Of a stretch of 55,851 bases of DNA, positions 1 to 55,851 are shown one piece after another. Position 1 is the stretch's first letter; every line of letters begins with the position of its first letter. The position numbers were made by a program, and so were the translations under genes. The notes beneath the pieces are model-generated. The model saw nothing but the letters and a program-made list of their open reading frames with translations, was not told the DNA's origin and ran no database searches. This DNA comes from a virus, in IMG/VR virus record IMGVR_UViG_3300020473_000001, positions 1 through 55,851 of that record; one strand, given 5' to 3'.

Positions 1-77
1 CTAAAACTGCGCTCGGGTTGAAGGTGGCGTTGACTGCAACGGCTGGCGCGGCGGTGTACATGATTCGACAAACCGCC
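1..77. repeat. Left copy of 77-bp terminal direct repeat
   Basis: Bases 1-77 are identical to 55775-55851. The repeat lies inside the tape-measure coding sequence and keeps its reading frame. The length equals a common odd assembler k-mer, and both copies are interior coding sequence, so I read it as the overlap left when a circular assembly is cut open. A physical terminal repeat of the virion DNA is less likely. Confidence 0.95.
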
Positions 78-2237
78 GCCCAAGAAAAAGAGCTGAAGAA
101 GTTAGCCACCTTAGCCAACAGTACCACGGACGCCTTTGCGGGATTTGCATACGCGACGGATAGTGTGGGAATTAGCGCGGAAAAGCTTGGCGATATCAGT
201 AAGGACGTGCAAGACAAGCTTGGTGACTTTATTGCCACGGGCGGCGGTGAGTTTGCTGACTTTTTCGAGAACGTAGCACCCAAGGTTGGAGTGACTGCGG
301 AAGAGTTAGCTAAACTTAGCGGCCCCGAGGCTTTAATTGCTGTCAAGAAGGCAATGGATAACGCTAACGTAAGCGCCGCAGAGCAGACATTCTACCTTGA
401 AAGTATTGCAAATGATGCGGCCTTACTTACCCCGTTATTAAAGGATAACGGGCAAGCCATGCGTGAGAAGGCTGAGGAAGCCCGCAAACTTGGTATCGTC
501 CTTAATGAAATTGATTCTGAAAGCTTGGTTGAGGCTGGTGTAGCCACACAACAATTCGACAGGGCGCTAGGCGGGTTAACTAAACAGGTTAGCGCCTACC
601 TTGCCCCAGCCTTTACCGCAGCAACTGATACTATTACGGAAGATATTGCTCGTATTAACCAAGCCTTTGCCAGTGGGGAAATTGACTACTATATTTCCGC
701 CATTGGTGCGCAATTCGAAGGCGTTGTTGATGACGTCGATCGAAGCGTTGACATAATTGGTGACATATTGTCGAGTGCTCCAGGTGAGTGGGGTAAATAC
801 TTCGAGTTAGCTACCAACTTCTTTGGTGACGCATTCGAAAATATTATACCCAACATCCGCGCTACGGTTCAGATTATGGCAGTTGAGTGGGCCAGCATTA
901 TTGACTATGCGGACGCCTATGGTTCAGCCTTTGTTGACACTTTTATTGCTTATATTGCCGATCTAATTCCTCGAGCTAAGGTTTACGCGCAAGCATTAGG
1001 TGAAGCGCTTAACCCATTTAGTGACGACACTTTCAACCTTGAGGGTGAGTTGGCTAAATTGGACAGCGAATTCGATAAGACTTATGATAACATCTGGAAG
1101 ACTGCTAAGGATAGCGCCGAGCGTACCAAGCAAGTGCGTCTCGATAGTATTAGTGGAATATTGGATGAGCGTGATGCCACAATACAAGCTAGCGAGGAAA
1201 TGATTCAAGCCGCTGAAAATGTTCGTAAGAAATATGAGGAATCGCGTAGCGCTAGACGCCAGAATGAAGATGAGCCTTCTGGCGCTGTTACAACACCTTT
1301 CGAACCTGAGAGCGGTGGTGATGGGGGTTCAAATAAAGACTTTGAAAATTTAGTTGAGCAATTACGCACCGAAGAAGAGGTTATCAACGAGAGTTACCAA
1401 CGCCGTAAAGAAATTATCCTTGCGAATACTGAAGAAAATAGCCAAGCCCGCCAGGACTTGCTTGACCGTTTAAATGATCAGTACGCGACGGATATCATGG
1501 GGCAGTTTGCAACCCCAACAACGTCTGAGGATGAGCTTACCCGAATTAACGACGATTTCGAAGCCCGCCGTGCTGCAATAATGGAAAATACGGAGCTTAC
1601 TGAAACCCAACGAACTGAGCTAGAGCTTGAACTTACTAAGGCGCGTAACGACAAAATAGAAGCCTTGGAAAACGCAAGAATGCGAATGATGCTTAACGCT
1701 GGTTCACAGGGTTTTGGGGCACTTGCAGACCTTACAAAGCAATTTGTAGGCGAGCAAAGCGGTGCTTACAAAGCACTATTTGCAGCGTCCAAGGCGTTTA
1801 GTGTGGCCGAGGCTGTTATCAACATACAGCAAGGTATTTCAGAGGCTATTAGTTTGGGTTGGCCTGCAATGATTCCGGCGGTTGCTGCTGTAACTGCGCA
1901 GTCTGCGGGGTTAATTAATACCATACAATCGACTAACTATTCGGGTGCTTATGATAATGGGGGTTACATTCCCACAGGCAAGTTCGGTATAGTTGGTGAG
2001 TACGGGCCGGAGTTTGTGGAAGGGCCAGCACAAGTGACTAGCCGCCGTGATACACGCCGCAAAATAGAAGAGGCTGCGGAAGGTGGTGGCGGTGCTAAGC
2101 AACCCACAAATATCCGAATTATTAACACGTTAGACCCAGCGGTAGTTGAGGATTATCTAACAAGTTCAAGCGGGGAAGAAGTTATTATGAACGTAATGTC
2201 AAACAACCGCTCGACGCTTAAACAAATGGTGAGCTAA
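1..2237 (+). CDS. Tail tape measure protein, 3' part (gene crosses the window ends)
   Basis: Partial here; the complete gene starts at 55651 and would encode about 786 residues once the circle is closed. The protein sets tail length and is threaded through the tail tube. Visible features are a hydrophobic helix just after the start (ALTATAGAAVYMI), long charged helical stretches, and a hydrophobic segment near the end (the alanine- and isoleucine-rich part coded around 1780-1920) followed by a glycine-rich linker (GAYDNGGYIPTGKFGIVGEY), a pattern common in tape-measure C-termini. Position directly after the frameshifted tail chaperone and before the tail-tip genes supports the call. At roughly 790 residues it predicts a tail of about 110-120 nm by the usual 1.5 Å per residue rule. 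The stop overlaps the next start as TAATG. Confidence 0.9.
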   Translation, partial: KTALGLKVALTATAGAAVYMIRQTAAQEKELKKLATLANSTTDAFAGFAYATDSVGISAEKLGDISKDVQDKLGDFIATGGGEFADFFENVAPKVGVTAEELAKLSGPEALIAVKKAMDNANVSAAEQTFYLESIANDAALLTPLLKDNGQAMREKAEEARKLGIVLNEIDSESLVEAGVATQQFDRALGGLTKQVSAYLAPAFTAATDTITEDIARINQAFASGEIDYYISAIGAQFEGVVDDVDRSVDIIGDILSSAPGEWGKYFELATNFFGDAFENIIPNIRATVQIMAVEWASIIDYADAYGSAFVDTFIAYIADLIPRAKVYAQALGEALNPFSDDTFNLEGELAKLDSEFDKTYDNIWKTAKDSAERTKQVRLDSISGILDERDATIQASEEMIQAAENVRKKYEESRSARRQNEDEPSGAVTTPFEPESGGDGGSNKDFENLVEQLRTEEEVINESYQRRKEIILANTEENSQARQDLLDRLNDQYATDIMGQFATPTTSEDELTRINDDFEARRAAIMENTELTETQRTELELELTKARNDKIEALENARMRMMLNAGSQGFGALADLTKQFVGEQSGAYKALFAASKAFSVAEAVINIQQGISEAISLGWPAMIPAVAAVTAQSAGLINTIQSTNYSGAYDNGGYIPTGKFGIVGEYGPEFVEGPAQVTSRRDTRRKIEEAAEGGGGAKQPTNIRIINTLDPAVVEDYLTSSSGEEVIMNVMSNNRSTLKQMVS

Positions 2238-3094
2238 TGGCATACACAAACGGCACAGCGACCGATTACCTGGACTTAATGGATAAGTTGCGGGCTTTTG
2301 CTTCCGCTAACGGTTGGACGGTTGAGCGCTGGAATAACCCAGCACCAGCCGACCCAGCTAAGCCAATGGAAGCGGATTACGAATTGTTTCTATACAGTAA
2401 CGGTGATGGAAGTGATAATATTTACTGTAATTTTGGAGCCGATTACAGTAACTCCAGCTATAAATGGTTAATGAGTAATACTCCAAACACAGGGGCGGGA
2501 ACTGTTGATGCGCAACCTTCGGCAAACCCTGAAACCTACGTTTATTTATGGCAGAATTCAATTGACTATTATTTCTTCTGTGACGCCTACCATATCAAAG
2601 GTATCATGCAAGTGTCGGGGACGTCACATTGCTTCTACATGGGTCGTATTAAGCCGTATTGCTCTAAAGGCCATTGGCCTATTCAACTCACTTGTTTTGG
2701 TGAGGGTGTTGACTCAAGTTTAATGTGGAACAGCCAAAGCGCTGGACTTTCGAACATGGCAAGTATTGAAAGGTATTCTACGCCTTCAGAGGTTGGGCAA
2801 TTTTTACGTTTTGCTGACGGGATATGGCACACCCCTTATTTAACATACCCGAACGATATTCTTTTCCGGTCAACTGACATGGTTGCCAGCCCTTCAGGTA
2901 AAGTACCAAGTTTCCCCTATACCTTTTACAATAAAGACTTAGGAATGGTTGGCGAGTTATTTGGAGTTTACGGTATATTTCTTGACGATGTTGGAACCTT
3001 TACTCAGCTTGATATTGATGGAAAAACTTACATTACTTGTCAAAATGTTTACCGTACTGGCCCGAACCATATGATTGCAATGGAGTTAGTTTAA
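2237..3094 (+). CDS. Tail-tip associated structural protein, unknown function
   Basis: A 285-residue protein whose ATG overlaps the tape-measure stop (TAATG) and whose own stop overlaps the next start in the same way, so translation is probably coupled. It is rich in Tyr, Trp, Ser, Asn and Gly with no transmembrane segment, as expected for a beta-rich virion surface protein. A segment resembling GRIKPYCSKGHWP recalls a motif I associate with phage tail proteins of unknown fold. Its place between tape measure and distal tail protein suggests a tail-tip or receptor-binding accessory role. I do not recognise a named family with certainty. Confidence 0.6.
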   Translation: MAYTNGTATDYLDLMDKLRAFASANGWTVERWNNPAPADPAKPMEADYELFLYSNGDGSDNIYCNFGADYSNSSYKWLMSNTPNTGAGTVDAQPSANPETYVYLWQNSIDYYFFCDAYHIKGIMQVSGTSHCFYMGRIKPYCSKGHWPIQLTCFGEGVDSSLMWNSQSAGLSNMASIERYSTPSEVGQFLRFADGIWHTPYLTYPNDILFRSTDMVASPSGKVPSFPYTFYNKDLGMVGELFGVYGIFLDDVGTFTQLDIDGKTYITCQNVYRTGPNHMIAMELV

Positions 3095-3942
3095 TGGCGT
3101 TTGTATACCAGGAATATCCATTGGCGGATATCAACGATCTTACTTCTAAATTTGATACCTTTTTGGCCCGAGCCGATGTTATTAACAACGGCTGGTCGGC
3201 GGAGCCTACAAAGCCAGCTAGAACGGTTGCTTTTACTCACACGGCGGATGACTTAACATGTACGCTTGCCATTAGTAGCGACCGCTTTAGTACGGTAAGA
3301 ATGGGTATTGGATATGACGGTGGAACAAGTTTTACCGGAACCTCCACATTACGCGGGCCATACAGAACAGCTACACATACAAACGCGGGCAACTTGCGAA
3401 TATGTTGTGGTCAAAACTATTTCGTATATGAAATTGAACTTGACACTCGAGTTTATGTTGGAAGTTTAGTTAAGTGTACCCCGTTTGAAGGTGGTGCAGC
3501 AATTTGGCGTTTTGACCCTGGAAACATCAATTACGATTATGGCGGAGCATTCATTTACAATGGTAATTATACTGGTGTATTTTACTTGGCCCTTGATGGC
3601 AGTGGGGCGGGTTCATTCACAAATCTAAACTTTGTGAATTCGGGAAATGAACTTATATCGTTAAGCTCTAGGGTTATACCAAGCGATTTAATTATTTCAG
3701 CAAGCTTGGCAGTATCAAGCACAGTGGTAAGCTTTGGAATAATGTTCAAAAGCTTTGATACTAATAACAACCTCTATTTATCGGACGGGAGCCCGGATTT
3801 CCGCATTGCTTCCCGTGAGTTTGTGAGCCACGGGCAAGATTTAGTTTTCAATGGTGTAACCTATTCAGTGTTCGTTCCAAAGAATGGGCAAAATTCAGGT
3901 GATCGTAACTCACTAGCGATATTGCTAAATAAGGCGGGTTAA
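3094..3942 (+). CDS. Tail-tip associated structural protein, unknown function
   Basis: A 282-residue protein starting at the ATG that overlaps the preceding stop (TAATG); the frame stays open 57 bases further upstream, but that stretch lies inside the previous gene. The sequence is rich in Ser, Gly, Asn and aromatic residues, lacks hydrophobic helices and looks all-beta. The N-terminus (YPLADINDLTSKFDTFLARA, then NNGW) resembles the start of the preceding protein, which has YLDLMDKLRAFASANGW at the matching place, so the two may be distant paralogues. Probably a tail-tip or host-contact component; function inferred from position only. Confidence 0.6.
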   Translation: MAFVYQEYPLADINDLTSKFDTFLARADVINNGWSAEPTKPARTVAFTHTADDLTCTLAISSDRFSTVRMGIGYDGGTSFTGTSTLRGPYRTATHTNAGNLRICCGQNYFVYEIELDTRVYVGSLVKCTPFEGGAAIWRFDPGNINYDYGGAFIYNGNYTGVFYLALDGSGAGSFTNLNFVNSGNELISLSSRVIPSDLIISASLAVSSTVVSFGIMFKSFDTNNNLYLSDGSPDFRIASREFVSHGQDLVFNGVTYSVFVPKNGQNSGDRNSLAILLNKAG

Positions 3943-5591
3943 TGGCAAATACTCAATCTTATGCTGGGGTACTGACGGAATACGTAATTACCGTTCCAGT
4001 ACCTACTGAACCAATACAACCAGCCCCACACGAAGAAATTAAAATGCCGCTCATGGCTCAATTTAGTGGAAATGCAACTAAGACGAGTCAATATTTAGAC
4101 CAAGCATACGCCGTGGACCCTTTTTGGGATAACCACATGAAAGGTTCGGTTTTTGTTAGCCCGAGTTTGGTTGACTTAGGTAGTGCTCTTGGGACGAGTG
4201 AGCATGTTTTTGAAGTTTGGTTAATGAGCGATACGCCTGAGCAGTTGGTTAGCATTGGCAAGGAAAACGACAAAGGTATGGTGCTTGACGGCCCTGCTCC
4301 TGGTGCTAGCTTGCAGCCTTACGGGGGAAGCTTAACTTACACCTTAAGGGTTGGGCGTTCAACCGATAGAACGATTAACGCTCAATTTAGTTGGTTCTTC
4401 AGCCAAGGTTTTGGCCTCGCGCGGGTGGTGGGTGAGCGCCTTGTAATATGGCCCTTTATAACTCAGGGCGAAATGGGTGACAGCTATGAGTACCTTACGG
4501 ATGTTGTGCAAGCCCAAGGTTTTGAAGAACGTACAGTGTTACGTAAGAACCCCCGCAACGTAATGTCAACAACTTACCATGTTGACGACCAAGAATTTAG
4601 CGCTATGCAAAACGTGCTAGCCAGCTGGACTGACGGTGACTTTGCGGTGGGTTACTGGGAGCAGGGTTCGCTAATTACACGTATTGAACAGGACGCAACG
4701 CTTATTGAGTTCGACACCAGTAATGGTGAATACGAGGTTGACGGTTATGTATTAATATACGAAAGCCCTTTCAAGGCCATTGGTCGCCGTGTGCTCGCCG
4801 TAACGCCGACAGGCATAGAGATCGACGGCGTTGTACCCTACCCTATGGATTACGTAGTTATTGCGCCAGCACGCTTCGCTAGGGCGCTGCAAGGCGCTTC
4901 AATTTCAAACACTGCGTTCGGCGTTAATGTGGTCAATATTGACTGGACAATTAACAACTTTGAAATACCAGCGTTTAACAATTTATATCCTGAATACCAA
5001 GGTGTGCCAGTTATAGACCAACCTAGCGTTATGAGAGGTACTTCGTCTCGTAACAGCTTCAACGTTGGTTATGATGTTGTAGCTAATGGGTTAGGGCCAA
5101 GTACCTATTTCAATGAGTTCGATTACCATAACCACACGCAGACGCTAGCTTGGGAGTTTGACACCTATGAAGATGTTCTGCGCTTGCGGGCGTTCTTTGC
5201 ATATCTCAAAGGTAAAGCTGGGAAAGTTCTTCTGCCAACGCACACGCCTGACCTGGAACTTGTTGTTGGGTACGGGGAAGACGCTTCAAGCACTACTATG
5301 ACGGTTAAAAATGTTAAAGGTATATTAAAGGAAACTCCGTTCAACATATTCATAAAACTTCGAAACGGAGACCACCTGATACACCCTGTTACTGGGGTGC
5401 AAGGGGCTGGTGAAAACGAGGTTTTAATAGTTGACCGTACTAACAATCCTTTGAACTCGCTTGAGCCTGTGGATGTTGCCTATATGTGTTATATTAACCC
5501 TTACAGAAGTGCTAGCGATCGGCTAGAGCTTAGTATGGATGGTAACGGTAACACGAGGGCATCGCTTAATATGAGGTCTACAAATGATTAG
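3942..5591 (+). CDS. Distal-tail-like minor tail protein
   Basis: 549 residues, starting at a TAATG junction. The C-terminal half contains FAYLKGKAGKVLLPTHTP, which matches the aromatic-FLKGRxGxFWLPT signature common in minor tail proteins that follow the tape measure (DUF2460/Dit-type position). The N-terminal half contains two Ig-like stretches (residues roughly 50-140). In comparable siphophages the gene between the tape measure and the DUF2163 hub protein builds the adaptor between tail tube and tip. Family assignment rests on this motif and gene order, so the exact structural role is inferred. It overlaps the next gene by 8 bases. Confidence 0.65.
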   Translation: MANTQSYAGVLTEYVITVPVPTEPIQPAPHEEIKMPLMAQFSGNATKTSQYLDQAYAVDPFWDNHMKGSVFVSPSLVDLGSALGTSEHVFEVWLMSDTPEQLVSIGKENDKGMVLDGPAPGASLQPYGGSLTYTLRVGRSTDRTINAQFSWFFSQGFGLARVVGERLVIWPFITQGEMGDSYEYLTDVVQAQGFEERTVLRKNPRNVMSTTYHVDDQEFSAMQNVLASWTDGDFAVGYWEQGSLITRIEQDATLIEFDTSNGEYEVDGYVLIYESPFKAIGRRVLAVTPTGIEIDGVVPYPMDYVVIAPARFARALQGASISNTAFGVNVVNIDWTINNFEIPAFNNLYPEYQGVPVIDQPSVMRGTSSRNSFNVGYDVVANGLGPSTYFNEFDYHNHTQTLAWEFDTYEDVLRLRAFFAYLKGKAGKVLLPTHTPDLELVVGYGEDASSTTMTVKNVKGILKETPFNIFIKLRNGDHLIHPVTGVQGAGENEVLIVDRTNNPLNSLEPVDVAYMCYINPYRSASDRLELSMDGNGNTRASLNMRSTND

Positions 5592-6366
5592 GGTGGTAGA
5601 ACTTTACGAATTTGTTCAGGCTGAAAGTGAGACTTTATTCACTTCCTCAGCAGAAAACGTTAGTTACGATGGAAAGGTGTATGCTGCAACCAACATAAAA
5701 AGGTCTGCAACACGACAGGACAACGACATCTTTAAAAATGGCCTTGACTTAACTTTCGACCGTAAAAATACCTACGCACTTGAACTTATGGGGCAGAGCG
5801 TAGACATTCCGATTATTTTAACGGTGCGGGCTGTTGAGTACGATATAGACGACGAAATAGTTAACGACTATATCGTCTGGAAGGGGCGGTTAATTAGTAT
5901 TGAAGGTAAAGAAAATAAAATTGTTGTAATGTGCGAATCGGTCTTCACTTCGCTCAAACGGGCTGGCCTGCGCCCGAGGTATGAAACTTTGTGCCGCCAC
6001 GAGGTTTTTGACGCTGGTTGTAGACTTAACGAGGCCGATTACCTTTACGAAGAAACCATCGTTGAAAAGATTGACAACCATACATTTCGCATAGGTACAA
6101 TTGGCACAGCACCTGACGGATATTACACTGCTGGGCTAATAACTTTTGCCGATGGTAGCACCCGCCTTATCATTAAACAGGTGGGGCGCAAAATTACCAT
6201 CAGTCGGGGTAGTACGGAAGTTAATGTTGGCGAGCCTGTGAAATTACTTCCAGGCTGTGACAAGGCCCGTGAAACATGCAGGGATAAATTCGATAATGTG
6301 GTCAACTTTGGTGGATGGCCTTTTATACCAACTAGAAACCCGTTTACGGGTAATTCAATTGTCTAG
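5584..6366 (+). CDS. Tail assembly hub protein, DUF2163 / phage_BR0599 type
   Basis: 260 residues. The C-terminus reads GCDKARETCRDKFDNVVNFG followed by GWPFIPTRNPF, the diagnostic end of the DUF2163/phage_BR0599 family (homologous to gp13 of gene transfer agents and related to lambda gpL). Four cysteines in this half (CRHEVFDAGC and GCDKARETC) match the ligands of the iron-sulfur cluster known in lambda gpL. It acts at the tail tip between the distal tail protein and the central hub. The start overlaps the previous gene by 8 bases; the next gene follows after nine bases with its own GGAG site. Confidence 0.85.
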   Translation: MIRVVELYEFVQAESETLFTSSAENVSYDGKVYAATNIKRSATRQDNDIFKNGLDLTFDRKNTYALELMGQSVDIPIILTVRAVEYDIDDEIVNDYIVWKGRLISIEGKENKIVVMCESVFTSLKRAGLRPRYETLCRHEVFDAGCRLNEADYLYEETIVEKIDNHTFRIGTIGTAPDGYYTAGLITFADGSTRLIIKQVGRKITISRGSTEVNVGEPVKLLPGCDKARETCRDKFDNVVNFGGWPFIPTRNPFTGNSIV

Positions 6367-6375
6367 GAGTTAGAT

Positions 6376-6594
6376 ATGTGGGGATGGGTTGTTGCGGCGG
6401 TTATAGCAATCGTTGCTTATGTTTACACACCTCGACCAAAAACTCAAACGCGCAAGCCAGCGGGCATTAATGAAATCGAAGTTCCCACAGCTGAGCGCGG
6501 GCGAGAAATTGCGGTTGTATTTGGAACGGTTGACATTAAGTCACCGAACGTTGTCTGGTACGGAGATTTACGAGTTGAGCCAATCAGAAAATAA
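6376..6594 (+). CDS. N-terminal domain of the tail hub, encoded as a separate small protein
   Basis: 72 residues preceded by GGAGTTAGAT. It begins with a hydrophobic helix (WGWVVAAVIAIVAYVY), then PTAERGREIAVVFGTVDI and VVWYGDL, the sequence normally found at the very start of large tail-hub / host-specificity proteins. It stops after RVEPIRK, where such proteins usually continue with a sequence like that starting at 6774. The hub therefore seems to be split, with a small overlapping gene lying between the halves. I believe a similar three-gene arrangement exists in other phages but cannot verify it here. Confidence 0.75.
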   Translation: MWGWVVAAVIAIVAYVYTPRPKTQTRKPAGINEIEVPTAERGREIAVVFGTVDIKSPNVVWYGDLRVEPIRK

Positions 6595-6787
6595 AGACGG
6601 GGTTATTACAATACCGTTTATAAGAAAAAATAGCTCCTTCTGCATGTCTGGAGTTCGTCGGTTTTGCAAACAGCATAATATTGACTTTACCAAACTACGA
6701 AGTGAAGGCATCCCGGCGAGCGAGCTAAGGGACATTGAAGACCCTTTAATTAAACACCTTCTGGAGAAATTAGATGGGCCGGAGTAA
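6575..6787 (+). CDS. Small conserved phage tail-cluster protein, TTG start
   Basis: About 70 residues in the +1 frame relative to the preceding gene, overlapping it by 20 bases and the following hub gene by 14. The best start is TTG at 6575, preceded by GGAG nine bases upstream; no ATG is available before the conserved part. The core FCMSGVRRFCKQHNIDF and LRSEGIPASEL matches a small protein I recall next to tail-hub genes (pattern: YCxRGxRxFxxxHGxDWxxFLxxGI). The function of that family is unknown; a chaperone role for the split hub is a guess. The frame is open further upstream, but that part is antisense to protein logic and shadows the hub N-terminal gene. Confidence 0.7.
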   Translation: MSQSENKDGVITIPFIRKNSSFCMSGVRRFCKQHNIDFTKLRSEGIPASELRDIEDPLIKHLLEKLDGPE

Positions 6788-8981
6788 AAAGAAAAGTACG
6801 GTTGGATATCGTTATTACTTAGGGATGCAGCTTGCACTATGCCACGGCCCTGTAGATGAGGTTACACGATGGCGGGCTGACAAGAAAGTTGTATGGCAGG
6901 GTAACGTGACGAGCAATGATCGGGTGTTCGCCTGGAAAGAAAACCTGTTCGGTGGCGATGACCGTGAAGGCGGCATTTTAGGAAGCTCTGTATTTAACTT
7001 CGGTGACGAAACCCAAACACTTGAGCCATACCTTGAGCAGAACCTTCCTGGTGATACAACTTTAATGCCTGCGTTTAGAGGTGTGTTACAGCACGTTATA
7101 GAGCAATGCTATTTAGGTACTAGCCCATATATTAAGGAGTTCGACTATCGCGTAATTCGAATAATGGAAACTGGTGTTGGGCAGGCTCCAAGATGGACAA
7201 GTAATATTGCTAAAATATTCCGCACTGATGGTGACGGTAGCCCTGATATGAATCCGGCTCACATTGTGGTGGAATTACTAACGAATACTATATGGGGAAT
7301 GGGCTACCCCCTGACTACTTTAGACCTTGCAGGAACCTTTAGCGACACTGCTAGCCAGTTATACAACGAGGAATTCGGGTTGTCTTTTCTTTGGGATAAA
7401 AGTAAAGATATCGAAGAGATTATCGATGACGTGTTGCAGCATATAAACGCGGCACTTTATATAAATCCTAAAACTGGACTCTTTGAACTTAAATTACTTC
7501 GCCGCGATTATAACCCAAACACCATCCCGGTAATTAACGACTCAAACAAAGTTAAAATGCTGAAGTTTAACCGACCTACAGTTGGGGAGCTAACCTCCTC
7601 GGTAACGGTTAAATACTACGACCGAAGTACTTCGGAATCTGATAGCGTTACGGTGCAGGATATAAGTATTAGCCGCCAACAAGGTTCGCCAGTGTCAGTG
7701 ACCTTGCAAATGCCAATGGTTAACGACCGCGCCCTTGCAACGGAAATCGCTAGCCGCGAGCTTAGCGCGTTAAGTTCACCCCTTATTACGGGTAAGATAA
7801 GTATACCTCGCTCTGTTCTGCAAGGAATGAACATAGGGGACGTGTTCAAGCTAAATTACCTTCAGTACGGCGTGGCGAATGTGGTGTGCCGTGTGGTCAA
7901 TATTGATTACGGCACAGCCACTAGCAGAACATGCGTTATTGAGTTTAGCCAAGACCCCTTCGCACAAGACCTTACTGAGTATAGCGCACCGCCTGAGCCC
8001 GATTGGCAACCGCCATCGACCGACCCTCGCGAGTGCCCTGCTAAGTTGGTAATGACTGCAACCTACAGGGACTTGATCCAAATACTAGGCCGCTCTGATG
8101 CCAACTCATTAGAGGACGATTCAGAATTTGTAATTGCTGGCGGGGCTCGGCCTAGCGGGGATAGTTTTGATGTGGCGTACTATGTAGATTTAGGTTCTGG
8201 TTACGAGTATGAAGGTGAATCAGACTTTGTACCTTATGGCACTTTGGCGAACCCGCTACCATTGCCAACAACTGCAACCCCTGTCACTATTCAACTTGCA
8301 ACCTCTGAATCATTGGATCAAGTTGCGGCTGGTACAGTTGCTGATATAGATGGTGAACTTGTGCTTATTAACAGCGTTGACGTTGTTAATAAAACCGTTA
8401 ACGTGCATCGCGGTGCATTAGACACATATCCGAAAGACCACGCTGCGGGCGTTAATATTGTATTCTACGATGAGAACGCTGTGCTAAGTGAGCAAGAATT
8501 GGTGGTTGGCGAAAGTGCTAACGTTAAAATGTTACCCAGCACAATGAGCGGGCGTTTACCACTTGCTGACGACACTGCGGTTTCCCACACAGTTGAGCAA
8601 CGTCACGCACTACCCTACCCAGTTGGGAACATAACATTGAATAATGATGTTAGCCTTAGCGGGAACTTTACAGGGGATATTAATATTGGTTGGGCTCGCC
8701 GTAACAGGCTAAGCCTGGAAGACCAAGTTAGCCATTACTTCATGGGTAATATGGGTATGGAGCCCGATACGGTTGTTAATGTTTACATATACAATGCTGA
8801 CACGAACTCCTTGCTTAAAGAATTTTTAGGCGAAACGGGTTACTTTGTTACGTACACTGAGGCGGATGAAACTGCCGACCACGGTGGGCTAGCAACTAAC
8901 TACCGCATGTTGGTTGAAACTGACCGCTTAGGGGTTAAGGCCCGCGTCAGTAAAACATTCACAGTCACTCGCACTCCGTAA
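6774..8981 (+). CDS. Central tail hub / tail tip protein (lambda gpJ-type, main part)
   Basis: 735 residues, start ATG at 6774 after GGAG. The N-terminus (VGYRYYLGMQLALCHGPVDE) is the classic opening of phage tail-tip hub proteins. Residues 150-260 (TNTIWGMGYPLTTLDL to a segment with INAALYINPKTGLFELKLLR) match the conserved hub fold. The C-terminal third is likely Ig/FnIII-like and exposed. It probably forms the trimeric hub that contacts the host receptor together with the two preceding small products. It is the last rightward gene of the tail operon and overlaps a convergent leftward gene by 17 bases. Confidence 0.85.
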   Translation: MGRSKKKSTVGYRYYLGMQLALCHGPVDEVTRWRADKKVVWQGNVTSNDRVFAWKENLFGGDDREGGILGSSVFNFGDETQTLEPYLEQNLPGDTTLMPAFRGVLQHVIEQCYLGTSPYIKEFDYRVIRIMETGVGQAPRWTSNIAKIFRTDGDGSPDMNPAHIVVELLTNTIWGMGYPLTTLDLAGTFSDTASQLYNEEFGLSFLWDKSKDIEEIIDDVLQHINAALYINPKTGLFELKLLRRDYNPNTIPVINDSNKVKMLKFNRPTVGELTSSVTVKYYDRSTSESDSVTVQDISISRQQGSPVSVTLQMPMVNDRALATEIASRELSALSSPLITGKISIPRSVLQGMNIGDVFKLNYLQYGVANVVCRVVNIDYGTATSRTCVIEFSQDPFAQDLTEYSAPPEPDWQPPSTDPRECPAKLVMTATYRDLIQILGRSDANSLEDDSEFVIAGGARPSGDSFDVAYYVDLGSGYEYEGESDFVPYGTLANPLPLPTTATPVTIQLATSESLDQVAAGTVADIDGELVLINSVDVVNKTVNVHRGALDTYPKDHAAGVNIVFYDENAVLSEQELVVGESANVKMLPSTMSGRLPLADDTAVSHTVEQRHALPYPVGNITLNNDVSLSGNFTGDINIGWARRNRLSLEDQVSHYFMGNMGMEPDTVVNVYIYNADTNSLLKEFLGETGYFVTYTEADETADHGGLATNYRMLVETDRLGVKARVSKTFTVTRTP

Positions 8982-9165
8982 AGTAAATATCGTTAAAATC
9001 GGGGTGACCTTGTTCACCCCTACTATTCCAGTACAGTTCTACATTGTCACAATATGCCCTGTGCCGAATTTCCAAATCCTCGCTACTTTCTGCGCCACCA
9101 AAAATAAGAATTGTAAGTATAATTACGGTTACGAAACCCGTTTTTAAATTGTCGCTAATACGCAT
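8965..9165 (-). CDS. Small membrane-anchored phage protein, unknown
   Basis: 66 residues, ATG at 9165 preceded by AAGGGGC. The first 25 residues form a hydrophobic segment (FVTVIILTILIFGGA) fit for a signal anchor, followed by a charged tail with YCDNVELYWNSRGEQGHPDF. That tail resembles a short motif I know from many small phage proteins (CxMVxLWxxxxGxxGWPD), whose function is unknown. The gene ends 17 bases inside the convergent tail-hub gene, so the two operons meet here without a spacer. Confidence 0.65.
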   Translation of the reverse strand: MRISDNLKTGFVTVIILTILIFGGAESSEDLEIRHRAYCDNVELYWNSRGEQGHPDFNDIYFTECE

Positions 9166-9204
9166 TTTAAGCCCCTTAAAAAGTTTTGCGGTATGGTTGG
9201 GTTA

Positions 9205-9243
9205 GGCCGCTTTCGTTAACAGCGTGTACCCCCGAAAGCGGCC
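9205..9243. repeat. 11-bp perfect inverted repeat (stem-loop) between leftward genes
   Basis: GGCCGCTTTCG at 9205-9215 pairs with CGAAAGCGGCC at 9233-9243 around a 17-base loop. Neither side is followed by a T-run, so it is not a textbook intrinsic terminator. It may end or stabilise the leftward transcript or act as an RNA processing site before the last small gene. Confidence 0.6.
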
Positions 9244-9250
9244 GAATTTG

Positions 9251-9460
9251 CTAGGTATTAAGTGAAAAGCCTAGGTATTGCATAGCACTGTCGTAGCCAA
9301 TTGCCACAGCATCGTCATTAAGGTCATGCAAGGCTACCACCTCGGCGGGTTCCATCGCCTCGTCATAATCGTCAATAATGTCAACATAGAATTGTGAATC
9401 CTTACCTAGCGCCTTAAGCTTTGAGCGCACTACTGAAAGTTGGTCCTGTACTGTAACCAT
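9251..9460 (-). CDS. Small acidic phage protein, unknown
   Basis: 69 residues from the ATG at 9460 (MVTVQDQLSVV), chosen because GGAGGG stands nine bases upstream and the ATG overlaps the upstream gene's stop as TAATG. The frame is open 36 bases further, but without a ribosome site. Strongly acidic (DIIDDYDEAMEP), no membrane segment, no recognised domain. It belongs to the run of small genes downstream of the polymerase. Confidence 0.65.
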   Translation of the reverse strand: MVTVQDQLSVVRSKLKALGKDSQFYVDIIDDYDEAMEPAEVVALHDLNDDAVAIGYDSAMQYLGFSLNT

Positions 9461-9675
9461 TATAAACCCTCCGCTTGTGCTAGTAGGGCCGCGCATACTG
9501 CGACACGCTCGTAGTCATGCGCCGCTAACGCGTCCTTAAGATCTTCTCGGTACTCTTGGAACGCGTTAGAGCTGAGCTCAGTGTAGGGATTTGAAATCTC
9601 TTTATTAGCCTCTTGCCTAACAGCAATAGTGAAAGTTTCAACCTTGCCGTGCGTTAGTTTTTGAATGTGTGGCAT
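9460..9675 (-). CDS. Small phage protein, unknown
   Basis: 71 residues, ATG at 9675 preceded by AAGGAG. It overlaps the next gene by one base (TAATG). Predicted mostly helical in the second half (YREDLKDALAAHDYERVAVC). No recognised family. Confidence 0.65.
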   Translation of the reverse strand: MPHIQKLTHGKVETFTIAVRQEANKEISNPYTELSSNAFQEYREDLKDALAAHDYERVAVCAALLAQAEGL

Positions 9676-9684
9676 GTTAGCTCC

Positions 9685-9918
9685 TTAGTTAATTTCTAGT
9701 TCGTTTGCGCCAGTAAAACGGGCTTTAAAGGTTTCGGCTTGCGGGTCAAGGCAACCATCGTGGAACTTTACAGTGTAACGGTCGCTACCGCATACGCGCT
9801 TACTTTGCATAGTTACGTACTGGTTGCCGCACTCGTACAGCGCTGTATTGTCGTCGAAGCTGTTTACAAGATTGTAAGTTTGCCCCGTGAATGTAAAGTA
9901 CATTGGAAAGTGTTGCAT
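9685..9918 (-). CDS. Small phage protein with three cysteines, unknown
   Basis: 77 residues, ATG at 9918 with a modest AAAGG site. Alternating polar and hydrophobic residues suggest a small beta-sheet protein (MYFTFTGQTYNLV, RYTVKFHDGC). It lies just beyond the polymerase terminator, so it probably has its own promoter or relies on read-through. No recognised family. Confidence 0.6.
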   Translation of the reverse strand: MQHFPMYFTFTGQTYNLVNSFDDNTALYECGNQYVTMQSKRVCGSDRYTVKFHDGCLDPQAETFKARFTGANELEIN

Positions 9919-9962
9919 GTTGTTGCCTTTTGCCGTGCTTTGTGTCTATGGGTAAGCATATT

Positions 9963-9993
9963 AAAAAAGGGCTGACTTTAAGTCAACCCCTTT
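9963..9993 (-). terminator. Intrinsic terminator after the DNA polymerase gene
   Basis: Read leftward, GGGTTGACTT and AAGTCAGCCC form a near-perfect stem followed by six T residues. It sits just past the polymerase stop, closing the dpdA-clamp-polymerase operon. Confidence 0.85.
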
Positions 9994-9998
9994 GTGAA

Positions 9999-12263
9999 TT
10001 ATTTTCCAAATTCCTTAAAACCTATATCACGCATTATACGCTCGGCCTCACTTATGTACCAGTCAAAGTCAAGGTTACGAGGGATCACTCCGTCCATTTC
10101 CATAAGGGGGTGCGCCCCGTCAGACTTTGGAACTGTACTGCCTTTATTGGCGTACATAATGCGATAACGATGGTGCTCAGGTACTTTTGCATAATACCAG
10201 CGCACCGCCTTACCTAAAAATTCATGGTAGTAAGGCATATATTTGGACATATTAAATGCGTTATCGGTATTTGTAGCCATGCGGTCAACTTCTTTGCCCT
10301 CGTCAATCCAAGCCTGCTGAACCCACATGTGGTCATGATAATAGTTAACCCAACCTGTATCTTTAAGGTGCTGTCGCTTTTGCTCAAGTGTAAGGTCGCG
10401 CAAATTCTCAGGAACGTAATACTTGCAGAATACACCGCCCCCGTTAACGTTACGCACTGTGATGAACTTTTGCATGTCCGTACACTTGCGAACAGTTTCT
10501 TCAATGGGTGTGCCATCACTTAAATAGTTTTTAACCGCCTCCGAGCATATTGTGGCGGCGGGGTTCTTTTTAAGTCCAGGGTCTGCATACAGTCCTTTAC
10601 CCTTTACCTTACCGTTGGTTCCGATGCCTATATAGTTGTTAACGTCCTTACTTGCGAGCAGCTTGTACGGGCTGCACTCAAGCTCAAAGTTTGTTACTTG
10701 CTGCCACCACTCGACAATCTGCTCTTTCAGCTCGGTAAGCTCCTTCCGGTACTTAAGCACCACGCCGTCTGTATTAGCCGAAATGACCCTTATACCATTT
10801 AACTCCATGGTCTCGATTAGCAGTAGCAACGAAAGCTGACCTGTTAGCGTGGTTTGTATTAACAGGTTCGGCGAGTAGAATATTGAGTATTGGCTCCCAA
10901 GTTTACCGAACGTCCCGTTGATTACGATTTTAAGGCTGTCGGAGGTACGCTTGTTATCCTTGGCAAGCTGTTCGTATTTAGCCTTAAGTTCGAGGTCGTC
11001 GGTTTCATCCGCTAATTCCGAATACTTGGCGGCTGCGGCCTTGGCCTCCAAGCGGCGGAAAACAATACTGCGGAACACCTCCAAAAAGGCCCGACCAAGG
11101 TGGTCTGGGAAAAGTTCGTTGTTAAGGATAATAAACGGGTAATATGAGGTAACATCTTGCTCCTCAATACAGAAAATGTCATTAGCTTCGTGTTTGGTAC
11201 TTTTTTCCGTACTGTGCAACCCACCTATTCCCATCTTATATACACTGTCGCCAATGGTAATCTTAAGGTCTTTGAGTTGTGGTGGCAAACCTATTGAACC
11301 CTTTTCACTGACCACAAAAAGGGTATTCTTCACCATGTCCAGCACGCCGTTCATTAGCGGTGTTTGGTACTGTAAGAACTTAGGTGCGTAGAATCTGTAG
11401 GCGGTTCCAGGTTCAATGCTTGGGCGTTGTGGTGCATGGCCCAAAAGCTTTTCCAGCTCCTTACCTATAACGGCCTCGGCTATCTGCGCGTCCGATTTAC
11501 TACGCAAGTCTAACCCGTACTCAGCACCAAGTTCTTCACGTAGTAACAGGTCTTTTTCTAACAGCTTGAACAAAACCTTAGTATTATCCAAGTCATTAAT
11601 ACAGTAGAAGCGTGTTATAGCTATCTGGTTGTCGCTAAGGGTTACATCCGGATGGAATGGTAAATCTTGCATTTTCTGCACGCCAGCACGCCCGCCGTAC
11701 ATCTTAAGGCTACCGAACAGCGGTGCAACCTCCATGATGTCAATGTGGTCAGATTTAAGGGGTTTAATCTTGGCCTTTTTAAGAACTTGCCAAGGCTTCC
11801 AACCCTCGGCGATAATAGCATTGGTTGCGTTCTTTAAATCCTCAACGCTAAAGCCGTTAACCGATAGAGTTCCTATTGGCATATCGTAACCGTTTGAGTT
11901 AAAACCTACCACCTTGGCATTCTCAAGTACCCAACGCAGCTTTTCAGGCGGCTGGTTAAACGCGCCTTCACCAATACGCTCAAAGTAAATTACTTTCTCT
12001 GTCACAACGTCTTCAAAAGCTATAAGGTAATAATTCTTATAGCTCTCGATATCAAATACAAATGGGTGCTTGGCGTTTACTGCATATATAAGTTCGTCGT
12101 CCGACATCAGGTCGACATTAAATTCCAAAGCTTCGCGCAAATAGGGTAAGTAGGTGTTTAACTCCCAACTTCGTATCGCTGGCAAAAGGAACTTCTCATC
12201 CTCTTTTTCTTTCTTTATTTTTGGCATATCCTGCCAGAATAAACCTAAAGCATCAGCCCGCAT
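9999..12263 (-). CDS. Family B DNA polymerase with 3'-5' exonuclease
   Basis: 754 residues. Exonuclease motifs: Exo I FDIE (D71, E73), Exo II FNSNGYD (122-127), Exo III YCIND (Y220, D224). Polymerase motifs: A DVTSYYPFI (370-378), B KIVINGTFGKLG (445-456), C SANTDG (495-500), the last with one clear aspartate as in some family B enzymes (NTDG in place of DTD). It copies the phage genome and proofreads. The ATG at 12263 overlaps the clamp gene stop (TAATG) and follows GGGGAGG, so polymerase and clamp are translationally coupled. No TPR1/TPR2 protein-priming insertions are obvious to me, and the presence of a separate primase argues for RNA/DNA-primed synthesis. Confidence 0.92.
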   Translation of the reverse strand: MRADALGLFWQDMPKIKKEKEDEKFLLPAIRSWELNTYLPYLREALEFNVDLMSDDELIYAVNAKHPFVFDIESYKNYYLIAFEDVVTEKVIYFERIGEGAFNQPPEKLRWVLENAKVVGFNSNGYDMPIGTLSVNGFSVEDLKNATNAIIAEGWKPWQVLKKAKIKPLKSDHIDIMEVAPLFGSLKMYGGRAGVQKMQDLPFHPDVTLSDNQIAITRFYCINDLDNTKVLFKLLEKDLLLREELGAEYGLDLRSKSDAQIAEAVIGKELEKLLGHAPQRPSIEPGTAYRFYAPKFLQYQTPLMNGVLDMVKNTLFVVSEKGSIGLPPQLKDLKITIGDSVYKMGIGGLHSTEKSTKHEANDIFCIEEQDVTSYYPFIILNNELFPDHLGRAFLEVFRSIVFRRLEAKAAAAKYSELADETDDLELKAKYEQLAKDNKRTSDSLKIVINGTFGKLGSQYSIFYSPNLLIQTTLTGQLSLLLLIETMELNGIRVISANTDGVVLKYRKELTELKEQIVEWWQQVTNFELECSPYKLLASKDVNNYIGIGTNGKVKGKGLYADPGLKKNPAATICSEAVKNYLSDGTPIEETVRKCTDMQKFITVRNVNGGGVFCKYYVPENLRDLTLEQKRQHLKDTGWVNYYHDHMWVQQAWIDEGKEVDRMATNTDNAFNMSKYMPYYHEFLGKAVRWYYAKVPEHHRYRIMYANKGSTVPKSDGAHPLMEMDGVIPRNLDFDWYISEAERIMRDIGFKEFGK

Positions 12264-13246
12264 TATTCCTCCCCTTCTAACCAGTGCAACCCAATAATAA
12301 CGCCCCGAATATTTTCACCCATCCACGGGCTCGGGTTTGGGTATGCTGTAAGGTCAAGTTTATCGGCTAAGCCTGAAAGCTTCTGTAACATTGGTAAGGT
12401 GAAGGTTGAACGGTTTTGTATATAGTCACACTCAAACGCTGCACCTTCCTCGTAGTCAATACTATGGGTGCGCATACGTCCAGGTTCGAATACAATGCGA
12501 TTATATTTGTCGGTGAAATCTTTTAACGTATCAAGCCCAGTAAAGAAGCTTTCTGGAATGGGTTGCACTGCGCTATAGTCAACATTGAACACCGGTGCAA
12601 TGTCGGGCCAAGGGTTTGCAATCAATGTGCAACGCAACCAACGCCCGTCACTATAATGCACCGTTAAACTACTATCGGCCATCTGGAAACGTTCAGGCGG
12701 TTCTTTAAGGCGAAGTATCTCCTTAATGGCTAAATGGGGTACGTTTACCTCCACAGGGAACGGGGAACCAAGCCAGTATTCAGCAAGGATTACGTTGTTG
12801 GTTGCGTATGCGGATTGACCACGAAACAGTATGCCGTTACTCCATGGCCTTGCGGCGTCCTGGCCCACTAAAGGCTCAAGCTTTTTAAGGGCTTCAATAA
12901 ATAGTTCGCCATCTATGTCCACGAACTTACCCTCAGGCTCAACATGGGCACTTACATCGTCTGTACAATCAATATAAGAGCGGAATTTGCCGCTTTTAAT
13001 ACTTAGGCGGTTGGTTTTGGTTAGGCCAAGCTGAACGGTTTCCTCACAACGGCTAATAGCCCGCACTAGCGGCGCGGCTTTAGGGTTAGCCTCAACGTTT
13101 AATTCTATGGGTGCTGATAGGGCAATACGCCCGTTGTAACCCTGTATGCGCCCGTTTTCAATGTGAAAGTGTGTAAGGGCTGGTACAAGGTCTTTTTTTG
13201 CCACTGCGCCCTGTACAAAGCGCAGCGTTTTAAGTACGTCTTTCAT
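12263..13246 (-). CDS. Sliding-clamp-like protein (DNA polymerase III beta-type)
   Basis: 327 residues, ATG at 13246 overlapping the dpdA stop (ATGA). The start (LVPALTHFHIENGRIQGYNG) and a run of alternating strands and helices fit a DnaN-like beta clamp, as annotated in several polB-bearing phages; the C-terminus (IRGVIIGLHW) resembles the clamp's last strand. It lies directly upstream of, and is coupled to, the polymerase gene, as expected for a processivity factor. Sequence similarity to bacterial DnaN is weak, so this is a fold-level inference. Confidence 0.6.
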   Translation of the reverse strand: MKDVLKTLRFVQGAVAKKDLVPALTHFHIENGRIQGYNGRIALSAPIELNVEANPKAAPLVRAISRCEETVQLGLTKTNRLSIKSGKFRSYIDCTDDVSAHVEPEGKFVDIDGELFIEALKKLEPLVGQDAARPWSNGILFRGQSAYATNNVILAEYWLGSPFPVEVNVPHLAIKEILRLKEPPERFQMADSSLTVHYSDGRWLRCTLIANPWPDIAPVFNVDYSAVQPIPESFFTGLDTLKDFTDKYNRIVFEPGRMRTHSIDYEEGAAFECDYIQNRSTFTLPMLQKLSGLADKLDLTAYPNPSPWMGENIRGVIIGLHWLEGEE

Positions 13247-14190
13247 GTAAATAAACTCCGTGCTATATTAGCTTTATGGACAATATTCTTTGCGTTAATG
13301 TTGTCCTGGATTTTCATGTAAGCGAGTAGGTTATAGGCGGCACGGCTTTGGTATACCTCGCTTAACCGCTGAGGGTCGAACCCATCAGCCTTTAAGGTTT
13401 CCTCAATGCGTAAGCGCTCGGGTTCAGGTAGGTTAAAAAGGTGCTGATTTAGGTCGTGCAAACTCGGGCTTTTATCGGATATATTAATAGGCCCGAACTC
13501 AGGGTGTACTATTGCACCGAACGAGGTGGCTTGGATCCACGACGAGCTGTCGCAACTGTACCAAGGATATCGCTCCATAAGTGGTATTGAGGTAATACCG
13601 AAACCGTGTACTTTTATGCGCGGGTTGCCGCTACCATCGGTTAAGTAGTCGTTCCACATACGGTCGAGCCAGATTTCTAGCTGTTTAGTGCTAGCCCCTA
13701 CCATACCCCCTAACGTTATATAATCGTATCGCTGTATGTACCATTCCAGGTATCGTTCATCTTCGCCTGCGTGGAAACACGGTAACGGCCTAACACCTAG
13801 ACGCTCCATTTGCATTTGGTTCTCAAAAGTTTCCTGAGGGTCACCAATACCATCTAACACCGAAGCCATTAGGTTCCCGTCTTCGACCCGTATAATATCC
13901 TGGTTCCACTTAATATAATTGACATAATCTTCAACCTTAAGTTTAACCCCAAGCGTGTAGGATGAGAACGCACCGGAATCCAGGAATATTTTAGCATTAT
14001 TGGCCCGCATATAATCGACATATTTTTGTTTGCCAACATAGTGCCAGGATTCTAGTATGTTGTGGTTACGGAACCGTTTTTCCAGCTGCTTTTCATGCTC
14101 ATTGAACTGCGGGTAACGGTCACCACCTTCGATATATTGGTTAGTGTAAACCGCAGCAAGATATACTTGTATTGGGTTAGGTGCTGCCAT
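13243..14190 (-). CDS. dpdA: DpdA-like DNA guanine transglycosylase (7-deazaguanine insertion)
   Basis: 315 residues, ATG at 14190 after GGAG. It is a TGT-like barrel: FLDSGAFSSY (residues 69-78), VLDGIGD (111-117), LGGMVG (160-165), IKVHGFGIT (192-200) and YPWYSCDSSSW (208-218) match phage DpdA proteins often annotated as queuine tRNA-ribosyltransferase. The Cys-rich zinc site of tRNA enzymes is absent. The enzyme would exchange guanine in DNA for a preformed 7-deazaguanine base. It is encoded with a clamp and a polymerase in one overlapping unit, separated from the que genes by one small gene and a terminator, so its timing may follow replication rather than base synthesis. Confidence 0.88.
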   Translation of the reverse strand: MAAPNPIQVYLAAVYTNQYIEGGDRYPQFNEHEKQLEKRFRNHNILESWHYVGKQKYVDYMRANNAKIFLDSGAFSSYTLGVKLKVEDYVNYIKWNQDIIRVEDGNLMASVLDGIGDPQETFENQMQMERLGVRPLPCFHAGEDERYLEWYIQRYDYITLGGMVGASTKQLEIWLDRMWNDYLTDGSGNPRIKVHGFGITSIPLMERYPWYSCDSSSWIQATSFGAIVHPEFGPINISDKSPSLHDLNQHLFNLPEPERLRIEETLKADGFDPQRLSEVYQSRAAYNLLAYMKIQDNINAKNIVHKANIARSLFT

Positions 14191-14205
14191 TTTGCTCCAA
14201 AAAAT

Positions 14206-14246
14206 AAAAAAAAGACCGTAAAGGTATACTACCTGAACGGCCTTTT
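14206..14246 (-). terminator. Intrinsic terminator upstream of dpdA
   Basis: Read leftward, GGCCGT ... GGTA-gTA-TACC ... ACGGTC is followed by eight T residues. It lies between the small gene ending at 14264 and dpdA, so dpdA needs read-through or anti-termination, or a promoter I could not identify in the short gap. Confidence 0.8.
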
Positions 14247-14263
14247 AAGTGCTAGATTAAGAA

Positions 14264-14599
14264 TTAGTTTAGTTTTTCATTAACCGCCTTAGTAACTAGG
14301 GCAATGCGGCGTTCGCAGACATTAATTAGTGTGTTAAGCGACACAGTTTCAATTCGCTTTTTACCCCACAATTCATTCATCATTTCAGTCTCATTGAGAA
14401 ATGTGTAGGTGTATTCGAACGACTCAGGTAATCTTCCTGCTTCGCAAAGCGTCTCGATCCACTCCCTTACATTTTTCATTCGTTCGTAGAGGCCGTTAGG
14501 ATTGAAATAATGAAAAGTTAGTTTTTGGCGGTTTGTCCAACTTTTGTAAGTTTTAGTTGCACGTTCCATTAGGTAAGTATGCTCTAGTTCGTTTGACAT
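14264..14599 (-). CDS. Phage protein, unknown function
   Basis: 111 residues, ATG at 14599 with AAGGG upstream. Basic and predicted almost fully helical (RATKTYKSWTNRQKLTF, then VSLNTLINVCERRIALVTKA). It has its own promoter (14636-14663) flanked by two palindromes, GGGTTAACCC (14600-14609, touching the start codon) and AGGGTcaACCCT (14656-14667, over the -35), which look like operators. A small helical protein behind such sites could be a regulator, but no HTH is evident. Confidence 0.65.
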   Translation of the reverse strand: MSNELEHTYLMERATKTYKSWTNRQKLTFHYFNPNGLYERMKNVREWIETLCEAGRLPESFEYTYTFLNETEMMNELWGKKRIETVSLNTLINVCERRIALVTKAVNEKLN

Positions 14600-14635
14600 G
14601 GGTTAACCCTTAAAATGTGTTGCTTCAATATGTGT

Positions 14636-14663
14636 ATAGTACACGAACCATTCTAAGGGTCAA
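14636..14663 (-). promoter_or_regulatory. Leftward sigma70-type promoter of the shared early class
   Basis: Read leftward: TTGACC (14663-14658), 16-base spacer, TACTAT (14641-14636), then ACACAT. It shares the TATACACA(C)AT block and a downstream GCAACACA with the promoter near 36386, and the spacer holds GAATGGTTC, the reverse complement of GAACCATTC in the 36386 promoter. Confidence 0.75.
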
Positions 14664-14675
14664 CCCTAATTTGAA

Positions 14676-15254
14676 CTATTTGCCTAAATTAAGAAATTCG
14701 GCACGGGTACGACCCTCATCTTTAATTGCACCCTTGAGCGCGGTGGTGACAGTGTGGTGACCCTGCTGGCAAATACCACGGCTTTCCATACACATATGAC
14801 GGGCTTTAATATGCACCCCAACGCCTATCGGGTCCAGGTGTTCTTGCAAAGAGTCTGCAATCTGGTTAGTTAACCGTTCCTGTACTTGTAGACGGCGGGC
14901 GTACATATCAACCAAGCGGCTAAGCTTAGACAGGCCCACAATCTTTCCGTTAGGTATATAAGCAACTGTCGCCGTACCAAAAATGTCAGCCATGTGGTGC
15001 TCACACTTGCTGTAGAAGGGAATATCCACCACTGCAATCATTTGGTCGTAGCCCTCAGCACCATCTTCAAAGGTTTTAAGGATGTCACCAGCGTCCATAT
15101 CGTAACCGCCGAACCAGTGCGCCATTGCCTTAGCTACACGATCTGGAGTTTCAACTAAACCTTCACGCAGTTCCCCATCATTAGGTTCAATTTCGTGTAG
15201 AATTTCACGCACCAAGAATGAGATTGGTTTTTTAGTAGTTGCTTTCGTGTCCAT
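14676..15254 (-). CDS. folE: GTP cyclohydrolase I
   Basis: 192 residues, ATG at 15254 after AAGGA. Zinc ligands are C84 and H87 in KCEHH and C155 in RHMCMESRG; VQERLTNQI (124-132) is the conserved helix of the family. It converts GTP to 7,8-dihydroneopterin triphosphate, the first step to 7-deazaguanines. It is the last gene of the que operon; queD lies two bases upstream. A folate role is possible in principle, but the context makes DNA-base synthesis the evident job. Confidence 0.95.
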   Translation of the reverse strand: MDTKATTKKPISFLVREILHEIEPNDGELREGLVETPDRVAKAMAHWFGGYDMDAGDILKTFEDGAEGYDQMIAVVDIPFYSKCEHHMADIFGTATVAYIPNGKIVGLSKLSRLVDMYARRLQVQERLTNQIADSLQEHLDPIGVGVHIKARHMCMESRGICQQGHHTVTTALKGAIKDEGRTRAEFLNLGK

Positions 15255-15256
15255 TT

Positions 15257-15775
15257 TTAATCCTTAAAGTAGCTGACGCTACATTTACGAGTTTCTTCAA
15301 GTTCGACACCGTACAATTCAACGTCAGTGCCATCAAGCGCAATTGGGCCAACACATTCAACTAAGTGCCAAGCCATATTTTCGGCTGTTGGGTTGAATGG
15401 CAGTTCCACAAAGCTGTCAAGCGCATGGTTTGCATCCTGAATACCAGGAATTAACACTTCATCACCCATGTCAATATGCTCGCATTCAAATGCTTTGATA
15501 ACCGTACCAACAAGTTTATCTTGGTCCCAGTGTAGGAACTTATGATCCCAGTTTTCTTCCAGCCAGTTGCACAGCTTTTCCTTGACCACACTAAAGTCAA
15601 TAACGCGCCCTACACCGTCTAACTCATGTTCAGTTCTCTCCAAACCTTTACGAACTCGGACGTGAAAGTGTACGCGATAGTTATGCCCGTGCAAGTGGCG
15701 GCACTTGCTTTCGTGCCCAACTACACGATGACCAGCGCAAAAATCATGGTAACGAATAACCGTATGTTGGCCCAT
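15257..15775 (-). CDS. queD: 6-carboxytetrahydropterin synthase
   Basis: 172 residues. H16 (CAGHR) and the CRHLHGHNY block (C25 catalytic; H29 and H31 zinc ligands) identify the PTPS/QueD family; FNPTAENMAWHL and VELYGVELEET are the conserved C-terminal elements. It turns dihydroneopterin triphosphate into 6-carboxytetrahydropterin, the QueE substrate. Its ATG overlaps the stop of the upstream 53-codon gene (TAATG). Confidence 0.95.
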   Translation of the reverse strand: MGQHTVIRYHDFCAGHRVVGHESKCRHLHGHNYRVHFHVRVRKGLERTEHELDGVGRVIDFSVVKEKLCNWLEENWDHKFLHWDQDKLVGTVIKAFECEHIDMGDEVLIPGIQDANHALDSFVELPFNPTAENMAWHLVECVGPIALDGTDVELYGVELEETRKCSVSYFKD

Positions 15776-15936
15776 TATTCGTCCTCCATTGGGTTTTCTT
15801 CACCGCTTAGAACCCATGACAGCGCATCGCGCACACCTTCTTCATAAGTCATTCCCGGATATTGGCTTCCACCTTCGTTTGCAACATCAGACGCTTTGTC
15901 CATTGTTTCAGTAATTTCAGACTCAGTAACCAGCAT
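15775..15936 (-). CDS. Small acidic protein inside the que operon, unknown
   Basis: 53 residues (starts MLVTESEITETMDK, ends GEENPMEDE). A perfect AAGGAGG stands before the ATG at 15936, the ATG overlaps the upstream queF-like stop and its own stop overlaps the queD start, both as TAATG. This placement makes translation almost certain. Strongly acidic, no domain recognised; a partner of the neighbouring enzymes is possible but unproven. Confidence 0.75.
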   Translation of the reverse strand: MLVTESEITETMDKASDVANEGGSQYPGMTYEEGVRDALSWVLSGEENPMEDE

Positions 15937-16202
15937 TATAAATCCTCCTTTGTTATTTCAACTCGGTGCTTGTTAAACCACAAGCGAACCACAACTTTAT
16001 CACCACCAACTTCCTGCAGAACTTTCTTGGCAACGTCTTCCATAAACATATTCTTGAACGATGCACATTTTCGAATTTTACGGCGCACTTCGTACAGCTC
16101 CATAAAATCATTAGTATGTACTTCGATAAAGATTGGATCAGGTAAATTGTTAACCGGACAAAAAGTAATAATTGGAATCCAGTGGGTAATTACAGAACGC
16201 AT
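15936..16202 (-). CDS. Divergent unimodular QueF-family protein (QueF-like)
   Basis: 88 residues from the ATG at 16202; the frame is open to 16241 but that start lies deeper in the upstream gene. TFCPVNNLPD (residues 13-22) keeps the QueF catalytic Cys15 and Asp22 with the same seven-residue spacing as Cys55 and Asp62 of B. subtilis QueF. Further on, E38 then FKNMFMED (49-56) aligns with the QueF glutamate and FRNxxxFHED. The NADPH-binding motif E-S-K-S-x-K-x-Y is replaced by EVRRKIRK, and the active-site His by Met54. Loss of this motif with retention of Cys/Asp is what distinguishes the archaeal QueF-L amidinotransferase from the nitrile reductase. It may therefore form an amidino or other preQ0 derivative, bind preQ0, or be a weak reductase. 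Family membership is my alignment by eye. Confidence 0.7.
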   Translation of the reverse strand: MRSVITHWIPIITFCPVNNLPDPIFIEVHTNDFMELYEVRRKIRKCASFKNMFMEDVAKKVLQEVGGDKVVVRLWFNKHRVEITKEDL

Positions 16203-16600
16203 ATAATACAAATTCCTATTGATAGTATTAAACCCCAGCACCAGGATTCGTTAAAAAACTCCCATTCATGGTGAGGGAAATTAAACATTAATTCAGTGTT
16301 AAATGGGTATAAGGGACGCGGAGCCCACTCGTTTCCATGTGTGGGAATGTCAACCACTATATGTAGAAGCCAACCCATAAAGATAGCTAAACCTATATCA
16401 AAGTTGAGCATTATTGCAAACCCACTGAACACCACGCACACTAGCAGGCTGTGCGTGTAGCGATACGCGGGGTTGGGGCGCTGCCTACGCCTTACCCCCA
16501 ACACTAAATCGGGCATAACCCCCGCTACAGCGCCCACAATTGGGTGACCGTACATGCTACCCGCCGCAGCACCTACAACCCCGTGAGTTACGATGTCCAT
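16190..16600 (-). CDS. Membrane protein of the YdjM/DUF457 metal-hydrolase-like family
   Basis: 136 residues from the ATG at 16600 (MDIVTHGVVGA); an ATG 12 bases earlier (16612) is equally possible. Several hydrophobic helices carry the family's histidine motifs: DIVTHGVVG, YRYTHSLL and LLHIVVDIPTH. This matches YdjM-type (DUF457) inner-membrane putative metal-dependent hydrolases. Why it lies between queC and the queF-like gene is unclear; a role in uptake, repair-response interference or membrane tethering is speculation. The stop overlaps the queF-like gene by 13 bases. Confidence 0.7.
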   Translation of the reverse strand: MDIVTHGVVGAAAGSMYGHPIVGAVAGVMPDLVLGVRRRQRPNPAYRYTHSLLVCVVFSGFAIMLNFDIGLAIFMGWLLHIVVDIPTHGNEWAPRPLYPFNTELMFNFPHHEWEFFNESWCWGLILSIGICIICVL

Positions 16601-16764
16601 TCTTGCACCCATTCGATTTTGGGCAGGCTTGCACCCGTCTCACCTGTGCTCCAAACATAGCGGCCGACAAACTCTTTAACACGCATACGCAAAGTTCCTG
16701 AATGCGGGCTGTTAAGATTCATAAGCTTTTTATCATACGGCCCGCCAACACATTGCACCAACAT
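16588..16764 (-). CDS. Small protein inside the que operon, unknown
   Basis: 58 residues, ATG at 16764 preceded by CGGAGCTTAAT, beginning one base after the queC stop. It starts MLVQCVGGPYDKKLM and ends KIEWVQEWTS; a GGPxD start followed by a RYVW element occurs in a class of small phage proteins of unknown function. It overlaps the downstream membrane-protein gene by 13 bases. Confidence 0.7.
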   Translation of the reverse strand: MLVQCVGGPYDKKLMNLNSPHSGTLRMRVKEFVGRYVWSTGETGASLPKIEWVQEWTS

Positions 16765-16765
16765 A

Positions 16766-17488
16766 TTAAGCTCCGTTATCTAAAAATTCTTGCCAACCCT
16801 TAGCGCGTAGCTCACACGCTGGGCACTCACCGCAACCGTAGCCCCATTCATTATAATAATCGGGGCCGTGCTTACCATTATAACAGGTATGAGTTTCATT
16901 CAGTACAATGTCTAAGAAATCATAGTCCTCAGCCATTTTGAAAGTTTGCGCTTTATCCAACCACATAAGAGGGGTTAGAATTGCAATGGTTGAGTTCGAA
17001 CCCAAATTAAGCGCGTCCTCCAATTTACGGATAAATACATCTCGACAATCAGGGTATCCACTGTAGTCGGTTTGGCACACACCAGTCATTAGATACGCCG
17101 CCCCAATTTTTTGGGCAAATGCGTGAGCCATAGTTAAAAAGAAAGCGTTCCGGTTTGGTACAAAACTAGCTGGTAGACCTTCCTTGTTAGTATGCCCTTC
17201 ACCAACATCTTGTTCACTGTTACACAGTAAAGCACTATCGCCAATTTGAATTAGGGCGTTAGTTTCAATGATGTGGTGTTCAACATTGTGCGCTTCACAT
17301 ATACTGGCGGCACTGTTTAATTCGACGCTGTGCTTTTGCCCGTAACTGAACGACACAGCTACAACCGTTTTAAAATGCTGCAAGGCCAAGCCAAGGCAAG
17401 TAACTGAATCTTGCCCGCCGGACAGCACTATCACGCAAGTGTGGTTACTGGCATCATCAGGGAGGTTTACTAATGGGTTAGGTTTCAT
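16766..17488 (-). CDS. queC: 7-cyano-7-deazaguanine (preQ0) synthase
   Basis: 240 residues, ATG at 17488 after GGAG. The PP-loop LSGGQDS is at 22-28 and the four zinc cysteines are C202, C219, C222 and C225 (CGECPAC). It converts 7-carboxy-7-deazaguanine to preQ0 with ATP and ammonia. The length is that of a stand-alone QueC: no N-terminal amidotransferase (Gat) domain is fused, unlike the Gat-QueC of phages that make deoxyarchaeosine. It ends four bases after the queE stop. Confidence 0.95.
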   Translation of the reverse strand: MKPNPLVNLPDDASNHTCVIVLSGGQDSVTCLGLALQHFKTVVAVSFSYGQKHSVELNSAASICEAHNVEHHIIETNALIQIGDSALLCNSEQDVGEGHTNKEGLPASFVPNRNAFFLTMAHAFAQKIGAAYLMTGVCQTDYSGYPDCRDVFIRKLEDALNLGSNSTIAILTPLMWLDKAQTFKMAEDYDFLDIVLNETHTCYNGKHGPDYYNEWGYGCGECPACELRAKGWQEFLDNGA

Positions 17489-17491
17489 GGT

Positions 17492-18193
17492 TTACTCCAT
17501 ATTAATGATTTTATGAACTTGCAGACATAGCGTGTAACCATGCAGCATACAAGAACGGATTGCGGCGTCAAGGTGTAAGTTATTAACCTCTTCGTCTTTG
17601 CTGTCCATAGGTTGGACATAAATTGGCCCAGTGTAATAACTAGGTGGTCTGGCAATTTTGCCAGCTTTTAAATCAAGTACACGCGAGGGTAAGCCGTCTT
17701 CAACGTCAATGTGTAGGTAACTGACCACATACTTAAACGCGGTTACATGCTCAGCCAATCCCTTATCCAACTTGCGGCTTTTTGGTGAGCAAATAATGTC
17801 AACGTTACCGTTACCCACGTACCAAGTGTCGAAAGTTGGTGGCAACGTGCCGTTAGTTTCAAATTGAATATGGAAATCTTGGCTTACCAAAAGCTCAACC
17901 AGTTCACCTAAGTGTTGGCGAAAAGGTTCACCCCCTGTAATCACAACAAGGTTAGTTGAACATTTCAACTCCTTAACCTTGTCAACTATATACTGAGGTT
18001 TGACTTTCTTTGCTCCCTGCGTGTATTCAGTGTCGCAAGCTGGGCAGGCAAGATTACAATGGGCTAGGCGAACGAAAATCGCTGGTCGCCCTGCGTGCGG
18101 CCCTTCACCTTGCATAGTAAGGAAGATTGAGTGTAGTTCGATAGTGCCGTCATAAATATGTGATTTATCGGGCGTTGGTCTTTGTAAGTTCAT
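17492..18193 (-). CDS. queE: 7-carboxy-7-deazaguanine synthase (radical SAM)
   Basis: 233 residues from the ATG at 18193, chosen because AAGGGA stands upstream; the open frame extends 66 bases more but without homology. CNLACPAC (C46, C50, C53) is the CxxxCxxC cluster site of QueE, ITGGEP the radical-SAM GGE motif, and SIFLTMQGEGPHAG the substrate-binding start. It makes CDG from 6-carboxytetrahydropterin. First gene of the que operon. Confidence 0.95.
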   Translation of the reverse strand: MNLQRPTPDKSHIYDGTIELHSIFLTMQGEGPHAGRPAIFVRLAHCNLACPACDTEYTQGAKKVKPQYIVDKVKELKCSTNLVVITGGEPFRQHLGELVELLVSQDFHIQFETNGTLPPTFDTWYVGNGNVDIICSPKSRKLDKGLAEHVTAFKYVVSYLHIDVEDGLPSRVLDLKAGKIARPPSYYTGPIYVQPMDSKDEEVNNLHLDAAIRSCMLHGYTLCLQVHKIINME

Positions 18194-18235
18194 TTTAATC
18201 CCTTGGGTTAAAAATGCTGAAAGGGTGTAACAGCT

Positions 18236-18285
18236 TAATAAAAACCCCCGCCTAGGCAAAATGGGACTTCAGTACAAGGCGGGGG
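18236..18285 (-). terminator. Intrinsic terminator before the que operon
   Basis: Read leftward, CCCCCGCCT (18285-18277) and AGGCGGGGG (18253-18245) form a nine-base stem around a 23-base loop, followed by TTTTTATT. It ends the three-paralogue unit starting near 20192. The que operon therefore needs its own promoter in 18194-18240, where I see no clear -35/-10 pair. Confidence 0.8.
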
Positions 18286-18319
18286 TGGAGCGGGGCATGG
18301 CAACCCCTAGCACACGGCT

Positions 18320-18904
18320 TTACTTTTTGGCGGCTTCGGCTGCTTTTGCAGCGGCATCCGCTTCTTTTTTGGCTTTAGCTTCGGCTTCCTTTTTAGCCTT
18401 TTCTTCAGCCTTAGCTTTCTTTTCAGCTTCACGCTCAGCTTTCTTAGCCTCACGTTCAGCTTTCTTAGCGGCCTGTTCTTCTTCGCGCTGCTTTTTCTTG
18501 GCGGCTTTTTCTTCAGCCTTGCGGGCCTTTTCAGCTTCACGCTCTTTGTCTTTAGCAATTTGAGCTTCAGACTTGATACGACCCGTTACACCGTGGAATT
18601 TACGCCAACGGCTATACTCGCAACGAACGTTTGCAGGGTTAAGGCCAAGCTTATCGGTTTCAACAAGTAGATCAGCTACCGCTACCGGAGCGCCTTTAGC
18701 TTTGCTCATTTCGTCTGCCTTATCCCATACTTGACCGCATAGTGTACCTGATAGCGGGCGGGTTACATCGTTCTGAGTAATACGCTCAGGCTTTGGTGCT
18801 TTTTCTTTTTTCTCTTCTTTTGCACCCTCTTGGGTGTCAGCACCTGGACGGGTTGAAAGCGCTAGTGATTGCGCGAATGCTACTGCTAGTGATTTCTTTT
18901 TCAT
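18320..18904 (-). CDS. Protein with N-terminal paralogous domain and long Lys/Glu/Ala helix
   Basis: 194 residues. Residues about 48-110 carry a domain (SGTLCGQVWDKAD, NVRCEYSRWRKFHGVTGR) that also ends the protein coded at 19599-20192. From about residue 115 to the end it is nearly all K, E, A and R, typical of a stable single alpha helix or a histone-H1-like tail. The N-terminus (MKKKSLAVAFAQSLALS) is hydrophobic-basic but not a convincing signal peptide. Abundant DNA-associated or architectural protein is a plausible guess. Confidence 0.7.
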   Translation of the reverse strand: MKKKSLAVAFAQSLALSTRPGADTQEGAKEEKKEKAPKPERITQNDVTRPLSGTLCGQVWDKADEMSKAKGAPVAVADLLVETDKLGLNPANVRCEYSRWRKFHGVTGRIKSEAQIAKDKEREAEKARKAEEKAAKKKQREEEQAAKKAEREAKKAEREAEKKAKAEEKAKKEAEAKAKKEADAAAKAAEAAKK

Positions 18905-19009
18905 TGTAATAGTTCCTAAAACGATTAATTGAGTAAATGATTACTGTTTGCGCCAGTGAGTAAAGCTTATTATTGGACGGGCGACTTTGCAACCCCCGCC
19001 ACGCACACA

Positions 19010-19585
19010 TTATCCGAGTTGAAGTTGTTTTTGCCATGCGCCAAGTGTGGTGCTGCATGTAGTACGTTTTACCCCCTGCGGCTCAAGCTCATCCATTATG
19101 GCCTTACGCATACGACCGATTTCTTTAGGGTCTGTTGGTTTGCCCAGTTCGGCCCACTTTTTGTCGGCATATTCAAAAATAAGCTCGCGTTGTCCGCTGC
19201 TGCGCTTACCTGTGCCGCCTGTACGCTGCACACTGGGCGCTGTATCTTTAGGACGCTCGTTTGCATTGGGTTGGCTAGGTTCGCGCCCCAGCTTGCCGTA
19301 CAGGGCCGTACAATCCGTATCGTCCATTAAGTTACTAACGGCATTATATACGAGGCCAAACATCATTTCCCAACCTTCACAACGTTTGGGTATCGGGTCA
19401 CCTGTTGTGTTGGCGTAAATACGCTTAAGCTCTTCAGTATTAAAACCCTTTAAACCATCAAAAGTGACGTCATTAACGTAATAGTTGTTACGCGGTAGTA
19501 AAATATCCGCCCAGTAGAAAAGCTGCTGCGCAGTGGCAGCGGCTTTTATAGCTTTCATATTATCCGTATCGATTAATACTAACAT
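19010..19585 (-). CDS. Protein with C-terminal paralogous domain, unknown
   Basis: 191 residues from the ATG at 19585 (MLVLIDTDNM), chosen for its AAGGGGG site; the frame is open 63 bases upstream inside the previous gene. The N-terminal 100 residues are unassigned. The last 60 (SGQRELIFEYADKKWAELG, then TTCSTTLGAWQKQL) resemble the domain shared by its two neighbours, with the same W/A...W spacing. Function unknown. Confidence 0.7.
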   Translation of the reverse strand: MLVLIDTDNMKAIKAAATAQQLFYWADILLPRNNYYVNDVTFDGLKGFNTEELKRIYANTTGDPIPKRCEGWEMMFGLVYNAVSNLMDDTDCTALYGKLGREPSQPNANERPKDTAPSVQRTGGTGKRSSGQRELIFEYADKKWAELGKPTDPKEIGRMRKAIMDELEPQGVKRTTCSTTLGAWQKQLQLG

Positions 19586-19598
19586 TTCCAAAACCCCC

Positions 19599-20192
19599 TT
19601 ACTTACGGCCCTTGAAGCCCATCCAATTTCTCCAGCGGTAAAGCTCAATGCTTACGTTGTTGAAGTTATGCCCGTTATCTTCGGCCCACTGCTTTAGCTT
19701 GCTTGGTGTGGGAACTACGCCCGCTTCATTATAATAACTTTCGCATTTTTCCCAAACTGCTGCACACTTGCCGCCCGCACTAGGACGTTTAATGCCGTTA
19801 CGCTCCTCGCGGTCTTTTTCGATTTTTAAACCTTTGCCAGTTGGTGCGGTTGTTTTAGCTGGTTTAACAACCTCACCGAACTCGTGGTCGCAACCTAGGC
19901 AAAGGTATTCCTTTTTAATTGCCGCTTCGGGTGCTTTTTCCTGCTTAGCAATAAGCTTTTGTGTTTCATAGTCACTTACCCCATTGCTTAGGTGGATGCC
20001 GCAATCCGGGCAATGGCTAAAACCTGGAACAGTTTCATCTAAGAATTCTTCATTTAGTTGGTCGTTATGTTCAGCTGTAGCGTGGAACATCCAACGACCT
20101 TCAGCATTTTCTACCAGTGCGAATTGTTCGTCGCTTTCGAATTGCTTACGTGCTGCGCGGCGTGCGTTTGATTTGTTGCTATATGTTTTCAT
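19599..20192 (-). CDS. Zinc-ribbon protein with C-terminal paralogous domain
   Basis: 197 residues. CPDC and CLGC at about 61-64 and 97-100 form a zinc ribbon. The basic N-terminus is KTYSNKSNARRAARKQ. The last 65 residues (CAAVWEKCESYYNEAG, NVSIELYRWRNWMGFKGR) match the domain of the 18320-18904 protein. A nucleic-acid-binding role is likely from the ribbon and basic residues. It is first in a three-gene unit driven by the promoter near 20250-20278. Confidence 0.7.
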   Translation of the reverse strand: MKTYSNKSNARRAARKQFESDEQFALVENAEGRWMFHATAEHNDQLNEEFLDETVPGFSHCPDCGIHLSNGVSDYETQKLIAKQEKAPEAAIKKEYLCLGCDHEFGEVVKPAKTTAPTGKGLKIEKDREERNGIKRPSAGGKCAAVWEKCESYYNEAGVVPTPSKLKQWAEDNGHNFNNVSIELYRWRNWMGFKGRK

Positions 20193-20246
20193 AATGAAGT
20201 CCCGTTGTAATTTGCTTTACATGTTGGCTTGTTTGCCTCCGATGTG

Positions 20247-20278
20247 TGTATAATGCCGGAACGGGACTTAGGATGCAA
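20247..20278 (-). promoter_or_regulatory. Leftward sigma70-type promoter of the shared early class
   Basis: Read leftward: TTGCAT (20278-20273), 17-base spacer, CATTAT (20255-20250) or overlapping TATACA, then CACAT. TTCCGG-NANTATACACACAT is almost identical to the rightward promoter at 36386-36413. The rest of the 139-base gap holds no gene. Confidence 0.75.
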
Positions 20279-20331
20279 CAACTTTTAGGAAAAAATTCAA
20301 AAAAGATGTAATTAATTTTTAAGTGCTTGTT

Positions 20332-20541
20332 TTAAAAGGGAATATCTAATTCCCAATGTTCACAACCTTTAGCTATGACCACAATAGGCGGCTTTGCTTT
20401 AAATTTACCGCACTGGTCATTGGGCTTATCACAATGGGCGCAGTTCTCGCATGTACGTATAACACCGCTCGCCGCCATCGATTCCTGAACCTCGCTGTAA
20501 CTCTGGCTGTGTATAAATTGGTTATTGCTACTATTAGGCAT
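20332..20541 (-). CDS. Small cysteine-rich protein, unknown
   Basis: 69 residues overlapping the helicase gene end by eight bases. The pattern CENCAHC ... CGKFKAKPP ... GCEHWELDIPF resembles small Cys-rich phage proteins (CxNCxxxxxxxCxxF...W) of unknown function that may bind zinc. Coupled expression with the helicase is likely. Confidence 0.7.
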   Translation of the reverse strand: MPNSSNNQFIHSQSYSEVQESMAASGVIRTCENCAHCDKPNDQCGKFKAKPPIVVIAKGCEHWELDIPF

Positions 20542-22243
20542 TGCTTAATTCCTCATCGTATTCAACATGTAAAATATCAGGGTATGGTTTACGGTTTGTC
20601 CAAACTCTTATCCACTTGGGAGTCCTTACCTCTCCGAAACGGGCCTGCGCCTCGGACGTATTTTCAGGTACATTATCTTCTTCGTTGGTAGCTTTGCGCC
20701 ACCAGTCTCGGCTTTTCTTCTTAGCCCAACCCTCGTGCTCAAGGCATAGCGGTTGGCTAAACTTGCGCAACCCGCATTGATAAGTCACCATTAATAGCGG
20801 GCCTTTAGCACTAGCTTTGGCAACGTATGTCACAAAGTCTACTTTAAACTCCTCAACAACGGGGTCAGGTTTCGATTTACCCTTACGCTTCACAAGTTCT
20901 TCATCGCTAGCCTTGGCCTGGAACTTAATTTCGGGAGGGAATTCTTTACCACAGTGAGGGCAGAACCGTAAGCTGGCATGAATGTACATATTACAAGCGC
21001 GGTCTTTTTCCTTATTGTAACCATCACATTCGCGCACAGGGGCTTCACCGCCGCCTTTCTTTTTAGCCTCTGGTATTCTTGGGTCGTTAATTGGGCCTAG
21101 GCGCTTAGTGTTGCCAGCAAAGTCCAATACTAAGCAGTCAGGCTTTTCACCGTACTGTATGGCGTCTAAACGCCCCTGTTGTGTGGTTAAATCGTAACCC
21201 TCGGCATAATATGGACGTGTTCCACGCCCTAATATCTGCACCCACAATCCGGGACTTTCTGTAGCCCGCAGTATACCCAACATATCTATAAAGGGCGCGT
21301 CAAAGCCCGTAGTTAGAACGCCCATATTAACTAGGGCGGTTATTTCCTTATTAAGAAATGCCTTAATGTTAGCATCACGCTCATCGTTGCTCATTTTGCT
21401 GTGTACAGCCGCAGCACTAACGCCTTGCGCCTTAAGTTCTTCAACAATGTGGTTAACATGTTCAACCCCAGTGGTAAAAATCAACCAGTGTTTGCGGTCA
21501 TCATTTTCACCGTACCATATCATTTCCTGCACAGCCTCACGAGTGATGCGCTCTTGGTCGCTAACTTTCTGTAGCTGCTTACTATTGAAGTCGCCTTGCT
21601 GTCTACCAACCTTGCTAACATCAATTTCAACTTCGGTCTTTTTAGGGGTCAGCATAGTTAAGTAACCTTGGTCAAAAAACCAGTTGAACGCCTCCATGAC
21701 CGTCATATCGCAGCATATATCATCGAATAGCCCGCCTTCATCTGTAATTAAACCCATACCAACCCGATAAGGGGTTGCTGTAAGGCCGATTACTTTCAGG
21801 TTGGGGTTTACCTTTTTTAGCAAGGCCAAGGTTTTGCGGTACATGGTGTTAGAATTTCTTGGTATTAAATGGCATTCATCCACAAACACAAGATCGATAT
21901 GGCCGAAGTGGTGGGCGGCACGGTACACAGACGCTACACCCCCGAAGGTTATAGGATAGTTTGTTTCCTTACGGCCTAGACCAGCTGAGTAAATGCCCAC
22001 CGGAGCCATAGGCCATAATTTTAGTAACTTGTCATAATTTTGTTCTATAAGTTCCTTTACGTGCGTCAGCATCATAATGCGCTGGCCCTTGTACTGGGAC
22101 ATAGCGCGTCTGATAAACTCTGCAATAACGATAGACTTACCCGTACCCGTAGGCATGGCAATCACGGGGTTGCCCGTGTTGCCTTCCATAAAGTAGCGGA
22201 AAATCTCATTTATACCGTATTCTTGATAATCGCGCGGTTTCAT
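20534..22243 (-). CDS. DEAD/DEAH-box superfamily 2 helicase with zinc-finger tail
   Basis: 569 residues. Walker A PTGTGKS (31-37), motif II DECH (122-125), motif III TAT in GLTATPYR, and the helicase C-terminal domain with TTGFDAP and QILGRGTRP. A CxxC pair region (ACNMYIHASLRFCPHCGKEF) adds a zinc finger. It is the usual SF2 helicase of phage replication and recombination modules and follows the Cas4-like nuclease gene. Confidence 0.92.
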   Translation of the reverse strand: MKPRDYQEYGINEIFRYFMEGNTGNPVIAMPTGTGKSIVIAEFIRRAMSQYKGQRIMMLTHVKELIEQNYDKLLKLWPMAPVGIYSAGLGRKETNYPITFGGVASVYRAAHHFGHIDLVFVDECHLIPRNSNTMYRKTLALLKKVNPNLKVIGLTATPYRVGMGLITDEGGLFDDICCDMTVMEAFNWFFDQGYLTMLTPKKTEVEIDVSKVGRQQGDFNSKQLQKVSDQERITREAVQEMIWYGENDDRKHWLIFTTGVEHVNHIVEELKAQGVSAAAVHSKMSNDERDANIKAFLNKEITALVNMGVLTTGFDAPFIDMLGILRATESPGLWVQILGRGTRPYYAEGYDLTTQQGRLDAIQYGEKPDCLVLDFAGNTKRLGPINDPRIPEAKKKGGGEAPVRECDGYNKEKDRACNMYIHASLRFCPHCGKEFPPEIKFQAKASDEELVKRKGKSKPDPVVEEFKVDFVTYVAKASAKGPLLMVTYQCGLRKFSQPLCLEHEGWAKKKSRDWWRKATNEEDNVPENTSEAQARFGEVRTPKWIRVWTNRKPYPDILHVEYDEELSNA

Positions 22244-22263
22244 TCTTTAAGACAACCCTTTAT

Positions 22264-23325
22264 TTAGAACTCAGACTCGGCGCGTGTATAGCCTTTTTCC
22301 AGCAACGCTGCGCTAGTAAGGTCGTTCGGCCCTTGCTTAATTCTCTTTCCAGCTCGGGTGACGTATTCAGCAAAAAGCTCCCCGCCATCATCGCATCCGC
22401 CTCCAACGAACGACCATGCTGGTAAAAGTTGAGGGTTAAATACGTGTCGCTGGCAACCAGTTCGCTGACTAACCTTGCTTTTAATGGCGTCTCCACCAAT
22501 TGCACAGCTCCAAGTCCCATCTCGTTCAGCTGTGCTGTGACTGCAAGTCCGACAGTTGATTTGCGGAATATTTTTACCATGACACACTCCATTCTGCTCA
22601 CACCATTTACACTTATAAAAGCTAGGTGAATTATGTAACTTAGGCTCAGGCTCACAAACGAAAATAATACGCTCGGCCCTGTCCTTGTATTTCACTGCTG
22701 TATCGTGGTCATACTCAATAACCTCAGCGTACAGCTCGTCGTCGTTCTTATTGACCGCCATATAAAGGCCGTAAGGCAAATTATAATAGTGCATACACTC
22801 TTGCATCTGCACGTAATGGTCGAACTTAGTTGCCCGCACCCCTTTAGTTTTTAACTCACGAAAGCTTTTGTCGTTGTGTGTTTTAAACTCGGTATATGCT
22901 GGTTTTCCCTCGGGTATATCCGGAATACCCGTGGCAATGCCGTCAAGGGCGCTTCCGTAATGCCCTCCAAAATCTGAAACTCTAAACTGCCCACCTTCTT
23001 CGGTTTCAAACCATAGGTTAACCCCTTCAACCAACATGAGCAACGAAAGGAAACGTGCTTCTTCCAGGTGACCACGATTAAACAGCCTATGAATTCGCGG
23101 CGGGAATTTTGGCACTGTACACCATAACCAACGAAGCTGAACTTTGCGGGCACAATCATCACCTATGCCTGAAATTCCTAAGTGGCTGCGGAATGGGTTA
23201 TCCTCACCCCTATAAGCGTCTTCCATCTTTGGTAGTAGCTTTTTAAGAGCTACTCGAAAAGCTGCACCCGCATCTTTCTCAATAGCCTTGTCAATGGCTT
23301 CAACTGTTTTAGTTGCTAATTGCAT
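22264..23325 (-). CDS. Cas4/RecB-like PD-(D/E)XK exonuclease
   Basis: 353 residues. Nuclease core: FNRGHLEEARFLSLL, GSALDGIATG, YTEFKTH (E and K of the motif) and YVQMQECMHYY (QxxxY motif). Cysteines in CKWCEQNGVC and CRTCSH could hold an iron-sulfur cluster or zinc, as in Cas4. It probably resects DNA ends for the neighbouring Sak4-like annealing system. Confidence 0.85.
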   Translation of the reverse strand: MQLATKTVEAIDKAIEKDAGAAFRVALKKLLPKMEDAYRGEDNPFRSHLGISGIGDDCARKVQLRWLWCTVPKFPPRIHRLFNRGHLEEARFLSLLMLVEGVNLWFETEEGGQFRVSDFGGHYGSALDGIATGIPDIPEGKPAYTEFKTHNDKSFRELKTKGVRATKFDHYVQMQECMHYYNLPYGLYMAVNKNDDELYAEVIEYDHDTAVKYKDRAERIIFVCEPEPKLHNSPSFYKCKWCEQNGVCHGKNIPQINCRTCSHSTAERDGTWSCAIGGDAIKSKVSQRTGCQRHVFNPQLLPAWSFVGGGCDDGGELFAEYVTRAGKRIKQGPNDLTSAALLEKGYTRAESEF

Positions 23326-23786
23326 TACATTCTTTTCCTTCTAAGTTGCCCGCGCTTCGATACTTTACGCCCTTTATGGTGGGTAACACGGTTGAATTTT
23401 TTACCAGTAAGCGCCTGATGAAACTGCTTACTATGTTGAATCAACTGAGAACATTGTTGGGAGTTAAACCGCGAAATATGCCCTGATTCCTCATCACAAC
23501 ACATAACGTCCCGTAACCAAGCGTAAGCCTCCTTTCGCGTTATTAATCCGCCCCGCCATAGCTTATCAAAGTGTTTATGGGCTTCGTAACGCGACCGTCT
23601 AGTTTCTTTATCTCCCATCTTACCCATCGCAAGGAACGTTTGTTTATGGCAAGATACAGCCGCTTTACAATTTGTACAATAATAGATGTAAGGCCAATCC
23701 CCTTTATCAGTTCCATATAAGACGTGGTTCCGCGTTAGCTTTATATGAAGCGAACCGCAGTTATCGCAATAAATTGGTTTTCTCAT
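23325..23786 (-). CDS. Zinc-finger protein, DUF3268 type
   Basis: 153 residues. YCDNCGS and YYCTNCKAAVSCHK are the two CxxC knuckles of DUF3268, followed by DKETRRSRYEAHKHFDKLW. I chose the ATG at 23786: the in-frame GTG/ATG further up falls inside the terminator hairpin at 23799-23824. The C-terminus is strongly basic. The family is usually found near phage recombination genes and has no proven role. It overlaps the nuclease gene by one base. Confidence 0.8.
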   Translation of the reverse strand: MRKPIYCDNCGSLHIKLTRNHVLYGTDKGDWPYIYYCTNCKAAVSCHKQTFLAMGKMGDKETRRSRYEAHKHFDKLWRGGLITRKEAYAWLRDVMCCDEESGHISRFNSQQCSQLIQHSKQFHQALTGKKFNRVTHHKGRKVSKRGQLRRKRM

Positions 23787-23798
23787 CCTATCCCTCGA

Positions 23799-23824
23799 TA
23801 AAAAAGGGGTCAACTTAGACCCCT
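23799..23824 (-). terminator. Intrinsic terminator after the DUF669 gene
   Basis: Read leftward, GGGGTC-taagtt-GACCCC is followed by TTTTTT. It separates the Sak4/DUF669 unit from the zinc-finger/nuclease/helicase unit. Confidence 0.85.
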
Positions 23825-23858
23825 TGGCTTACTCTGAAATCATCAGTGTTACCTGATC

Positions 23859-24641
23859 TTATTGGCCCTGCATCCATGGAGCTTGACCGTTTTGGGCTGC
23901 TTGTTGCCCAGCTTGGTCGGTGCTTTGCTGTTGCTGCTGTAGCTCAGGCGCTGGCCCTTGTTGCTGCTGGCCCTGTGCTTGCCCCTGCTGCCCTACCTGC
24001 TGTTGCTGGGCTTGTGGGTTAGCATTTTGCCAACCGCCTTGCTGCTGGCCCTGTGCTTGGCCCTGTGGGGCGGCTTGCTGTTGCTGCTGTTGTTGCTGCT
24101 GTTGTTGTGGGGCAAAGTTACCCTGCTGCTGTTGCATGTTCATCTGTTGTTGCTGTGGGGCGGCTTGCTGTTGCTGTTGCTGTGGAGCGAAACCGCCACC
24201 CTGCGGGCCTTGCGGTGCTGGTTGGCCTGCACCTACTTGGCCTTCAGCGGTACGGTAGCCTTTCACTTCGTTACTAGGCTCTGGATAATCATCAGTTGGT
24301 TTGGTTAAACCCACCTTAACATCAAGGGGCAAGTTGTGAAGTTGTTGGCTATCTTGTAGCTGTAGCACGCCGACCGCGTGGCAGATAGCTGATAGCGTAT
24401 TGTTTGCAATTTCTACCGCAGTTGGGTTCGGGTTGTTAATGTTCAAACGGTCCCAAATCTTACGGCCCGCGTACTGCTGCGGTGCAATAATTTCGATAGT
24501 TAGCTCAAGGTACGAACCTGTGCCAGCCTTTGTCGGCTTAAGCTCTGAGTCTGTGATTTTACCTGTGTACCAACCTGGAACAAGGTTCTCAAATGCTTGT
24601 TGCGGTTCGTGCTCTTGGGCGTTGAAATTTAATCCAGCCAT
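23859..24641 (-). CDS. DUF669-type single-strand-binding-like protein with long glutamine-rich tail
   Basis: 260 residues. Residues 1-130 form the DUF669 core (LVPGWYTGKITDSELK, GSYLELTIEI, GRKIWDRLNI), proposed to act as SSB in Sak4 systems. From about residue 140 the chain is mostly Gln with Gly, Pro and Ala, ending in PWMQGQ, which mimics the short hydrophobic tip that bacterial SSB uses to recruit partners. The poly-Q stretch (longest run ten) is unusual for a phage and would be prone to length changes. It lies directly after the Sak4-like ATPase gene. Confidence 0.8.
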   Translation of the reverse strand: MAGLNFNAQEHEPQQAFENLVPGWYTGKITDSELKPTKAGTGSYLELTIEIIAPQQYAGRKIWDRLNINNPNPTAVEIANNTLSAICHAVGVLQLQDSQQLHNLPLDVKVGLTKPTDDYPEPSNEVKGYRTAEGQVGAGQPAPQGPQGGGFAPQQQQQQAAPQQQQMNMQQQQGNFAPQQQQQQQQQQQAAPQGQAQGQQQGGWQNANPQAQQQQVGQQGQAQGQQQQGPAPELQQQQQSTDQAGQQAAQNGQAPWMQGQ

Positions 24642-24667
24642 GTTTTTATTCCTATATTTAAGTTAAC

Positions 24668-25405
24668 TTAAGATTGTTGGGCTTGTTGGCCCATAATTTT
24701 CTGAATGACGTGACCAATGTGTGGGAATTCAACCTCATCTAACATGCCGCTACGGTCTTTTGCATCGGCACTAAAATCAGGCTGAGTGCGCAACCCACGG
24801 TAGGTCGTACCATCAGGGTTCTTACCGATAAAGATTTGGAAAACCTCATCGGTTAGATACGGAGTTGCAGGACCCATTTTTTGTCCTGGCAGTGAAGGCC
24901 CAGCTAAGGTGAGACCAGTGCCTTCATCCTTTTGCCGTTCCTCTTTAAAATTAAGCAGTACATGTCGCCCTTCCAGGTCGCGGAACTCTTTAATGGTTTT
25001 GGTCATTTTGTCAATGAGCTCACCATACGCCTGACGTGGGTCTTTTACTTGCCGCTTGGCGTTCGCTAACACTTGCTCAGCAATTTCGGTCGCTGAGTCA
25101 AGTACGGGGTTGAAGCGTTGCCCGTTCGGGTCGGTACGCAAATACACTTCAGCGTCCACCAAGTCTTGAACATTGCGAATTTGGATTACTGGAATGTCGT
25201 ATGCAATGCTGGGGTTATCAACGCCCCAAATACGCTCCAGGTTTTCCTTTTTGAGTGAAAGCAAGCCGGACTCTGCGCTCAAAATAACGGGGTTAGGCAT
25301 GGTAGCCGCTAGCACAGTCTTACCCATGCCAGAACGACCATATACGCACATTTTAACGCCGTTACCTATCGCGAGTTGGTTACTTGATACAAGTTGAACA
25401 GCCAT
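24668..25405 (-). CDS. Sak4-like RecA-type ATPase (recombinase)
   Basis: 245 residues. Walker A GRSGMGKT (23-30), Walker B region VLDSATE (101-107), overall AAA_24/Sak4 layout. Sak4 proteins promote single-strand annealing together with an SSB-like partner; the adjacent DUF669 gene fits. AAAGG precedes the ATG. Confidence 0.88.
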   Translation of the reverse strand: MAVQLVSSNQLAIGNGVKMCVYGRSGMGKTVLAATMPNPVILSAESGLLSLKKENLERIWGVDNPSIAYDIPVIQIRNVQDLVDAEVYLRTDPNGQRFNPVLDSATEIAEQVLANAKRQVKDPRQAYGELIDKMTKTIKEFRDLEGRHVLLNFKEERQKDEGTGLTLAGPSLPGQKMGPATPYLTDEVFQIFIGKNPDGTTYRGLRTQPDFSADAKDRSGMLDEVEFPHIGHVIQKIMGQQAQQS

Positions 25406-25421
25406 AAATAAGCCTTTGGGT

Positions 25422-25446
25422 TAAGGGGCTAACCAGTATAGCCCCG
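25422..25446 (-). terminator. Possible terminator or attenuator before the Sak4-like gene
   Basis: Read leftward, GGGGCT (25445-25440) pairs with AGCCCC (25430-25425), followed only by TTAACC. The weak T-tract makes termination uncertain. Confidence 0.4.
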
Positions 25447-25452
25447 CAAAAA

Positions 25453-25893
25453 TTAAATGTCAGCGATCTTTTTAAGTAGAGAATCCAACTCAGGGCACTC
25501 GTCTTCAGCGCCATAACCCAAGTCAACTTTCAGCTGGTTGATCATTTTAGCCTTCTGCGCCTTAGCTTGGATTTCCTGGAACTGCTCCGCAATTTCGTTA
25601 TACTTTTCTTGACGCTTATCGTGCGCTTCAACGTCGACCTTGCTGACAATCCATTTATAATTAAAACGGGCGTTAGGGTCTAGCTGTGGCAGCTTGTCCA
25701 CCTGTGTAACCACAACTACTGTCATCCCGGTGCTTGGCGCGTCAACTACAACCTCGTCGCCTTCGTTAAGATCCAGGTCTGTGCAATAGGTGTAATTTTT
25801 ACCAATAGGCTGACCGCAAGCGTCTTTGAATTTTACTTTTACGGTTGTAAGTTTGTCTGACATTGTTGCCATAAGTTGAGTAATAACGTTCAT
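25453..25893 (-). CDS. Phage replication-region protein, unknown
   Basis: 146 residues, ATG at 25893 after AAGGA. The N-terminal half (TVKVKFKDACGQPIGKNYTY, GDEVVVDAP, VVVVTQVD) forms a small beta domain often seen in phage replication clusters; the rest is a coiled-coil-like helix (RQEKYNEIAEQFQEIQAKAQ). Function unknown. The 104-base gap upstream contains the weak hairpin GGGGTATACGACCCC (25937-25922) and AT-rich sequence. Confidence 0.65.
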   Translation of the reverse strand: MNVITQLMATMSDKLTTVKVKFKDACGQPIGKNYTYCTDLDLNEGDEVVVDAPSTGMTVVVVTQVDKLPQLDPNARFNYKWIVSKVDVEAHDKRQEKYNEIAEQFQEIQAKAQKAKMINQLKVDLGYGAEDECPELDSLLKKIADI

Positions 25894-25997
25894 AATATAT
25901 CCTTACTTAGGTTAGTTAGAAGGGGGTCGTATACCCCTTACCGTTGAAATTAATAATACTAGGTTTAATAATTAAATATAACCGGAATTATTTACGT

Positions 25998-26393
25998 TTA
26001 ATCCTTTGGCACTTTAAGGCTCATCGAAACTGTACGCGGTTTAATCGTAATAGCTTCATCGAATAACGCCTTAGCTTCTGGATCCAACGCCTTATATGAT
26101 TTCATCGTTAAATCCGGCTTCCAGTTAATGCAATCATCAATAGCTTGGATTTGATCGGGGGTAAGCTGTTCATGCATCTGATTACGGATAAGGTGGAAGG
26201 CTGCTTTGTCTACCTTGTAATCCTCGCCCGTTACTGCTTTAAGCTCGTACCCACCGCCCAATTCGTAAGTATTGGTTCCGCTTGGTTTAGGGTCGGTAAA
26301 AATCTGCCCGAATAAAGCTTTGCGCTGCTCCATTTCAAGCGCCTTAAGTTCTTTAAGCTTTTTCGAATTTTCGACCCACTCAAGAATCTGCAT
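25998..26393 (-). CDS. Phage replication-region protein, unknown
   Basis: 131 residues from the ATG at 26393 (MQILEWVENSKKLKELK), which starts 10 bases after the upstream stop; a GTG 39 bases earlier would lie inside the previous gene. It resembles a family found beside Sak4/DUF669 genes: NTYELGGGYELKAV, a variable helical middle, and a C-terminus IKPRTVSMSLKVPKD. Function unknown. Confidence 0.65.
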   Translation of the reverse strand: MQILEWVENSKKLKELKALEMEQRKALFGQIFTDPKPSGTNTYELGGGYELKAVTGEDYKVDKAAFHLIRNQMHEQLTPDQIQAIDDCINWKPDLTMKSYKALDPEAKALFDEAITIKPRTVSMSLKVPKD

Positions 26394-26403
26394 GTTAATA
26401 TCT

Positions 26404-26910
26404 TCACTTGAAAAAATTGACACCTTCAACACCTCTAAAATCTACATTATGTTCACGCATATCGCCTCCGACCATGCGTTCGTTTAAAAAGTGGTAGCTG
26501 GCAATCTCACCGCTAGTATAAAGGTCTAAATCGATAGCCGCCCGCATAGCGTCCAAGGGATCGTTATTGACATGGTAAGCACCACGAGCAACTAGCGCCC
26601 CGCTACCATCAAAATAAACATCGTCATGGAGCGGCTGAATACCTTCGTCATTCTTTACTGCGAACCGTTGCCCGTTGCAGGACATAAAGTACGCTACCCA
26701 CTCCAAATCCTTACACGGTCTATCACCTTTACTGCAACCGCGTAGAACCCATTCGGCAACCTCGGCAAACGTGCCAGCCACGCCAGCAAGCGCAACCGCC
26801 CCGACACCCTTAACTCCAAACAATTTTGGCTCGGCACTCATAAATGTCCCTGCACAGGTTATCTGAGAGTCAACATAAAGGGCATCGCGGGTGATTACTA
26901 TTGTGGTCAT
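26404..26910 (-). CDS. HslV/proteasome-like Ntn hydrolase
   Basis: 168 residues. MTTIVITRDALYVDSQ puts a threonine right after the initiator Met, as required for an N-terminal nucleophile hydrolase; FDGSGALVARGA followed by DPLDAMRAAIDLDLYTSGEI matches the C-terminal half of HslV/proteasome beta subunits. It would degrade or process a protein, possibly as a self-compartmentalised ring without an encoded ATPase partner. Ntn hydrolases of this kind occur sporadically in phages; the substrate is unknown. Removal of Met1 to free the Thr is assumed. Confidence 0.7.
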   Translation of the reverse strand: MTTIVITRDALYVDSQITCAGTFMSAEPKLFGVKGVGAVALAGVAGTFAEVAEWVLRGCSKGDRPCKDLEWVAYFMSCNGQRFAVKNDEGIQPLHDDVYFDGSGALVARGAYHVNNDPLDAMRAAIDLDLYTSGEIASYHFLNERMVGGDMREHNVDFRGVEGVNFFK

Positions 26911-26919
26911 AGAACCCCC

Positions 26920-27639
26920 TTAGCAGTCCATAGGCGCTAGTTTAATTACAAGCTCGTAATTGCAGTTACCTCGGCTCGGCTCTTTATAAACTTCAAACGC
27001 ACGTTTGCCAACAACCTGTGACACAGCATCGTCTTCAGACATACCTTGTGGAACCACAACTTCAGTAACTTCAGGGTCGTTAACTTCCATAATGAAACGC
27101 TGTTCATCACTAAGGTCTTTTTCCTTAATGAATACGCCGTCAATTGTTAAACCTTTACGGGGTTTAATTTCCTGGTACGCTTCGTCAACGCAGTCAACGA
27201 AGTTAACGCCGACGTAGTAGCATAAGGTGCATAAATTGTCGCACACAGCCACGCAGTAAGGCGCAATCGGTTTACCCCGTGCAACCGCACCCATAAGCTC
27301 GCCCATTAGCGCGGCATGGCGTACAGTAAGCTGGAGTAGTGTTTTATCGCACTTAGCATTATGGAAATTAAAGTCTGAAGGGGCTTCTAAACCTTGAGGC
27401 GTTGTAACCTTAAGGACTTCGTTTGGCTGCTCGCCTTCCTGCAATAGCTGGATGGTCATAACCACAACTGTATCCCCTACTGCATCCTTAAACATGGCTT
27501 CATCGCAGTCCAGCACCGCTAGACTAACTTCGCCACCTTCTTCGCCACCTTTAAGCATCTGTAACTTAACCGTACTTCCTTCGATTAAGTTACGCCCCAT
27601 AGCCCAATTTCCAATTCCTTTAAGTAGTGTATTTAACAT
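26920..27639 (-). CDS. Protein with possible MazG-like NTP-pyrophosphohydrolase core
   Basis: 239 residues, ATG at 27639 after GGAG. Residues about 90-170 (FHNAKCDKTLLQLTVRHAAL, MGELMGAVARGK, VCDNLCTLCYYVGVNFVDCV, EAYQEIKPRKGL) follow the all-alpha MazG-like layout, although the usual EExxE is reduced to one Glu. The rest is unassigned. It could clean the nucleotide pool or be a catalytically dead relative. Confidence 0.5.
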   Translation of the reverse strand: MLNTLLKGIGNWAMGRNLIEGSTVKLQMLKGGEEGGEVSLAVLDCDEAMFKDAVGDTVVVMTIQLLQEGEQPNEVLKVTTPQGLEAPSDFNFHNAKCDKTLLQLTVRHAALMGELMGAVARGKPIAPYCVAVCDNLCTLCYYVGVNFVDCVDEAYQEIKPRKGLTIDGVFIKEKDLSDEQRFIMEVNDPEVTEVVVPQGMSEDDAVSQVVGKRAFEVYKEPSRGNCNYELVIKLAPMDC

Positions 27640-27663
27640 TAGATGTTACTCCGTTGGTTTAAA

Positions 27664-27692
27664 GTAAGGCCCAGTATAACTGAGCCCTTGTA
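27664..27692 (-). terminator. Probable terminator after the primase-helicase gene
   Basis: Read leftward, GGCTCAGT-tat-ACTGGGCC (one G-T pair) is followed by TTACTTT, just beyond the stop of the PrimPol-helicase gene. Confidence 0.6.
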
Positions 27693-27709
27693 CATAGCTA
27701 GATTAAGAC

Positions 27710-30118
27710 CTATTCAACCACCATGAACACATCCCCGCGAGTGTGGTACATGTCCATGACCTTCTTAGGATCCAATTGTACAACCTTACCAGCCCTTTTA
27801 AGTTCCTCAATAGTTTCACGTATTACCTGAATACTACGTTTATATCGAGTATCTTTAAAAATGGCGCGGCGGGTTGCACGGTTGCTTATATAGTTCCATG
27901 GAATGTGGCGGTTGGTGTGCATGTCACCCGCCCTGCTCCCATAGTTCTGCGGGTTGCTTACATTAAAGAAGCCAATCATTATTTCGCGTAATGTTTCCAT
28001 AGCTTCGTTTTCAGTACCATCCGCAATTTCACCATTCGTAACCGCACTGCGAACAATTGAATGGTGATGGCGCAATAACTGCAAACCCCAATCGACATGC
28101 TCTTTTGTGATTACTGGCTGGCTAGGGCAGTCCATAGCAGCAATTAACCCGCAAACCTTCATTAACTTAAGGTTGGCCCGTGTCCAAAGAGAGTTGACTA
28201 TATCGTCCTCACCTTTGGTGGCGTTAGCCTCGTCCGTGCATTTGCGGCTAAAGTCTGCAAAGAACTTTGAGCTATAGTCGTCTTGCATAATGGGCACAGT
28301 ATCCACATAATTAGGATCCATTAGTGCGCGGGTAACGCCCAAGGTTGCTTGCTCCAAATGGTTAAGCAAATGCTCTGGCGGTAACACAGCGTTATAAGCC
28401 GTGTCGTAAGGAATATCCCCATCATAGCGCAGTAGCATGAAGCGCGATATAAAGCCATCAGTGAACATGTCGCGCGTAATACTTTGGAAGAACGGCTCGG
28501 GTACTGACTCACCCAAAAAGCTAAACGCCACCGAGTGATTAATGTCAATGCTGTTCTCGTTCTTTGAGTAGCGCAAGCCGCCCACTACATCGTATTGACC
28601 GGACTTACTGTAAACGTCCGTCATCTGTTCACGTACCGTTGCCAGTGCGCCCCCTTGGTTATCCACGCTCACCATGTTTTTGAATATCTTACCGAACTCA
28701 CTTAAGCACTGGCAAAAGCTGGTTCGCGTTTGGAATTCATTAAACATTGCGTTCTCGTGGGTAAAGCGCTTTGTCATTATAAAGTTCCGTGCGCCTACTA
28801 TACCCTTGTGCCGTTCAAGCATTGTCATAAGCGCTTCAGGGTTCCGCGACAGTGCGCTTTTACCCGTACCACTGGGCGCTAGTACCATAAAGTAATTGTT
28901 TAGCCCCGTGCCGCTTATATTGTAGCATCGGCCGAACAAGCCACTGGCTACCGCTAAGGCTTCCGCAATAGCAAATTCCTTGATTGGCTTTAGCGACTGC
29001 CCGTAAAAGTAGCGGGCCAACTCGCCCAACATTCCAGGCGGGTAATCAATATCGCTCACGTGGCTGCTTTCGCCTAGCAACTGGTCAGCCTTAACACGCT
29101 CAGCGTCCTCAATTAGCTTTTCAGCTTCCTTCTGGCGCTCAGGGTTGAACTGGCTAAGTACAGCCGCCGCCTTTTGCTGCTCCACCTTGTTCTGGTGTTC
29201 GCGTTCCTCACGGTCACGTGCGTTCTTAGCTTGGGCAAAACCTAACGCCCGCTTAAGCTTGTACTCGCTTCCGTGGTTGCGCTGCTTGCGGTGCTGTTCC
29301 TTAAAGTTGCCAGGATAGCGGCGTGTAATGTCGCCTAACGCGCTGTTCCACCATAGGCGCTTACATTGCTCCACGTTAGGGGTAAAGTAGTTGACAATCG
29401 TCATAAAGGCGCTGTCTGCTTGGCTGGCATCAAACTCGTATTCGCTAACGCCCAACTGCTTATTCATAATTTCGCAGTAGGTCGCCCAGTCGCCATCCAT
29501 TAAGCATTTAAACTTACCACTGTGGTCATGCTCGTAACACTTAGCAATAACTTCCTCGTCGCTAAGCTTTTGCTCACCATCGGCCAGATCATAGTCAACA
29601 GCTTCCGAGGCCCGTTCATTAAAGAACTCGATAACGCTTTGGTCGTACACCATAGGCTTGTCTACAATGACGTTGCCCGTACATATAATAAAGCGCTCTT
29701 TACTGTACACTTCAATAGTGGCGGTTTTAATAGCTCCGCGTATTTCACCCTTCAGCCAAATGTGCAACCCGTTACCGCTCCGGCTAACCTCAGTATAACT
29801 AGCAAGGTCTTCCATCAGCTTGTGGTTGCTGGCAGATTGGGAAATAGGCGTATCCTCTTTAGTGTCCAAATCAATACAAGTAAAGCCATCGCCTTCGGTC
29901 AAAACAAAACCAAATCCGCGATCGGGGTACTTGTGCAATAGTGGCTCTAACTGCTCAAACGTCAATAGGTGTTGGTGATCGTGTATGCTAATACGCTGCA
30001 CATGTCCATTCACTAGCGCGTGTGGACTTTTGCACCAACTAGGGTCGGGTTCTTGGTCACGCCCTGTTAAACACCACCGTCGAGCAAGCCGTAGCTCTAA
30101 CGGAATGTTATTGTGCAT
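27710..30118 (-). CDS. Bifunctional PrimPol primase and DUF3987-type helicase
   Basis: 802 residues. The primase-polymerase domain shows CIDLDTKED (D83, D85) and SGNGLHIW (114-121, catalytic His119). A charged linker (about 290-350) leads to an ATPase domain with Walker A APSGTGKS (414-421) and the DUF3987-like body. It would prime synthesis and unwind DNA at the origin; it is encoded next to the iteron-like region, as replication initiators commonly are. The upstream HTH gene overlaps its start by 11 bases. Confidence 0.88.
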   Translation of the reverse strand: MHNNIPLELRLARRWCLTGRDQEPDPSWCKSPHALVNGHVQRISIHDHQHLLTFEQLEPLLHKYPDRGFGFVLTEGDGFTCIDLDTKEDTPISQSASNHKLMEDLASYTEVSRSGNGLHIWLKGEIRGAIKTATIEVYSKERFIICTGNVIVDKPMVYDQSVIEFFNERASEAVDYDLADGEQKLSDEEVIAKCYEHDHSGKFKCLMDGDWATYCEIMNKQLGVSEYEFDASQADSAFMTIVNYFTPNVEQCKRLWWNSALGDITRRYPGNFKEQHRKQRNHGSEYKLKRALGFAQAKNARDREEREHQNKVEQQKAAAVLSQFNPERQKEAEKLIEDAERVKADQLLGESSHVSDIDYPPGMLGELARYFYGQSLKPIKEFAIAEALAVASGLFGRCYNISGTGLNNYFMVLAPSGTGKSALSRNPEALMTMLERHKGIVGARNFIMTKRFTHENAMFNEFQTRTSFCQCLSEFGKIFKNMVSVDNQGGALATVREQMTDVYSKSGQYDVVGGLRYSKNENSIDINHSVAFSFLGESVPEPFFQSITRDMFTDGFISRFMLLRYDGDIPYDTAYNAVLPPEHLLNHLEQATLGVTRALMDPNYVDTVPIMQDDYSSKFFADFSRKCTDEANATKGEDDIVNSLWTRANLKLMKVCGLIAAMDCPSQPVITKEHVDWGLQLLRHHHSIVRSAVTNGEIADGTENEAMETLREIMIGFFNVSNPQNYGSRAGDMHTNRHIPWNYISNRATRRAIFKDTRYKRSIQVIRETIEELKRAGKVVQLDPKKVMDMYHTRGDVFMVVE

Positions 30119-30374
30119 CTTTACTCTTCAGTGTTTTGTAAGCGTTGACTAGGTTGTTGAGTTGTTCGTTGCGTTCCCACACGTAGCTATTTCCGACAGG
30201 GATTGCCATTCCGCCGTAACGTTTCATTAGAGCGATGGCAGTTGGGCGGCTCGCACCTGTAACGTTCATTACTTCCTGTACTGTGTAGTACCGTGCGTTG
30301 AACCTGTCTAGTTCGGTTTCAGTAACTGGTTGGGCCGTGAAGTGGCCTCCCAGCGCGTCACTTAAATTAGCCAT
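30108..30374 (-). CDS. Small HTH DNA-binding protein (excisionase/MerR-like)
   Basis: 88 residues from the ATG at 30374, with CGGAG upstream; the frame is open to 30431 but that region carries the -10 box. YYTVQEVMNVTGASRPTAIA is a HTH of the excisionase/HTH_17 type, followed by a wing with PVGNSYVWER. Placed between the PrimPol-helicase gene and the repeat-bearing non-coding region, it is a good candidate to bind the iterons or the GATCATTAA sites as regulator or replication initiator helper; this is inference. Confidence 0.75.
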   Translation of the reverse strand: MANLSDALGGHFTAQPVTETELDRFNARYYTVQEVMNVTGASRPTAIALMKRYGGMAIPVGNSYVWERNEQLNNLVNAYKTLKSKDAQ

Positions 30375-30417
30375 TGTTTTACTCCGTTTTGTAGGTGTGC
30401 GGCTAATATATGCCTTT

Positions 30418-30423
30418 ATTATA
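30418..30423 (-). promoter_or_regulatory. Possible leftward -10 box for the HTH/primase operon
   Basis: A perfect TATAAT (read leftward) stands about 44 bases before the ATG at 30374. No convincing -35 lies 16-18 bases upstream, so the promoter may depend on an activator. Confidence 0.5.
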
Positions 30424-30708
30424 GGTTTCACAAGCTTTTTGGGATAAACCGTAAGCTGGCTTAATGGTGTAGGTACAAGACTTTACAAATGCGAGTGTTT
30501 TTGTGCGTTCATTAAGGTTTTTTACGTTTAATTTTCTTACAGATCATTAAAAAACTTTAATTTAAGTCCTTAGGCGGTGCTGTATAACAGATTTGTAAAA
30601 TTAATGATTAAGTAAATTTTACGGTTGCGGTGTTGTTTTTAACGTATGTAAAGAGGCTTTTATTATTTCCGTGTTGCGTTTAATAAGCGATTTTGTGAAA
30701 TGTTTGAT

Positions 30709-31217
30709 GGGGGTGATGACAAAACGCTGTAAGTTATTGTTTTTAGTAGAAAAAACGGCGTCACCCCAATTTTAGGCCGTCACCCACACCCCCTAGGTCT
30801 GAGGGTATGTGGGGGGATATTTGGGGTGATGTCTGCAAAAATCTATAAAAAAATGTATATTTTTATGTCTAAAAGGAATTATATCTAAATATCTAGAATT
30901 ATACTTATATAAATATATATATATTTTTTATATATATATTAATAAGTTAACATTTTTATTTTTAAACAATTCCTTTAATTTTCGTTCCAAAAAGTGAAAT
31001 TCTAAAGAAGTTTAATGATCATTAACGTCAAACATATCGAAGGGTGATGCTAGGGTGACGTTGGGGTGATGGTCGGCCGAAATCAGCTAGACCGATTTTA
31101 CCATATCCAGCCAAACCTTAACGTTAGGTAAGAAAACTGCGGATCATTAAAAAACACCCTTGGAACCTATTTACCGATCATTAAATCGGCTTAAAAACGG
31201 TTGAATTTGGGGTGATG
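30709..31217. repeat. Iteron-like GGGTGA(T/C)G repeats
   Basis: Rightward copies: 30711-30718, 30824-30831, 31042-31049, 31053-31060, 31064-31071, 31210-31217. Leftward copies (CGTCACCC): 30759-30766 and 30778-30785. The middle three start exactly 11 bases apart, one helical turn. Several copies have an extra G (GGGGTGATG). Confidence 0.8.
31012..31025. repeat. Perfect 14-bp palindrome TTAATGATCATTAA
   Basis: The palindrome precedes the cluster of three iterons by 16 bases. Its counterpart in region B is TTAACGATCGTTAA (41536-41549), also a perfect palindrome though two positions differ. Confidence 0.85.
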
Positions 31218-31272
31218 AGTGGTTAGATGGCGCTTAAAGATTAAGGAAAACACGTGAACCATTAAAATAACT

Positions 31273-31301
31273 TTGCAATCATTAAGAACTATAAATATAC
31301 T
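31273..31301 (+). promoter_or_regulatory. Rightward promoter of the accessory gene region
   Basis: TTGCAA (31273-31278), 17-base spacer, TATACT (31296-31301). An AATCATTAA repeat (31277-31285) overlaps the -35, so a protein that binds this repeat would regulate the promoter. The first gene starts at 31331 after AAGGAG. Confidence 0.75.
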
Positions 31302-31330
31302 AGGAGTTGAGTTAAAAAGAAGGAGCATTT

Positions 31331-31585
31331 ATGCGAGAACTCATAGTACGTACTACCCAAAACTTCCAAACTTACACCTTAGTAGTGAACGAGAAGGAAG
31401 CCGTTATATACTGCGAAAGCGGGATGCAGACAACGCCGACGCAGTTTGTGGTCACACGCAGGTCAGGTGATGCTGATGCAGCACTAAAACGCATCCATGA
31501 GCAGTACCTTAACAACCCGCAAATGAGCAACGATGAATTTCGTCATCTTGTAAACCAACACCTAACCCGTTACGGTTGGTATTAA
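31331..31585 (+). CDS. First early rightward gene, unknown small protein
   Basis: 84 residues, ATG after AAGAAGGAGCATTT. A beta-rich N-terminal half (TYTLVVNEKEAVIYCESG) and a helical C-terminal half (ALKRIHEQYL ... EFRHLVNQHL). First gene behind a strong promoter, a position often used for host-takeover proteins. No recognised family. Confidence 0.7.
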   Translation: MRELIVRTTQNFQTYTLVVNEKEAVIYCESGMQTTPTQFVVTRRSGDADAALKRIHEQYLNNPQMSNDEFRHLVNQHLTRYGWY

Positions 31586-31592
31586 TCATTCA

Positions 31593-31609
31593 GGGGGCTT
31601 CGGCCCCTT
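31593..31609 (+). terminator. GGGGC-TTCG-GCCCC hairpin (attenuator or terminator)
   Basis: A very stable UUCG-tetraloop stem directly after the first rightward gene, followed by TTACTTA. The same hairpin occurs after the capsid gene (51210-51227), so it may attenuate transcription or protect the 3' end of highly expressed messages. Confidence 0.6.
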
Positions 31610-31624
31610 ACTTAGGAATTAAAA

Positions 31625-32125
31625 ATGAAATCTACAATATTAACGTTTAGTTTTGAAAACACCAATCAGCCGCGCGTGGTTGTGGACTGTGTCGATACTG
31701 ATAACGGTGTTTATGATGGCGGACCAACACAACTCGCTAAAGCCACAAGGCAAACCCTCAGGTGTAAGGATTTTGAATGGAACTTCGCCAATCCCCATGA
31801 AGCTGACATAGTTCATAACGTGCTACCCAATAGCGATATGATGCACTTCAGAACAGTGCAGGACATTTTTTATAAGGTTACATGGTCGGTACACCTCAGT
31901 CATAGCGACTACATTGTTTTTGATCGATTGGTGCAGGCTGAATGCCATAATGTTGTTACCGCGTGTAAGAATGAAGTGAGACGTGCCAGCCGCCGTATGA
32001 CAGATGAGCAGGAATATAGAGAGGTTGCTGAACGTCTCGCGCATTCATATAGTAAGCGCATTGAACAGTTCCAGTCGCAACCGTGGTGGAAACGTGCATA
32101 CTTGGCTCTATTCAATAAGCTATAA
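31625..32125 (+). CDS. Early protein, unknown
   Basis: 166 residues. Polar N-terminal half, then a long amphipathic helix (CKNEVRRASRRMTDEQEYRE) and a C-terminal segment PWWKRAYLALFNKL that could dip into the membrane. No recognised family. Confidence 0.65.
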   Translation: MKSTILTFSFENTNQPRVVVDCVDTDNGVYDGGPTQLAKATRQTLRCKDFEWNFANPHEADIVHNVLPNSDMMHFRTVQDIFYKVTWSVHLSHSDYIVFDRLVQAECHNVVTACKNEVRRASRRMTDEQEYREVAERLAHSYSKRIEQFQSQPWWKRAYLALFNKL

Positions 32126-32134
32126 GGGTTTGCC

Positions 32135-32227
32135 ATGCTAGAATTAATTGTGATGGCTTTGGCGCTATTGTCTGCATTGTGCATTCTAGCGCTATTGGTT
32201 ATTGGATTAATCGATATAGGGGGTTAA
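32135..32227 (+). CDS. 30-residue single-pass membrane peptide
   Basis: ATG at 32135 with AAGGG six bases upstream; 30 codons ending TAA. Almost the whole chain is one hydrophobic helix (MLELIVMALALLSALCILAL). It sits exactly between two genes with a one-base gap to the next start, which supports real translation. Confidence 0.65.
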   Translation: MLELIVMALALLSALCILALLVIGLIDIGG

Positions 32228-32228
32228 T

Positions 32229-32561
32229 GTGAATACTTTACAACTGCCTGAACCGTTATTCATACGATACTTGTACCATCTACAGCAAATTGATTATATT
32301 GACGGTACAGCCTATTACCTTGGGCAAAAGGTTAGCTGCGTGGCTGGCAAACGTTTCATTAATGAGCACGGCCAGAAGTTTATCCGCTATTACTGCAACG
32401 GTGGCATGTACGTGGAAGGCGATTTGGATAAAGTTGAGTTGGCCCGCATCAGGGTTGAGCAGCCTAATCTAGTTTTTATCGATACGGTTGCCAACATCCT
32501 AAACCAGCCAGCCCAGTATATGGAATTTATCATTATGAAAAACAATGCGGGGATATTGTAA
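32229..32561 (+). CDS. Early protein, unknown (GTG start)
   Basis: 110 residues, GTG at 32229 after AGGGGG; there is no in-frame ATG near. Mixed alpha/beta composition (YYLGQKVSCVAGKRFINEHG, KFIRYYCNGGMYVEGDL). No recognised family. Its stop overlaps the next ATG (TAATG). Confidence 0.65.
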   Translation: MNTLQLPEPLFIRYLYHLQQIDYIDGTAYYLGQKVSCVAGKRFINEHGQKFIRYYCNGGMYVEGDLDKVELARIRVEQPNLVFIDTVANILNQPAQYMEFIIMKNNAGIL

Positions 32562-32851
32562 TGTCTGAAGCCGATGCACTGGAAGAATGGAGTGACGAGG
32601 ATTTGTATGAGGATTATGAAGATTAGGAATCTATTGGAAGCTACTACGCACAACGGCCTAAGCGACAGCCTAAGCCCACCAAGCGGAAACCAGTGCGCGG
32701 TGCTAAGGCTACGTTACGTTGCCACTGTGGCGCACAGTACAGCGCCCGCGTCGCCGATTTAAAACGGGGTTGGGGGTTTAGCTGTTCCAAAAGCTGTGCC
32801 GCCAAGCGCCGCAAGTACAAACTGCAACCAGCAACAATTCTAGGTGAATAG
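32561..32851 (+). CDS. Zinc-ribbon protein with an in-frame amber codon at 32624
   Basis: The ATG overlaps the previous stop (TAATG). Codons 1-21 give an acidic peptide (EEWSDEDLYEDYED) and end at TAG (32624-32626). The same frame continues without another stop for 74 codons: ESIGSYYAQRPKRQPKPTKR, then LRCHCGAQYSARVADLKRGW and SCSKSCAAKRRKYK, a clear zinc ribbon (CxC ... CxxxC) of the kind seen in small phage proteins. So an acidic head and a basic zinc-ribbon tail belong together. The amber may be read through, a recent mutation, a sequencing error, or the tail may start at GTG (about 32690). Other genes here end in TAG, so genome-wide recoding is unlikely. Confidence 0.6.
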
Positions 32852-32912
32852 TTCATGCTTGCGCGGGCTGGGTGGAGTGGTAAGCTGGGCCTATATTATT
32901 ACGGAGGTAGAA

Positions 32913-33299
32913 ATGGAAGAAAATAAAGAAGCGGTACTACTGGGTAACATACTGTTTGCCCTGAAGCATATACGCACGTTTGGCCCGCACGATAAAGACT
33001 ATGGTATATGCGCAAACGCGGCGAAAGTGTGCGGCCCTAAAGTGTGGTCATGGTTCACAGAAGATAACGGCCTCTGCAACTATTACGATGTATTGCTCGA
33101 ATGGGAGCATTGGTGTGAAGGTTGCCATACCATGTATCCAATTGAGGAATGGGCAGTAACCTATCACAGCAATAAGTTAAAGTGGGATCCTGAAACTGCG
33201 TACGGGCGTAAACGTTGGCACTTACTAAATCACTTCATAACCTACCTGGAAAGGTTAGGTGTTGAAAGTAATGAAAACTTTTATTACGGGGGTTACTGA
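32913..33299 (+). CDS. Early protein, unknown
   Basis: 128 residues from the ATG at 32913 (MEENKEAVLLGN), which has GGAGG five bases upstream; the frame is open to 32844 without a ribosome site. Contains a CEGC pair and many Trp. It resembles small phage proteins with a GICxNA element (YGICANAAKVCG). No function known. Confidence 0.7.
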   Translation: MEENKEAVLLGNILFALKHIRTFGPHDKDYGICANAAKVCGPKVWSWFTEDNGLCNYYDVLLEWEHWCEGCHTMYPIEEWAVTYHSNKLKWDPETAYGRKRWHLLNHFITYLERLGVESNENFYYGGY

Positions 33300-33303
33300 G
33301 GTT

Positions 33304-33801
33304 ATGAGTGATACATTCGATCACATGGTGGACGCCTACGAAAGTCTGAATTATGATGGTAATTGTGGGGTTGAAGGTGGTGGCGCACCCCCTGACCCAC
33401 TGTTTTACCATGTTAAGATTAAGTTCCTACGTATTAAGGCTGAAACGCCAAAGGCGTATCTATTTGATGTTGGTACTACAGACTTCTGGTGTCCAAAGTC
33501 CATTACCAAGAAGCTGAAGGTTGAGCCTGATGGTTGCGGATCTGTGTATGCGCACCACAAAACATTAATCAAACTATTAAGGGGGGAAACGTTAATGGGA
33601 ACTGACCACAATTCTGAAATTATTTCCATGCTCGATATAGCCAATGACTTTGCATCTGACTTTCCGGACGGTGCTTGGTTTGCTTATATGATGGAGACCG
33701 TTGAGAATTACGAAGATGCGGTTAACGATAAGCGCGCCACCAAATTAACATTTGATGCGCACGAACACGTCATGCGCTGGATAGAACTAAGAGGTGAATA
33801 A
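33304..33801 (+). CDS. Early protein, unknown
   Basis: 165 residues from the ATG at 33304 (MSDTFDHMVD). Residues about 36-75 (VKIKFLRIKAETPKAYLFDV, then FWCPKSITKKL) form a small beta domain recurrent in phage proteins. The remainder is helical and acidic. Start could also be 33271. Its stop overlaps the next start (TAATG). Confidence 0.65.
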   Translation: MSDTFDHMVDAYESLNYDGNCGVEGGGAPPDPLFYHVKIKFLRIKAETPKAYLFDVGTTDFWCPKSITKKLKVEPDGCGSVYAHHKTLIKLLRGETLMGTDHNSEIISMLDIANDFASDFPDGAWFAYMMETVENYEDAVNDKRATKLTFDAHEHVMRWIELRGE

Positions 33802-34199
33802 TGAAGGACTTTAATTTTAAATTGGAAATATTACGCAAGCGTTTAGAAATTGAAGAACGCGAAGATGGGGTTTATATTAATCTTACTAAAGATTTAAAAA
33901 TTGAGCTTACTCATCTTGAAGGTTTGCTCAAAGAGCTTATGGCAGTTCAGCAGATGGGTTTACCTAACACCGCCTGCGTGTGGTTGGCTTCTAACTTAAT
34001 CACCCATTGTCAAATCCACGAGGCTTATCAGGAATTCCAAGATGCCATTGGCAACGAAAACCCGTTTGGCTACTGGATTATTTTGACAAGCAAGATAAAC
34101 CAGGAGCGGATAATGTGGTTAAGCTACATTAAAGGGTTTATAGTTTATATTTTGTACTGTGGTAATATTGCCGCAGTACATTCGGAGCTAAGCCCATGA
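33801..34199 (+). CDS. Early protein, unknown, C-terminal hydrophobic segment
   Basis: 132 residues. A charged coiled N-terminus (EILRKRLEIEEREDG) and a C-terminal hydrophobic stretch (IKGFIVYILYCGNIAAV) that may anchor it to the membrane. TAATG at its start and ATGA at its end couple it to both neighbours. Confidence 0.65.
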   Translation: MKDFNFKLEILRKRLEIEEREDGVYINLTKDLKIELTHLEGLLKELMAVQQMGLPNTACVWLASNLITHCQIHEAYQEFQDAIGNENPFGYWIILTSKINQERIMWLSYIKGFIVYILYCGNIAAVHSELSP

Positions 34200-34447
34200 T
34201 TAACACAAAGACACTATCCAACATTTTTACAACCACTTCGCTTTCCGCATTTGCCTTTTACAACGCCTTCGAAATTCTTAAAGCCATGAGCCAGGATAAT
34301 TTCGCTATAGTTCTTATATGGCCCGAGCTCATTTTAATGGTAATATCGTTTCTGTTAGTAGTATTTCTTTTAACCCCGTATATTGAGCAGGAAGATTATG
34401 AACGAACGTGTCAAAGCACGCATGATGAAACTGATAGCGCTGACTGA
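34196..34447 (+). CDS. Small membrane protein with two hydrophobic helices
   Basis: 83 residues, ATGA overlap with the previous gene. Two transmembrane segments (about 12-30 and 40-63, the second IVLIWPELILMVISFLLVVF) and an acidic cytoplasmic tail. Function unknown. Confidence 0.65.
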   Translation: MINTKTLSNIFTTTSLSAFAFYNAFEILKAMSQDNFAIVLIWPELILMVISFLLVVFLLTPYIEQEDYERTCQSTHDETDSAD

Positions 34448-34916
34448 GAGTAGTAACAAGTACGAGGCCATTAACGCACAGGCCAAAATAGAGGCGTTGT
34501 GTCGTAAGTACAAAGTGGATATTAACGACCTTACCAGCGAAAAGGAAGAAGTTAAAGAGCGCTTAATTTATTGGTACAACATGCCATATAAAAAGCTGGC
34601 TATCCAAATCCTGTACATGCTGTTCCCGGAGACACCTATCTACAGTAGTAGGGTGAAGCAGAATAACCTTGTTGTGGATTTAAGTGACGGCGACTTTGCC
34701 CAGCTTGAGCTTTACTGGAACGTACTTAAGCCAGCGCTTAAGAAGTACATGGAAAACAGTGTATCGGCATTTATAGCGGCTAATAACCTCTACCCTAAAG
34801 ACGTTGAGCCAGTTGCTAAAGAGTACACTGAGGAAGATTATAAAATTATGGAAATGGCACAGTCAATTGATGCAACCCCAATCCACCAAGCACTGGAGAA
34901 TAAAAATGTCAGTTAG
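34398..34916 (+). CDS. DUF2786-domain protein
   Basis: 172 residues from the ATG at 34398. The N-terminus (MMKLIALTESSNKYEAINAQ, then KIEALCRKYKVDINDL) matches DUF2786, a helical domain of unknown function found in phages and Gram-negative bacteria. It overlaps both neighbouring genes. Confidence 0.75.
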   Translation: MNERVKARMMKLIALTESSNKYEAINAQAKIEALCRKYKVDINDLTSEKEEVKERLIYWYNMPYKKLAIQILYMLFPETPIYSSRVKQNNLVVDLSDGDFAQLELYWNVLKPALKKYMENSVSAFIAANNLYPKDVEPVAKEYTEEDYKIMEMAQSIDATPIHQALENKNVS

Positions 34917-35481
34917 TAGTTACCAATTAACAGAAGAATTTATAACGGCACGTGTTGAGCACTTCAAGGCGTGTTTGCACGATGCAGATCCACGCAGCCA
35001 GTACGCAGAACAGGTTAAGACAAAATTCAACCTGGATATGGTTGAAGTTGTTGAGCTCAACCAGGATGAGGAAGCTTACCCTAACCAGTTCCTGCCCAGC
35101 CGTGACACCATTAGCGGGGACTTTATTGAAGGTACGCAGTTCTTTATCATCGATAAGCCCGTGGTGTACGATACAATTCCTTACGGTGGACAGCGCTACC
35201 GCATCGTGCTAAAGGTAGGATTTATTTTTGACGGCGCAAGCATACCGCCTATAGTGTGGTCAATAGCTGGTAGCCCGTTCGTTAATGATGGCGCTGGGCA
35301 GTACCGTCTTGCCGCAGCCATCCATGACGGCCTGTGTGATAAGCACGAACTTCGCTCCACAATCGCCCACAACGTATTCAGCCGTATTCTAGAGCTAGAG
35401 GGGATTAGCCGTTGGCAACGTTTTAAAATGGTCAGCGCCGTTAAAATGTTCGGCCCTACATTCACGGGGCGTTTGCAATGA
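34906..35481 (+). CDS. DUF1353-domain protein
   Basis: 191 residues from the ATG at 34906, after GGAG. The C-terminal half (FDGASIPPIVWSIAGSPFVN, YRLAAAIHDGLCD) is the DUF1353 signature. The family is widespread in phages and has no agreed function; the conserved His/Asp pair (IHD) hints at a metal site. An N-terminal extension of 90 residues is unassigned. Confidence 0.78.
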   Translation: MSVSSYQLTEEFITARVEHFKACLHDADPRSQYAEQVKTKFNLDMVEVVELNQDEEAYPNQFLPSRDTISGDFIEGTQFFIIDKPVVYDTIPYGGQRYRIVLKVGFIFDGASIPPIVWSIAGSPFVNDGAGQYRLAAAIHDGLCDKHELRSTIAHNVFSRILELEGISRWQRFKMVSAVKMFGPTFTGRLQ

Positions 35482-35762
35482 GCGTCAACGAGTTGTTGTT
35501 CCTTTGGGGTTACGGCCTGCAAAGCGCGGGAATGCTTATATACTGCATTATCGACGTTATACGTGCAAAGCGTTGGGATGCTCGCTTTGGTTCGTACAGC
35601 ACTGAATACTGTATGTGTGGGGAGCGTGTTGATTCCCACACTATCGCCTCAAACCATGCGCCCTTAAGTGAATTTGATTACAGGTATAAAGGGCTCGTTG
35701 AATATCCTTATAAACGTGGAGGCTTCCACTTGCCTTTATTGTATCGTTCTGCTAGCATTTAG
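35478..35762 (+). CDS. Small protein with N-terminal hydrophobic helix
   Basis: 94 residues, ATGA overlap. One hydrophobic segment (LLFLWGYGLQSAGMLIYCII) and a soluble tail with CMC. DUF1353 genes are often followed by such a small membrane partner, but the role is unknown. Confidence 0.6.
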   Translation: MSVNELLFLWGYGLQSAGMLIYCIIDVIRAKRWDARFGSYSTEYCMCGERVDSHTIASNHAPLSEFDYRYKGLVEYPYKRGGFHLPLLYRSASI

Positions 35763-35791
35763 TTATCGGACATAAGTTAAGGACATTTATT

Positions 35792-35989
35792 ATGAATTTC
35801 GCACAATTACATGACTGGGTTAAATACTGCAACAAGCATAATCAACGTTGTGCAATTATCAACAAGCACACCGCTCAGGCATTACGCATCACCGAGTACG
35901 GACGTGAGCAAGTGCTGGGTGAAGACTTAGCCACTGGCAGTGAAGTGGTTGTTAAAACCAAAGAGCTTGAACACTATGCAGAATTTTAA
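35792..35989 (+). CDS. Small protein, unknown
   Basis: 65 residues, ATG after AAGGACATTTATT. Compact soluble composition (HDWVKYCNKHNQRCAIINKH). No recognised family. Confidence 0.6.
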   Translation: MNFAQLHDWVKYCNKHNQRCAIINKHTAQALRITEYGREQVLGEDLATGSEVVVKTKELEHYAEF

Positions 35990-36242
35990 CAACCAGGAAT
36001 TACTTGAGCGGGCTGCTGAGATTATGGGGGAGCCTGCCGAGGAAATGGTGATTATTGTTTGCGACGAAATGTTGCAAACGCTGGCAAAGCATGAGCTGGA
36101 TAAGCAATACGCGATTGTAACTAGCCAGAAGATGCCACCACCTACGCCTTCAACCCCTGCGCCACCAGTACAAAGGTCGCGTAAGGGTAAAGGCGAGCGC
36201 AAACGTGCCGCCCGTAAACAACGCAACCAATGGCGTAAATAA
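35976..36242 (+). CDS. Small protein with Pro-rich linker and basic tail, unknown
   Basis: 88 residues from the ATG at 35976 (MQNFNNQELLERAAEI), overlapping the previous gene by 14 bases. An acidic helical head, a PPPTPSTPAPP linker and a very basic tail (RSRKGKGERKRAARKQRNQW) that should bind nucleic acid. Confidence 0.6.
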   Translation: MQNFNNQELLERAAEIMGEPAEEMVIIVCDEMLQTLAKHELDKQYAIVTSQKMPPPTPSTPAPPVQRSRKGKGERKRAARKQRNQWRK

Positions 36243-36267
36243 GGAATTACTAAATTTGCCCCGCAAT

Positions 36268-36294
36268 CGGGCCTGTATGGCGAAAACAGGCCCG
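36268..36294 (+). terminator. Nine-base-pair hairpin, possible terminator
   Basis: CGGGCCTGT (36268-36276) pairs perfectly with ACAGGCCCG (36286-36294). The T-tract is missing, so efficiency is doubtful. It separates two transcription units; 36295-36385 holds nothing else that I can recognise. Confidence 0.5.
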
Positions 36295-36385
36295 CCCCTA
36301 TACCAACGCATTACCCCGCACATTAAACCCGCTTAAAATGGCTTACAGCGAGTCGAAAATAATTTAAAAATAATTCCAAAAGGGG

Positions 36386-36413
36386 TTGCACCCATGAACC
36401 ATTCCGGTAATAT
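36386..36413 (+). promoter_or_regulatory. Rightward promoter of the shared early class
   Basis: TTGCAC (36386-36391), 16-base spacer with GAACCATTCCGG, TAATAT (36408-36413), then ACACACAT. It is almost the same as the leftward promoter at 20247-20278. The first gene starts at 36452. Confidence 0.78.
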
Positions 36414-36451
36414 ACACACATAGACACAACGCAACACAAAAAGGTATTAAA

Positions 36452-36733
36452 ATGAACACATCAACCATTACAGTAACCCACGGTGCATATGAACAGGTGG
36501 AATTTCCTAACCCTGATACAATGGGGTATTGCTATGGTACGTGCGGCTACCGTCAGCGGGTTTCGGATGATAACTATAGCGAGTTATGCTGCGCTGGCGA
36601 TAACTGGTGGACGCTAACTGACCTTGAAAGCGACGAGCACACGCTAATTATCCACAAAGGCGACGTGGAGCAAATCAAAAAGCTAATCGCTGCTGAATTT
36701 AAACATTTCAGCGTAACTGTAAACTTTAAGTAA
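36452..36733 (+). CDS. Small protein, unknown
   Basis: 93 residues, AAGG upstream. Cys-rich middle (YCYGTCGYRQRV ... ELCCAGDNWW), then a helix. No recognised family. Confidence 0.6.
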   Translation: MNTSTITVTHGAYEQVEFPNPDTMGYCYGTCGYRQRVSDDNYSELCCAGDNWWTLTDLESDEHTLIIHKGDVEQIKKLIAAEFKHFSVTVNFK

Positions 36734-36745
36734 GGGGGTAGCAAA

Positions 36746-36970
36746 ATGAAAAACCATCCACAGCAGACAACGCACAAAACTGTTCTTAACAACCAGCAAA
36801 TTGATAACCTTGTGCAAGCGCTCGAAATTGCAATTGCAAGCGGTAAAATTGATAACAGCAAGTTCGACCAAAATAATATTTGTTTTGTTGACCCTAGCAG
36901 CACTTTAAAAATGTTGCGCGAGGTTGCCGAGTGTACTAACGCTGAACTTACTCATGGCTTGTGCATTTAG
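36746..36970 (+). CDS. Small helical protein, unknown
   Basis: 74 residues, ATG after AAGGGGG. Helical repeats (NLVQALEIAIASGKID, TLKMLREVAECTNAELTHG). No recognised family. Confidence 0.6.
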   Translation: MKNHPQQTTHKTVLNNQQIDNLVQALEIAIASGKIDNSKFDQNNICFVDPSSTLKMLREVAECTNAELTHGLCI

Positions 36971-37002
36971 CAAGCTATAGCTCACTACTTAATGGTTAAG
37001 AA

Positions 37003-37305
37003 ATGAGAGTTATACTAATAACGGTGACAATGGGTACGTTGTTTGCGGTTGCCGCCTACGATATAGCTACCGTAGCCCAAACAGCTAAGCCGCAGATAAA
37101 AATGCTAACAGAACACAAGCTTTTGTCAGGTGGTAACGCCACACACGGCTTTCATTATGTGTGTTTTAACAATCAGGTTATTTACCTAGAGCATATTGGA
37201 AACAGACAGATTACCTACGCTCCCGGTTCTTGGTATGGTGTACCAGCGGATTGTGCAAATTGGGACAATATCAGAAAACATTTAACTTGCAATGAGGGGA
37301 AATAA
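37003..37305 (+). CDS. Small secreted or membrane-anchored protein, unknown
   Basis: 100 residues. The N-terminus (ILITVTMGTLFAVAAYDIA) looks like a signal anchor; the rest is a small domain with two cysteines (HYVCFNN, PADCANW) that could form a disulfide in the periplasm. The ribosome site is weak. Confidence 0.6.
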   Translation: MRVILITVTMGTLFAVAAYDIATVAQTAKPQIKMLTEHKLLSGGNATHGFHYVCFNNQVIYLEHIGNRQITYAPGSWYGVPADCANWDNIRKHLTCNEGK

Positions 37306-37306
37306 T

Positions 37307-37570
37307 ATGCGTATAAGCCACCAACCAATTACGCTAGTTCACGGGGCCAGCTACTCAGTAATCCCACGCGGGGAAGCAAAGCCAATTCCTACAGTATGCC
37401 TATTCCTAGACCCGAAAAAGTTTAAGGCAACTATTAAACAGCGCTACCCTGACGTTCCTGAAAAACCGTGCTTTATGTACAAGGATAAGGTCAAGGGTGA
37501 ATATAAATACGTCCTATTGGGTGATGTTGCTTTTATGGCTCGGCTCGGAGGTAAACATGTTAAACGGTAA
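37307..37570 (+). CDS. Small protein, unknown
   Basis: 87 residues from the ATG at 37307, preceded by GAGGGG. Basic, soluble. No recognised family. Overlaps the next gene by 14 bases. Confidence 0.6.
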   Translation: MRISHQPITLVHGASYSVIPRGEAKPIPTVCLFLDPKKFKATIKQRYPDVPEKPCFMYKDKVKGEYKYVLLGDVAFMARLGGKHVKR

Positions 37571-37748
37571 TTTCTATCGAGGCACTGTAGTTGTGCATTT
37601 CGGCGGGCTAAAGCGTCCCAAGATTTACGAGGGTTGCGACATACATATGAGCACGCACGGCGCTTTATGTGTGGTCAAACCTAGCGGCTTAGTGGTGGCA
37701 ACTTTTGCACAAGGTCAATGGATTAGGGCCGAGCATGTCAATACTTAA
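37557..37748 (+). CDS. Small beta-rich protein, unknown
   Basis: 63 residues from the ATG at 37557, with GGAGG upstream. Alternating strands (FYRGTVVVHFGGLKRPKIYE). Overlaps the next gene by 14 bases. Confidence 0.6.
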   Translation: MLNGNFYRGTVVVHFGGLKRPKIYEGCDIHMSTHGALCVVKPSGLVVATFAQGQWIRAEHVNT

Positions 37749-37965
37749 AAATCTTACACGGGTGGCTGTACCACCTACAACATCAATTCCTTTTCTAGCT
37801 GTGTATGACCAATATGGTATTATTAGGGCTGAAACGGTGCAGTACGTTGAGGGCAATTACTACGCTTACAGCGAAGCGCAGAACAGCTTTTGCGACCAGA
37901 TAGTACAATGGTCCGAGGGTACTGAGTTTTACACTTATAGGAGTGATTTTAATGATGCAATTTAA
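37735..37965 (+). CDS. Small protein, unknown
   Basis: 76 residues from the ATG at 37735 (MSILKNLTRVAVPP). Rich in Tyr and Glu. No recognised family. Overlap of 14 bases with the following gene, the same spacing as the two previous overlaps. Confidence 0.6.
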   Translation: MSILKNLTRVAVPPTTSIPFLAVYDQYGIIRAETVQYVEGNYYAYSEAQNSFCDQIVQWSEGTEFYTYRSDFNDAI

Positions 37966-38362
37966 CTATGCGCAGCGTGAACACTGGTTTAAAACATTGG
38001 AACGTTTAAAGCATAAACTAAGCGAAATCCAGGCTCACGTGCAAAACGAAAACAGTATTACAAAAGAAGTGCCTGAACATATCGAGCAAGTTAGGGCCAC
38101 GATTAACAAGGAGCTGGGTGGTTTTAGTGATGCAATTGCTTCCATACAAAGTGGGTTTGTGTACGCAGGGGTAAACGTAATTCCTGAAAGCGAATACGGC
38201 GTTGCCATCGTAATGGAAGCTCATTTACGTGAAGCTATTGAACGTATGGCTGCAAGATTAGGCCATGCGCCGCAAAGCATTTTTGTGGATGAGACCTGCA
38301 TTGTAGAGCTGGTAAATGATATCGAGCAAAACAACTTAATGGTGTCTGAAAATGGGAGTTAG
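37952..38362 (+). CDS. Helical protein, unknown
   Basis: 136 residues from the ATG at 37952, with TAGGAG upstream. The first 60 residues form a coiled coil (TLERLKHKLSEIQAHVQ). No recognised family. Confidence 0.6.
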   Translation: MMQFNYAQREHWFKTLERLKHKLSEIQAHVQNENSITKEVPEHIEQVRATINKELGGFSDAIASIQSGFVYAGVNVIPESEYGVAIVMEAHLREAIERMAARLGHAPQSIFVDETCIVELVNDIEQNNLMVSENGS

Positions 38363-38855
38363 GCTAAAACCGAGCAAACATGTAAGCACTGCGCTCCGTA
38401 AGGCATGGGAGGCCCGTGCTAAGAAGTGTTGGCTAGCTGGTGGCGGGTGCTTTGCGCAACTTGCTTGTGGAGGCTTTGTCGGCTCACAGGCGCAGAACCA
38501 ATTAATGTACACGTTGGAAAGCGTGAGGCGCTGGTCTGGGATTATAATGGTGTTCAACTGTAACGGATACCAGCAATGGGCGGATAGTGTAGTCATAGAG
38601 AGTACGCAACCCCTTAAGTTAAACGAATTCCAACTTGGCGTTAATGCTGCCATGGATGAGTTATACGAAAGTTGTAATAAAAAGTTCATTGTTAGCTCCG
38701 GATATTATGTTGTAACCCACACAGGGTTCGACCTCGCAGCCATGCGCGATGGTGTTGTACAATGGTTTGCAGACCGAGGCGCTTTTGACGCCACCTATTG
38801 CTATTTGCAAAATGAATTGAAGGAGAAGTTAAATGAACAAGCGGCTAACGCTTAA
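38352..38855 (+). CDS. Protein with Ala/Gly-rich N-terminus, unknown
   Basis: 167 residues, ATG overlapping the previous gene by 11 bases. Basic N-terminus and a Cys/Gly/Ala segment (CWLAGGGCFAQLACGGFVGS) that may be membrane active; the rest is soluble. No recognised family. Confidence 0.55.
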   Translation: MGVRLKPSKHVSTALRKAWEARAKKCWLAGGGCFAQLACGGFVGSQAQNQLMYTLESVRRWSGIIMVFNCNGYQQWADSVVIESTQPLKLNEFQLGVNAAMDELYESCNKKFIVSSGYYVVTHTGFDLAAMRDGVVQWFADRGAFDATYCYLQNELKEKLNEQAANA

Positions 38856-39252
38856 ACAACAAACCCATGAGCTAGGCTGCGTTTCCGCGTGCCTAGCTAT
38901 GATATTAGATATGGATGTGGAGCAAGTGCGTACCGAGTTTGAAGCGGCGTTCTTTGACCACACTATGGAGGTTCCGCAGTACCTTGAAAGTAAGGGTTAC
39001 ACATGTAAGAAACCTGAAGAACCTTATCGGCTAGCACAGGGGTACATTTACCTAGTGCTTGTTCCTTCCGCAAATTCCATCGGGCTATTTCACCAGATCA
39101 TTATTGATACTCGCTTTGAGGATGAAATTATTATCCTTGACCCTGCTCGTGAGGGTAAACGCCGCTATGTTTATGAAGCTGTAAATCCAAACGAAGCAGA
39201 GGTTTGTTCATTCTATATCGAGTACGTTATTGACAAAGCGGAGGTGGAATAA
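38833..39252 (+). CDS. C39-like (papain-fold) cysteine peptidase
   Basis: 139 residues. KQQTHELGCVSACLAMIL gives the Gln and catalytic Cys16 of the C39 fold, His87 lies in GLFHQIIIDT and Asp103 in ILDPA, with the normal order and spacing. C39-like domains usually cut leader peptides or act as host-directed peptidases; here no transporter is present. The substrate is unknown. It overlaps the previous gene by 23 bases and the next by one (TAATG). Confidence 0.72.
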   Translation: MNKRLTLKQQTHELGCVSACLAMILDMDVEQVRTEFEAAFFDHTMEVPQYLESKGYTCKKPEEPYRLAQGYIYLVLVPSANSIGLFHQIIIDTRFEDEIIILDPAREGKRRYVYEAVNPNEAEVCSFYIEYVIDKAEVE

Positions 39253-39698
39253 TGGTGCATGTTGTTAACAAGGGTAAGGCGGGTGAGCGTGAGGTTGTGA
39301 AGCTTTTACAGCCAATTGTTAACGAGGTTTATGAAAGCCTTCGTATGCAGCCGCCCGACCTATTACGTAACCAAATGCAGACCGCAGTTGGAGGGTATGA
39401 CATCTGCGGGCTACCGTGGATTGCCCTGGAGGTTAAACGCCAAGAGCAGCTAAGCTTGAACGCTTGGTGGAAGCAAGTTACAACCGCATGTTGTAACGGT
39501 GAAGTTCCAATTGTAATCTTCCGTCAGAACCGTAAGAAGTGGCGCATTCTTATGCCTGCGTGGTTGCACACTGGCGGAAAAGGTCACCAGCAATGCCGCG
39601 CTGAAGTTGACCTGGATACGTTTCTAACTTGGTTCCGTGAGCGTTGCAAATACGAGGCTATTAAAGAAAGTGAGTCGACTTGCTTGGGGGACATGTAA
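39252..39698 (+). CDS. PD-(D/E)XK nuclease, Holliday-junction-resolvase-like
   Basis: 148 residues. KGKAGEREVVKLL (Glu of motif I), VGGYDICG (catalytic Asp), ALEVKRQE (ExK) and a following basic strand give the full nuclease signature seen in phage resolvase-like (Hjc/VRR-type) enzymes. Likely resolves branched replication intermediates before packaging. Start overlaps the peptidase stop (TAATG), stop overlaps the next start (TAATG). Confidence 0.78.
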   Translation: MVHVVNKGKAGEREVVKLLQPIVNEVYESLRMQPPDLLRNQMQTAVGGYDICGLPWIALEVKRQEQLSLNAWWKQVTTACCNGEVPIVIFRQNRKKWRILMPAWLHTGGKGHQQCRAEVDLDTFLTWFRERCKYEAIKESESTCLGDM

Positions 39699-39919
39699 TG
39701 CACAAGTTCTTATTGTTGATTGTATTTGCCTTTGTAGTTTGCGCCGCGTCAGTGTGTTTGGGGGCGTTGGTTCTAGCCGCACTGGGCTACGATGCCCATT
39801 ACATCGACGGTACGTTGTTGCAGCCTTTGCAGTGGGTTTTTAGCGGCTTAGTTATTAGCTTAGCCGCTTGGCTGGTGGCATGGGTTAATCGACCAAGTGG
39901 GCCATATATTAAGAAATAG
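39698..39919 (+). CDS. Small membrane protein with two hydrophobic helices
   Basis: 73 residues. A first helix (FLLLIVFAFVVCAASVCLGA), a short periplasmic loop and a second helix (SGLVISLAAWLVAWV). It could be a holin-like protein, but better holin candidates stand next to the amidase. Confidence 0.6.
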   Translation: MHKFLLLIVFAFVVCAASVCLGALVLAALGYDAHYIDGTLLQPLQWVFSGLVISLAAWLVAWVNRPSGPYIKK

Positions 39920-39956
39920 TTCTTATTGGTTAAACGCAATATATCAGTTAAACTAA

Positions 39957-39989
39957 GGCTGTAGAATATTTCTACGGCCTTTTATTTTG
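39957..39989 (+). terminator. Intrinsic terminator
   Basis: GGCTGTAGAA (39957-39966) and TTCTACGGCC (39970-39979) form a ten-base stem with one G-T pair, followed by TTTTATTTT. Confidence 0.85.
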
Positions 39990-39997
39990 GAGAAAAT

Positions 39998-40183
39998 ATG
40001 GTTCTTACAAACATTGCTATTGGAATTAGTTTATTCCTGCATTTGTGCCTCTTTGTGGCGTTCCTTAGTAAAGGAAACAGGTCGGCGTTATTTGCCCTCA
40101 TAGGCGGATTAGTTAGTTTGCTAGGTGGCGGGTTCTGGCTACTATTAATATTGATTCGACTTTTCACGGGGGATTGGGTATGA
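39998..40183 (+). CDS. Small membrane protein
   Basis: 61 residues, ATG after GGAG. Two hydrophobic helices (IAIGISLFLHLCLFVAFL; GGLVSLLGGGFWLLLILI). Coupled to the ligase gene by an ATGA overlap. Confidence 0.6.
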   Translation: MVLTNIAIGISLFLHLCLFVAFLSKGNRSALFALIGGLVSLLGGGFWLLLILIRLFTGDWV

Positions 40184-41253
40184 GTTTCAAGCCAATGTTG
40201 GCAAGCAACATTAAACCGGAACAAGTTACTGAAGAGTGTTACGGGTCAATTAAGTTGGAAGGGGTGCGCGGCATTGTACGCCCTCACGATGGTTTAGTTA
40301 CCCGCAATCTTAAGCCATTCGGCAATAGCTTAATATATCAGACACAGCTTGTGCAGAAATTAGAGGAGTACTGTGCGGGTAGTGGGATTACCCTTGAAGG
40401 TGAATTCTACGTTCATGGTTGGACTTTTAATCGCATAGATTCATGCCTACGTGGTGAGGGTAATATAGACGTTCACAGTTTACAATTCCACGTATTCGAC
40501 TGTTATATTGACCACAAACCTGACCTTACATTTAAAGACCGCGTTACTGAATATACGAAAGCGGTGCGCGAGCTGAAAGCGGAAGGTTGTGGTCAAGTTG
40601 AAATCGTTGTTCAGTATTTAATGATGGACGAGCATGATATACGTAAAGCTTACTGCTACGCTATCGAAAATGGATATGAGGGCTTTTGTCTTAAGAAAGC
40701 AGATGCGCCTTACAAGCTTGGGCGTAGTACCACCAAGCAGCAGATCTTCGTTCGCATTAAGCCTGAGGAAACTTACGACTGTGTGGTGTTGGATATACTT
40801 GAGCGCCAGCAAAACCTTTGCGAAAGCGAGGTTAACGAATTGGGCTACCTGTACAAGCGCCAGGACAAGGGGCAAAAAGCCGCCACAGGCTTAGCACAGA
40901 GCGCGGTGGTGTATACCCCTGCGTTGGGTAAGGTACACAAAGTTAGCCTTACACGCGGGCTTACAGACCCCGACCGCGCCCGTATATGGGAGGAGCGCGA
41001 GCGCTGGATTGGTACACCTATGCAGTTCGTAGCGATACCCGTTCCAGGGCAGGAGGTTCCTCGAAGCCCTCGTTTTGATAAGTGGCGCGGCGATATACAG
41101 CCAACTTTCCTTGAGCACCCTGAGAGTGATAGCGTTATGGTTAGCTGGGATCCCGCAGAAGTTGAAGCTGTTCTACAGAAATCAACGTGCCATGTAATCA
41201 CGTTAGAACAATTCATTCAACTTTATAATGAAGGTTACAGCGTTGCGAACTAA
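40180..41253 (+). CDS. ATP-dependent DNA ligase
   Basis: 357 residues from the ATG at 40180. Nucleotidyl-transfer motif I is KLEGVR (25-30, Glu in place of the usual Asp of KxDGxR), motif III region FHVFDCY, motif IV EGFCLKK and motif V VRIKPEE; the OB-fold follows. It seals nicks during replication. Standard small phage ligase length. The 41254-41667 control region follows. Confidence 0.88.
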   Translation: MSFKPMLASNIKPEQVTEECYGSIKLEGVRGIVRPHDGLVTRNLKPFGNSLIYQTQLVQKLEEYCAGSGITLEGEFYVHGWTFNRIDSCLRGEGNIDVHSLQFHVFDCYIDHKPDLTFKDRVTEYTKAVRELKAEGCGQVEIVVQYLMMDEHDIRKAYCYAIENGYEGFCLKKADAPYKLGRSTTKQQIFVRIKPEETYDCVVLDILERQQNLCESEVNELGYLYKRQDKGQKAATGLAQSAVVYTPALGKVHKVSLTRGLTDPDRARIWEERERWIGTPMQFVAIPVPGQEVPRSPRFDKWRGDIQPTFLEHPESDSVMVSWDPAEVEAVLQKSTCHVITLEQFIQLYNEGYSVAN

Positions 41254-41289
41254 TTTACCGTTCATTAAATAATTTTAGCTTTATGATTG

Positions 41290-41383
41290 CGAAGGTTTCG
41301 TATGTTTCGTAAAGGTTTTAAAAAACTACTTATAAAACAAAAGTTTACAAACTGGTTGCACCAGTTGTGACACGAAACCTTCG
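41290..41383. repeat. 12-bp perfect inverted repeat enclosing a smaller palindrome
   Basis: CGAAGGTTTCGT (41290-41301) and ACGAAACCTTCG (41372-41383) are exact inverted copies 70 bases apart. Between them lies ACTGG-ttgca-CCAGT (41351-41365). It has no counterpart in region A. Confidence 0.7.
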
Positions 41384-41637
41384 GTATACACCCCGACTCT
41401 CAGGGTGTATGGGGGTATAAATTAGGGTGATGGTGGTTATAAATCTAGGTTTGGAATTAAATATATAAATAAATACATATAAAATATATATTTTTATTTA
41501 TAGTTTTCAATAACTTACAAAACAATTAAATTTATTTAACGATCGTTAAGATCAAACAAATCGTTGTGTGATGGCAGGGTGACGAACGTTTCGATAAACT
41601 GTAACCCGTTAGTCTAGGGCGCAGCGCAAGAACTAGC

Positions 41638-41643
41638 TATAAT
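41638..41643 (+). promoter_or_regulatory. -10 box of the late (terminase/structural) operon
   Basis: A perfect TATAAT, 24 bases before the ATG at 41668. No good -35 is seen 16-18 bases upstream, so activated late transcription is likely. GGTCATTAAGGAGG downstream combines the NTCATTAA repeat and the ribosome site. Confidence 0.55.
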
Positions 41644-41667
41644 AGTGTGGTCATTAAGGAGGCCAGT

Positions 41668-42099
41668 ATGTCAAACAATTTTATAACTTTACGTGAACCA
41701 ATCGAATTCGGTAAATACCGAGGCACAGGCAAGACAGGTGCTGACTTGTTAAATTGCCCTCAAGGCATATCTTATCTTAAGTATCTTTACAATCATACAG
41801 ATGTTGCAATGGAACATAGCTTGGTTAATTCGTTGGGTAAGGAAGTTGACTTAGTTGCAAACGACCAACGCCGTAACAGTAACTTATATCACAAAGCGGA
41901 TATACATCCATTCCTTAGTAAAGTTGATGGGCTCCAAGGAACGGGCGGGACCGCTACTTTCAACGATTGGAGTAAATACGGTGATAAGTTCAAGCAAGCT
42001 TTAAGGGAAGCTGAGTTGGGGATAACTTCACGTACATTTGACTCAATTGTTAGAAATGAAGTCCGGGCGATGTCTAATCTGTACGGGGTTGAAAAATGA
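41668..42099 (+). CDS. Protein with FGKYRG motif, unknown
   Basis: 143 residues from the ATG at 41668, with a perfect AAGGAGG. The N-terminal PIEFGKYRGTGKTGADLL resembles the FGKYKGxxLxDLPxxYLxWL motif found in small DNA-repair-associated and phage proteins. The remainder is unassigned. First gene of the late operon. Confidence 0.62.
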   Translation: MSNNFITLREPIEFGKYRGTGKTGADLLNCPQGISYLKYLYNHTDVAMEHSLVNSLGKEVDLVANDQRRNSNLYHKADIHPFLSKVDGLQGTGGTATFNDWSKYGDKFKQALREAELGITSRTFDSIVRNEVRAMSNLYGVEK

Positions 42100-42398
42100 G
42101 CTCCAGTAAAACACTTGAACAGATTATTGTAGAATTCTTGCGGGAACGTGCGGGTGAGTTTGTAGCCGCCACAGACGAGGCATTACTTCGCCATTGCTTT
42201 AAGAGTTATACATGGGAAACTGAACTGCGGCGTGGGGTTGGTGCAGCGCTATCGCGTATCCACGCGGAGAAGGGTGAATACCCTGACGGGCGTATTATAC
42301 GTAAGCGTATGAAAATGAAACCGAGTTCTTTAGCGCGGACGCACATTGGTCGCAATTCACAACCCGTTTTCCACTATAAATTCATATCCAATAGCTAA
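42096..42398 (+). CDS. Small basic protein, unknown
   Basis: 100 residues, ATGA overlap. A helical N-terminal part and a basic middle (RIIRKRMKMKPSSLARTHIG); could bind DNA. Placed just before terminase, where HNH or HTH packaging accessories often lie, but neither is visible. Confidence 0.6.
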   Translation: MSSSKTLEQIIVEFLRERAGEFVAATDEALLRHCFKSYTWETELRRGVGAALSRIHAEKGEYPDGRIIRKRMKMKPSSLARTHIGRNSQPVFHYKFISNS

Positions 42399-42478
42399 TT
42401 TGCATAATATCGGGGGCTAATATACCATTGTTGGAAAATAAGCTATATTTAAAGCAGTTTTCCGTCAGTTAGGTATTT

Positions 42479-43027
42479 ATGGCCCACGATATTCACAGTT
42501 TACTAGATTCAGACGCTGGTTATACTCCATCGGAGAAGAAATTGCGCGATCGTTTCGTGGAAGAGTATATTCGTGATTATAGCCATTATTCAGCAGCGGT
42601 TCGAATTGGCTTTCAGGGCGAAGACGCTATGCAAATGGCAAAGCAGTTCATGGACGAGCCTTATGTCATACGCCTCATTGAGCGCGCTCAAGGCAACCGC
42701 AACCCATATTTCAACACTTCAGAAACGCCAAGCCCAAACCAAGATAAAGAACTGCCATTTGAGCAGCATAACGTTGACTACGACAAGCAACGGGTTTTAT
42801 CGGGCCTTATGCGCGAAGCATTTCATTATGGTGCTGGTAGCACGCAGGCCGCTAGAGTTTCGGCGCTCAATACCCTAGCCAAGATATACAAGCTTGATGA
42901 AGGTAGTAAAGACGAGGGCGGAACTAACTCTAACGTTATGGTAGTTCCTGCAATGGGTAGCGTAGACGATTGGGAAACAGTTGCTGAGGAGCAACAAGCT
43001 AAACTTAAAGAGGAGGTTAGTAAATGA
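42479..43027 (+). CDS. terS: Terminase small subunit
   Basis: 182 residues. RFVEEYIRDYSHYSAAVRIG followed by MDEPYVIRLIER is the helix-turn-helix-like DNA-recognition region typical of Terminase_2-type small subunits; an acidic C-terminus contacts the large subunit. The large subunit lies about 1 kb downstream, separated by the lysis genes. The 80-base gap before it holds no clear promoter. Confidence 0.82.
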   Translation: MAHDIHSLLDSDAGYTPSEKKLRDRFVEEYIRDYSHYSAAVRIGFQGEDAMQMAKQFMDEPYVIRLIERAQGNRNPYFNTSETPSPNQDKELPFEQHNVDYDKQRVLSGLMREAFHYGAGSTQAARVSALNTLAKIYKLDEGSKDEGGTNSNVMVVPAMGSVDDWETVAEEQQAKLKEEVSK

Positions 43028-43512
43028 CACCTGAGCGCATAACGGTACATTGCAGCGCCAATAAGAAAGGCCGTTATTTAACAGTTAACGAACTGCGCCG
43101 TTACCATGTGGAAACATTGAAATGGAGCGATGTTGGTTATCATTATGTTATCCGGACTGACGGTGCAGTAGATAAAGGTAGGCCGTTAACGCAACAGGGG
43201 GCGCATGTACGCGGGCATAACAAGAATAATATCGGTATATGTTTAATAGGGGGTTTAGATGCCAAGGGTAAGCCCTCATTTACATATACGGACGCACAGA
43301 TGCACGCCCTGTACGGTTTAGTTATATCCCTGTGCCTAGAGCACGGCATTAGTTATCACAAGGTTTGTGGTCACCGTGATTTTAGTCCAGACTTAAATGG
43401 TGACGGCGAGATTACAAGTGACGAGTTCATTAAAGACTGTCCTTGTTTTGATGTTAAAGAATGGTTATCTAGTCAACTGCAACAAAACGGAGTCAAATAT
43501 GAACTCGATTAG
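43024..43512 (+). CDS. Endolysin, N-acetylmuramoyl-L-alanine amidase
   Basis: 162 residues, Amidase_2/T7-lysozyme type. Zinc ligands: His in ITVHCS, His in CGHRDF and Cys in KDCPCFDV; YHYVIRTDG is the conserved core strand. DLNGDGEITSDE is a canonical EF-hand-like calcium loop inserted before the zinc cysteine, as in many related phage amidases. No signal peptide, so export relies on a holin. Overlaps terS (ATGA) and the next small membrane gene. Confidence 0.92.
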   Translation: MTPERITVHCSANKKGRYLTVNELRRYHVETLKWSDVGYHYVIRTDGAVDKGRPLTQQGAHVRGHNKNNIGICLIGGLDAKGKPSFTYTDAQMHALYGLVISLCLEHGISYHKVCGHRDFSPDLNGDGEITSDEFIKDCPCFDVKEWLSSQLQQNGVKYELD

Positions 43513-43702
43513 TAATTTGGGCCGCAAGTTAAATATTATTCGCGGTGTTAAGTCACTGTTATTCAACGATGGTAAATTCAATATTTCACGTGCTATTATC
43601 CTTTTAATAGCTGGTATTGTTATTGCTGTCGGTTACAAAGTAATCGGCCCTGAGGCTATTAATTTCACAATGCAAGTTCTGGCAGAATTTAGCGGGGATT
43701 AA
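43499..43702 (+). CDS. Small membrane protein in the lysis cassette (holin or antiholin candidate)
   Basis: 67 residues from the ATG at 43499, after CGGAG, overlapping the amidase by 14 bases. One transmembrane helix (ISRAIILLIAGIVIAVGYKV) with a basic N-terminus. One-helix protein next to an amidase and a three-helix holin candidate: a pinholin, antiholin or spanin role is possible. Confidence 0.65.
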   Translation: MNSISNLGRKLNIIRGVKSLLFNDGKFNISRAIILLIAGIVIAVGYKVIGPEAINFTMQVLAEFSGD

Positions 43703-43703
43703 A

Positions 43704-44033
43704 ATGCCACAGAATAAGCTCAGCATATTGGAGGCCATCGCGTTCGCGCTGTTTGCGGGTGTGGGTGGGGCATTGTCCTATCTTTTAAGGACATTGAGCG
43801 TTAACGTGAAGCCTTCATTTATTAAGGGGTTAGTTGAAGCCCTATCTTCAGCGTTCGTTGGCGTGCTTGCAATGCTTGCTTGTAAAGGTGCTGGAATTGA
43901 CTGGTACTGGAGCGGGGTCATTGTTGGTGTGTTTGGGTGGATCGGTGCTGAGACAAGTATTGTAATATTGTCTAAGTGTATCCGGTCTAAGTTTGGCATA
44001 AGTACAAATAACGATAAAGATGGAAAATCATAA
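43704..44033 (+). CDS. Holin (LydA/holin-3-like)
   Basis: 109 residues with three hydrophobic segments (about 8-27, 46-60 and 67-90: IEAIAFALFAGVGGALSYLL; SSAFVGVLAMLACKGAG; WSGVIVGVFGWIGAETSIVI) and a charged C-terminus. This layout and the pattern FxGxxAML...GxxGWxG fit the LydA-type holin family. It would form the membrane lesion that lets the amidase through. Confidence 0.78.
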   Translation: MPQNKLSILEAIAFALFAGVGGALSYLLRTLSVNVKPSFIKGLVEALSSAFVGVLAMLACKGAGIDWYWSGVIVGVFGWIGAETSIVILSKCIRSKFGISTNNDKDGKS

Positions 44034-45567
44034 CGTAATTTGGAAGCCGCAAAAGGGGTCGCAGACTTTAGCGACCTCTTGCCCGTGCAACCACATTTTA
44101 ATGGAGGGGACTCGGGGAGGTGGTAAAACCGATAATCAGCTAATGTTTTACCGCCGTTTTGTGGGCCTAGGTTACGGCGCTTTCTGGCGTGGGGTAATAT
44201 TTGACAGAGAATATAAAAACTTAGACGATTTAATAGTAAAATCTAAGCGTTGGTTTAGCCAGTTCAATGACGGTGCAAAGTTCCTTAAGGGCGGAGGTGA
44301 CTATAAATGGGTCTGGCCCACAGGTGAAGAGCTTTTATTTCGTCAGATGAAAACCGAAGACGATTATTGGAAGTATCACGGGCAAGAGTTTCCATTCATT
44401 GGTTGGAATGAGTTAACCAAGCAGCCAAACAGCAATTTGTATGACATGATGATGTCTTGCAATCGCTCAAGCTTTCTACCAGCTGAGCATACGCCGAAGG
44501 ATTGTTTAACCTTTGACAATGAAGGTAACATTATTGACGGGGTGTTACCTGAACTTCCGCTGGTAGTTTTTTCTACTACAAACCCTTACGGGGTTGGGCA
44601 CAACTGGGTGAAGCAGCGTTTCATTGACCCCGCCCCTTGCGGTAAAGTAGTTCGAATTACGAAAGAGGTGTTTAACCCTCGAACGCAGAAAAAAGAAGAA
44701 ATTTCAAAAACGCAAGTGCGCATATTTAGCTCATACAAAGAGAACCGTTTCTTAAGCCCTGAGTATGTGCTTGAACTAGAAAACATAACCGACCCAAACA
44801 AACGTAAGGCATGGTTGGAAGGCGATTGGGATATTACATCGGGCGGCATGTTCGACGATGTGTGGTCATCACAATACAACGTTGTGGAGCCGTTTAGTAT
44901 ACCTAACACTTGGCGGGTGTTTAGAAGTTTTGACTGGGGTTCAAGCAAACCGTTCAGTGTTGGTTGGTGGGCTGAAAGCGATGGAAGCGATTACGTTGAC
45001 CACAACGGTAACGTTAGAAGTTCAGTGCGCGGTGACTTGTTTAGAATTGGGGAATGGTACGGTTGGAATGGCGTTCCAAATAAAGGTCTTACAATGCTGG
45101 CGACCCAAGTTGCTAAAGGTATTGTAGTACGCGAGGCTAAGATGGGAATTGCGACCCGCGTAAAGGCTGGCCCTGCTGACAACAGTATCTGGGATGATGT
45201 TAATGGTAACTGCATTGCCCGTGACATGGGTAAAAAAGTTCGTATTGACGGCAAGCTATATCAGGGCGTATCATGGGAAAGAAGTAATAAAAGCGCGGGT
45301 AGCCGAAAGAATGGTTGGGAGTTAATGCGTATTGCCATAAGTAACGCGCAACCCAATGAGCACGGCTACCCACGTGAAGAACCTGGAATGTTTGTGTTTA
45401 GAAACTGCGATCAGTTCATAAGAACAGTGCCAACAATTCCACGTGACACTAAAGATTTGGACGATGTTGACACCGATGCTGAAGACCATATTGCAGACGA
45501 AACGCGGTACGTAATATTAAGCGTTGGTAACAGATTTAGTACGGGTAGAACTACGGGACATCACTAA
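44020..45567 (+). CDS. terL: Terminase large subunit
   Basis: 515 residues. ATPase: Walker A GTRGGGKT (30-37), Walker B FPFIGWNE (124-131), coupling motif STTNP (185-189). Nuclease: FDWGSSKPF with catalytic D305, further acidic residues DNSIWDD and DVDTDAEDH. It packages DNA into the prohead. It overlaps the holin gene by 14 bases; the portal follows. Confidence 0.95.
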   Translation: MENHNVIWKPQKGSQTLATSCPCNHILMEGTRGGGKTDNQLMFYRRFVGLGYGAFWRGVIFDREYKNLDDLIVKSKRWFSQFNDGAKFLKGGGDYKWVWPTGEELLFRQMKTEDDYWKYHGQEFPFIGWNELTKQPNSNLYDMMMSCNRSSFLPAEHTPKDCLTFDNEGNIIDGVLPELPLVVFSTTNPYGVGHNWVKQRFIDPAPCGKVVRITKEVFNPRTQKKEEISKTQVRIFSSYKENRFLSPEYVLELENITDPNKRKAWLEGDWDITSGGMFDDVWSSQYNVVEPFSIPNTWRVFRSFDWGSSKPFSVGWWAESDGSDYVDHNGNVRSSVRGDLFRIGEWYGWNGVPNKGLTMLATQVAKGIVVREAKMGIATRVKAGPADNSIWDDVNGNCIARDMGKKVRIDGKLYQGVSWERSNKSAGSRKNGWELMRIAISNAQPNEHGYPREEPGMFVFRNCDQFIRTVPTIPRDTKDLDDVDTDAEDHIADETRYVILSVGNRFSTGRTTGHH

Positions 45568-45577
45568 GGTAAAGCTA

Positions 45578-47011
45578 ATGAGTTCGAAAACTAAGGTACA
45601 TCCTTTATATACTGCCATGCTTGAAGCGTGGAATAAGTGCAACGATGCTTTCATGGGATCAGATACGGTTAAGAGTAAGCGCGACACTTACTTACCACCA
45701 ACTTCTGGAATGCGTCAAGATGGGTTTGGAAAAGGCGATACTGCTGGTGAACAGTCTTATCAAGCTTATCTAACTCGTGCGTACTTTCCTGATGTCTTCG
45801 CTGAAGCTGTTGAAACCGCGATTGGTGTTATGCACCGCAAACCAGCTATTATTAATGTAACACCTAAGCTTGAGGTAATGCTAGAGCGTGCCTCCAGCAC
45901 TGGTGAAGATTTACAGATGCTTTTGCGGCGTATTAATGCGCTACAACTACGTTCAGGGCGGCTCGCTTTGCTTGGGGATATTGAGGTTGGTACTGATAAC
46001 TTACCGCGACCTACAATTAAAATTTACAGCGAGCGCTCGGCTTACAATTGGGACGAATGTAAACTTGCTTCCGGTGAAGGTTTAAGTTTGCGATTTGTGG
46101 CGCTGGATGAAAGCGGTTACGAACTTCAGACCAATTTTGAATGGGAGCACAAAGATAGAACCCGTTTGTTAGCTTTGATTAACCCCGAAACTAAACAACT
46201 AGCTGTTAAAGATGAAAACGGTGAGATACCTTCAAACGCTGTATACGGCTATGCTGAGCTTGAGGATAACGACGACTTTGCTAAAGCCCAGTATGATATT
46301 GTTAATGCGCAGGGTACAACCTTAGATCAAATTCCATTAGTTTTTATCAACAGTAAGGATTTAAATCCTTCACCTGATAAGCCACCGCTTGAGGGTTTGG
46401 CGGATTTAATGTTCACTATTTATCGAGGTGAAGCCGATTATCGCCAGCACATCTTTGAACAAAGCCAAGATACTTTAGTTCGCATTGGTGCAAATGGTGA
46501 CGAGGAAGAAGTTCGTATTGGTAGCGGTGCTCTCATTGACGTTCCAATTAATGGTGACGCCAAGTTCATAGGGGTTAATAGCCAAGGGCTTACCGAGCAG
46601 CGCACAGCACTTGAAAATGATTATAAGAAGGCTGAAGCTAAAAGCTCAAAATTAATGAGCCAAGCGGGTGAGGGTGCTGAAAGTGGTGAAGCCCTTAGAA
46701 TACGTGTGGCGGCACAAACCGCAACGCTACCGCAAATAGCTGAGGCGGGAGCTCAGGGTTTAACAACCGTACTTAAGCAGCTAGCCGTCTTGCTTGGTGA
46801 CAACCCCGACGATATTATCGTAACGCCCAATAAAGAATTTACGGATACTAGCGGTAATGCTCAAACTCTTACGGGAATTGTTACAGCTAAGTTCCAAGGC
46901 GCTCCAATTAGCGACGAAAGTATTCACGCTTGGATGGTTGAGAATAAGTTTACTTCAAAAACTTATGAGGAAGAGATTGCGCTTATTAACGCAGAGGAGC
47001 CTAGAGTATAA
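45578..47011 (+). CDS. Portal protein (DUF4055)
   Basis: 477 residues from the ATG at 45578 (MSSKTKVHPLYTAML), with AAGGT upstream. The sequence YQAYLTRAYFPDVFAEAVET, then RSAYNW and YRQHIFEQSQDTLV are typical of DUF4055, the portal family of several siphophages. It forms the dodecameric vertex through which DNA passes. Located between terL and the MuF-like gene as expected. Confidence 0.88.
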   Translation: MSSKTKVHPLYTAMLEAWNKCNDAFMGSDTVKSKRDTYLPPTSGMRQDGFGKGDTAGEQSYQAYLTRAYFPDVFAEAVETAIGVMHRKPAIINVTPKLEVMLERASSTGEDLQMLLRRINALQLRSGRLALLGDIEVGTDNLPRPTIKIYSERSAYNWDECKLASGEGLSLRFVALDESGYELQTNFEWEHKDRTRLLALINPETKQLAVKDENGEIPSNAVYGYAELEDNDDFAKAQYDIVNAQGTTLDQIPLVFINSKDLNPSPDKPPLEGLADLMFTIYRGEADYRQHIFEQSQDTLVRIGANGDEEEVRIGSGALIDVPINGDAKFIGVNSQGLTEQRTALENDYKKAEAKSSKLMSQAGEGAESGEALRIRVAAQTATLPQIAEAGAQGLTTVLKQLAVLLGDNPDDIIVTPNKEFTDTSGNAQTLTGIVTAKFQGAPISDESIHAWMVENKFTSKTYEEEIALINAEEPRV

Positions 47012-47175
47012 TGCTTGAAGTTAAACGCCTTAAAGGTCAAGCCGCCGACAATGTAATTAAAGAAGTGGACGCGCACATTGAAAAGCGTAAAAAGGCGCTT
47101 AAGAATATGGGTGCAAAATCTTTTGAGGCCGTTTATGTTGACGGCCGAAAACCTCGGAGCTTAGTCAATGGCTAA
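47011..47175 (+). CDS. Small protein between portal and MuF-like gene, unknown
   Basis: 54 residues; the ATG overlaps the portal stop (TAATG) and the gene overlaps the next start by eight bases. Basic helical N-terminus (NVIKEVDAHIEKRKKALKN) and a short beta tail (SFEAVYVDGRKPRSLVNG). No recognised family. Confidence 0.7.
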   Translation: MLEVKRLKGQAADNVIKEVDAHIEKRKKALKNMGAKSFEAVYVDGRKPRSLVNG

Positions 47176-49048
47176 AGTTGAGATAGTAGATAAAGGTACT
47201 GATTGGACTGAAGGTTTAATTGAGGACATTTACCTACCGCTTATCGAAAAGTTAATGGGGCCGATTAGTGAGGCTAACACGCCCGAGGGTATTCCTGAAA
47301 AGATACAGAAGATGTTAGCCAAGGACTTTGCTAAGAACGCAGAATGGAAGATTACACTACAGGCTAACGAGCGTAATGCAAAGATACAAATAACTGGTCC
47401 TAATATTGGCTTTAGGCGCACCATTAGCCGCAGGCGTAATACGATAGTCCATGATTATTTCGAGTTAGGGCAAGCACTCCAGGGTAAAGGAATTGCAGAT
47501 TTAGTGCTTGGCAGTACGTTAGATTTATCAGAACGCACTGGTATCAGTAACGTTGAGCTAAACGCGAACCTGGATGTTGGCGGTTATGCGTGGTTACGTA
47601 AAGGCTTCTACCCTGACGATGGTAAAATAGACCTTTTACCAATAGCTGAGCGTTTTATGGAAAGGGATCCTGAACTTGGCCGGAAGCTTTATAACACTAT
47701 CAACGAATTGGATGATGACGCGTTAAAGCGTTATGTTCTTAGTGAAGACTTTAAACAATATAAGGACGCTTTCCTTGGTTCAAACTGGAATGGTAATGCT
47801 GACCTTAACGATGAAATAACACGGGTCGCATTCAAGGAGGGTGCAGGCCCAGCCAGCCGATTGGCAAAGCGAGGGTTAACTCCTCCGCAGACTGCAAACG
47901 AAAAGATACTTGATAAGTTCATACGCCATCAAACCTATCTGCAGCGCTTTTCCGCTGGCGCTACCAAGGAGGCTATCGAGTATTTTAAAGCCACTGAAGA
48001 CAAGCTACGAAAGGAGCTTCTGGCTTGGGCTGAAAAGTTTGAAGGTGTTGACCCAATCAGTAAAAAGGGTAAAGCCCTTATTAAAGAACTTGAAGCCCTT
48101 GTTGTAGATATTCGTAGTAATGCTTGGGAGGCTGTTGAGGAACAGGCCGATACGGTTTTTAAAGCCCTAGCAGCCACAGAGCAGGCCGCAACAATGGCAA
48201 CCATACAAGCCCCTTTCCCGGTATCGTTAGGCTTACAGGGGCTCCCACAAAGCACGCTATCAGCAATTGTAACTAGCAGGCCGTTCGAGGGGCGCACCCT
48301 TAATGAGTGGTTAGAGCGTAACAGAAATATTGACGTTGTAGGTATAACCCGAGCATGTAAAAACGCTATGCTTAACGGGCAAACCCCTACGCAAGCGGCG
48401 CGAGCGGCTATGGGCACTAGCTCGCTAGGTTATCGGGACGGAAAAGCCCGTAAAGCGTTTCACAACCTTGAATCTGTATATTTAACCGTTACCAATGGGA
48501 TTGGTAATGAGGTTAAACAACGAGTATATCAAGAAAATAGTGACATTATAAAGACTGAATTGTTTGTTGCAACTTTAGATATTAGAACGACAATTGAATG
48601 CGCTCGTAATGACGGTGAAACATTTACTTTAGGTAAAGGGCCAAAACCCCCTTTACACTTCCGTTGTCGCTCATTGCGTGTGCCTTACATTAACCCTGAT
48701 AACTTGGGTAACAGGGGTTATGATGCGTCAAATAATAAAGAGTTCTTACGTGAATTTGCACGTGAAAATAATCTTGGGACAATTACCAACTATTCACAAT
48801 TGCCAAGAGGTTATAAAGGTGCGTACAATAAATGGAGCCGTAAGCGTATTCGGCAGGAAGTTGGGCAAGTTCCAGCAACCACGTCATTCCAGAAATGGTT
48901 TGACAACCAAAGTTCAGAATTCCAACGTGAATATCTTGGGCCAGCTAGGTTCGAAATTTACCGTCAGCACGGGCTTAAGCTGGATAAATTCGTTACCCGT
49001 GACGGGTATGAATTGACGGTTGATCAACTTAATAAACTTGTATCTTAA
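47168..49048 (+). CDS. MuF-like head morphogenesis protein with N-terminal acetyltransferase-like domain
   Basis: 626 residues. The C-terminal part (TLDIRTTIECARNDGETF, PLHFRCRSLRVPYI) is the MuF/SPP1 gp7 domain that binds the portal and enters the head; it is followed by the usual end FQKWFDNQSSEFQREYLGP and LKLDKFV. The first 170 residues are extra: ELGQALQGKGIADLVL (Q-x-GKGIA, like the GNAT acetyl-CoA loop), GISNVELNANLDVGGYAWLR and GFYPDDG follow the GNAT order. A domain inside the virion could be injected and act on host proteins. The GNAT call is by eye. Confidence 0.82.
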   Translation: MAKVEIVDKGTDWTEGLIEDIYLPLIEKLMGPISEANTPEGIPEKIQKMLAKDFAKNAEWKITLQANERNAKIQITGPNIGFRRTISRRRNTIVHDYFELGQALQGKGIADLVLGSTLDLSERTGISNVELNANLDVGGYAWLRKGFYPDDGKIDLLPIAERFMERDPELGRKLYNTINELDDDALKRYVLSEDFKQYKDAFLGSNWNGNADLNDEITRVAFKEGAGPASRLAKRGLTPPQTANEKILDKFIRHQTYLQRFSAGATKEAIEYFKATEDKLRKELLAWAEKFEGVDPISKKGKALIKELEALVVDIRSNAWEAVEEQADTVFKALAATEQAATMATIQAPFPVSLGLQGLPQSTLSAIVTSRPFEGRTLNEWLERNRNIDVVGITRACKNAMLNGQTPTQAARAAMGTSSLGYRDGKARKAFHNLESVYLTVTNGIGNEVKQRVYQENSDIIKTELFVATLDIRTTIECARNDGETFTLGKGPKPPLHFRCRSLRVPYINPDNLGNRGYDASNNKEFLREFARENNLGTITNYSQLPRGYKGAYNKWSRKRIRQEVGQVPATTSFQKWFDNQSSEFQREYLGPARFEIYRQHGLKLDKFVTRDGYELTVDQLNKLVS

Positions 49049-49070
49049 GCGCATGGGCGCGGGAGAAAAT

Positions 49071-49943
49071 ATGAAAACTAATATGCTTCGTTTAGCAATT
49101 GCATCCACCTTAATGTTATCTGCGCGTGCTGGTAACGACGACATCATGCTAGAAACTGCGTACGACAGTTTGGACAGCGTACCCGAACAGTTCCGTTCGT
49201 TATATGAGGAGCGTGAGGGTAAGGCGGTATTGTCTAAGGTTGTCGGTTTAAAGACTCAAGACGATATTAACCGCTTGCAGGAAGCGCTTAATAAAGAGCG
49301 TAATGACCACAAGCAAGTGAAGTCACAAATTGGCCGCTTGGGTGGTCGCGAGGTAGATGACATTCTTAAAGACCTAGACCGTATACCTGAGCTTGAGGCT
49401 GCGGCTAAGGGTGCTGACAATATTGACGAACGTGTTGCAGCTAAGTTGCAACAAGTTGAAGCACCTCTCAAGCGCGAGTTGCAGGATGCGCAGGGTAAAC
49501 TAGAGCAGTTGCAGCAACAAGTTGAGCAATACAAACAAAAAGAAACTGCGCGCAAAGTCACGGATAATGTGGTCAAATCTGCCACCGAAGCTAAAGCGTT
49601 ACCTGAAGCGACTGAAGACATTGCGTTTCTTGGACGTTCAATCTTCGAGGTCAACGATAATGGAGATGTGGTTGCAAAGTCGGATATTCCAGGTGTAACC
49701 CCAGGAATTAGCCCTGAAGTTTGGATTACCGAGCTTAAACGTAGCAAGCCGTACTATTGGCCCGCTTCGTCTGGTGCAGGCGGTCGCGGTAACAGTGGCG
49801 GTGACGGTGCTGGCACTAACCCGTTCAGTAAGGGTAACTGGAACCTAACTGAACAAGGTCGTTTGATTACTCAGGACCGTGCTAAGGCTGAGCAGTTAGC
49901 GAAACAGGCGGGTACACACATCGGCGGACCTAAACCCGAATAG
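49071..49943 (+). CDS. Scaffold protein
   Basis: 290 residues from the ATG at 49071 with GGGAG upstream. YDSLDSVPEQFRSLYEEREG is the standard start of phage scaffold proteins; the middle is a long coiled coil (LQEALNKERNDHKQVKSQIG ... LEQLQQQVEQYKQKETARKV) and the C-terminus is Gly/Ser-rich. The homologous part begins at Met-43 of the open frame (49146), so the first 25 residues (MLRLAIASTLMLSARAG) are an unusual hydrophobic extension. The ribosome site favours the longer form. Confidence 0.8.
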   Translation: MKTNMLRLAIASTLMLSARAGNDDIMLETAYDSLDSVPEQFRSLYEEREGKAVLSKVVGLKTQDDINRLQEALNKERNDHKQVKSQIGRLGGREVDDILKDLDRIPELEAAAKGADNIDERVAAKLQQVEAPLKRELQDAQGKLEQLQQQVEQYKQKETARKVTDNVVKSATEAKALPEATEDIAFLGRSIFEVNDNGDVVAKSDIPGVTPGISPEVWITELKRSKPYYWPASSGAGGRGNSGGDGAGTNPFSKGNWNLTEQGRLITQDRAKAEQLAKQAGTHIGGPKPE

Positions 49944-50006
49944 TATAATTCCAACTTATACTAATTCATATAGTATAAATTTGCAATAAACAATTAGATA
50001 TACTAA
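49941..50006. repeat. Phased TTATACTA / TAGTATAA repeats before the capsid gene
   Basis: TAGTATAA at 49941-49948, TTATACTA at 49956-49963, TAGTATAA at 49971-49978, TATACTAA at 49999-50006. The first three start exactly 15 bases apart in alternating orientation; copies two and three form an inverted repeat with a seven-base centre. Looks like a protein-binding array or promoter element for the capsid gene. Confidence 0.6.
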
Positions 50007-50010
50007 CATA

Positions 50011-50043
50011 AATAGCGAAGTCAATGGTGGCTTCGCTATTTTC
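50011..50043 (+). terminator. Intrinsic terminator between scaffold and capsid genes
   Basis: AATAGCGAAG (50011-50020) and CTTCGCTATT (50031-50040) form a perfect ten-base stem followed by a short T-run. The capsid gene starts 68 bases later, so either read-through or a promoter in the gap must serve it; the hairpin may also set the scaffold/capsid ratio. Confidence 0.78.
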
Positions 50044-50111
50044 GTATAAGCTGGCGGTCATGGGATTCGCGGCAAGTTATTAATAAGCCATAATTCCAAA
50101 AGGAGCGACTG

Positions 50112-51206
50112 ATGGCTAAAAAGATTCTAGACCGCTTCGGTCTACCATTGCGCGCAGGCGCTGAAGGTATGACGAAAATTTCTGACGTCATTGTACCTGA
50201 AATTTTCAACCCTAACGTACAGCAAATCACCGAAGAAAAATCGCGCATTGTCCAATCTGGTGCGGTTGTACGTGACCCGCAGATCGACAACGAGCTTGCT
50301 GGCGGTGGTGTTACCTTCAATACACCTTCATACAAAGATCTTGACAACGTAGAAGAGAATATTTCTTCTGACGACCAAGGCGATAAGTATACAGGCGGAA
50401 CAAACGATTCTAAACCTCAGAAGACTGGTATGGCTAACGAAGTTAGCGTGCGCCTATCGCGTAACCAATCATGGTCAAGCGGCGACTTAACTGCTGCTTT
50501 ACAAGGTTCAGATCCTATGGACTCTATTGCGAGCCGAGTTGGTAACTATCGCGCTCTACGTATGCAAGCGGCGTTCATTGCCACAATGAAAGGTATCTTT
50601 GCTGATAACGATGCTGCCCCAACTTCGGGTGAGCACGTTCAAGGTGACTTAACCAACGATATTAAAGGTGCATCGGTTTCTGAAGCTACCAAGTTCAGTG
50701 CCCCTGCGTTCCTTGACGCTTGTGTAACTATGGGTGACAGTCAAGAAGACTTGGGCCTTGTAATGGTTCACTCAATCGTTTACAACCGTATGCAGAAACA
50801 AAACTTAATTGATTTTGTACCTGATGCACGCGGCGAAGTGCGTATTCCAACCTTCCTAGGACGCACGGTAGTAGTTGACGACAGTATGCCAAAATCAGGC
50901 GGTGTTTACGAAACTTGGATGTTCGGTGCTGGTGCGGTTCGCATTGGTATGGGTAATCCTAAGGTTCCAACCGAAACCAAGCGTGACCCTGATTCTGGTA
51001 ACGGTGCGGGTTCTGAAATCCTATACAACCGTTGGGAATGGTGTATCCACCCAACTGGTCACGCATTTGCTGTCGCTGCGTCAGGTGGTGGCCCTTCTAA
51101 TGCTGCTACAGCGGGCAACCTTGCCCATGCGGACAGCTGGAAGCGCGTATACTCAGAGCGTAAGCAGATCAAGATTGCACGCTTGATCACACGCGAGCAC
51201 GCTTAA
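50112..51206 (+). CDS. Major capsid protein
   Basis: 364 residues, ATG after AAAAGGAGCGACTG. ISDVIVPEIFNPNVQQITEE at the start and the size fit the major coat protein family found with DUF4055 portals. PTFLGRTVVVDDSMP is the typical P-domain strand of the HK97 fold. Codon choice and strong ribosome site suit high expression. It stands between scaffold and connector genes. Confidence 0.9.
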   Translation: MAKKILDRFGLPLRAGAEGMTKISDVIVPEIFNPNVQQITEEKSRIVQSGAVVRDPQIDNELAGGGVTFNTPSYKDLDNVEENISSDDQGDKYTGGTNDSKPQKTGMANEVSVRLSRNQSWSSGDLTAALQGSDPMDSIASRVGNYRALRMQAAFIATMKGIFADNDAAPTSGEHVQGDLTNDIKGASVSEATKFSAPAFLDACVTMGDSQEDLGLVMVHSIVYNRMQKQNLIDFVPDARGEVRIPTFLGRTVVVDDSMPKSGGVYETWMFGAGAVRIGMGNPKVPTETKRDPDSGNGAGSEILYNRWEWCIHPTGHAFAVAASGGGPSNAATAGNLAHADSWKRVYSERKQIKIARLITREHA

Positions 51207-51209
51207 TCT

Positions 51210-51227
51210 AAGGGGCTTCGGCCCCTT
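51210..51227 (+). terminator. GGGGC-TTCG-GCCCC hairpin after the capsid gene
   Basis: AAGGGGC-TTCG-GCCCCTT, a UUCG tetraloop stem four bases after the capsid stop, followed by AAGGATTTT. Partial terminator or mRNA-stabilising hairpin; it also contains part of the next ribosome site (AAGGA). Confidence 0.6.
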
Positions 51228-51239
51228 AAGGATTTTAAA

Positions 51240-51686
51240 ATGACTTATACTAAGCATTTACGCCACAGACAGTACGAGCGTATACGGCACTCAAAGCAGT
51301 TTAAGCAATACCTGGAGCGCGAATCAATTCGCCTTGGTATTCCAGAAAACGAAGTTTTCGAAATGCTTAAAACGATGACGGCTGCTGAACTGGCTGAAAC
51401 TGTTCTGGCAAGTTTTGAGCTTGCCGCTACCGACCCTAATCCGGTGACGGCTGGGGCTACTATAGTTGTATTTATGCGTAACACCTTTCCTGAAGAGGAT
51501 GTTCAGGCTATTACTGGGGTAACTTGGAGTTGGCCTCCTGAAACTACAGTCGTGGAACGAAATCCGAGCTCAGACCAATATGAATATCGTAAAGGTTTTA
51601 AAGCGGTTGATAATGGTAGTTACACAGTTACGGCTGAGTGGATGGGCGTTACAAAGTCCGTGACAATCATTCCAAATATTAGATAA
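51240..51686 (+). CDS. Probable capsid accessory protein with C-terminal Ig-like domain
   Basis: 148 residues, ATG after AAGGATTTTAAA. A basic helical N-terminus (KHLRHRQYERIRHSKQFKQY) and a C-terminal beta segment (FKAVDNGSYTVTAEWMGVTK) that looks like an Ig/BIg strand pair. Directly after the capsid gene, so a decoration or head-stabilising role is plausible. Confidence 0.6.
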   Translation: MTYTKHLRHRQYERIRHSKQFKQYLERESIRLGIPENEVFEMLKTMTAAELAETVLASFELAATDPNPVTAGATIVVFMRNTFPEEDVQAITGVTWSWPPETTVVERNPSSDQYEYRKGFKAVDNGSYTVTAEWMGVTKSVTIIPNIR

Positions 51687-51697
51687 CGGAGCTTAAT

Positions 51698-52252
51698 ATG
51701 AATTTAGCAAACGCATTGCAGTCGTTGGATGTTGAAAACGACGAGCATTGGACTCAGGACGGGCAGGCTCGACTTGACGTTCTTAAAGAAATGGTAGGCT
51801 CGCAGGTTACACGGGACGACATTAAAGAAGTTGCGCCCAAGTTTACGCGAGCTAATAATGTGGTCACTAGCGATAAACAGCCAGATAACCCTTTCGCCGA
51901 AGATGCTGGCAAAGCCGAAAAAGACTTAGAAGGCAAAAGCGTAGACGGCGGAGAGGAAGCGGGCGAAACAGTTGAAGTTAACGTTACGGATTACGATAGC
52001 GCCAAATCTGAATTGCAGGGGCAACTCGAAGAAGCTAAAGTTAAGTTAACTGAGGCGCAGAAGGTTTATGATTCTCTTGTTGCTGAAATGGATGCTTTGG
52101 TTGTTGAGGAAGAGCAAGCAAACGCGACTTCATTCAGTGAAGATGTTAAAGCCTTTCAGAAGCAGGAGCATGACGCTCGAGTTCGACAAATTGAACAGAC
52201 TGCGCAAATGAAGTTAATGCTGGAAGCCATTCAAAGCAAGCAAGCGCAGTAA
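51698..52252 (+). CDS. Head-region protein, unknown
   Basis: 184 residues, ATG after CGGAG. The N-terminus (LANALQSLDVENDEHWTQDG, then TRDDIKEVAPKFTR) is a small domain frequent in phage head-gene clusters; the remainder is acidic and coiled-coil (AKSELQGQLEEAKVKLTEAQ). Probably virion-associated. Confidence 0.65.
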   Translation: MNLANALQSLDVENDEHWTQDGQARLDVLKEMVGSQVTRDDIKEVAPKFTRANNVVTSDKQPDNPFAEDAGKAEKDLEGKSVDGGEEAGETVEVNVTDYDSAKSELQGQLEEAKVKLTEAQKVYDSLVAEMDALVVEEEQANATSFSEDVKAFQKQEHDARVRQIEQTAQMKLMLEAIQSKQAQ

Positions 52253-52272
52253 GGTTTCTTACTTGGGGAGTG

Positions 52273-52308
52273 AAAGGGCTTGCGCTATGCGTTAAGCCCT
52301 TTATTTTT
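52273..52308 (+). terminator. Intrinsic terminator
   Basis: AAAGGGCTT (52273-52281) and AAGCCCTTT (52294-52302) form a nine-base stem followed by ATTTTT. The next gene starts 10 bases later, so the hairpin probably tunes rather than blocks downstream expression. Confidence 0.8.
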
Positions 52309-52318
52309 GGAGGTTTAA

Positions 52319-52828
52319 ATGTTAGTTGAAGATGGTACTGGGGTTCCCAATGCAACCAGTTACGTGAATTTGGTCTTTGCTGACGATTATTTTGCAAAGA
52401 AGGGCGTTTCGGTTTGGGCTACGCTGACCGACGAGCGTAAAGAAGGTCTGTTGGAAAGCGGAACCAGATATTGTGACAGCAAATACGGGAGCAAGTTGCA
52501 AGGAGTGCCGTTAAATTTAGAGCAAGGGTTGGAATTTCCCCGTCATAACTTAACAGACCGTTATTCGCGCCCTATTACTGGTGTGCCGTTGGATGTCAAG
52601 ATTGCAGCATGTGAATATGCCTTGCTTGATTATAACGGGCAACTTTTCGTTTCGGGAACTTCGGTCGAGCCAGGATTAAAATCCAAGACGACTAAAGTTG
52701 GGCCGATTACCACTGCCAAGGAGTATCAAGATAGTTATGCACCTCAGACGTATGTTACTCATAGTTACCCCGACAGCTTGATGGCAACTTATGTCCAGAA
52801 GAAGTCTGGCGGCACAATTAGGAATTAA
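52319..52828 (+). CDS. Head-tail connector protein (DnaT-like ssDNA-binding annotation family)
   Basis: 169 residues, ATG after GGAGG. MLVEDGTGVPNATSYVNL and the following ADDYFAKKG, with a later GLEFPR element, are characteristic of the family often annotated 'putative DnaT-like ssDNA binding protein', which is structurally a head-completion (gp15/gp6-like) protein. Confidence 0.8.
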   Translation: MLVEDGTGVPNATSYVNLVFADDYFAKKGVSVWATLTDERKEGLLESGTRYCDSKYGSKLQGVPLNLEQGLEFPRHNLTDRYSRPITGVPLDVKIAACEYALLDYNGQLFVSGTSVEPGLKSKTTKVGPITTAKEYQDSYAPQTYVTHSYPDSLMATYVQKKSGGTIRN

Positions 52829-52830
52829 GT

Positions 52831-53202
52831 ATGGCGAATTCGGATGCTTTTTATAATGAGATAGTTGCTGAAGTTGATGCCGTACTTCTTGAGTTGGGTA
52901 AATCTTACGATGTTATGGGGGAAGGTGTTTACAACAACACTACGCTGACCACAACAGACGGCCCTGTACGGCCTGTAACGGGTTTAGTTGCAGACCAGCA
53001 GACTAGCCTACAGATTGGGGCGATTTCGGGCAACACAGGGGATTACAGTTGGCTAGGTGCTAAGAATTTGCTGCTGAGCCCAAGCGCTAACCCGCAACCT
53101 GACGAGCGAATTAATGTGGACGGGGTTTGGTACGAACTCAACAACATTGTAGAGATAAAACCCGCCGACGTTGCTGTACTGTACATATTGGACATAAGCT
53201 AA
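52831..53202 (+). CDS. Head closure / neck protein
   Basis: 123 residues. Beta-rich C-terminus (INVDGVWYELNNIVEIKPAD) similar to head-closure proteins. Assigned by order: connector, this gene, HK97 gp10-like protein, tail terminator. It overlaps the next start (TAATG). Confidence 0.65.
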   Translation: MANSDAFYNEIVAEVDAVLLELGKSYDVMGEGVYNNTTLTTTDGPVRPVTGLVADQQTSLQIGAISGNTGDYSWLGAKNLLLSPSANPQPDERINVDGVWYELNNIVEIKPADVAVLYILDIS

Positions 53203-53600
53203 TGAGTTTTGGCGCTCAGTTAAAGAAGTTTAAAGTTAACACTATGGGCAGATACGTAAAGGTTAAACGTCAAAGCGCGTTTGACCTTTTCTCAGCTATT
53301 ATTATTGAAACTCCGGTTGATAAAGGGGTGCTCCGTAATAACTGGAACGTTAGCTTTAAAACACCTGACAATAGTACAACCGACCAAGCCGATAAATCTA
53401 ACGAGCCGATTGATCGTGTTGAGCGGCAACTGGAAGGTGTGGATGTTATTAACGACATATTCTTTAGTAACAATTTACCATATATAATCCCCATCGAATA
53501 TGAAGGATTGTCCGGTAAGGCTAAGCAAGGGGTGGTTCGGGTTAATACCGTTAGATGGCCTAATATTGTTCTTAACAACGTAAGGAATTTTAACACATGA
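53202..53600 (+). CDS. Neck / HK97 gp10-like tail-completion protein
   Basis: 132 residues from the ATG at 53202; the longer open frame upstream lies in the previous gene. SAIIIETPVDKGVLRNNWNV is the hallmark of HK97 gp10-like neck proteins (TPVDTGxLRxxW), and NNLPYIIPIEYEG matches their conserved NxxPYAxxxExG. Overlaps the next gene by ATGA. Confidence 0.85.
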   Translation: MSFGAQLKKFKVNTMGRYVKVKRQSAFDLFSAIIIETPVDKGVLRNNWNVSFKTPDNSTTDQADKSNEPIDRVERQLEGVDVINDIFFSNNLPYIIPIEYEGLSGKAKQGVVRVNTVRWPNIVLNNVRNFNT

Positions 53601-54010
53601 GCCAGTTATATATCACTAAAGCCCTACAGGATGCAGTAATTGCGGCGGCTGGTAGCACCCCGCTAGAGCTACCTCAACAAACGCTAAATAAGTCACAGAA
53701 GGGTGGTTTATGGTTGAAACTCACGTTTATACGCGGGCAATCTACGGTTGCAACGTTGGGCGACCAAGGTGAGGACAATGCTCCAGGTATTGCTCAGATC
53801 GACGTATGTTATCCGAAAGGAAAAGGAGAGGGTGAAGTATTAGCAAAAGTTGATGATTTAGTTAAACTTTTTCCAGCTGGTAGTTCATTTACTTATGGGG
53901 GACAGTGGGTTAAGCTTTTAGGGGTAAGTGCTGGCGGCGAACGCACTGTAGCAGGCACTTATAAGATCAGTATTACACTCAGATATTACGCACGCTATAA
54001 GCGGCGCTAG
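53597..54010 (+). CDS. Tail terminator protein (DUF4128-like)
   Basis: 137 residues. Layout and position fit the tail terminator: an N-terminal helix, WLKLTFIRGQSTVATLG, central strands and a C-terminus with ISITLRYYARY. It caps the tail tube before joining to the head. Confidence 0.75.
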   Translation: MSQLYITKALQDAVIAAAGSTPLELPQQTLNKSQKGGLWLKLTFIRGQSTVATLGDQGEDNAPGIAQIDVCYPKGKGEGEVLAKVDDLVKLFPAGSSFTYGGQWVKLLGVSAGGERTVAGTYKISITLRYYARYKRR

Positions 54011-54019
54011 GAGGAAATT

Positions 54020-54961
54020 ATGGCTGACGGTAGCCGTCATTCACTATACGCGGTTAAGGAGGATACTTACAATGTAACTCCAACTGACCCCGCGTTAGAA
54101 CTGGTACGCATCACGGGGACTACTTTAGGTCTTGCGAAAGACACATTGGAAAGCCAAGAAATTCGAAGTGACCGCCAAATCGCAGAAATGCGTATGGGTG
54201 CGAACCGTGTTGCGGGCGACATTAACTTTGAGTTAAGTTACACCACGTTTGATACACTGCTAGAGGCGGTTTTAATGTCCGCACCTTGGGAGGTGGATAC
54301 TCCGGTGGCAGGCACGGACCAGATTAAGTGTGGTCAGACACGTAACTCGTTCACTTTTGTCCGGAATTTCGCAGACCTTGCAACAAAGAGTTACTTTGTT
54401 TACACGGGTTGTGAAATTAACCAAATGACTTTGTCAATTCCAGCTAACAACATGATCACTGGAACGTTTTCGGTTGTTGGTGCTAGCCAGACGATTGTTA
54501 ACGACCTTAGTGCAATGGGTACGCCAACGTTTCCCCCTGCAACCACGACCGCAGCGCTTGATTCATTCACTGGGAACCTGAATGAAAATGGTACAACTAT
54601 TGCAGTTATTACCGAGATTCAGTTAACCCTTAATAATAATATCGAACCGCGTTATGTGGTAGGTCAAAAGAACTCAATTCGAAATTCAGTAGGACGCTCA
54701 AACCTTACTGGGCAGATTACTGCTTACTTCGAAGACGCCAGTTTGGTAGAGAAATTCATCAACGAAGTTGAAAGTGACATTGACTTCCAGCTGCCTGATC
54801 CCGATGGTAACGTGCAGAAGCACCGCTTACCACGTATTAAGTACACAGGCGGTCAACCTGACGTTACTTCTGAAGGGCCAATTACCCTAACGCTACCGTT
54901 CCAAGCGCTGCTAGACCCAGCAACCGGAACCAACTACTTAATTGAACGTACTCCTGCATAA
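54020..54961 (+). CDS. Major tail (tube) protein
   Basis: 313 residues, ATG after AGGAGG. SLYAVKEDTYNVTPTDPALE and LRSDRQ-like IRSDRQIAEMRMG match phage tail tube proteins with this gene order; the C-terminal ITLTLPFQALLD is also typical. It forms the hexameric rings of the tail tube. Confidence 0.88.
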   Translation: MADGSRHSLYAVKEDTYNVTPTDPALELVRITGTTLGLAKDTLESQEIRSDRQIAEMRMGANRVAGDINFELSYTTFDTLLEAVLMSAPWEVDTPVAGTDQIKCGQTRNSFTFVRNFADLATKSYFVYTGCEINQMTLSIPANNMITGTFSVVGASQTIVNDLSAMGTPTFPPATTTAALDSFTGNLNENGTTIAVITEIQLTLNNNIEPRYVVGQKNSIRNSVGRSNLTGQITAYFEDASLVEKFINEVESDIDFQLPDPDGNVQKHRLPRIKYTGGQPDVTSEGPITLTLPFQALLDPATGTNYLIERTPA

Positions 54962-54975
54962 TTAGGATAATAATA

Positions 54976-55374
54976 ATGAAAGAATTTTTTACCCGTCAAA
55001 AAGCTGAAGAAGGCGTAAGCCTGCCACTACAAACCCCGGATGGAAAAGACAGCGAGCATAAGTTAACCGTTCGCGGCGTAGATAGCGATGTTTATCGCCA
55101 AGCGGAGTTTGAAAGTAAGCGTAAGGCTGCTGAGATTGCACAAATTGAAGATTTGAAAGATCGCTATGCGGCAATGCGGGATGAGCAACGCCGCCTAGTG
55201 GCAGTTCTTATTATAGATTGGACTTTCGAAGCCGAATGTACAATGGAAAATAAAATTGAGTTCCTAACAAACGCTCCACAGATTGAAGATGTTGTGAACC
55301 GATTTGCAGGAACCCGCCAAGCTTTTTTCAGCAAAAGGTCGTCCAGCTCTACAAGTGGGCAGAAGCAGAAGTAA
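54976..55374 (+). CDS. Tail assembly chaperone, short form (gpG-like)
   Basis: 132 residues ending at TAA without frameshift. Acidic and helical, with DWTFEAECT and NAPQIEDVVNRFAGTRQAFF as usual near the end of the G domain. It coats the tape measure with the longer frameshifted form during tail assembly. The zero-frame tail after the slippery site (SKRSSSSTSGQKQK) looks like chance sequence. Confidence 0.88.
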   Translation: MKEFFTRQKAEEGVSLPLQTPDGKDSEHKLTVRGVDSDVYRQAEFESKRKAAEIAQIEDLKDRYAAMRDEQRRLVAVLIIDWTFEAECTMENKIEFLTNAPQIEDVVNRFAGTRQAFFSKRSSSSTSGQKQK

Positions 55375-55697
55375 AGCTTACGATTCCACCTAAAGGGTCT
55401 GACGCGCCACTTAAAGCCCATCTGGAACAGGTTTTTAAGTCTACGGGGGTTAAGCCTAAGCCATTGGCAGAGCAACCCCCAGTTCCTGAAGAGCTGGGCT
55501 ACTTGTTGGACGCTTTTATGGAGGTTAAGGGGGTTAACCCGTTAACTTACACGGAATTAAAAAGCTGGAGCGACCTTAACCGCATTCAGTTACTTCCATG
55601 GGAAGTAGATGTGATTACAACCCTGGACCGTATACAGTGGAGAATATTAAATGAGCGAAGAGTTAGCCAGACTCCGAATAAAGGTGGAAAGCCTTGA
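54976..55697 (+). CDS. Tail assembly chaperone, -1 frameshifted long form (gpGT-like)
   Basis: Reading through the slippery T-TTT-TTC at 55323-55329 and moving to the -1 frame continues with QQKVVQLYKWAEAEVKLTIP ... and ends at 55697, giving about 240 residues (118 + 122). The -1 frame has no stop between the slip and 55697 and codes for a sensible domain (EELGYLLDAFMEVKGVNPLT). The end overlaps the tape-measure start by 47 bases. Confidence 0.85.
55323..55329 (+). promoter_or_regulatory. Programmed -1 frameshift slippery site T-TTT-TTC
   Basis: The heptamer fits X-XXY-YYZ in the zero frame (GCT TTT TTC). Both tRNAs can re-pair in the -1 frame. No strong stem-loop is evident just downstream. 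Confidence 0.85.
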
Positions 55698-55851
55698 AGC
55701 TAGTGTAGCTGAAGATCGCTTAGATAAACTTGCTAAGCAAGGTGGCAAAACTGAACGGGCGACCGATTCGTTGGCTAAAACTGCGCTCGGGTTGAAGGTG
55801 GCGTTGACTGCAACGGCTGGCGCGGCGGTGTACATGATTCGACAAACCGCC
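55651..55851 (+). CDS. Tail tape measure protein, 5' part
   Basis: ATG at 55651 after GGAGAATATTAA. The first 67 codons start MSEELARLRIKVESLEASVA, a coiled coil, and reach the hydrophobic helix. The frame continues exactly at position 3 of the window. Confidence 0.9.
   Translation, partial: MSEELARLRIKVESLEASVAEDRLDKLAKQGGKTERATDSLAKTALGLKVALTATAGAAVYMIRQTA
55775..55851. repeat. Right copy of 77-bp terminal direct repeat
   Basis: Identical to 1-77; see the left copy. Joining the ends through it restores one uninterrupted tape-measure gene and a circle of 55,774 bp. Confidence 0.95.

What the first reader, a model, noticed from the sequence alone, without database searches (positions are those of the whole stretch)
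15936..16202. A very short, divergent QueF-family protein inside the phage preQ0 operon
Seen: TFCPVNNLPD keeps Cys and Asp at the same spacing as the QueF active site, and FKNMFMED parallels FRNxxxFHED; the NADPH motif ESKSxKxY is replaced by EVRRKIRK and the active-site His by Met. Known: QueF reduces preQ0 to preQ1, while archaeal QueF-L lacks the NADPH motif and makes archaeosine. Inference: with QueF motif lost and no Gat-QueC, this 88-residue protein may provide a different route to an amidinated or otherwise altered base in phage DNA, or simply bind preQ0.
Basis: partly seen in the sequence, partly recalled or inferred. Interest (0 to 1): 0.85.

Follow-up and report, generated by a model that had tools for sequence, protein, structure and literature searches.

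The report
Minimal QueF-like enzyme in phage operon
A virus of bacteria carries a very small relative of the enzymes that rework the modified base preQ0, and it probably helps the virus decorate its DNA with archaeosine (or a related base) against bacterial defences; a sister protein was named before, but the reaction has never been tested.

Summary
Window 15936-16202 encodes an 88-residue T-fold protein in a folE-queD-queE-queC-dpdA phage operon. The protein alone has no Pfam or PDB sequence hit, but I found relatives in 18 further phage loci (18 distinct sequences in all). Cys15, Asp22 and Glu55 are invariant in 18/18 and align with QueF Cys55/Asp62/Glu97. Profile comparison with QueF/QueF-L scores 44.6, against at most 18.9 for shuffles, 17.4 for FolE and 12.4 for QueD. 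AlphaFold2 (pLDDT 90) gives a T-fold whose best PDB matches are archaeal QueF-L. The NADPH motif is degraded and the active-site His is Met in every member. No Gat domain or ArcS was found in the record. Best explanation: a minimal QueF-L-type enzyme that forms a thioimide with preQ0, probably in DNA, and resolves it with ammonia to deoxyarchaeosine. Family assignment is strong; the product is inferred. The idea is not new: MMDA13 Gp33 was called QueF-L in 2020. New here are the family's extent, the invariant Met, and a YdjM-like metal-hydrolase gene directly upstream in 18 of 19 loci, seen elsewhere among 50,697 phage records only in MMDA13.

The parts
15936..16202 (-). Short T-fold QueF/QueF-L-like protein, 88 aa; C15 at 16158-16160, D22 at 16137-16139, E35 at 16098-16100, M54 at 16041-16043, E55 at 16038-16040
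   Evidence: ORF; family alignment; profile comparison with QueF; AlphaFold2 and Foldseek
16190..16612 (-). YdjM-like (PF04307) membrane metal-hydrolase-like protein, 140 aa, overlapping the T-fold gene; linked to it in 18 of 19 loci
   Evidence: Pfam E 8.8e-08; linkage
16766..17488 (-). queC, canonical, 240 aa, no glutamine amidotransferase domain
   Evidence: PF06508 E 6.8e-75, no GATase hit
17492..18259 (-). queE, radical SAM 7-carboxy-7-deazaguanine synthase (ORF listed from a TTG; the first ATG gives 233 aa)
   Evidence: phrog_2076 E 1.7e-49
15257..15775 (-). queD, 6-carboxytetrahydropterin synthase-like
   Evidence: PF01242 and phrog_2389
14676..15254 (-). folE, GTP cyclohydrolase I
   Evidence: PF01227 E 3.6e-65
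13243..14190 (-). dpdA, base transglycosylase predicted to put the preQ0-derived base into DNA
   Evidence: phrog_887 E 8e-79
15775..15936 (-). 53-aa ORF between the T-fold gene and queD, unknown function
   Evidence: phrog_6680 E 3.7e-09

Best explanation
The ORF is a minimal single-domain T-fold enzyme of the QueF/QueF-L superfamily, probably working like archaeal QueF-L and not like the NADPH-dependent reductase QueF. Shown here: the predicted fold; homology to QueF/QueF-L; invariant Cys15, Asp22 and Glu55 aligned with the catalytic Cys, Asp and preQ0-anchoring Glu; loss of most of the NADPH motif; a place in a complete preQ0 + DpdA operon with no detectable Gat-QueC or ArcS. Inferred: FolE, QueD, QueE and QueC make preQ0, DpdA swaps it into phage DNA, and this protein, as a T-fold oligomer, binds preQ0 through Glu55 and forms a thioimide on Cys15 with Asp22 as acid/base. 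Ammonia, not hydride, then resolves the thioimide, giving 2'-deoxyarchaeosine (dG+). Whether it acts on free preQ0 or on the base already in DNA is unknown; the QueF-L precedent favours the nucleic-acid-bound form.
For: Family profile against QueF+QueF-L: prob 92.6, score 44.6; shuffles at most 18.9, FolE 17.4, QueD 12.4. AlphaFold2 pLDDT 90, T-fold; best PDB matches QueF-L 5k0p/5jyx, TMq up to 0.73. C15, D22, E55 invariant in 18/18. A divergent member, L037, by itself hits the QueF PHROG phrog_5949 at E 2.5e-6. NADPH motif and the RGG segment of QueF absent. All 17 complete QueCs in T-fold operons lack Gat; no GATase_7 or DUF5591 (ArcS-type) in the record. Dp-1 and HVTV-1, whose QueF homologues accompany dPreQ1 (PMC6884629): Dp-1 and the HVTV-1-like HCTV-5 keep the full motif. 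QueF-L shares the Cys/Asp thioimide chemistry and uses ammonia (PMC5485725).
Against: The product has not been measured in any phage of this group. The active-site His kept in QueF and QueF-L is Met here. Glu at the motif position (E35) and a basic residue (R40) are kept, which QueF-L lacks or has differently, so a remnant cofactor role is not excluded. Earlier phage 'QueF-L' calls turned out to accompany dPreQ1. The almost obligatory YdjM-like partner is unexplained.
Confidence: 0.55

Rival explanations
1. Together with the YdjM-like hydrolase it makes a different, undescribed 7-deazaguanine: the thioimide is attacked by a nucleophile other than ammonia, or the hydrolase alters the product or feeds it an amine.
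For: YdjM-like gene directly upstream in 18 of 19 loci; a scan with YdjM alone recovered five further loci, each with the T-fold gene beside it. The Met in place of His is invariant and specific to this family.
Against: One locus (L047) has the T-fold gene without a YdjM gene on its 6.4-kb contig. Linkage does not show a joint reaction; the hydrolase could act elsewhere.
Confidence: 0.15
2. It is still a nitrile reductase and yields dPreQ1 with NADPH bound in another way.
For: The two phage QueF/QueF-L candidates with measured DNA accompany dPreQ1. E35 and R40 line up with Glu78 and the second Lys of the NADPH motif. The His is not universal in phage QueFs: Cys in Mufasa8 and Funsized, Gln in phi38:2.
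Against: The first motif Lys and the aromatic position are gone in the whole family, as is the RGG segment.
Confidence: 0.12
3. It is a nitrile hydratase: water resolves the thioimide and the DNA base is dADG (7-amido-7-deazaguanine).
For: dADG occurs in phages whose enzyme was not identified in the papers read. The chemistry from a thioimide is plausible.
Against: Salmonella 7-11 and Pantoea MED16, which have dADG, did not come up in the family search of the phage collection. No sequence feature points to water as nucleophile.
Confidence: 0.08
4. It is a non-catalytic preQ0-binding or regulatory protein, for example a carrier to DpdA or a subunit of another T-fold enzyme of the operon.
For: Very small; active-site His lost; sits among the pathway genes.
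Against: Cys15 and Asp22, needed for chemistry and not for binding, are invariant in 18/18. Related Vibrio operons manage without it.
Confidence: 0.08

Closest known systems
Sphingomonas phage vB_StuS_MMDA13 Gp33 (QHB80466.1, 'putative archeosine synthase QueF-like protein')
   Same: Same family: about 44-50% identity, same operon place after a YdjM-like gene, same invariant residues, Gat-less QueC
   Different: 8-residue insertion before E35; different host; its QueF-L call rests on HHpred at 91% (PMC7472734), not on an assay
Archaeal QueF-L, Pyrobaculum calidifontis (PDB 5jyx, 5k0p)
   Same: Best structural match; Cys-x6-Asp; anchoring Glu; no intact NADPH motif; no RGG; similar size, 109 aa
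   Different: QueF-L keeps His62 (Met here) and has Ala where this family has E35; acts on tRNA; about 15-18% identity
Unimodular QueF, Bacillus subtilis (4f8b), and phage QueFs (Dp-1, HCTV-5, phi38:2)
   Same: Cys, Asp, Glu triad at matching positions; Glu of the motif kept; CPxxxxPD
   Different: QueF has the full NADPH motif, the RGG segment and an N-terminal extension, and (in most) the His
Gat-QueC archaeosine synthase (phages 9g, Vid5, R31B)
   Same: Would serve the same step, preQ0 to G+, in similar operons
   Different: Non-homologous: a glutamine amidotransferase domain fused to QueC; all 17 complete QueCs of the T-fold operons lack it

Membership tests
T-fold superfamily, QueF/QueF-L branch | T-fold order of elements and structural match to QueF/QueF-L | tested here: met
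   AlphaFold2 pLDDT 90; strands, two helices, two strands; QueF-L is the top PDB match. GTP cyclohydrolase I, the same fold, is close behind.
T-fold superfamily, QueF/QueF-L branch | Profile homology to QueF/QueF-L above other T-fold families | tested here: met
   Score 44.6 against FolE 17.4, QueD 12.4, shuffles at most 18.9
QueF (nitrile reductase) | Catalytic Cys55, Asp62 and anchoring Glu97 | tested here: met
   C15, D22, E55, invariant in 18/18 and aligned; definition from PMC5372742
QueF (nitrile reductase) | NADPH motif E(S/L)K(S/A)hK(L/Y)(Y/F/W) | tested here: not met
   ELYEVRRK in the window: Glu, Leu, hydrophobic and a basic residue kept, the first Lys and the last two positions lost
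QueF-L (archaeosine synthase) | Conserved Cys and Asp of thioimide formation without an intact NADPH motif | tested here: met
QueF-L (archaeosine synthase) | His next to the anchoring Glu (present in 5jyx; only one archaeal sequence was available, so its conservation in QueF-L is not established here) | tested here: inconclusive
   Met54 in all 18 members; His62 in 5jyx; His also absent in some phage QueFs
QueF-L (archaeosine synthase) | Conversion of preQ0 in nucleic acid to archaeosine with ammonia | not testable with these tools
   Needs an assay
QueF-L (archaeosine synthase) | Decamer with active sites at subunit interfaces | not testable with these tools
   Only monomers could be modelled
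Gat-QueC archaeosine synthase | Glutamine amidotransferase domain fused to QueC | tested here: not met
   Window QueC is 240 aa without GATase; no GATase_7 in the record
ArcS archaeosine synthase | ArcS-type domain (DUF5591, PF17884) in the record | tested here: not met
   No match

The most novel reading that the evidence does not exclude
A two-gene cassette (a YdjM-family membrane metal-hydrolase plus a minimal QueF-like T-fold with Met in place of the active-site His), found next to queC in diverse phages, makes a 7-deazaguanine DNA base not yet described, or uses the hydrolase to deliver ammonia or another amine to the thioimide.
Probability: 0.15. Interest if true: 0.8.

Novelty: new variant of a known kind. 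Interest (0 to 1): 0.5.

Why it matters
In the papers I could read, no phage QueF-L has been shown to make deoxyarchaeosine: the two phage QueF-L candidates with measured DNA (Dp-1, HVTV-1) accompany dPreQ1. This family lacks the NADPH motif, so it is a cleaner test of whether phages use the QueF-L route, and it shows how small a T-fold of this branch can be. The YdjM link adds a specific, testable partner. An answer would tell which base protects MMDA13-like phages from restriction.

Tried and rejected
Direct Pfam, NCBIfam and PHROG searches with the window protein gave nothing usable; weak hits to phrog_4422 (0.011) and NF009974 (0.053) were taken as chance. PDB sequence search with the 2- and 7-member profiles gave only chance hits; with 11 members QueF-L came second, but at E 1.2. 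Viral hit L002 was rejected: a virion protein sharing QEVGGDKV. L018 is L008 again, a phage contig in a Verrucomicrobiales MAG. Small ORFs near queC in RHph_X3_2 and R31B do not carry the T-fold motifs. A chance match of motifs was rejected by shuffles and family conservation. The first AlphaFold2 model (6 sequences, pLDDT 79) was superseded by the 11-sequence model. The 2023 paper on further phage 7-deazaguanines (DpdL, DpdM, DpdN) is known to me from memory only; a look-up by the DOI I recalled found no held paper, so DpdL could not be compared.

Full report
WHAT IS THERE. The coordinates hold a minus-strand ORF of 88 codons (15936-16202 with stop). It overlaps the end of an upstream gene by 13 bases and has a plausible ribosome-binding site. 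The record is a 55,851-base virus contig with terminase, portal, capsid, tail, primase, DNA polymerase and ligase genes. The operon, read on the minus strand, is queE, queC, a 58-aa ORF, a YdjM-like gene, the ORF, a 53-aa ORF, queD, folE, a 111-aa ORF, dpdA, clamp, DNA polymerase.

RELATIVES. The protein has no usable single-sequence family hit. tblastn against 50,697 phage records finds only Sphingomonas phage MMDA13 Gp33 (two records of one phage), annotated as a putative archaeosine synthase. Pattern scans of IMG/VR with growing alignments, plus a scan with the neighbouring YdjM-like protein, gave 19 loci in all, window included, and 18 distinct T-fold sequences (L045 and L046 carry the same one). 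Twelve positions are invariant: W8, P10, T13, C15, P16, D22, E35, R40, M54, E55, L74, V81. BFVD holds a 100% identical 88-aa entry (A0A516LEE5) and a 44% relative named archaeosine synthase (A0A8S5S4R5), so the name already exists in annotation.

FAMILY. Profile-profile comparison of 11 members with eleven QueFs plus QueF-L gives prob 92.6 and score 44.6. The alignment pairs C15, D22, E35, R40, M54 and E55 with B. subtilis Cys55, Asp62, Glu78, the second motif Lys, His96 and Glu97. Controls: 400 column shuffles reach at most 18.9, FolE 17.4, QueD 12.4, reversed QueF 8.7. Against QueF-L alone, a single sequence, the score is 28.8. The divergent member L037 (CPHSVLPD...EIYRARKIIHSYRGKRLYMED) matches phrog_5949 by itself at E 2.5e-6; known phage QueFs match that PHROG at 1e-17 to 1e-62, though its label is 'GTP cyclohydrolase'. 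AlphaFold2 with 11 members gives pLDDT 90 and pTM 0.80. Foldseek puts archaeal QueF-L first, with TMq up to 0.73; the weaker 6-member model gave the same first place. GTP cyclohydrolase I is close behind, as expected for one fold, so the structure alone does not separate the branches; the profile does.

QUEF OR QUEF-L. PMC5372742 defines QueF by Cys55, Asp62, Glu97 and the NADPH motif including Glu78. The family keeps the first three and the motif Glu, but loses the first Lys and the aromatic position of the motif, the RGG segment and the His. QueF-L also lacks an intact motif and RGG, but keeps His62 and has Ala at the motif Glu. So the family is neither a textbook QueF nor identical to the one QueF-L of known structure. 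The His is not decisive: phage QueF relatives have Cys (Mufasa8, Funsized) or Gln (phi38:2) there. In phages with measured DNA, the QueF homologues of Dp-1 and HVTV-1 accompany dPreQ1 (PMC6884629); Dp-1 and the HVTV-1-like HCTV-5 keep the full motif. That makes reduction less likely here and amidination more likely, by inference.

CONTEXT. Related operons come in three forms: QueC alone (Vibrio ALK, AQKL99), Gat-QueC (Vibrio R31B), and Gat-less QueC plus this T-fold. All 17 complete QueCs in T-fold operons lack a Gat domain. Neither GATase_7 nor the ArcS-type DUF5591 is found in the window record, with the caveat that a virus record may be a fragment. This fits replacement of Gat-QueC by a separate archaeosine synthase, which the MMDA13 paper proposed in 2020 (PMC7472734).

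THE UNEXPECTED PARTNER. A YdjM-like (PF04307) protein with conserved His/Asp residues lies immediately upstream in 18 of 19 loci, usually overlapping. tblastn with it, and with its divergent L037 relative, finds only MMDA13 among 50,697 phage records, apart from one non-significant match. A scan with YdjM alone found five loci not seen before; each has the T-fold gene next to it. L037 has a different gene order and a divergent DpdA (23% identity) and still has the pair. L047 is the exception: dpdA, T-fold, queC without YdjM on a 6.4-kb contig. In the held library I found no paper that links YdjM to 7-deazaguanines. QueF-L takes only free ammonium (PMC5485725), so an ammonia-releasing hydrolase would be a tidy partner, but that is speculation.

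MECHANISM AND VERDICT. Shown: predicted fold, family, invariant catalytic set, operon, linkage. Inferred: thioimide at Cys15, Asp22 as acid/base, Glu55 as anchor, ammonia as nucleophile, product dG+ in DNA. I put QueF/QueF-L family membership at about 0.93 and the dG+ mechanism at 0.55. It is a new variant of a known kind: the naming is not new, the function is untested, and the YdjM pairing is the least explained part.

Noticed in passing
window 16190-16612 (-), and L003, L008-L012, L032-L034, L037, L039, L042, L044-L046, L048, L049: A YdjM-like metal-hydrolase gene sits directly upstream of the T-fold gene in 18 of 19 loci, usually overlapping; a search with YdjM alone recovers new loci that all have the T-fold gene.
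   Followed up: partly
L047:451-1448 (+): The one exception: the T-fold gene lies between dpdA and queC with no YdjM-like gene on the 6.4-kb contig.
   Followed up: partly
L009:2111-3094, L010:6462-7625, L037:6166-7014, L003:8746-9633 (+): FolE in several relatives carries an N-terminal extension that looks like a phosphoribosyltransferase domain (weak Pfam hits in L003 and L010); the window FolE lacks it.
   Followed up: no
window 14676-15254 (-): FolE itself matches QueF models (PF14489, QueF-II TIGR03139 at 4.9e-09), a warning that QueF-family hits in such operons can be FolE.
   Followed up: no
window 16588-16764 (-): A 58-aa ORF between queC and the YdjM-like gene has relatives beside queC in L005, L006 and L013; phrog_12090, function unknown.
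   Followed up: no
window 23859-24641 (-): ORF whose C-terminal half is almost wholly glutamine-rich repeats, next to a Sak4-like annealing protein gene at 24668-25405.
   Followed up: no
L022:289-696, L023:250-648, L025:4872-5273: Phage QueF homologues of Arthrobacter phage Mufasa8, Mycobacterium phage Funsized and Cellulophaga phage phi38:2 lack the active-site His (Cys, Cys, Gln) although they keep most of the NADPH motif.
   Followed up: no

What the first reader, a model, noticed from the sequence alone, without database searches (positions are those of the whole stretch)
30786..41586. Two homologous origin-like regions, about 10.5 kb apart, flank the rightward accessory block
Region A (30786-31062) and region B (41388-41586) share the same order: GC hairpin with ACACCC/GGGT, a GGGTGATG iteron, an AT-rich tract, a 14-bp palindrome, then iterons. 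Bases 31011-31062 and 41535-41586 align without gaps at about 40 of 52 positions. The palindrome is TTAATGATCATTAA in A and TTAACGATCGTTAA in B: two positions changed, symmetrically, and perfect dyad symmetry is kept. This covariation points to selection for a symmetric binding site or structure. Possible roles: two replication origins, an origin plus a termination or packaging site, or recombination sites that let the accessory block be exchanged.
Basis: partly seen in the sequence, partly recalled or inferred. Interest (0 to 1): 0.82.

Follow-up and report, generated by a model that had tools for sequence, protein, structure and literature searches.

The report
Paired phage replication-origin-like elements
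This virus of bacteria carries two matching DNA landmarks about 10.6 kb apart that look like starting points for copying its genome, and its Vibrio-phage relatives carry the same pair at the same two places, with a 'password' repeat that differs between lineages but is shared by the two sites of each phage.

Summary
Regions A (about 30.7-31.2 kb) and B (about 41.3-41.6 kb) share order and sequence: 40 of 52 bases match, the next best place in the window gives 28, and 0 of 2000 shuffles reach 39. They are the only two extreme AT peaks in the window. The window is a Queuovirinae-like phage related to Vibrio siphoviruses. Nine other whole or near-whole genomes of this clade have exactly two such peaks, at the same two places: beside the HTH-primase operon, and between DNA ligase and the terminase module, 9-11 kb apart. 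In each genome both sites carry the same iteron, but the iteron differs by lineage: GGGTGAYG in the window, GGTTACG in the vB_VhaS-tm group, AGTGYGCA in the AL-2 group (weaker). Seurat-like relatives show one comparable element, where GC skew turns. Best reading: two replicator elements bound by one phage initiator (HTH protein and/or the winged-helix end of the PrimPol-helicase), A the main origin and B a second origin or fork barrier, as in SPP1 oriL/oriR. Binding and origin activity were not tested. Exchange sites for an accessory block are not supported. In passing: TGTGGTYA is the most over-represented 8-mer in most of these genomes.

The parts
30710..31217 (.). Element A: iterons - hairpin - iteron - AT core - dyad - iterons, in the divergent intergenic region left of the rightward early genes
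30711..30718 (+). iteron GGGTGATG (A, left arm)
30759..30766 (-). iteron GGGTGACG, inverted (A, left arm)
30778..30785 (-). iteron GGGTGACG, inverted (A, left arm)
30780..30817 (.). GC-rich hairpin CACCCACACCCCC...GGGTATGTGGGGGG (A)
30824..30831 (+). iteron GGGTGATG (A, between hairpin and AT core)
30844..30963 (.). AT core of A (91% AT), candidate unwinding element; the tract continues to about 31010
31012..31025 (.). dyad TTAATGATCATTAA (A)
31042..31049 (+). iteron GGGTGATG (A, right arm)
31053..31060 (+). iteron GGGTGACG (A, right arm)
31064..31071 (+). iteron GGGTGATG (A, right arm)
31210..31217 (+). iteron GGGTGATG (A, outer right)
41290..41586 (.). Element B: inverted repeat - hairpin - iteron - AT core - dyad - iterons, between DNA ligase and the terminase module
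41290..41301 (.). left arm of the perfect 12-bp inverted repeat CGAAGGTTTCGT (partner 41372-41383), at the place of the left iteron array of relatives
41372..41383 (.). right arm ACGAAACCTTCG of that inverted repeat
41386..41410 (.). hairpin ATACACCC...GGGTGTAT (B)
41425..41432 (+). iteron GGGTGATG (B)
41437..41556 (.). 120-bp window of highest AT in B (86%); AT core about 41437-41535, the window also covers the dyad
41536..41549 (.). dyad TTAACGATCGTTAA (B)
41566..41573 (+). variant iteron GTGTGATG (B)
41577..41584 (+). iteron GGGTGACG (B)
30108..30374 (-). small winged-HTH protein (88 aa, MerR/Xis/BldC-like), candidate iteron binder; co-oriented with and abutting the primase
27710..30118 (-). 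PrimPol - MCM-like AAA helicase with a predicted C-terminal winged-helix-like domain (residues about 691-802), candidate initiator
40174..41253 (+). ATP-dependent DNA ligase, conserved left neighbour of B

Best explanation
A and B are two copies of one replicator element. A single phage-encoded initiator binds the iterons on both sides of the AT core, melts the core and loads the PrimPol-helicase. The binder is either the small winged-HTH protein encoded next to the primase, or the C-terminal winged-helix-like domain of the primase itself, or both. A, beside the initiator operon and at the GC-skew minimum, is the main early origin. B, 10.6 kb downstream beside the terminase module, is a second origin or a site where the bound initiator stalls forks and promotes the switch to concatemer (recombination-dependent) synthesis, as proposed for SPP1 oriR. 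Shown here: homology, architecture, position and matched iterons. Inferred: protein binding, melting, origin activity, division of labour.
For: A-B similarity exceeds the shuffle mean in all 11 genomes tested, z 4.5 to 40 (in G002 one of 300 shuffles equals the observed score). All 10 whole or near-whole Vibrio-clade genomes have exactly two outlier AT peaks, which are A and B, 8.9-11.3 kb apart. The genome's own iteron has its two largest clusters at A and B, e.g. K251 12 and 10, tm 7 and 9, G003 10 and 8, window 7 and 3; the AL-2 clusters are weaker (4 and 5 against 3 elsewhere). The iteron differs by lineage but agrees within a genome; the A-by-B score matrix is blocked by lineage. Iterons flanking an AT core is the published architecture of Gram-negative PICI origins (PMC6092414), and direct repeats plus an AT-rich unwinding element that of SPP1 oriL/oriR (PMC6316719). 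The neighbour is a PrimPol-helicase related to SaPI5 Rep and NrS-1 primase; SaPI Reps bind iterons with the C-terminal domain (PMC7581432). The two candidate binders diverge faster between iteron lineages than the helicase domain: HTH 37/20%, primase C-terminus 47/19%, against helicase 65/49% (window against tm/AL-2). The detrended GC-skew minimum lies within about 1 kb of A in all 10 genomes. In WildeMaa and JenK1, with a single element inside leftward genes, skew turns at the element and not at the transcription divergence. The phage carries Sak4-like annealing protein, Cas4-type exonuclease, SSB, RusA-like resolvase and ligase.
Against: No binding or replication data. GC skew is confounded by transcription direction in the Vibrio clade and shows no inflection at B; the skew of A-B is slightly lower than right of B in 10 of 10 genomes, which gene content could also cause. 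B of the window has only three iterons, one of them variant. The elements lie in front of gene clusters, so a regulatory role is not excluded.
Confidence: 0.72

Rival explanations
1. A and B are paired transcription-control regions. The HTH protein binds the iterons as operators and couples the divergent early promoters at A with a late promoter at B.
For: Both sit in front of gene clusters; the HTH is of a regulator-like fold; promoter-like sequences lie at the right end of A in relatives (sequences) and at 31272-31301 in the window.
Against: Promoter-like sites are not above chance in A or B. A 120-bp AT core between two iteron arrays is unnecessary for an operator; single-element relatives show the skew turning at the element without a transcription divergence.
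Confidence: 0.17
2. A is the origin and B, beside the terminase genes, is a packaging (pac) or replication-termination site built from a copied origin.
For: B lies about 1 kb upstream of the small terminase gene; pac sites often lie near terS (general knowledge).
Against: B keeps the full origin architecture and the same iterons as A, which a terminase would not be expected to read. Where the virion DNA ends lie was not tested.
Confidence: 0.12
3. A bipartite replicator like P4 ori plus crr: both sites are needed together through looping, neither works alone.
For: Two iteron sites read by one primase-helicase type initiator; P4 alpha binds repeats at the P4 origin with a winged-helix domain (PMC4234260).
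Against: As recalled, P4 crr lacks the AT core, whereas B has one; more distant relatives appear to manage with one element.
Confidence: 0.12
4. Recombination sites that allow exchange of the block between A and B.
For: The block between A and B holds many small unknown genes.
Against: Positions and flanking core genes are fixed across lineages with primase identity down to 42%; the AT cores and the matched iterons are not explained.
Confidence: 0.03

Closest known systems
Bacillus phage SPP1 oriL/oriR with gp38 (PMC6316719, PMC3485210)
   Same: Two origins of the same organisation (direct repeats plus AT-rich unwinding element) about 12-13 kb apart, one at the initiator gene and one in the late region, both bound by one protein.
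   Different: SPP1 uses gp38, loader gp39 and the DnaB-type helicase gp40; here the operon encodes an HTH protein and a PrimPol-MCM-like fusion. A lineage-wide coordinated change of iterons was not mentioned in the passages read. Binding and origin activity unproven here.
Gram-negative PICI pri-rep origins (PMC6092414)
   Same: Two iteron sets flank an AT-rich region and a primase-helicase is encoded nearby.
   Different: One origin on a small satellite, not two on a lytic phage.
SaPI Rep origins (PMC7581432)
   Same: PrimPol domain related to SaPI5 Rep (PDB 7ola); SaPI Rep reads iterons with its C-terminal domain.
   Different: Single origin downstream of rep; no HTH partner described in the passages read; the helicase part here looks MCM-like.
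Phage P4 ori and crr
   Same: Primase-helicase initiator with a C-terminal winged helix reading short repeats; two sites (crr from memory).
   Different: P4 alpha has a bacterial-type (Toprim) primase; crr is not a full origin copy (from memory).

Membership tests
SPP1-type paired origins | two sites of the same organisation, direct repeats plus AT-rich core | tested here: met
SPP1-type paired origins | one site in or next to the initiator operon, the other in the late region | tested here: met
   A beside HTH-primase, B between ligase and terminase
SPP1-type paired origins | gp38-gp39-gp40 (DnaB) initiation proteins | tested here: inconclusive
   PHROGs scans of 37 window proteins gave a PrimPol-helicase and no DnaB or helicase loader; not every ORF was scanned and SPP1 gp38 was not used as a query
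SPP1-type paired origins | one protein binds both sites | not testable with these tools
   matched iterons are indirect support
SPP1-type paired origins | initiation at one site and fork arrest at the other | not testable with these tools
   needs replication mapping
PICI/SaPI iteron origins | iteron arrays on both sides of an AT-rich core | tested here: met
   in B of the window the left arm is an inverted repeat plus one iteron
PICI/SaPI iteron origins | single origin per element | tested here: not met
   two in all 10 Vibrio-clade genomes
PICI/SaPI iteron origins | primase-helicase Rep encoded next to the origin | tested here: met
Queuovirinae | 7-deazaguanine (queuosine-type) pathway genes and syntenic replication genes | tested here: met
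   QueC, QueE, QueD, GTP cyclohydrolase, TGT-like, PolA-type polymerase in the order of K251

The most novel reading that the evidence does not exclude
Vibrio-infecting Queuovirinae keep an obligate pair of origins whose recognition code (iteron) has been replaced as a set at both sites, together with the cognate HTH and/or primase C-terminus, at least twice; the second site is a programmed fork barrier or late origin that drives concatemer formation. This would be an SPP1-like strategy built on PrimPol-helicase machinery, and a natural series of origin-code switches.
Probability: 0.35. Interest if true: 0.75.

Novelty: new variant of a known kind. Interest (0 to 1): 0.62.

Why it matters
Origins of most lytic phages are unmapped. 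Here comparison alone gives two candidate sites, the recognition repeat and two candidate binding proteins in a phage subfamily with isolated members that can be grown. The matched change of repeats at both sites in three lineages makes initiator specificity and the purpose of a second origin directly testable.

Tried and rejected
Chance or AT-composition match: rejected. TGTGGTCA as an operator specific to A and B: rejected, it is genome-wide. Dam or Vibrio RctB-like sites because the dyads contain GATC (and A holds ATGATCA): not supported, ATGATCA also occurs elsewhere, relatives have ATC-N4-GAT instead, and B has no ATGATCA. DnaA boxes at A or B: none found. Close relatives in IMG/VR by the primase, the gene right of B, or a DNA pattern over dyad and iterons: none; relatives came only through alignments. 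Megablast of the A-B region against phage records: no match. Hairpin position as a conserved structural feature across all A and B: irregular, left open. Word statistics for the AL-2 lineage iteron are weaker than for the others.

Full report
What the window is. The 55,851-base window is itself an IMG/VR virus record. Its 802-aa primase is 55-56% identical to that of Vibrio phages vB_VhaS-tm, K251, CHI, AQKL99 and pVco-14 and about 42% to AL-2 and R29Z, most of them classed as Queuovirinae. It carries the 7-deazaguanine genes, PolA-type polymerase, Sak4-like annealing protein, Cas4-type exonuclease, SSB, RusA-like resolvase and ligase in the order of K251. No close relative was found in the collections searched.

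Observation. The 52-base stretch of A matches B at 40 positions, the next best place gives 28, and no shuffle of 2000 reaches 39. GGGTGATG occurs 8 times against about 1 expected, five times in A and once in B. A and B hold the only two extreme AT peaks of the window, 91% and 86% per 120 bp. Region B has three iterons (one variant, GTGTGATG) and a perfect 12-bp inverted repeat at its left.

Conservation. In every Vibrio-clade genome read, an intergenic element stands at the same two places: left of the rightward early genes beside the HTH-primase operon (A), and between ATP-dependent ligase and the terminase module (B). Ten whole or near-whole genomes each have exactly two outlier AT peaks (z 4.7 or more, others 3.9 or less), and these are A and B, 8.9 to 11.3 kb apart. 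Within-genome A-B similarity exceeds the shuffle mean in all 11 genomes tested (R29Z and G002 are the weakest, and in G002 one shuffle equals the observed score).

Matched iterons. The vB_VhaS-tm group uses GGTTACG at both sites: in K251 12 copies of GGTTAC in A and 11 in B against less than one expected each. The AL-2/R29Z group uses AGTGYGCA and TGTGCAA at both; this is weaker, and in AL-2 the clusters are 4 and 5 against 3 elsewhere. The window uses GGGTGAYG. Whole-genome counts put the top two clusters of each genome's own iteron at A and B. The window's repeat differs from GGTTACG by one base in its GGTGACG form, so the sets look related; the AL-2 repeat does not. The A-by-B score matrix is blocked by lineage. 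The simplest reading is one trans-acting reader for both sites, with conversion between the copies as a possible contributor; the two were not separated here.

The palindrome. In the tm group the same position, just before the first right-hand iteron, holds a dyad ATC-N4-GAT once in each A and B (15 of 16 sites), in some fully symmetric (ATCACGTGAT, ATCATATGAT). The window's TTAAYGATCRTTAA is the window's form of this element. This supports a symmetric site, but the two-change covariation on its own is thin.

Who reads it. Two candidates. The 88-aa protein encoded beside the primase is a winged HTH of the MerR/Xis/BldC type (HTH_17 in 6 of 7 members at a loose cut-off; model pLDDT 80; structural matches are weak). 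The primase joins a PrimPol domain (NrS-1, SaPI5) to an MCM-like AAA domain and a C-terminal domain whose predicted secondary structure fits a winged helix (full-length model of modest confidence). Both candidates diverge faster between iteron lineages than the PrimPol and helicase domains; only the linker at 300-355 is more variable. SaPI Rep reads iterons with its C-terminal domain.

Origin or regulator. The detrended skew minimum lies within about 1 kb of A in the whole clade, but transcription also diverges there. WildeMaa and JenK1 help: they have one element inside leftward genes, and the skew between the element and the divergence is -0.006 and -0.008, against -0.083 (sd 0.036) and -0.104 (sd 0.045) for 2-kb windows of the leftward half. 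Two genomes only, so suggestive. No skew inflection is seen at B. The A-B interval has lower skew than the 10 kb right of B in all ten genomes, which would fit some leftward forks from B but could be gene content.

Beyond the clade. WildeMaa, G005 and G011 have one clear iteron cluster with an AT peak; JenK1 and Vid5 also show one but their second peaks or repeats are less clear-cut. VpKK5, a distant Vibrio Queuovirinae (primase about 24% identical to that of vB_VhaS-tm), has two elements about 8.7 kb apart with GGGAAA-type repeats, one directly downstream of its primase gene, so pairing may have arisen more than once.

Mechanism. By analogy with SPP1, where gp38 binds both oriL and oriR and the bound oriR is thought to stall forks and start concatemer synthesis, I propose A as the main origin and B as a second origin or fork barrier. 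Steps shown: homology, position, architecture, matched repeats. Steps inferred: binding, melting, initiation, stalling.

Novelty. Paired phage origins are known in SPP1, and iteron arrays around an AT core in PICIs. A lineage-wide conserved pair in PrimPol-helicase phages with coordinated change of iterons was not found described in the papers searched; the paper library is partial. I score it as a new variant of a known kind.

Noticed in passing
whole window, e.g. 3406, 31447, 41646, 54329; relatives tm, K251, AL-2, R29Z, JenK1, WildeMaa, VpKK5 and others: TGTGGTYA (TGTGGTCA, or TGTGGTTA in WildeMaa, Vid5, PaP007, 83AMN; TGTGGCCA also in VpKK5) is the most over-represented 8-mer in most of the 22 genomes checked (18-59 copies against 1.3-2.3 by chance; S0112 and G011 lack it). 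In many of the genomes it is spaced more evenly than random and alternates in orientation (VpKK5 35 of 42 switches, AL-2 43 of 56; not in the window, 12 of 28). No paper with the sequence in this role was noticed in one search. Function unknown.
   Followed up: partly
NC_026610.2 (VpKK5) 5100-5360 and 53080-53340; loci L150, L151: A distant Vibrio phage has its own pair of AT cores flanked by AGGGAAA and AGGGGAAA repeats, one right behind the primase gene, the other about 8.7 kb away.
   Followed up: partly
30542, 31012 (minus strand), 31017, 31142, 31176: GATCATTAA occurs five times in the window, all in region A; a second repeat of unknown role.
   Followed up: no
23860-24700: The SSB gene holds a dense CAGCAAC/AACAGCA repeat (low-complexity stretch), also seen in the SSB gene of K251 and in a gene of vB_VhaS-tm.
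   Followed up: no
27710-30374: A small DNA-binding gene directly upstream of the primase is annotated in other phages too (AlpA family in Stenotrophomonas BUCT627, DNA-binding domain protein in Shewanella S0112), which suggests a widely kept two-gene operon.
   Followed up: partly
34804-35481: An early-region ORF inside the A-B block matches a tail assembly chaperone family (phrog_1158, residues 129-219), an odd place for a tail gene.
   Followed up: no
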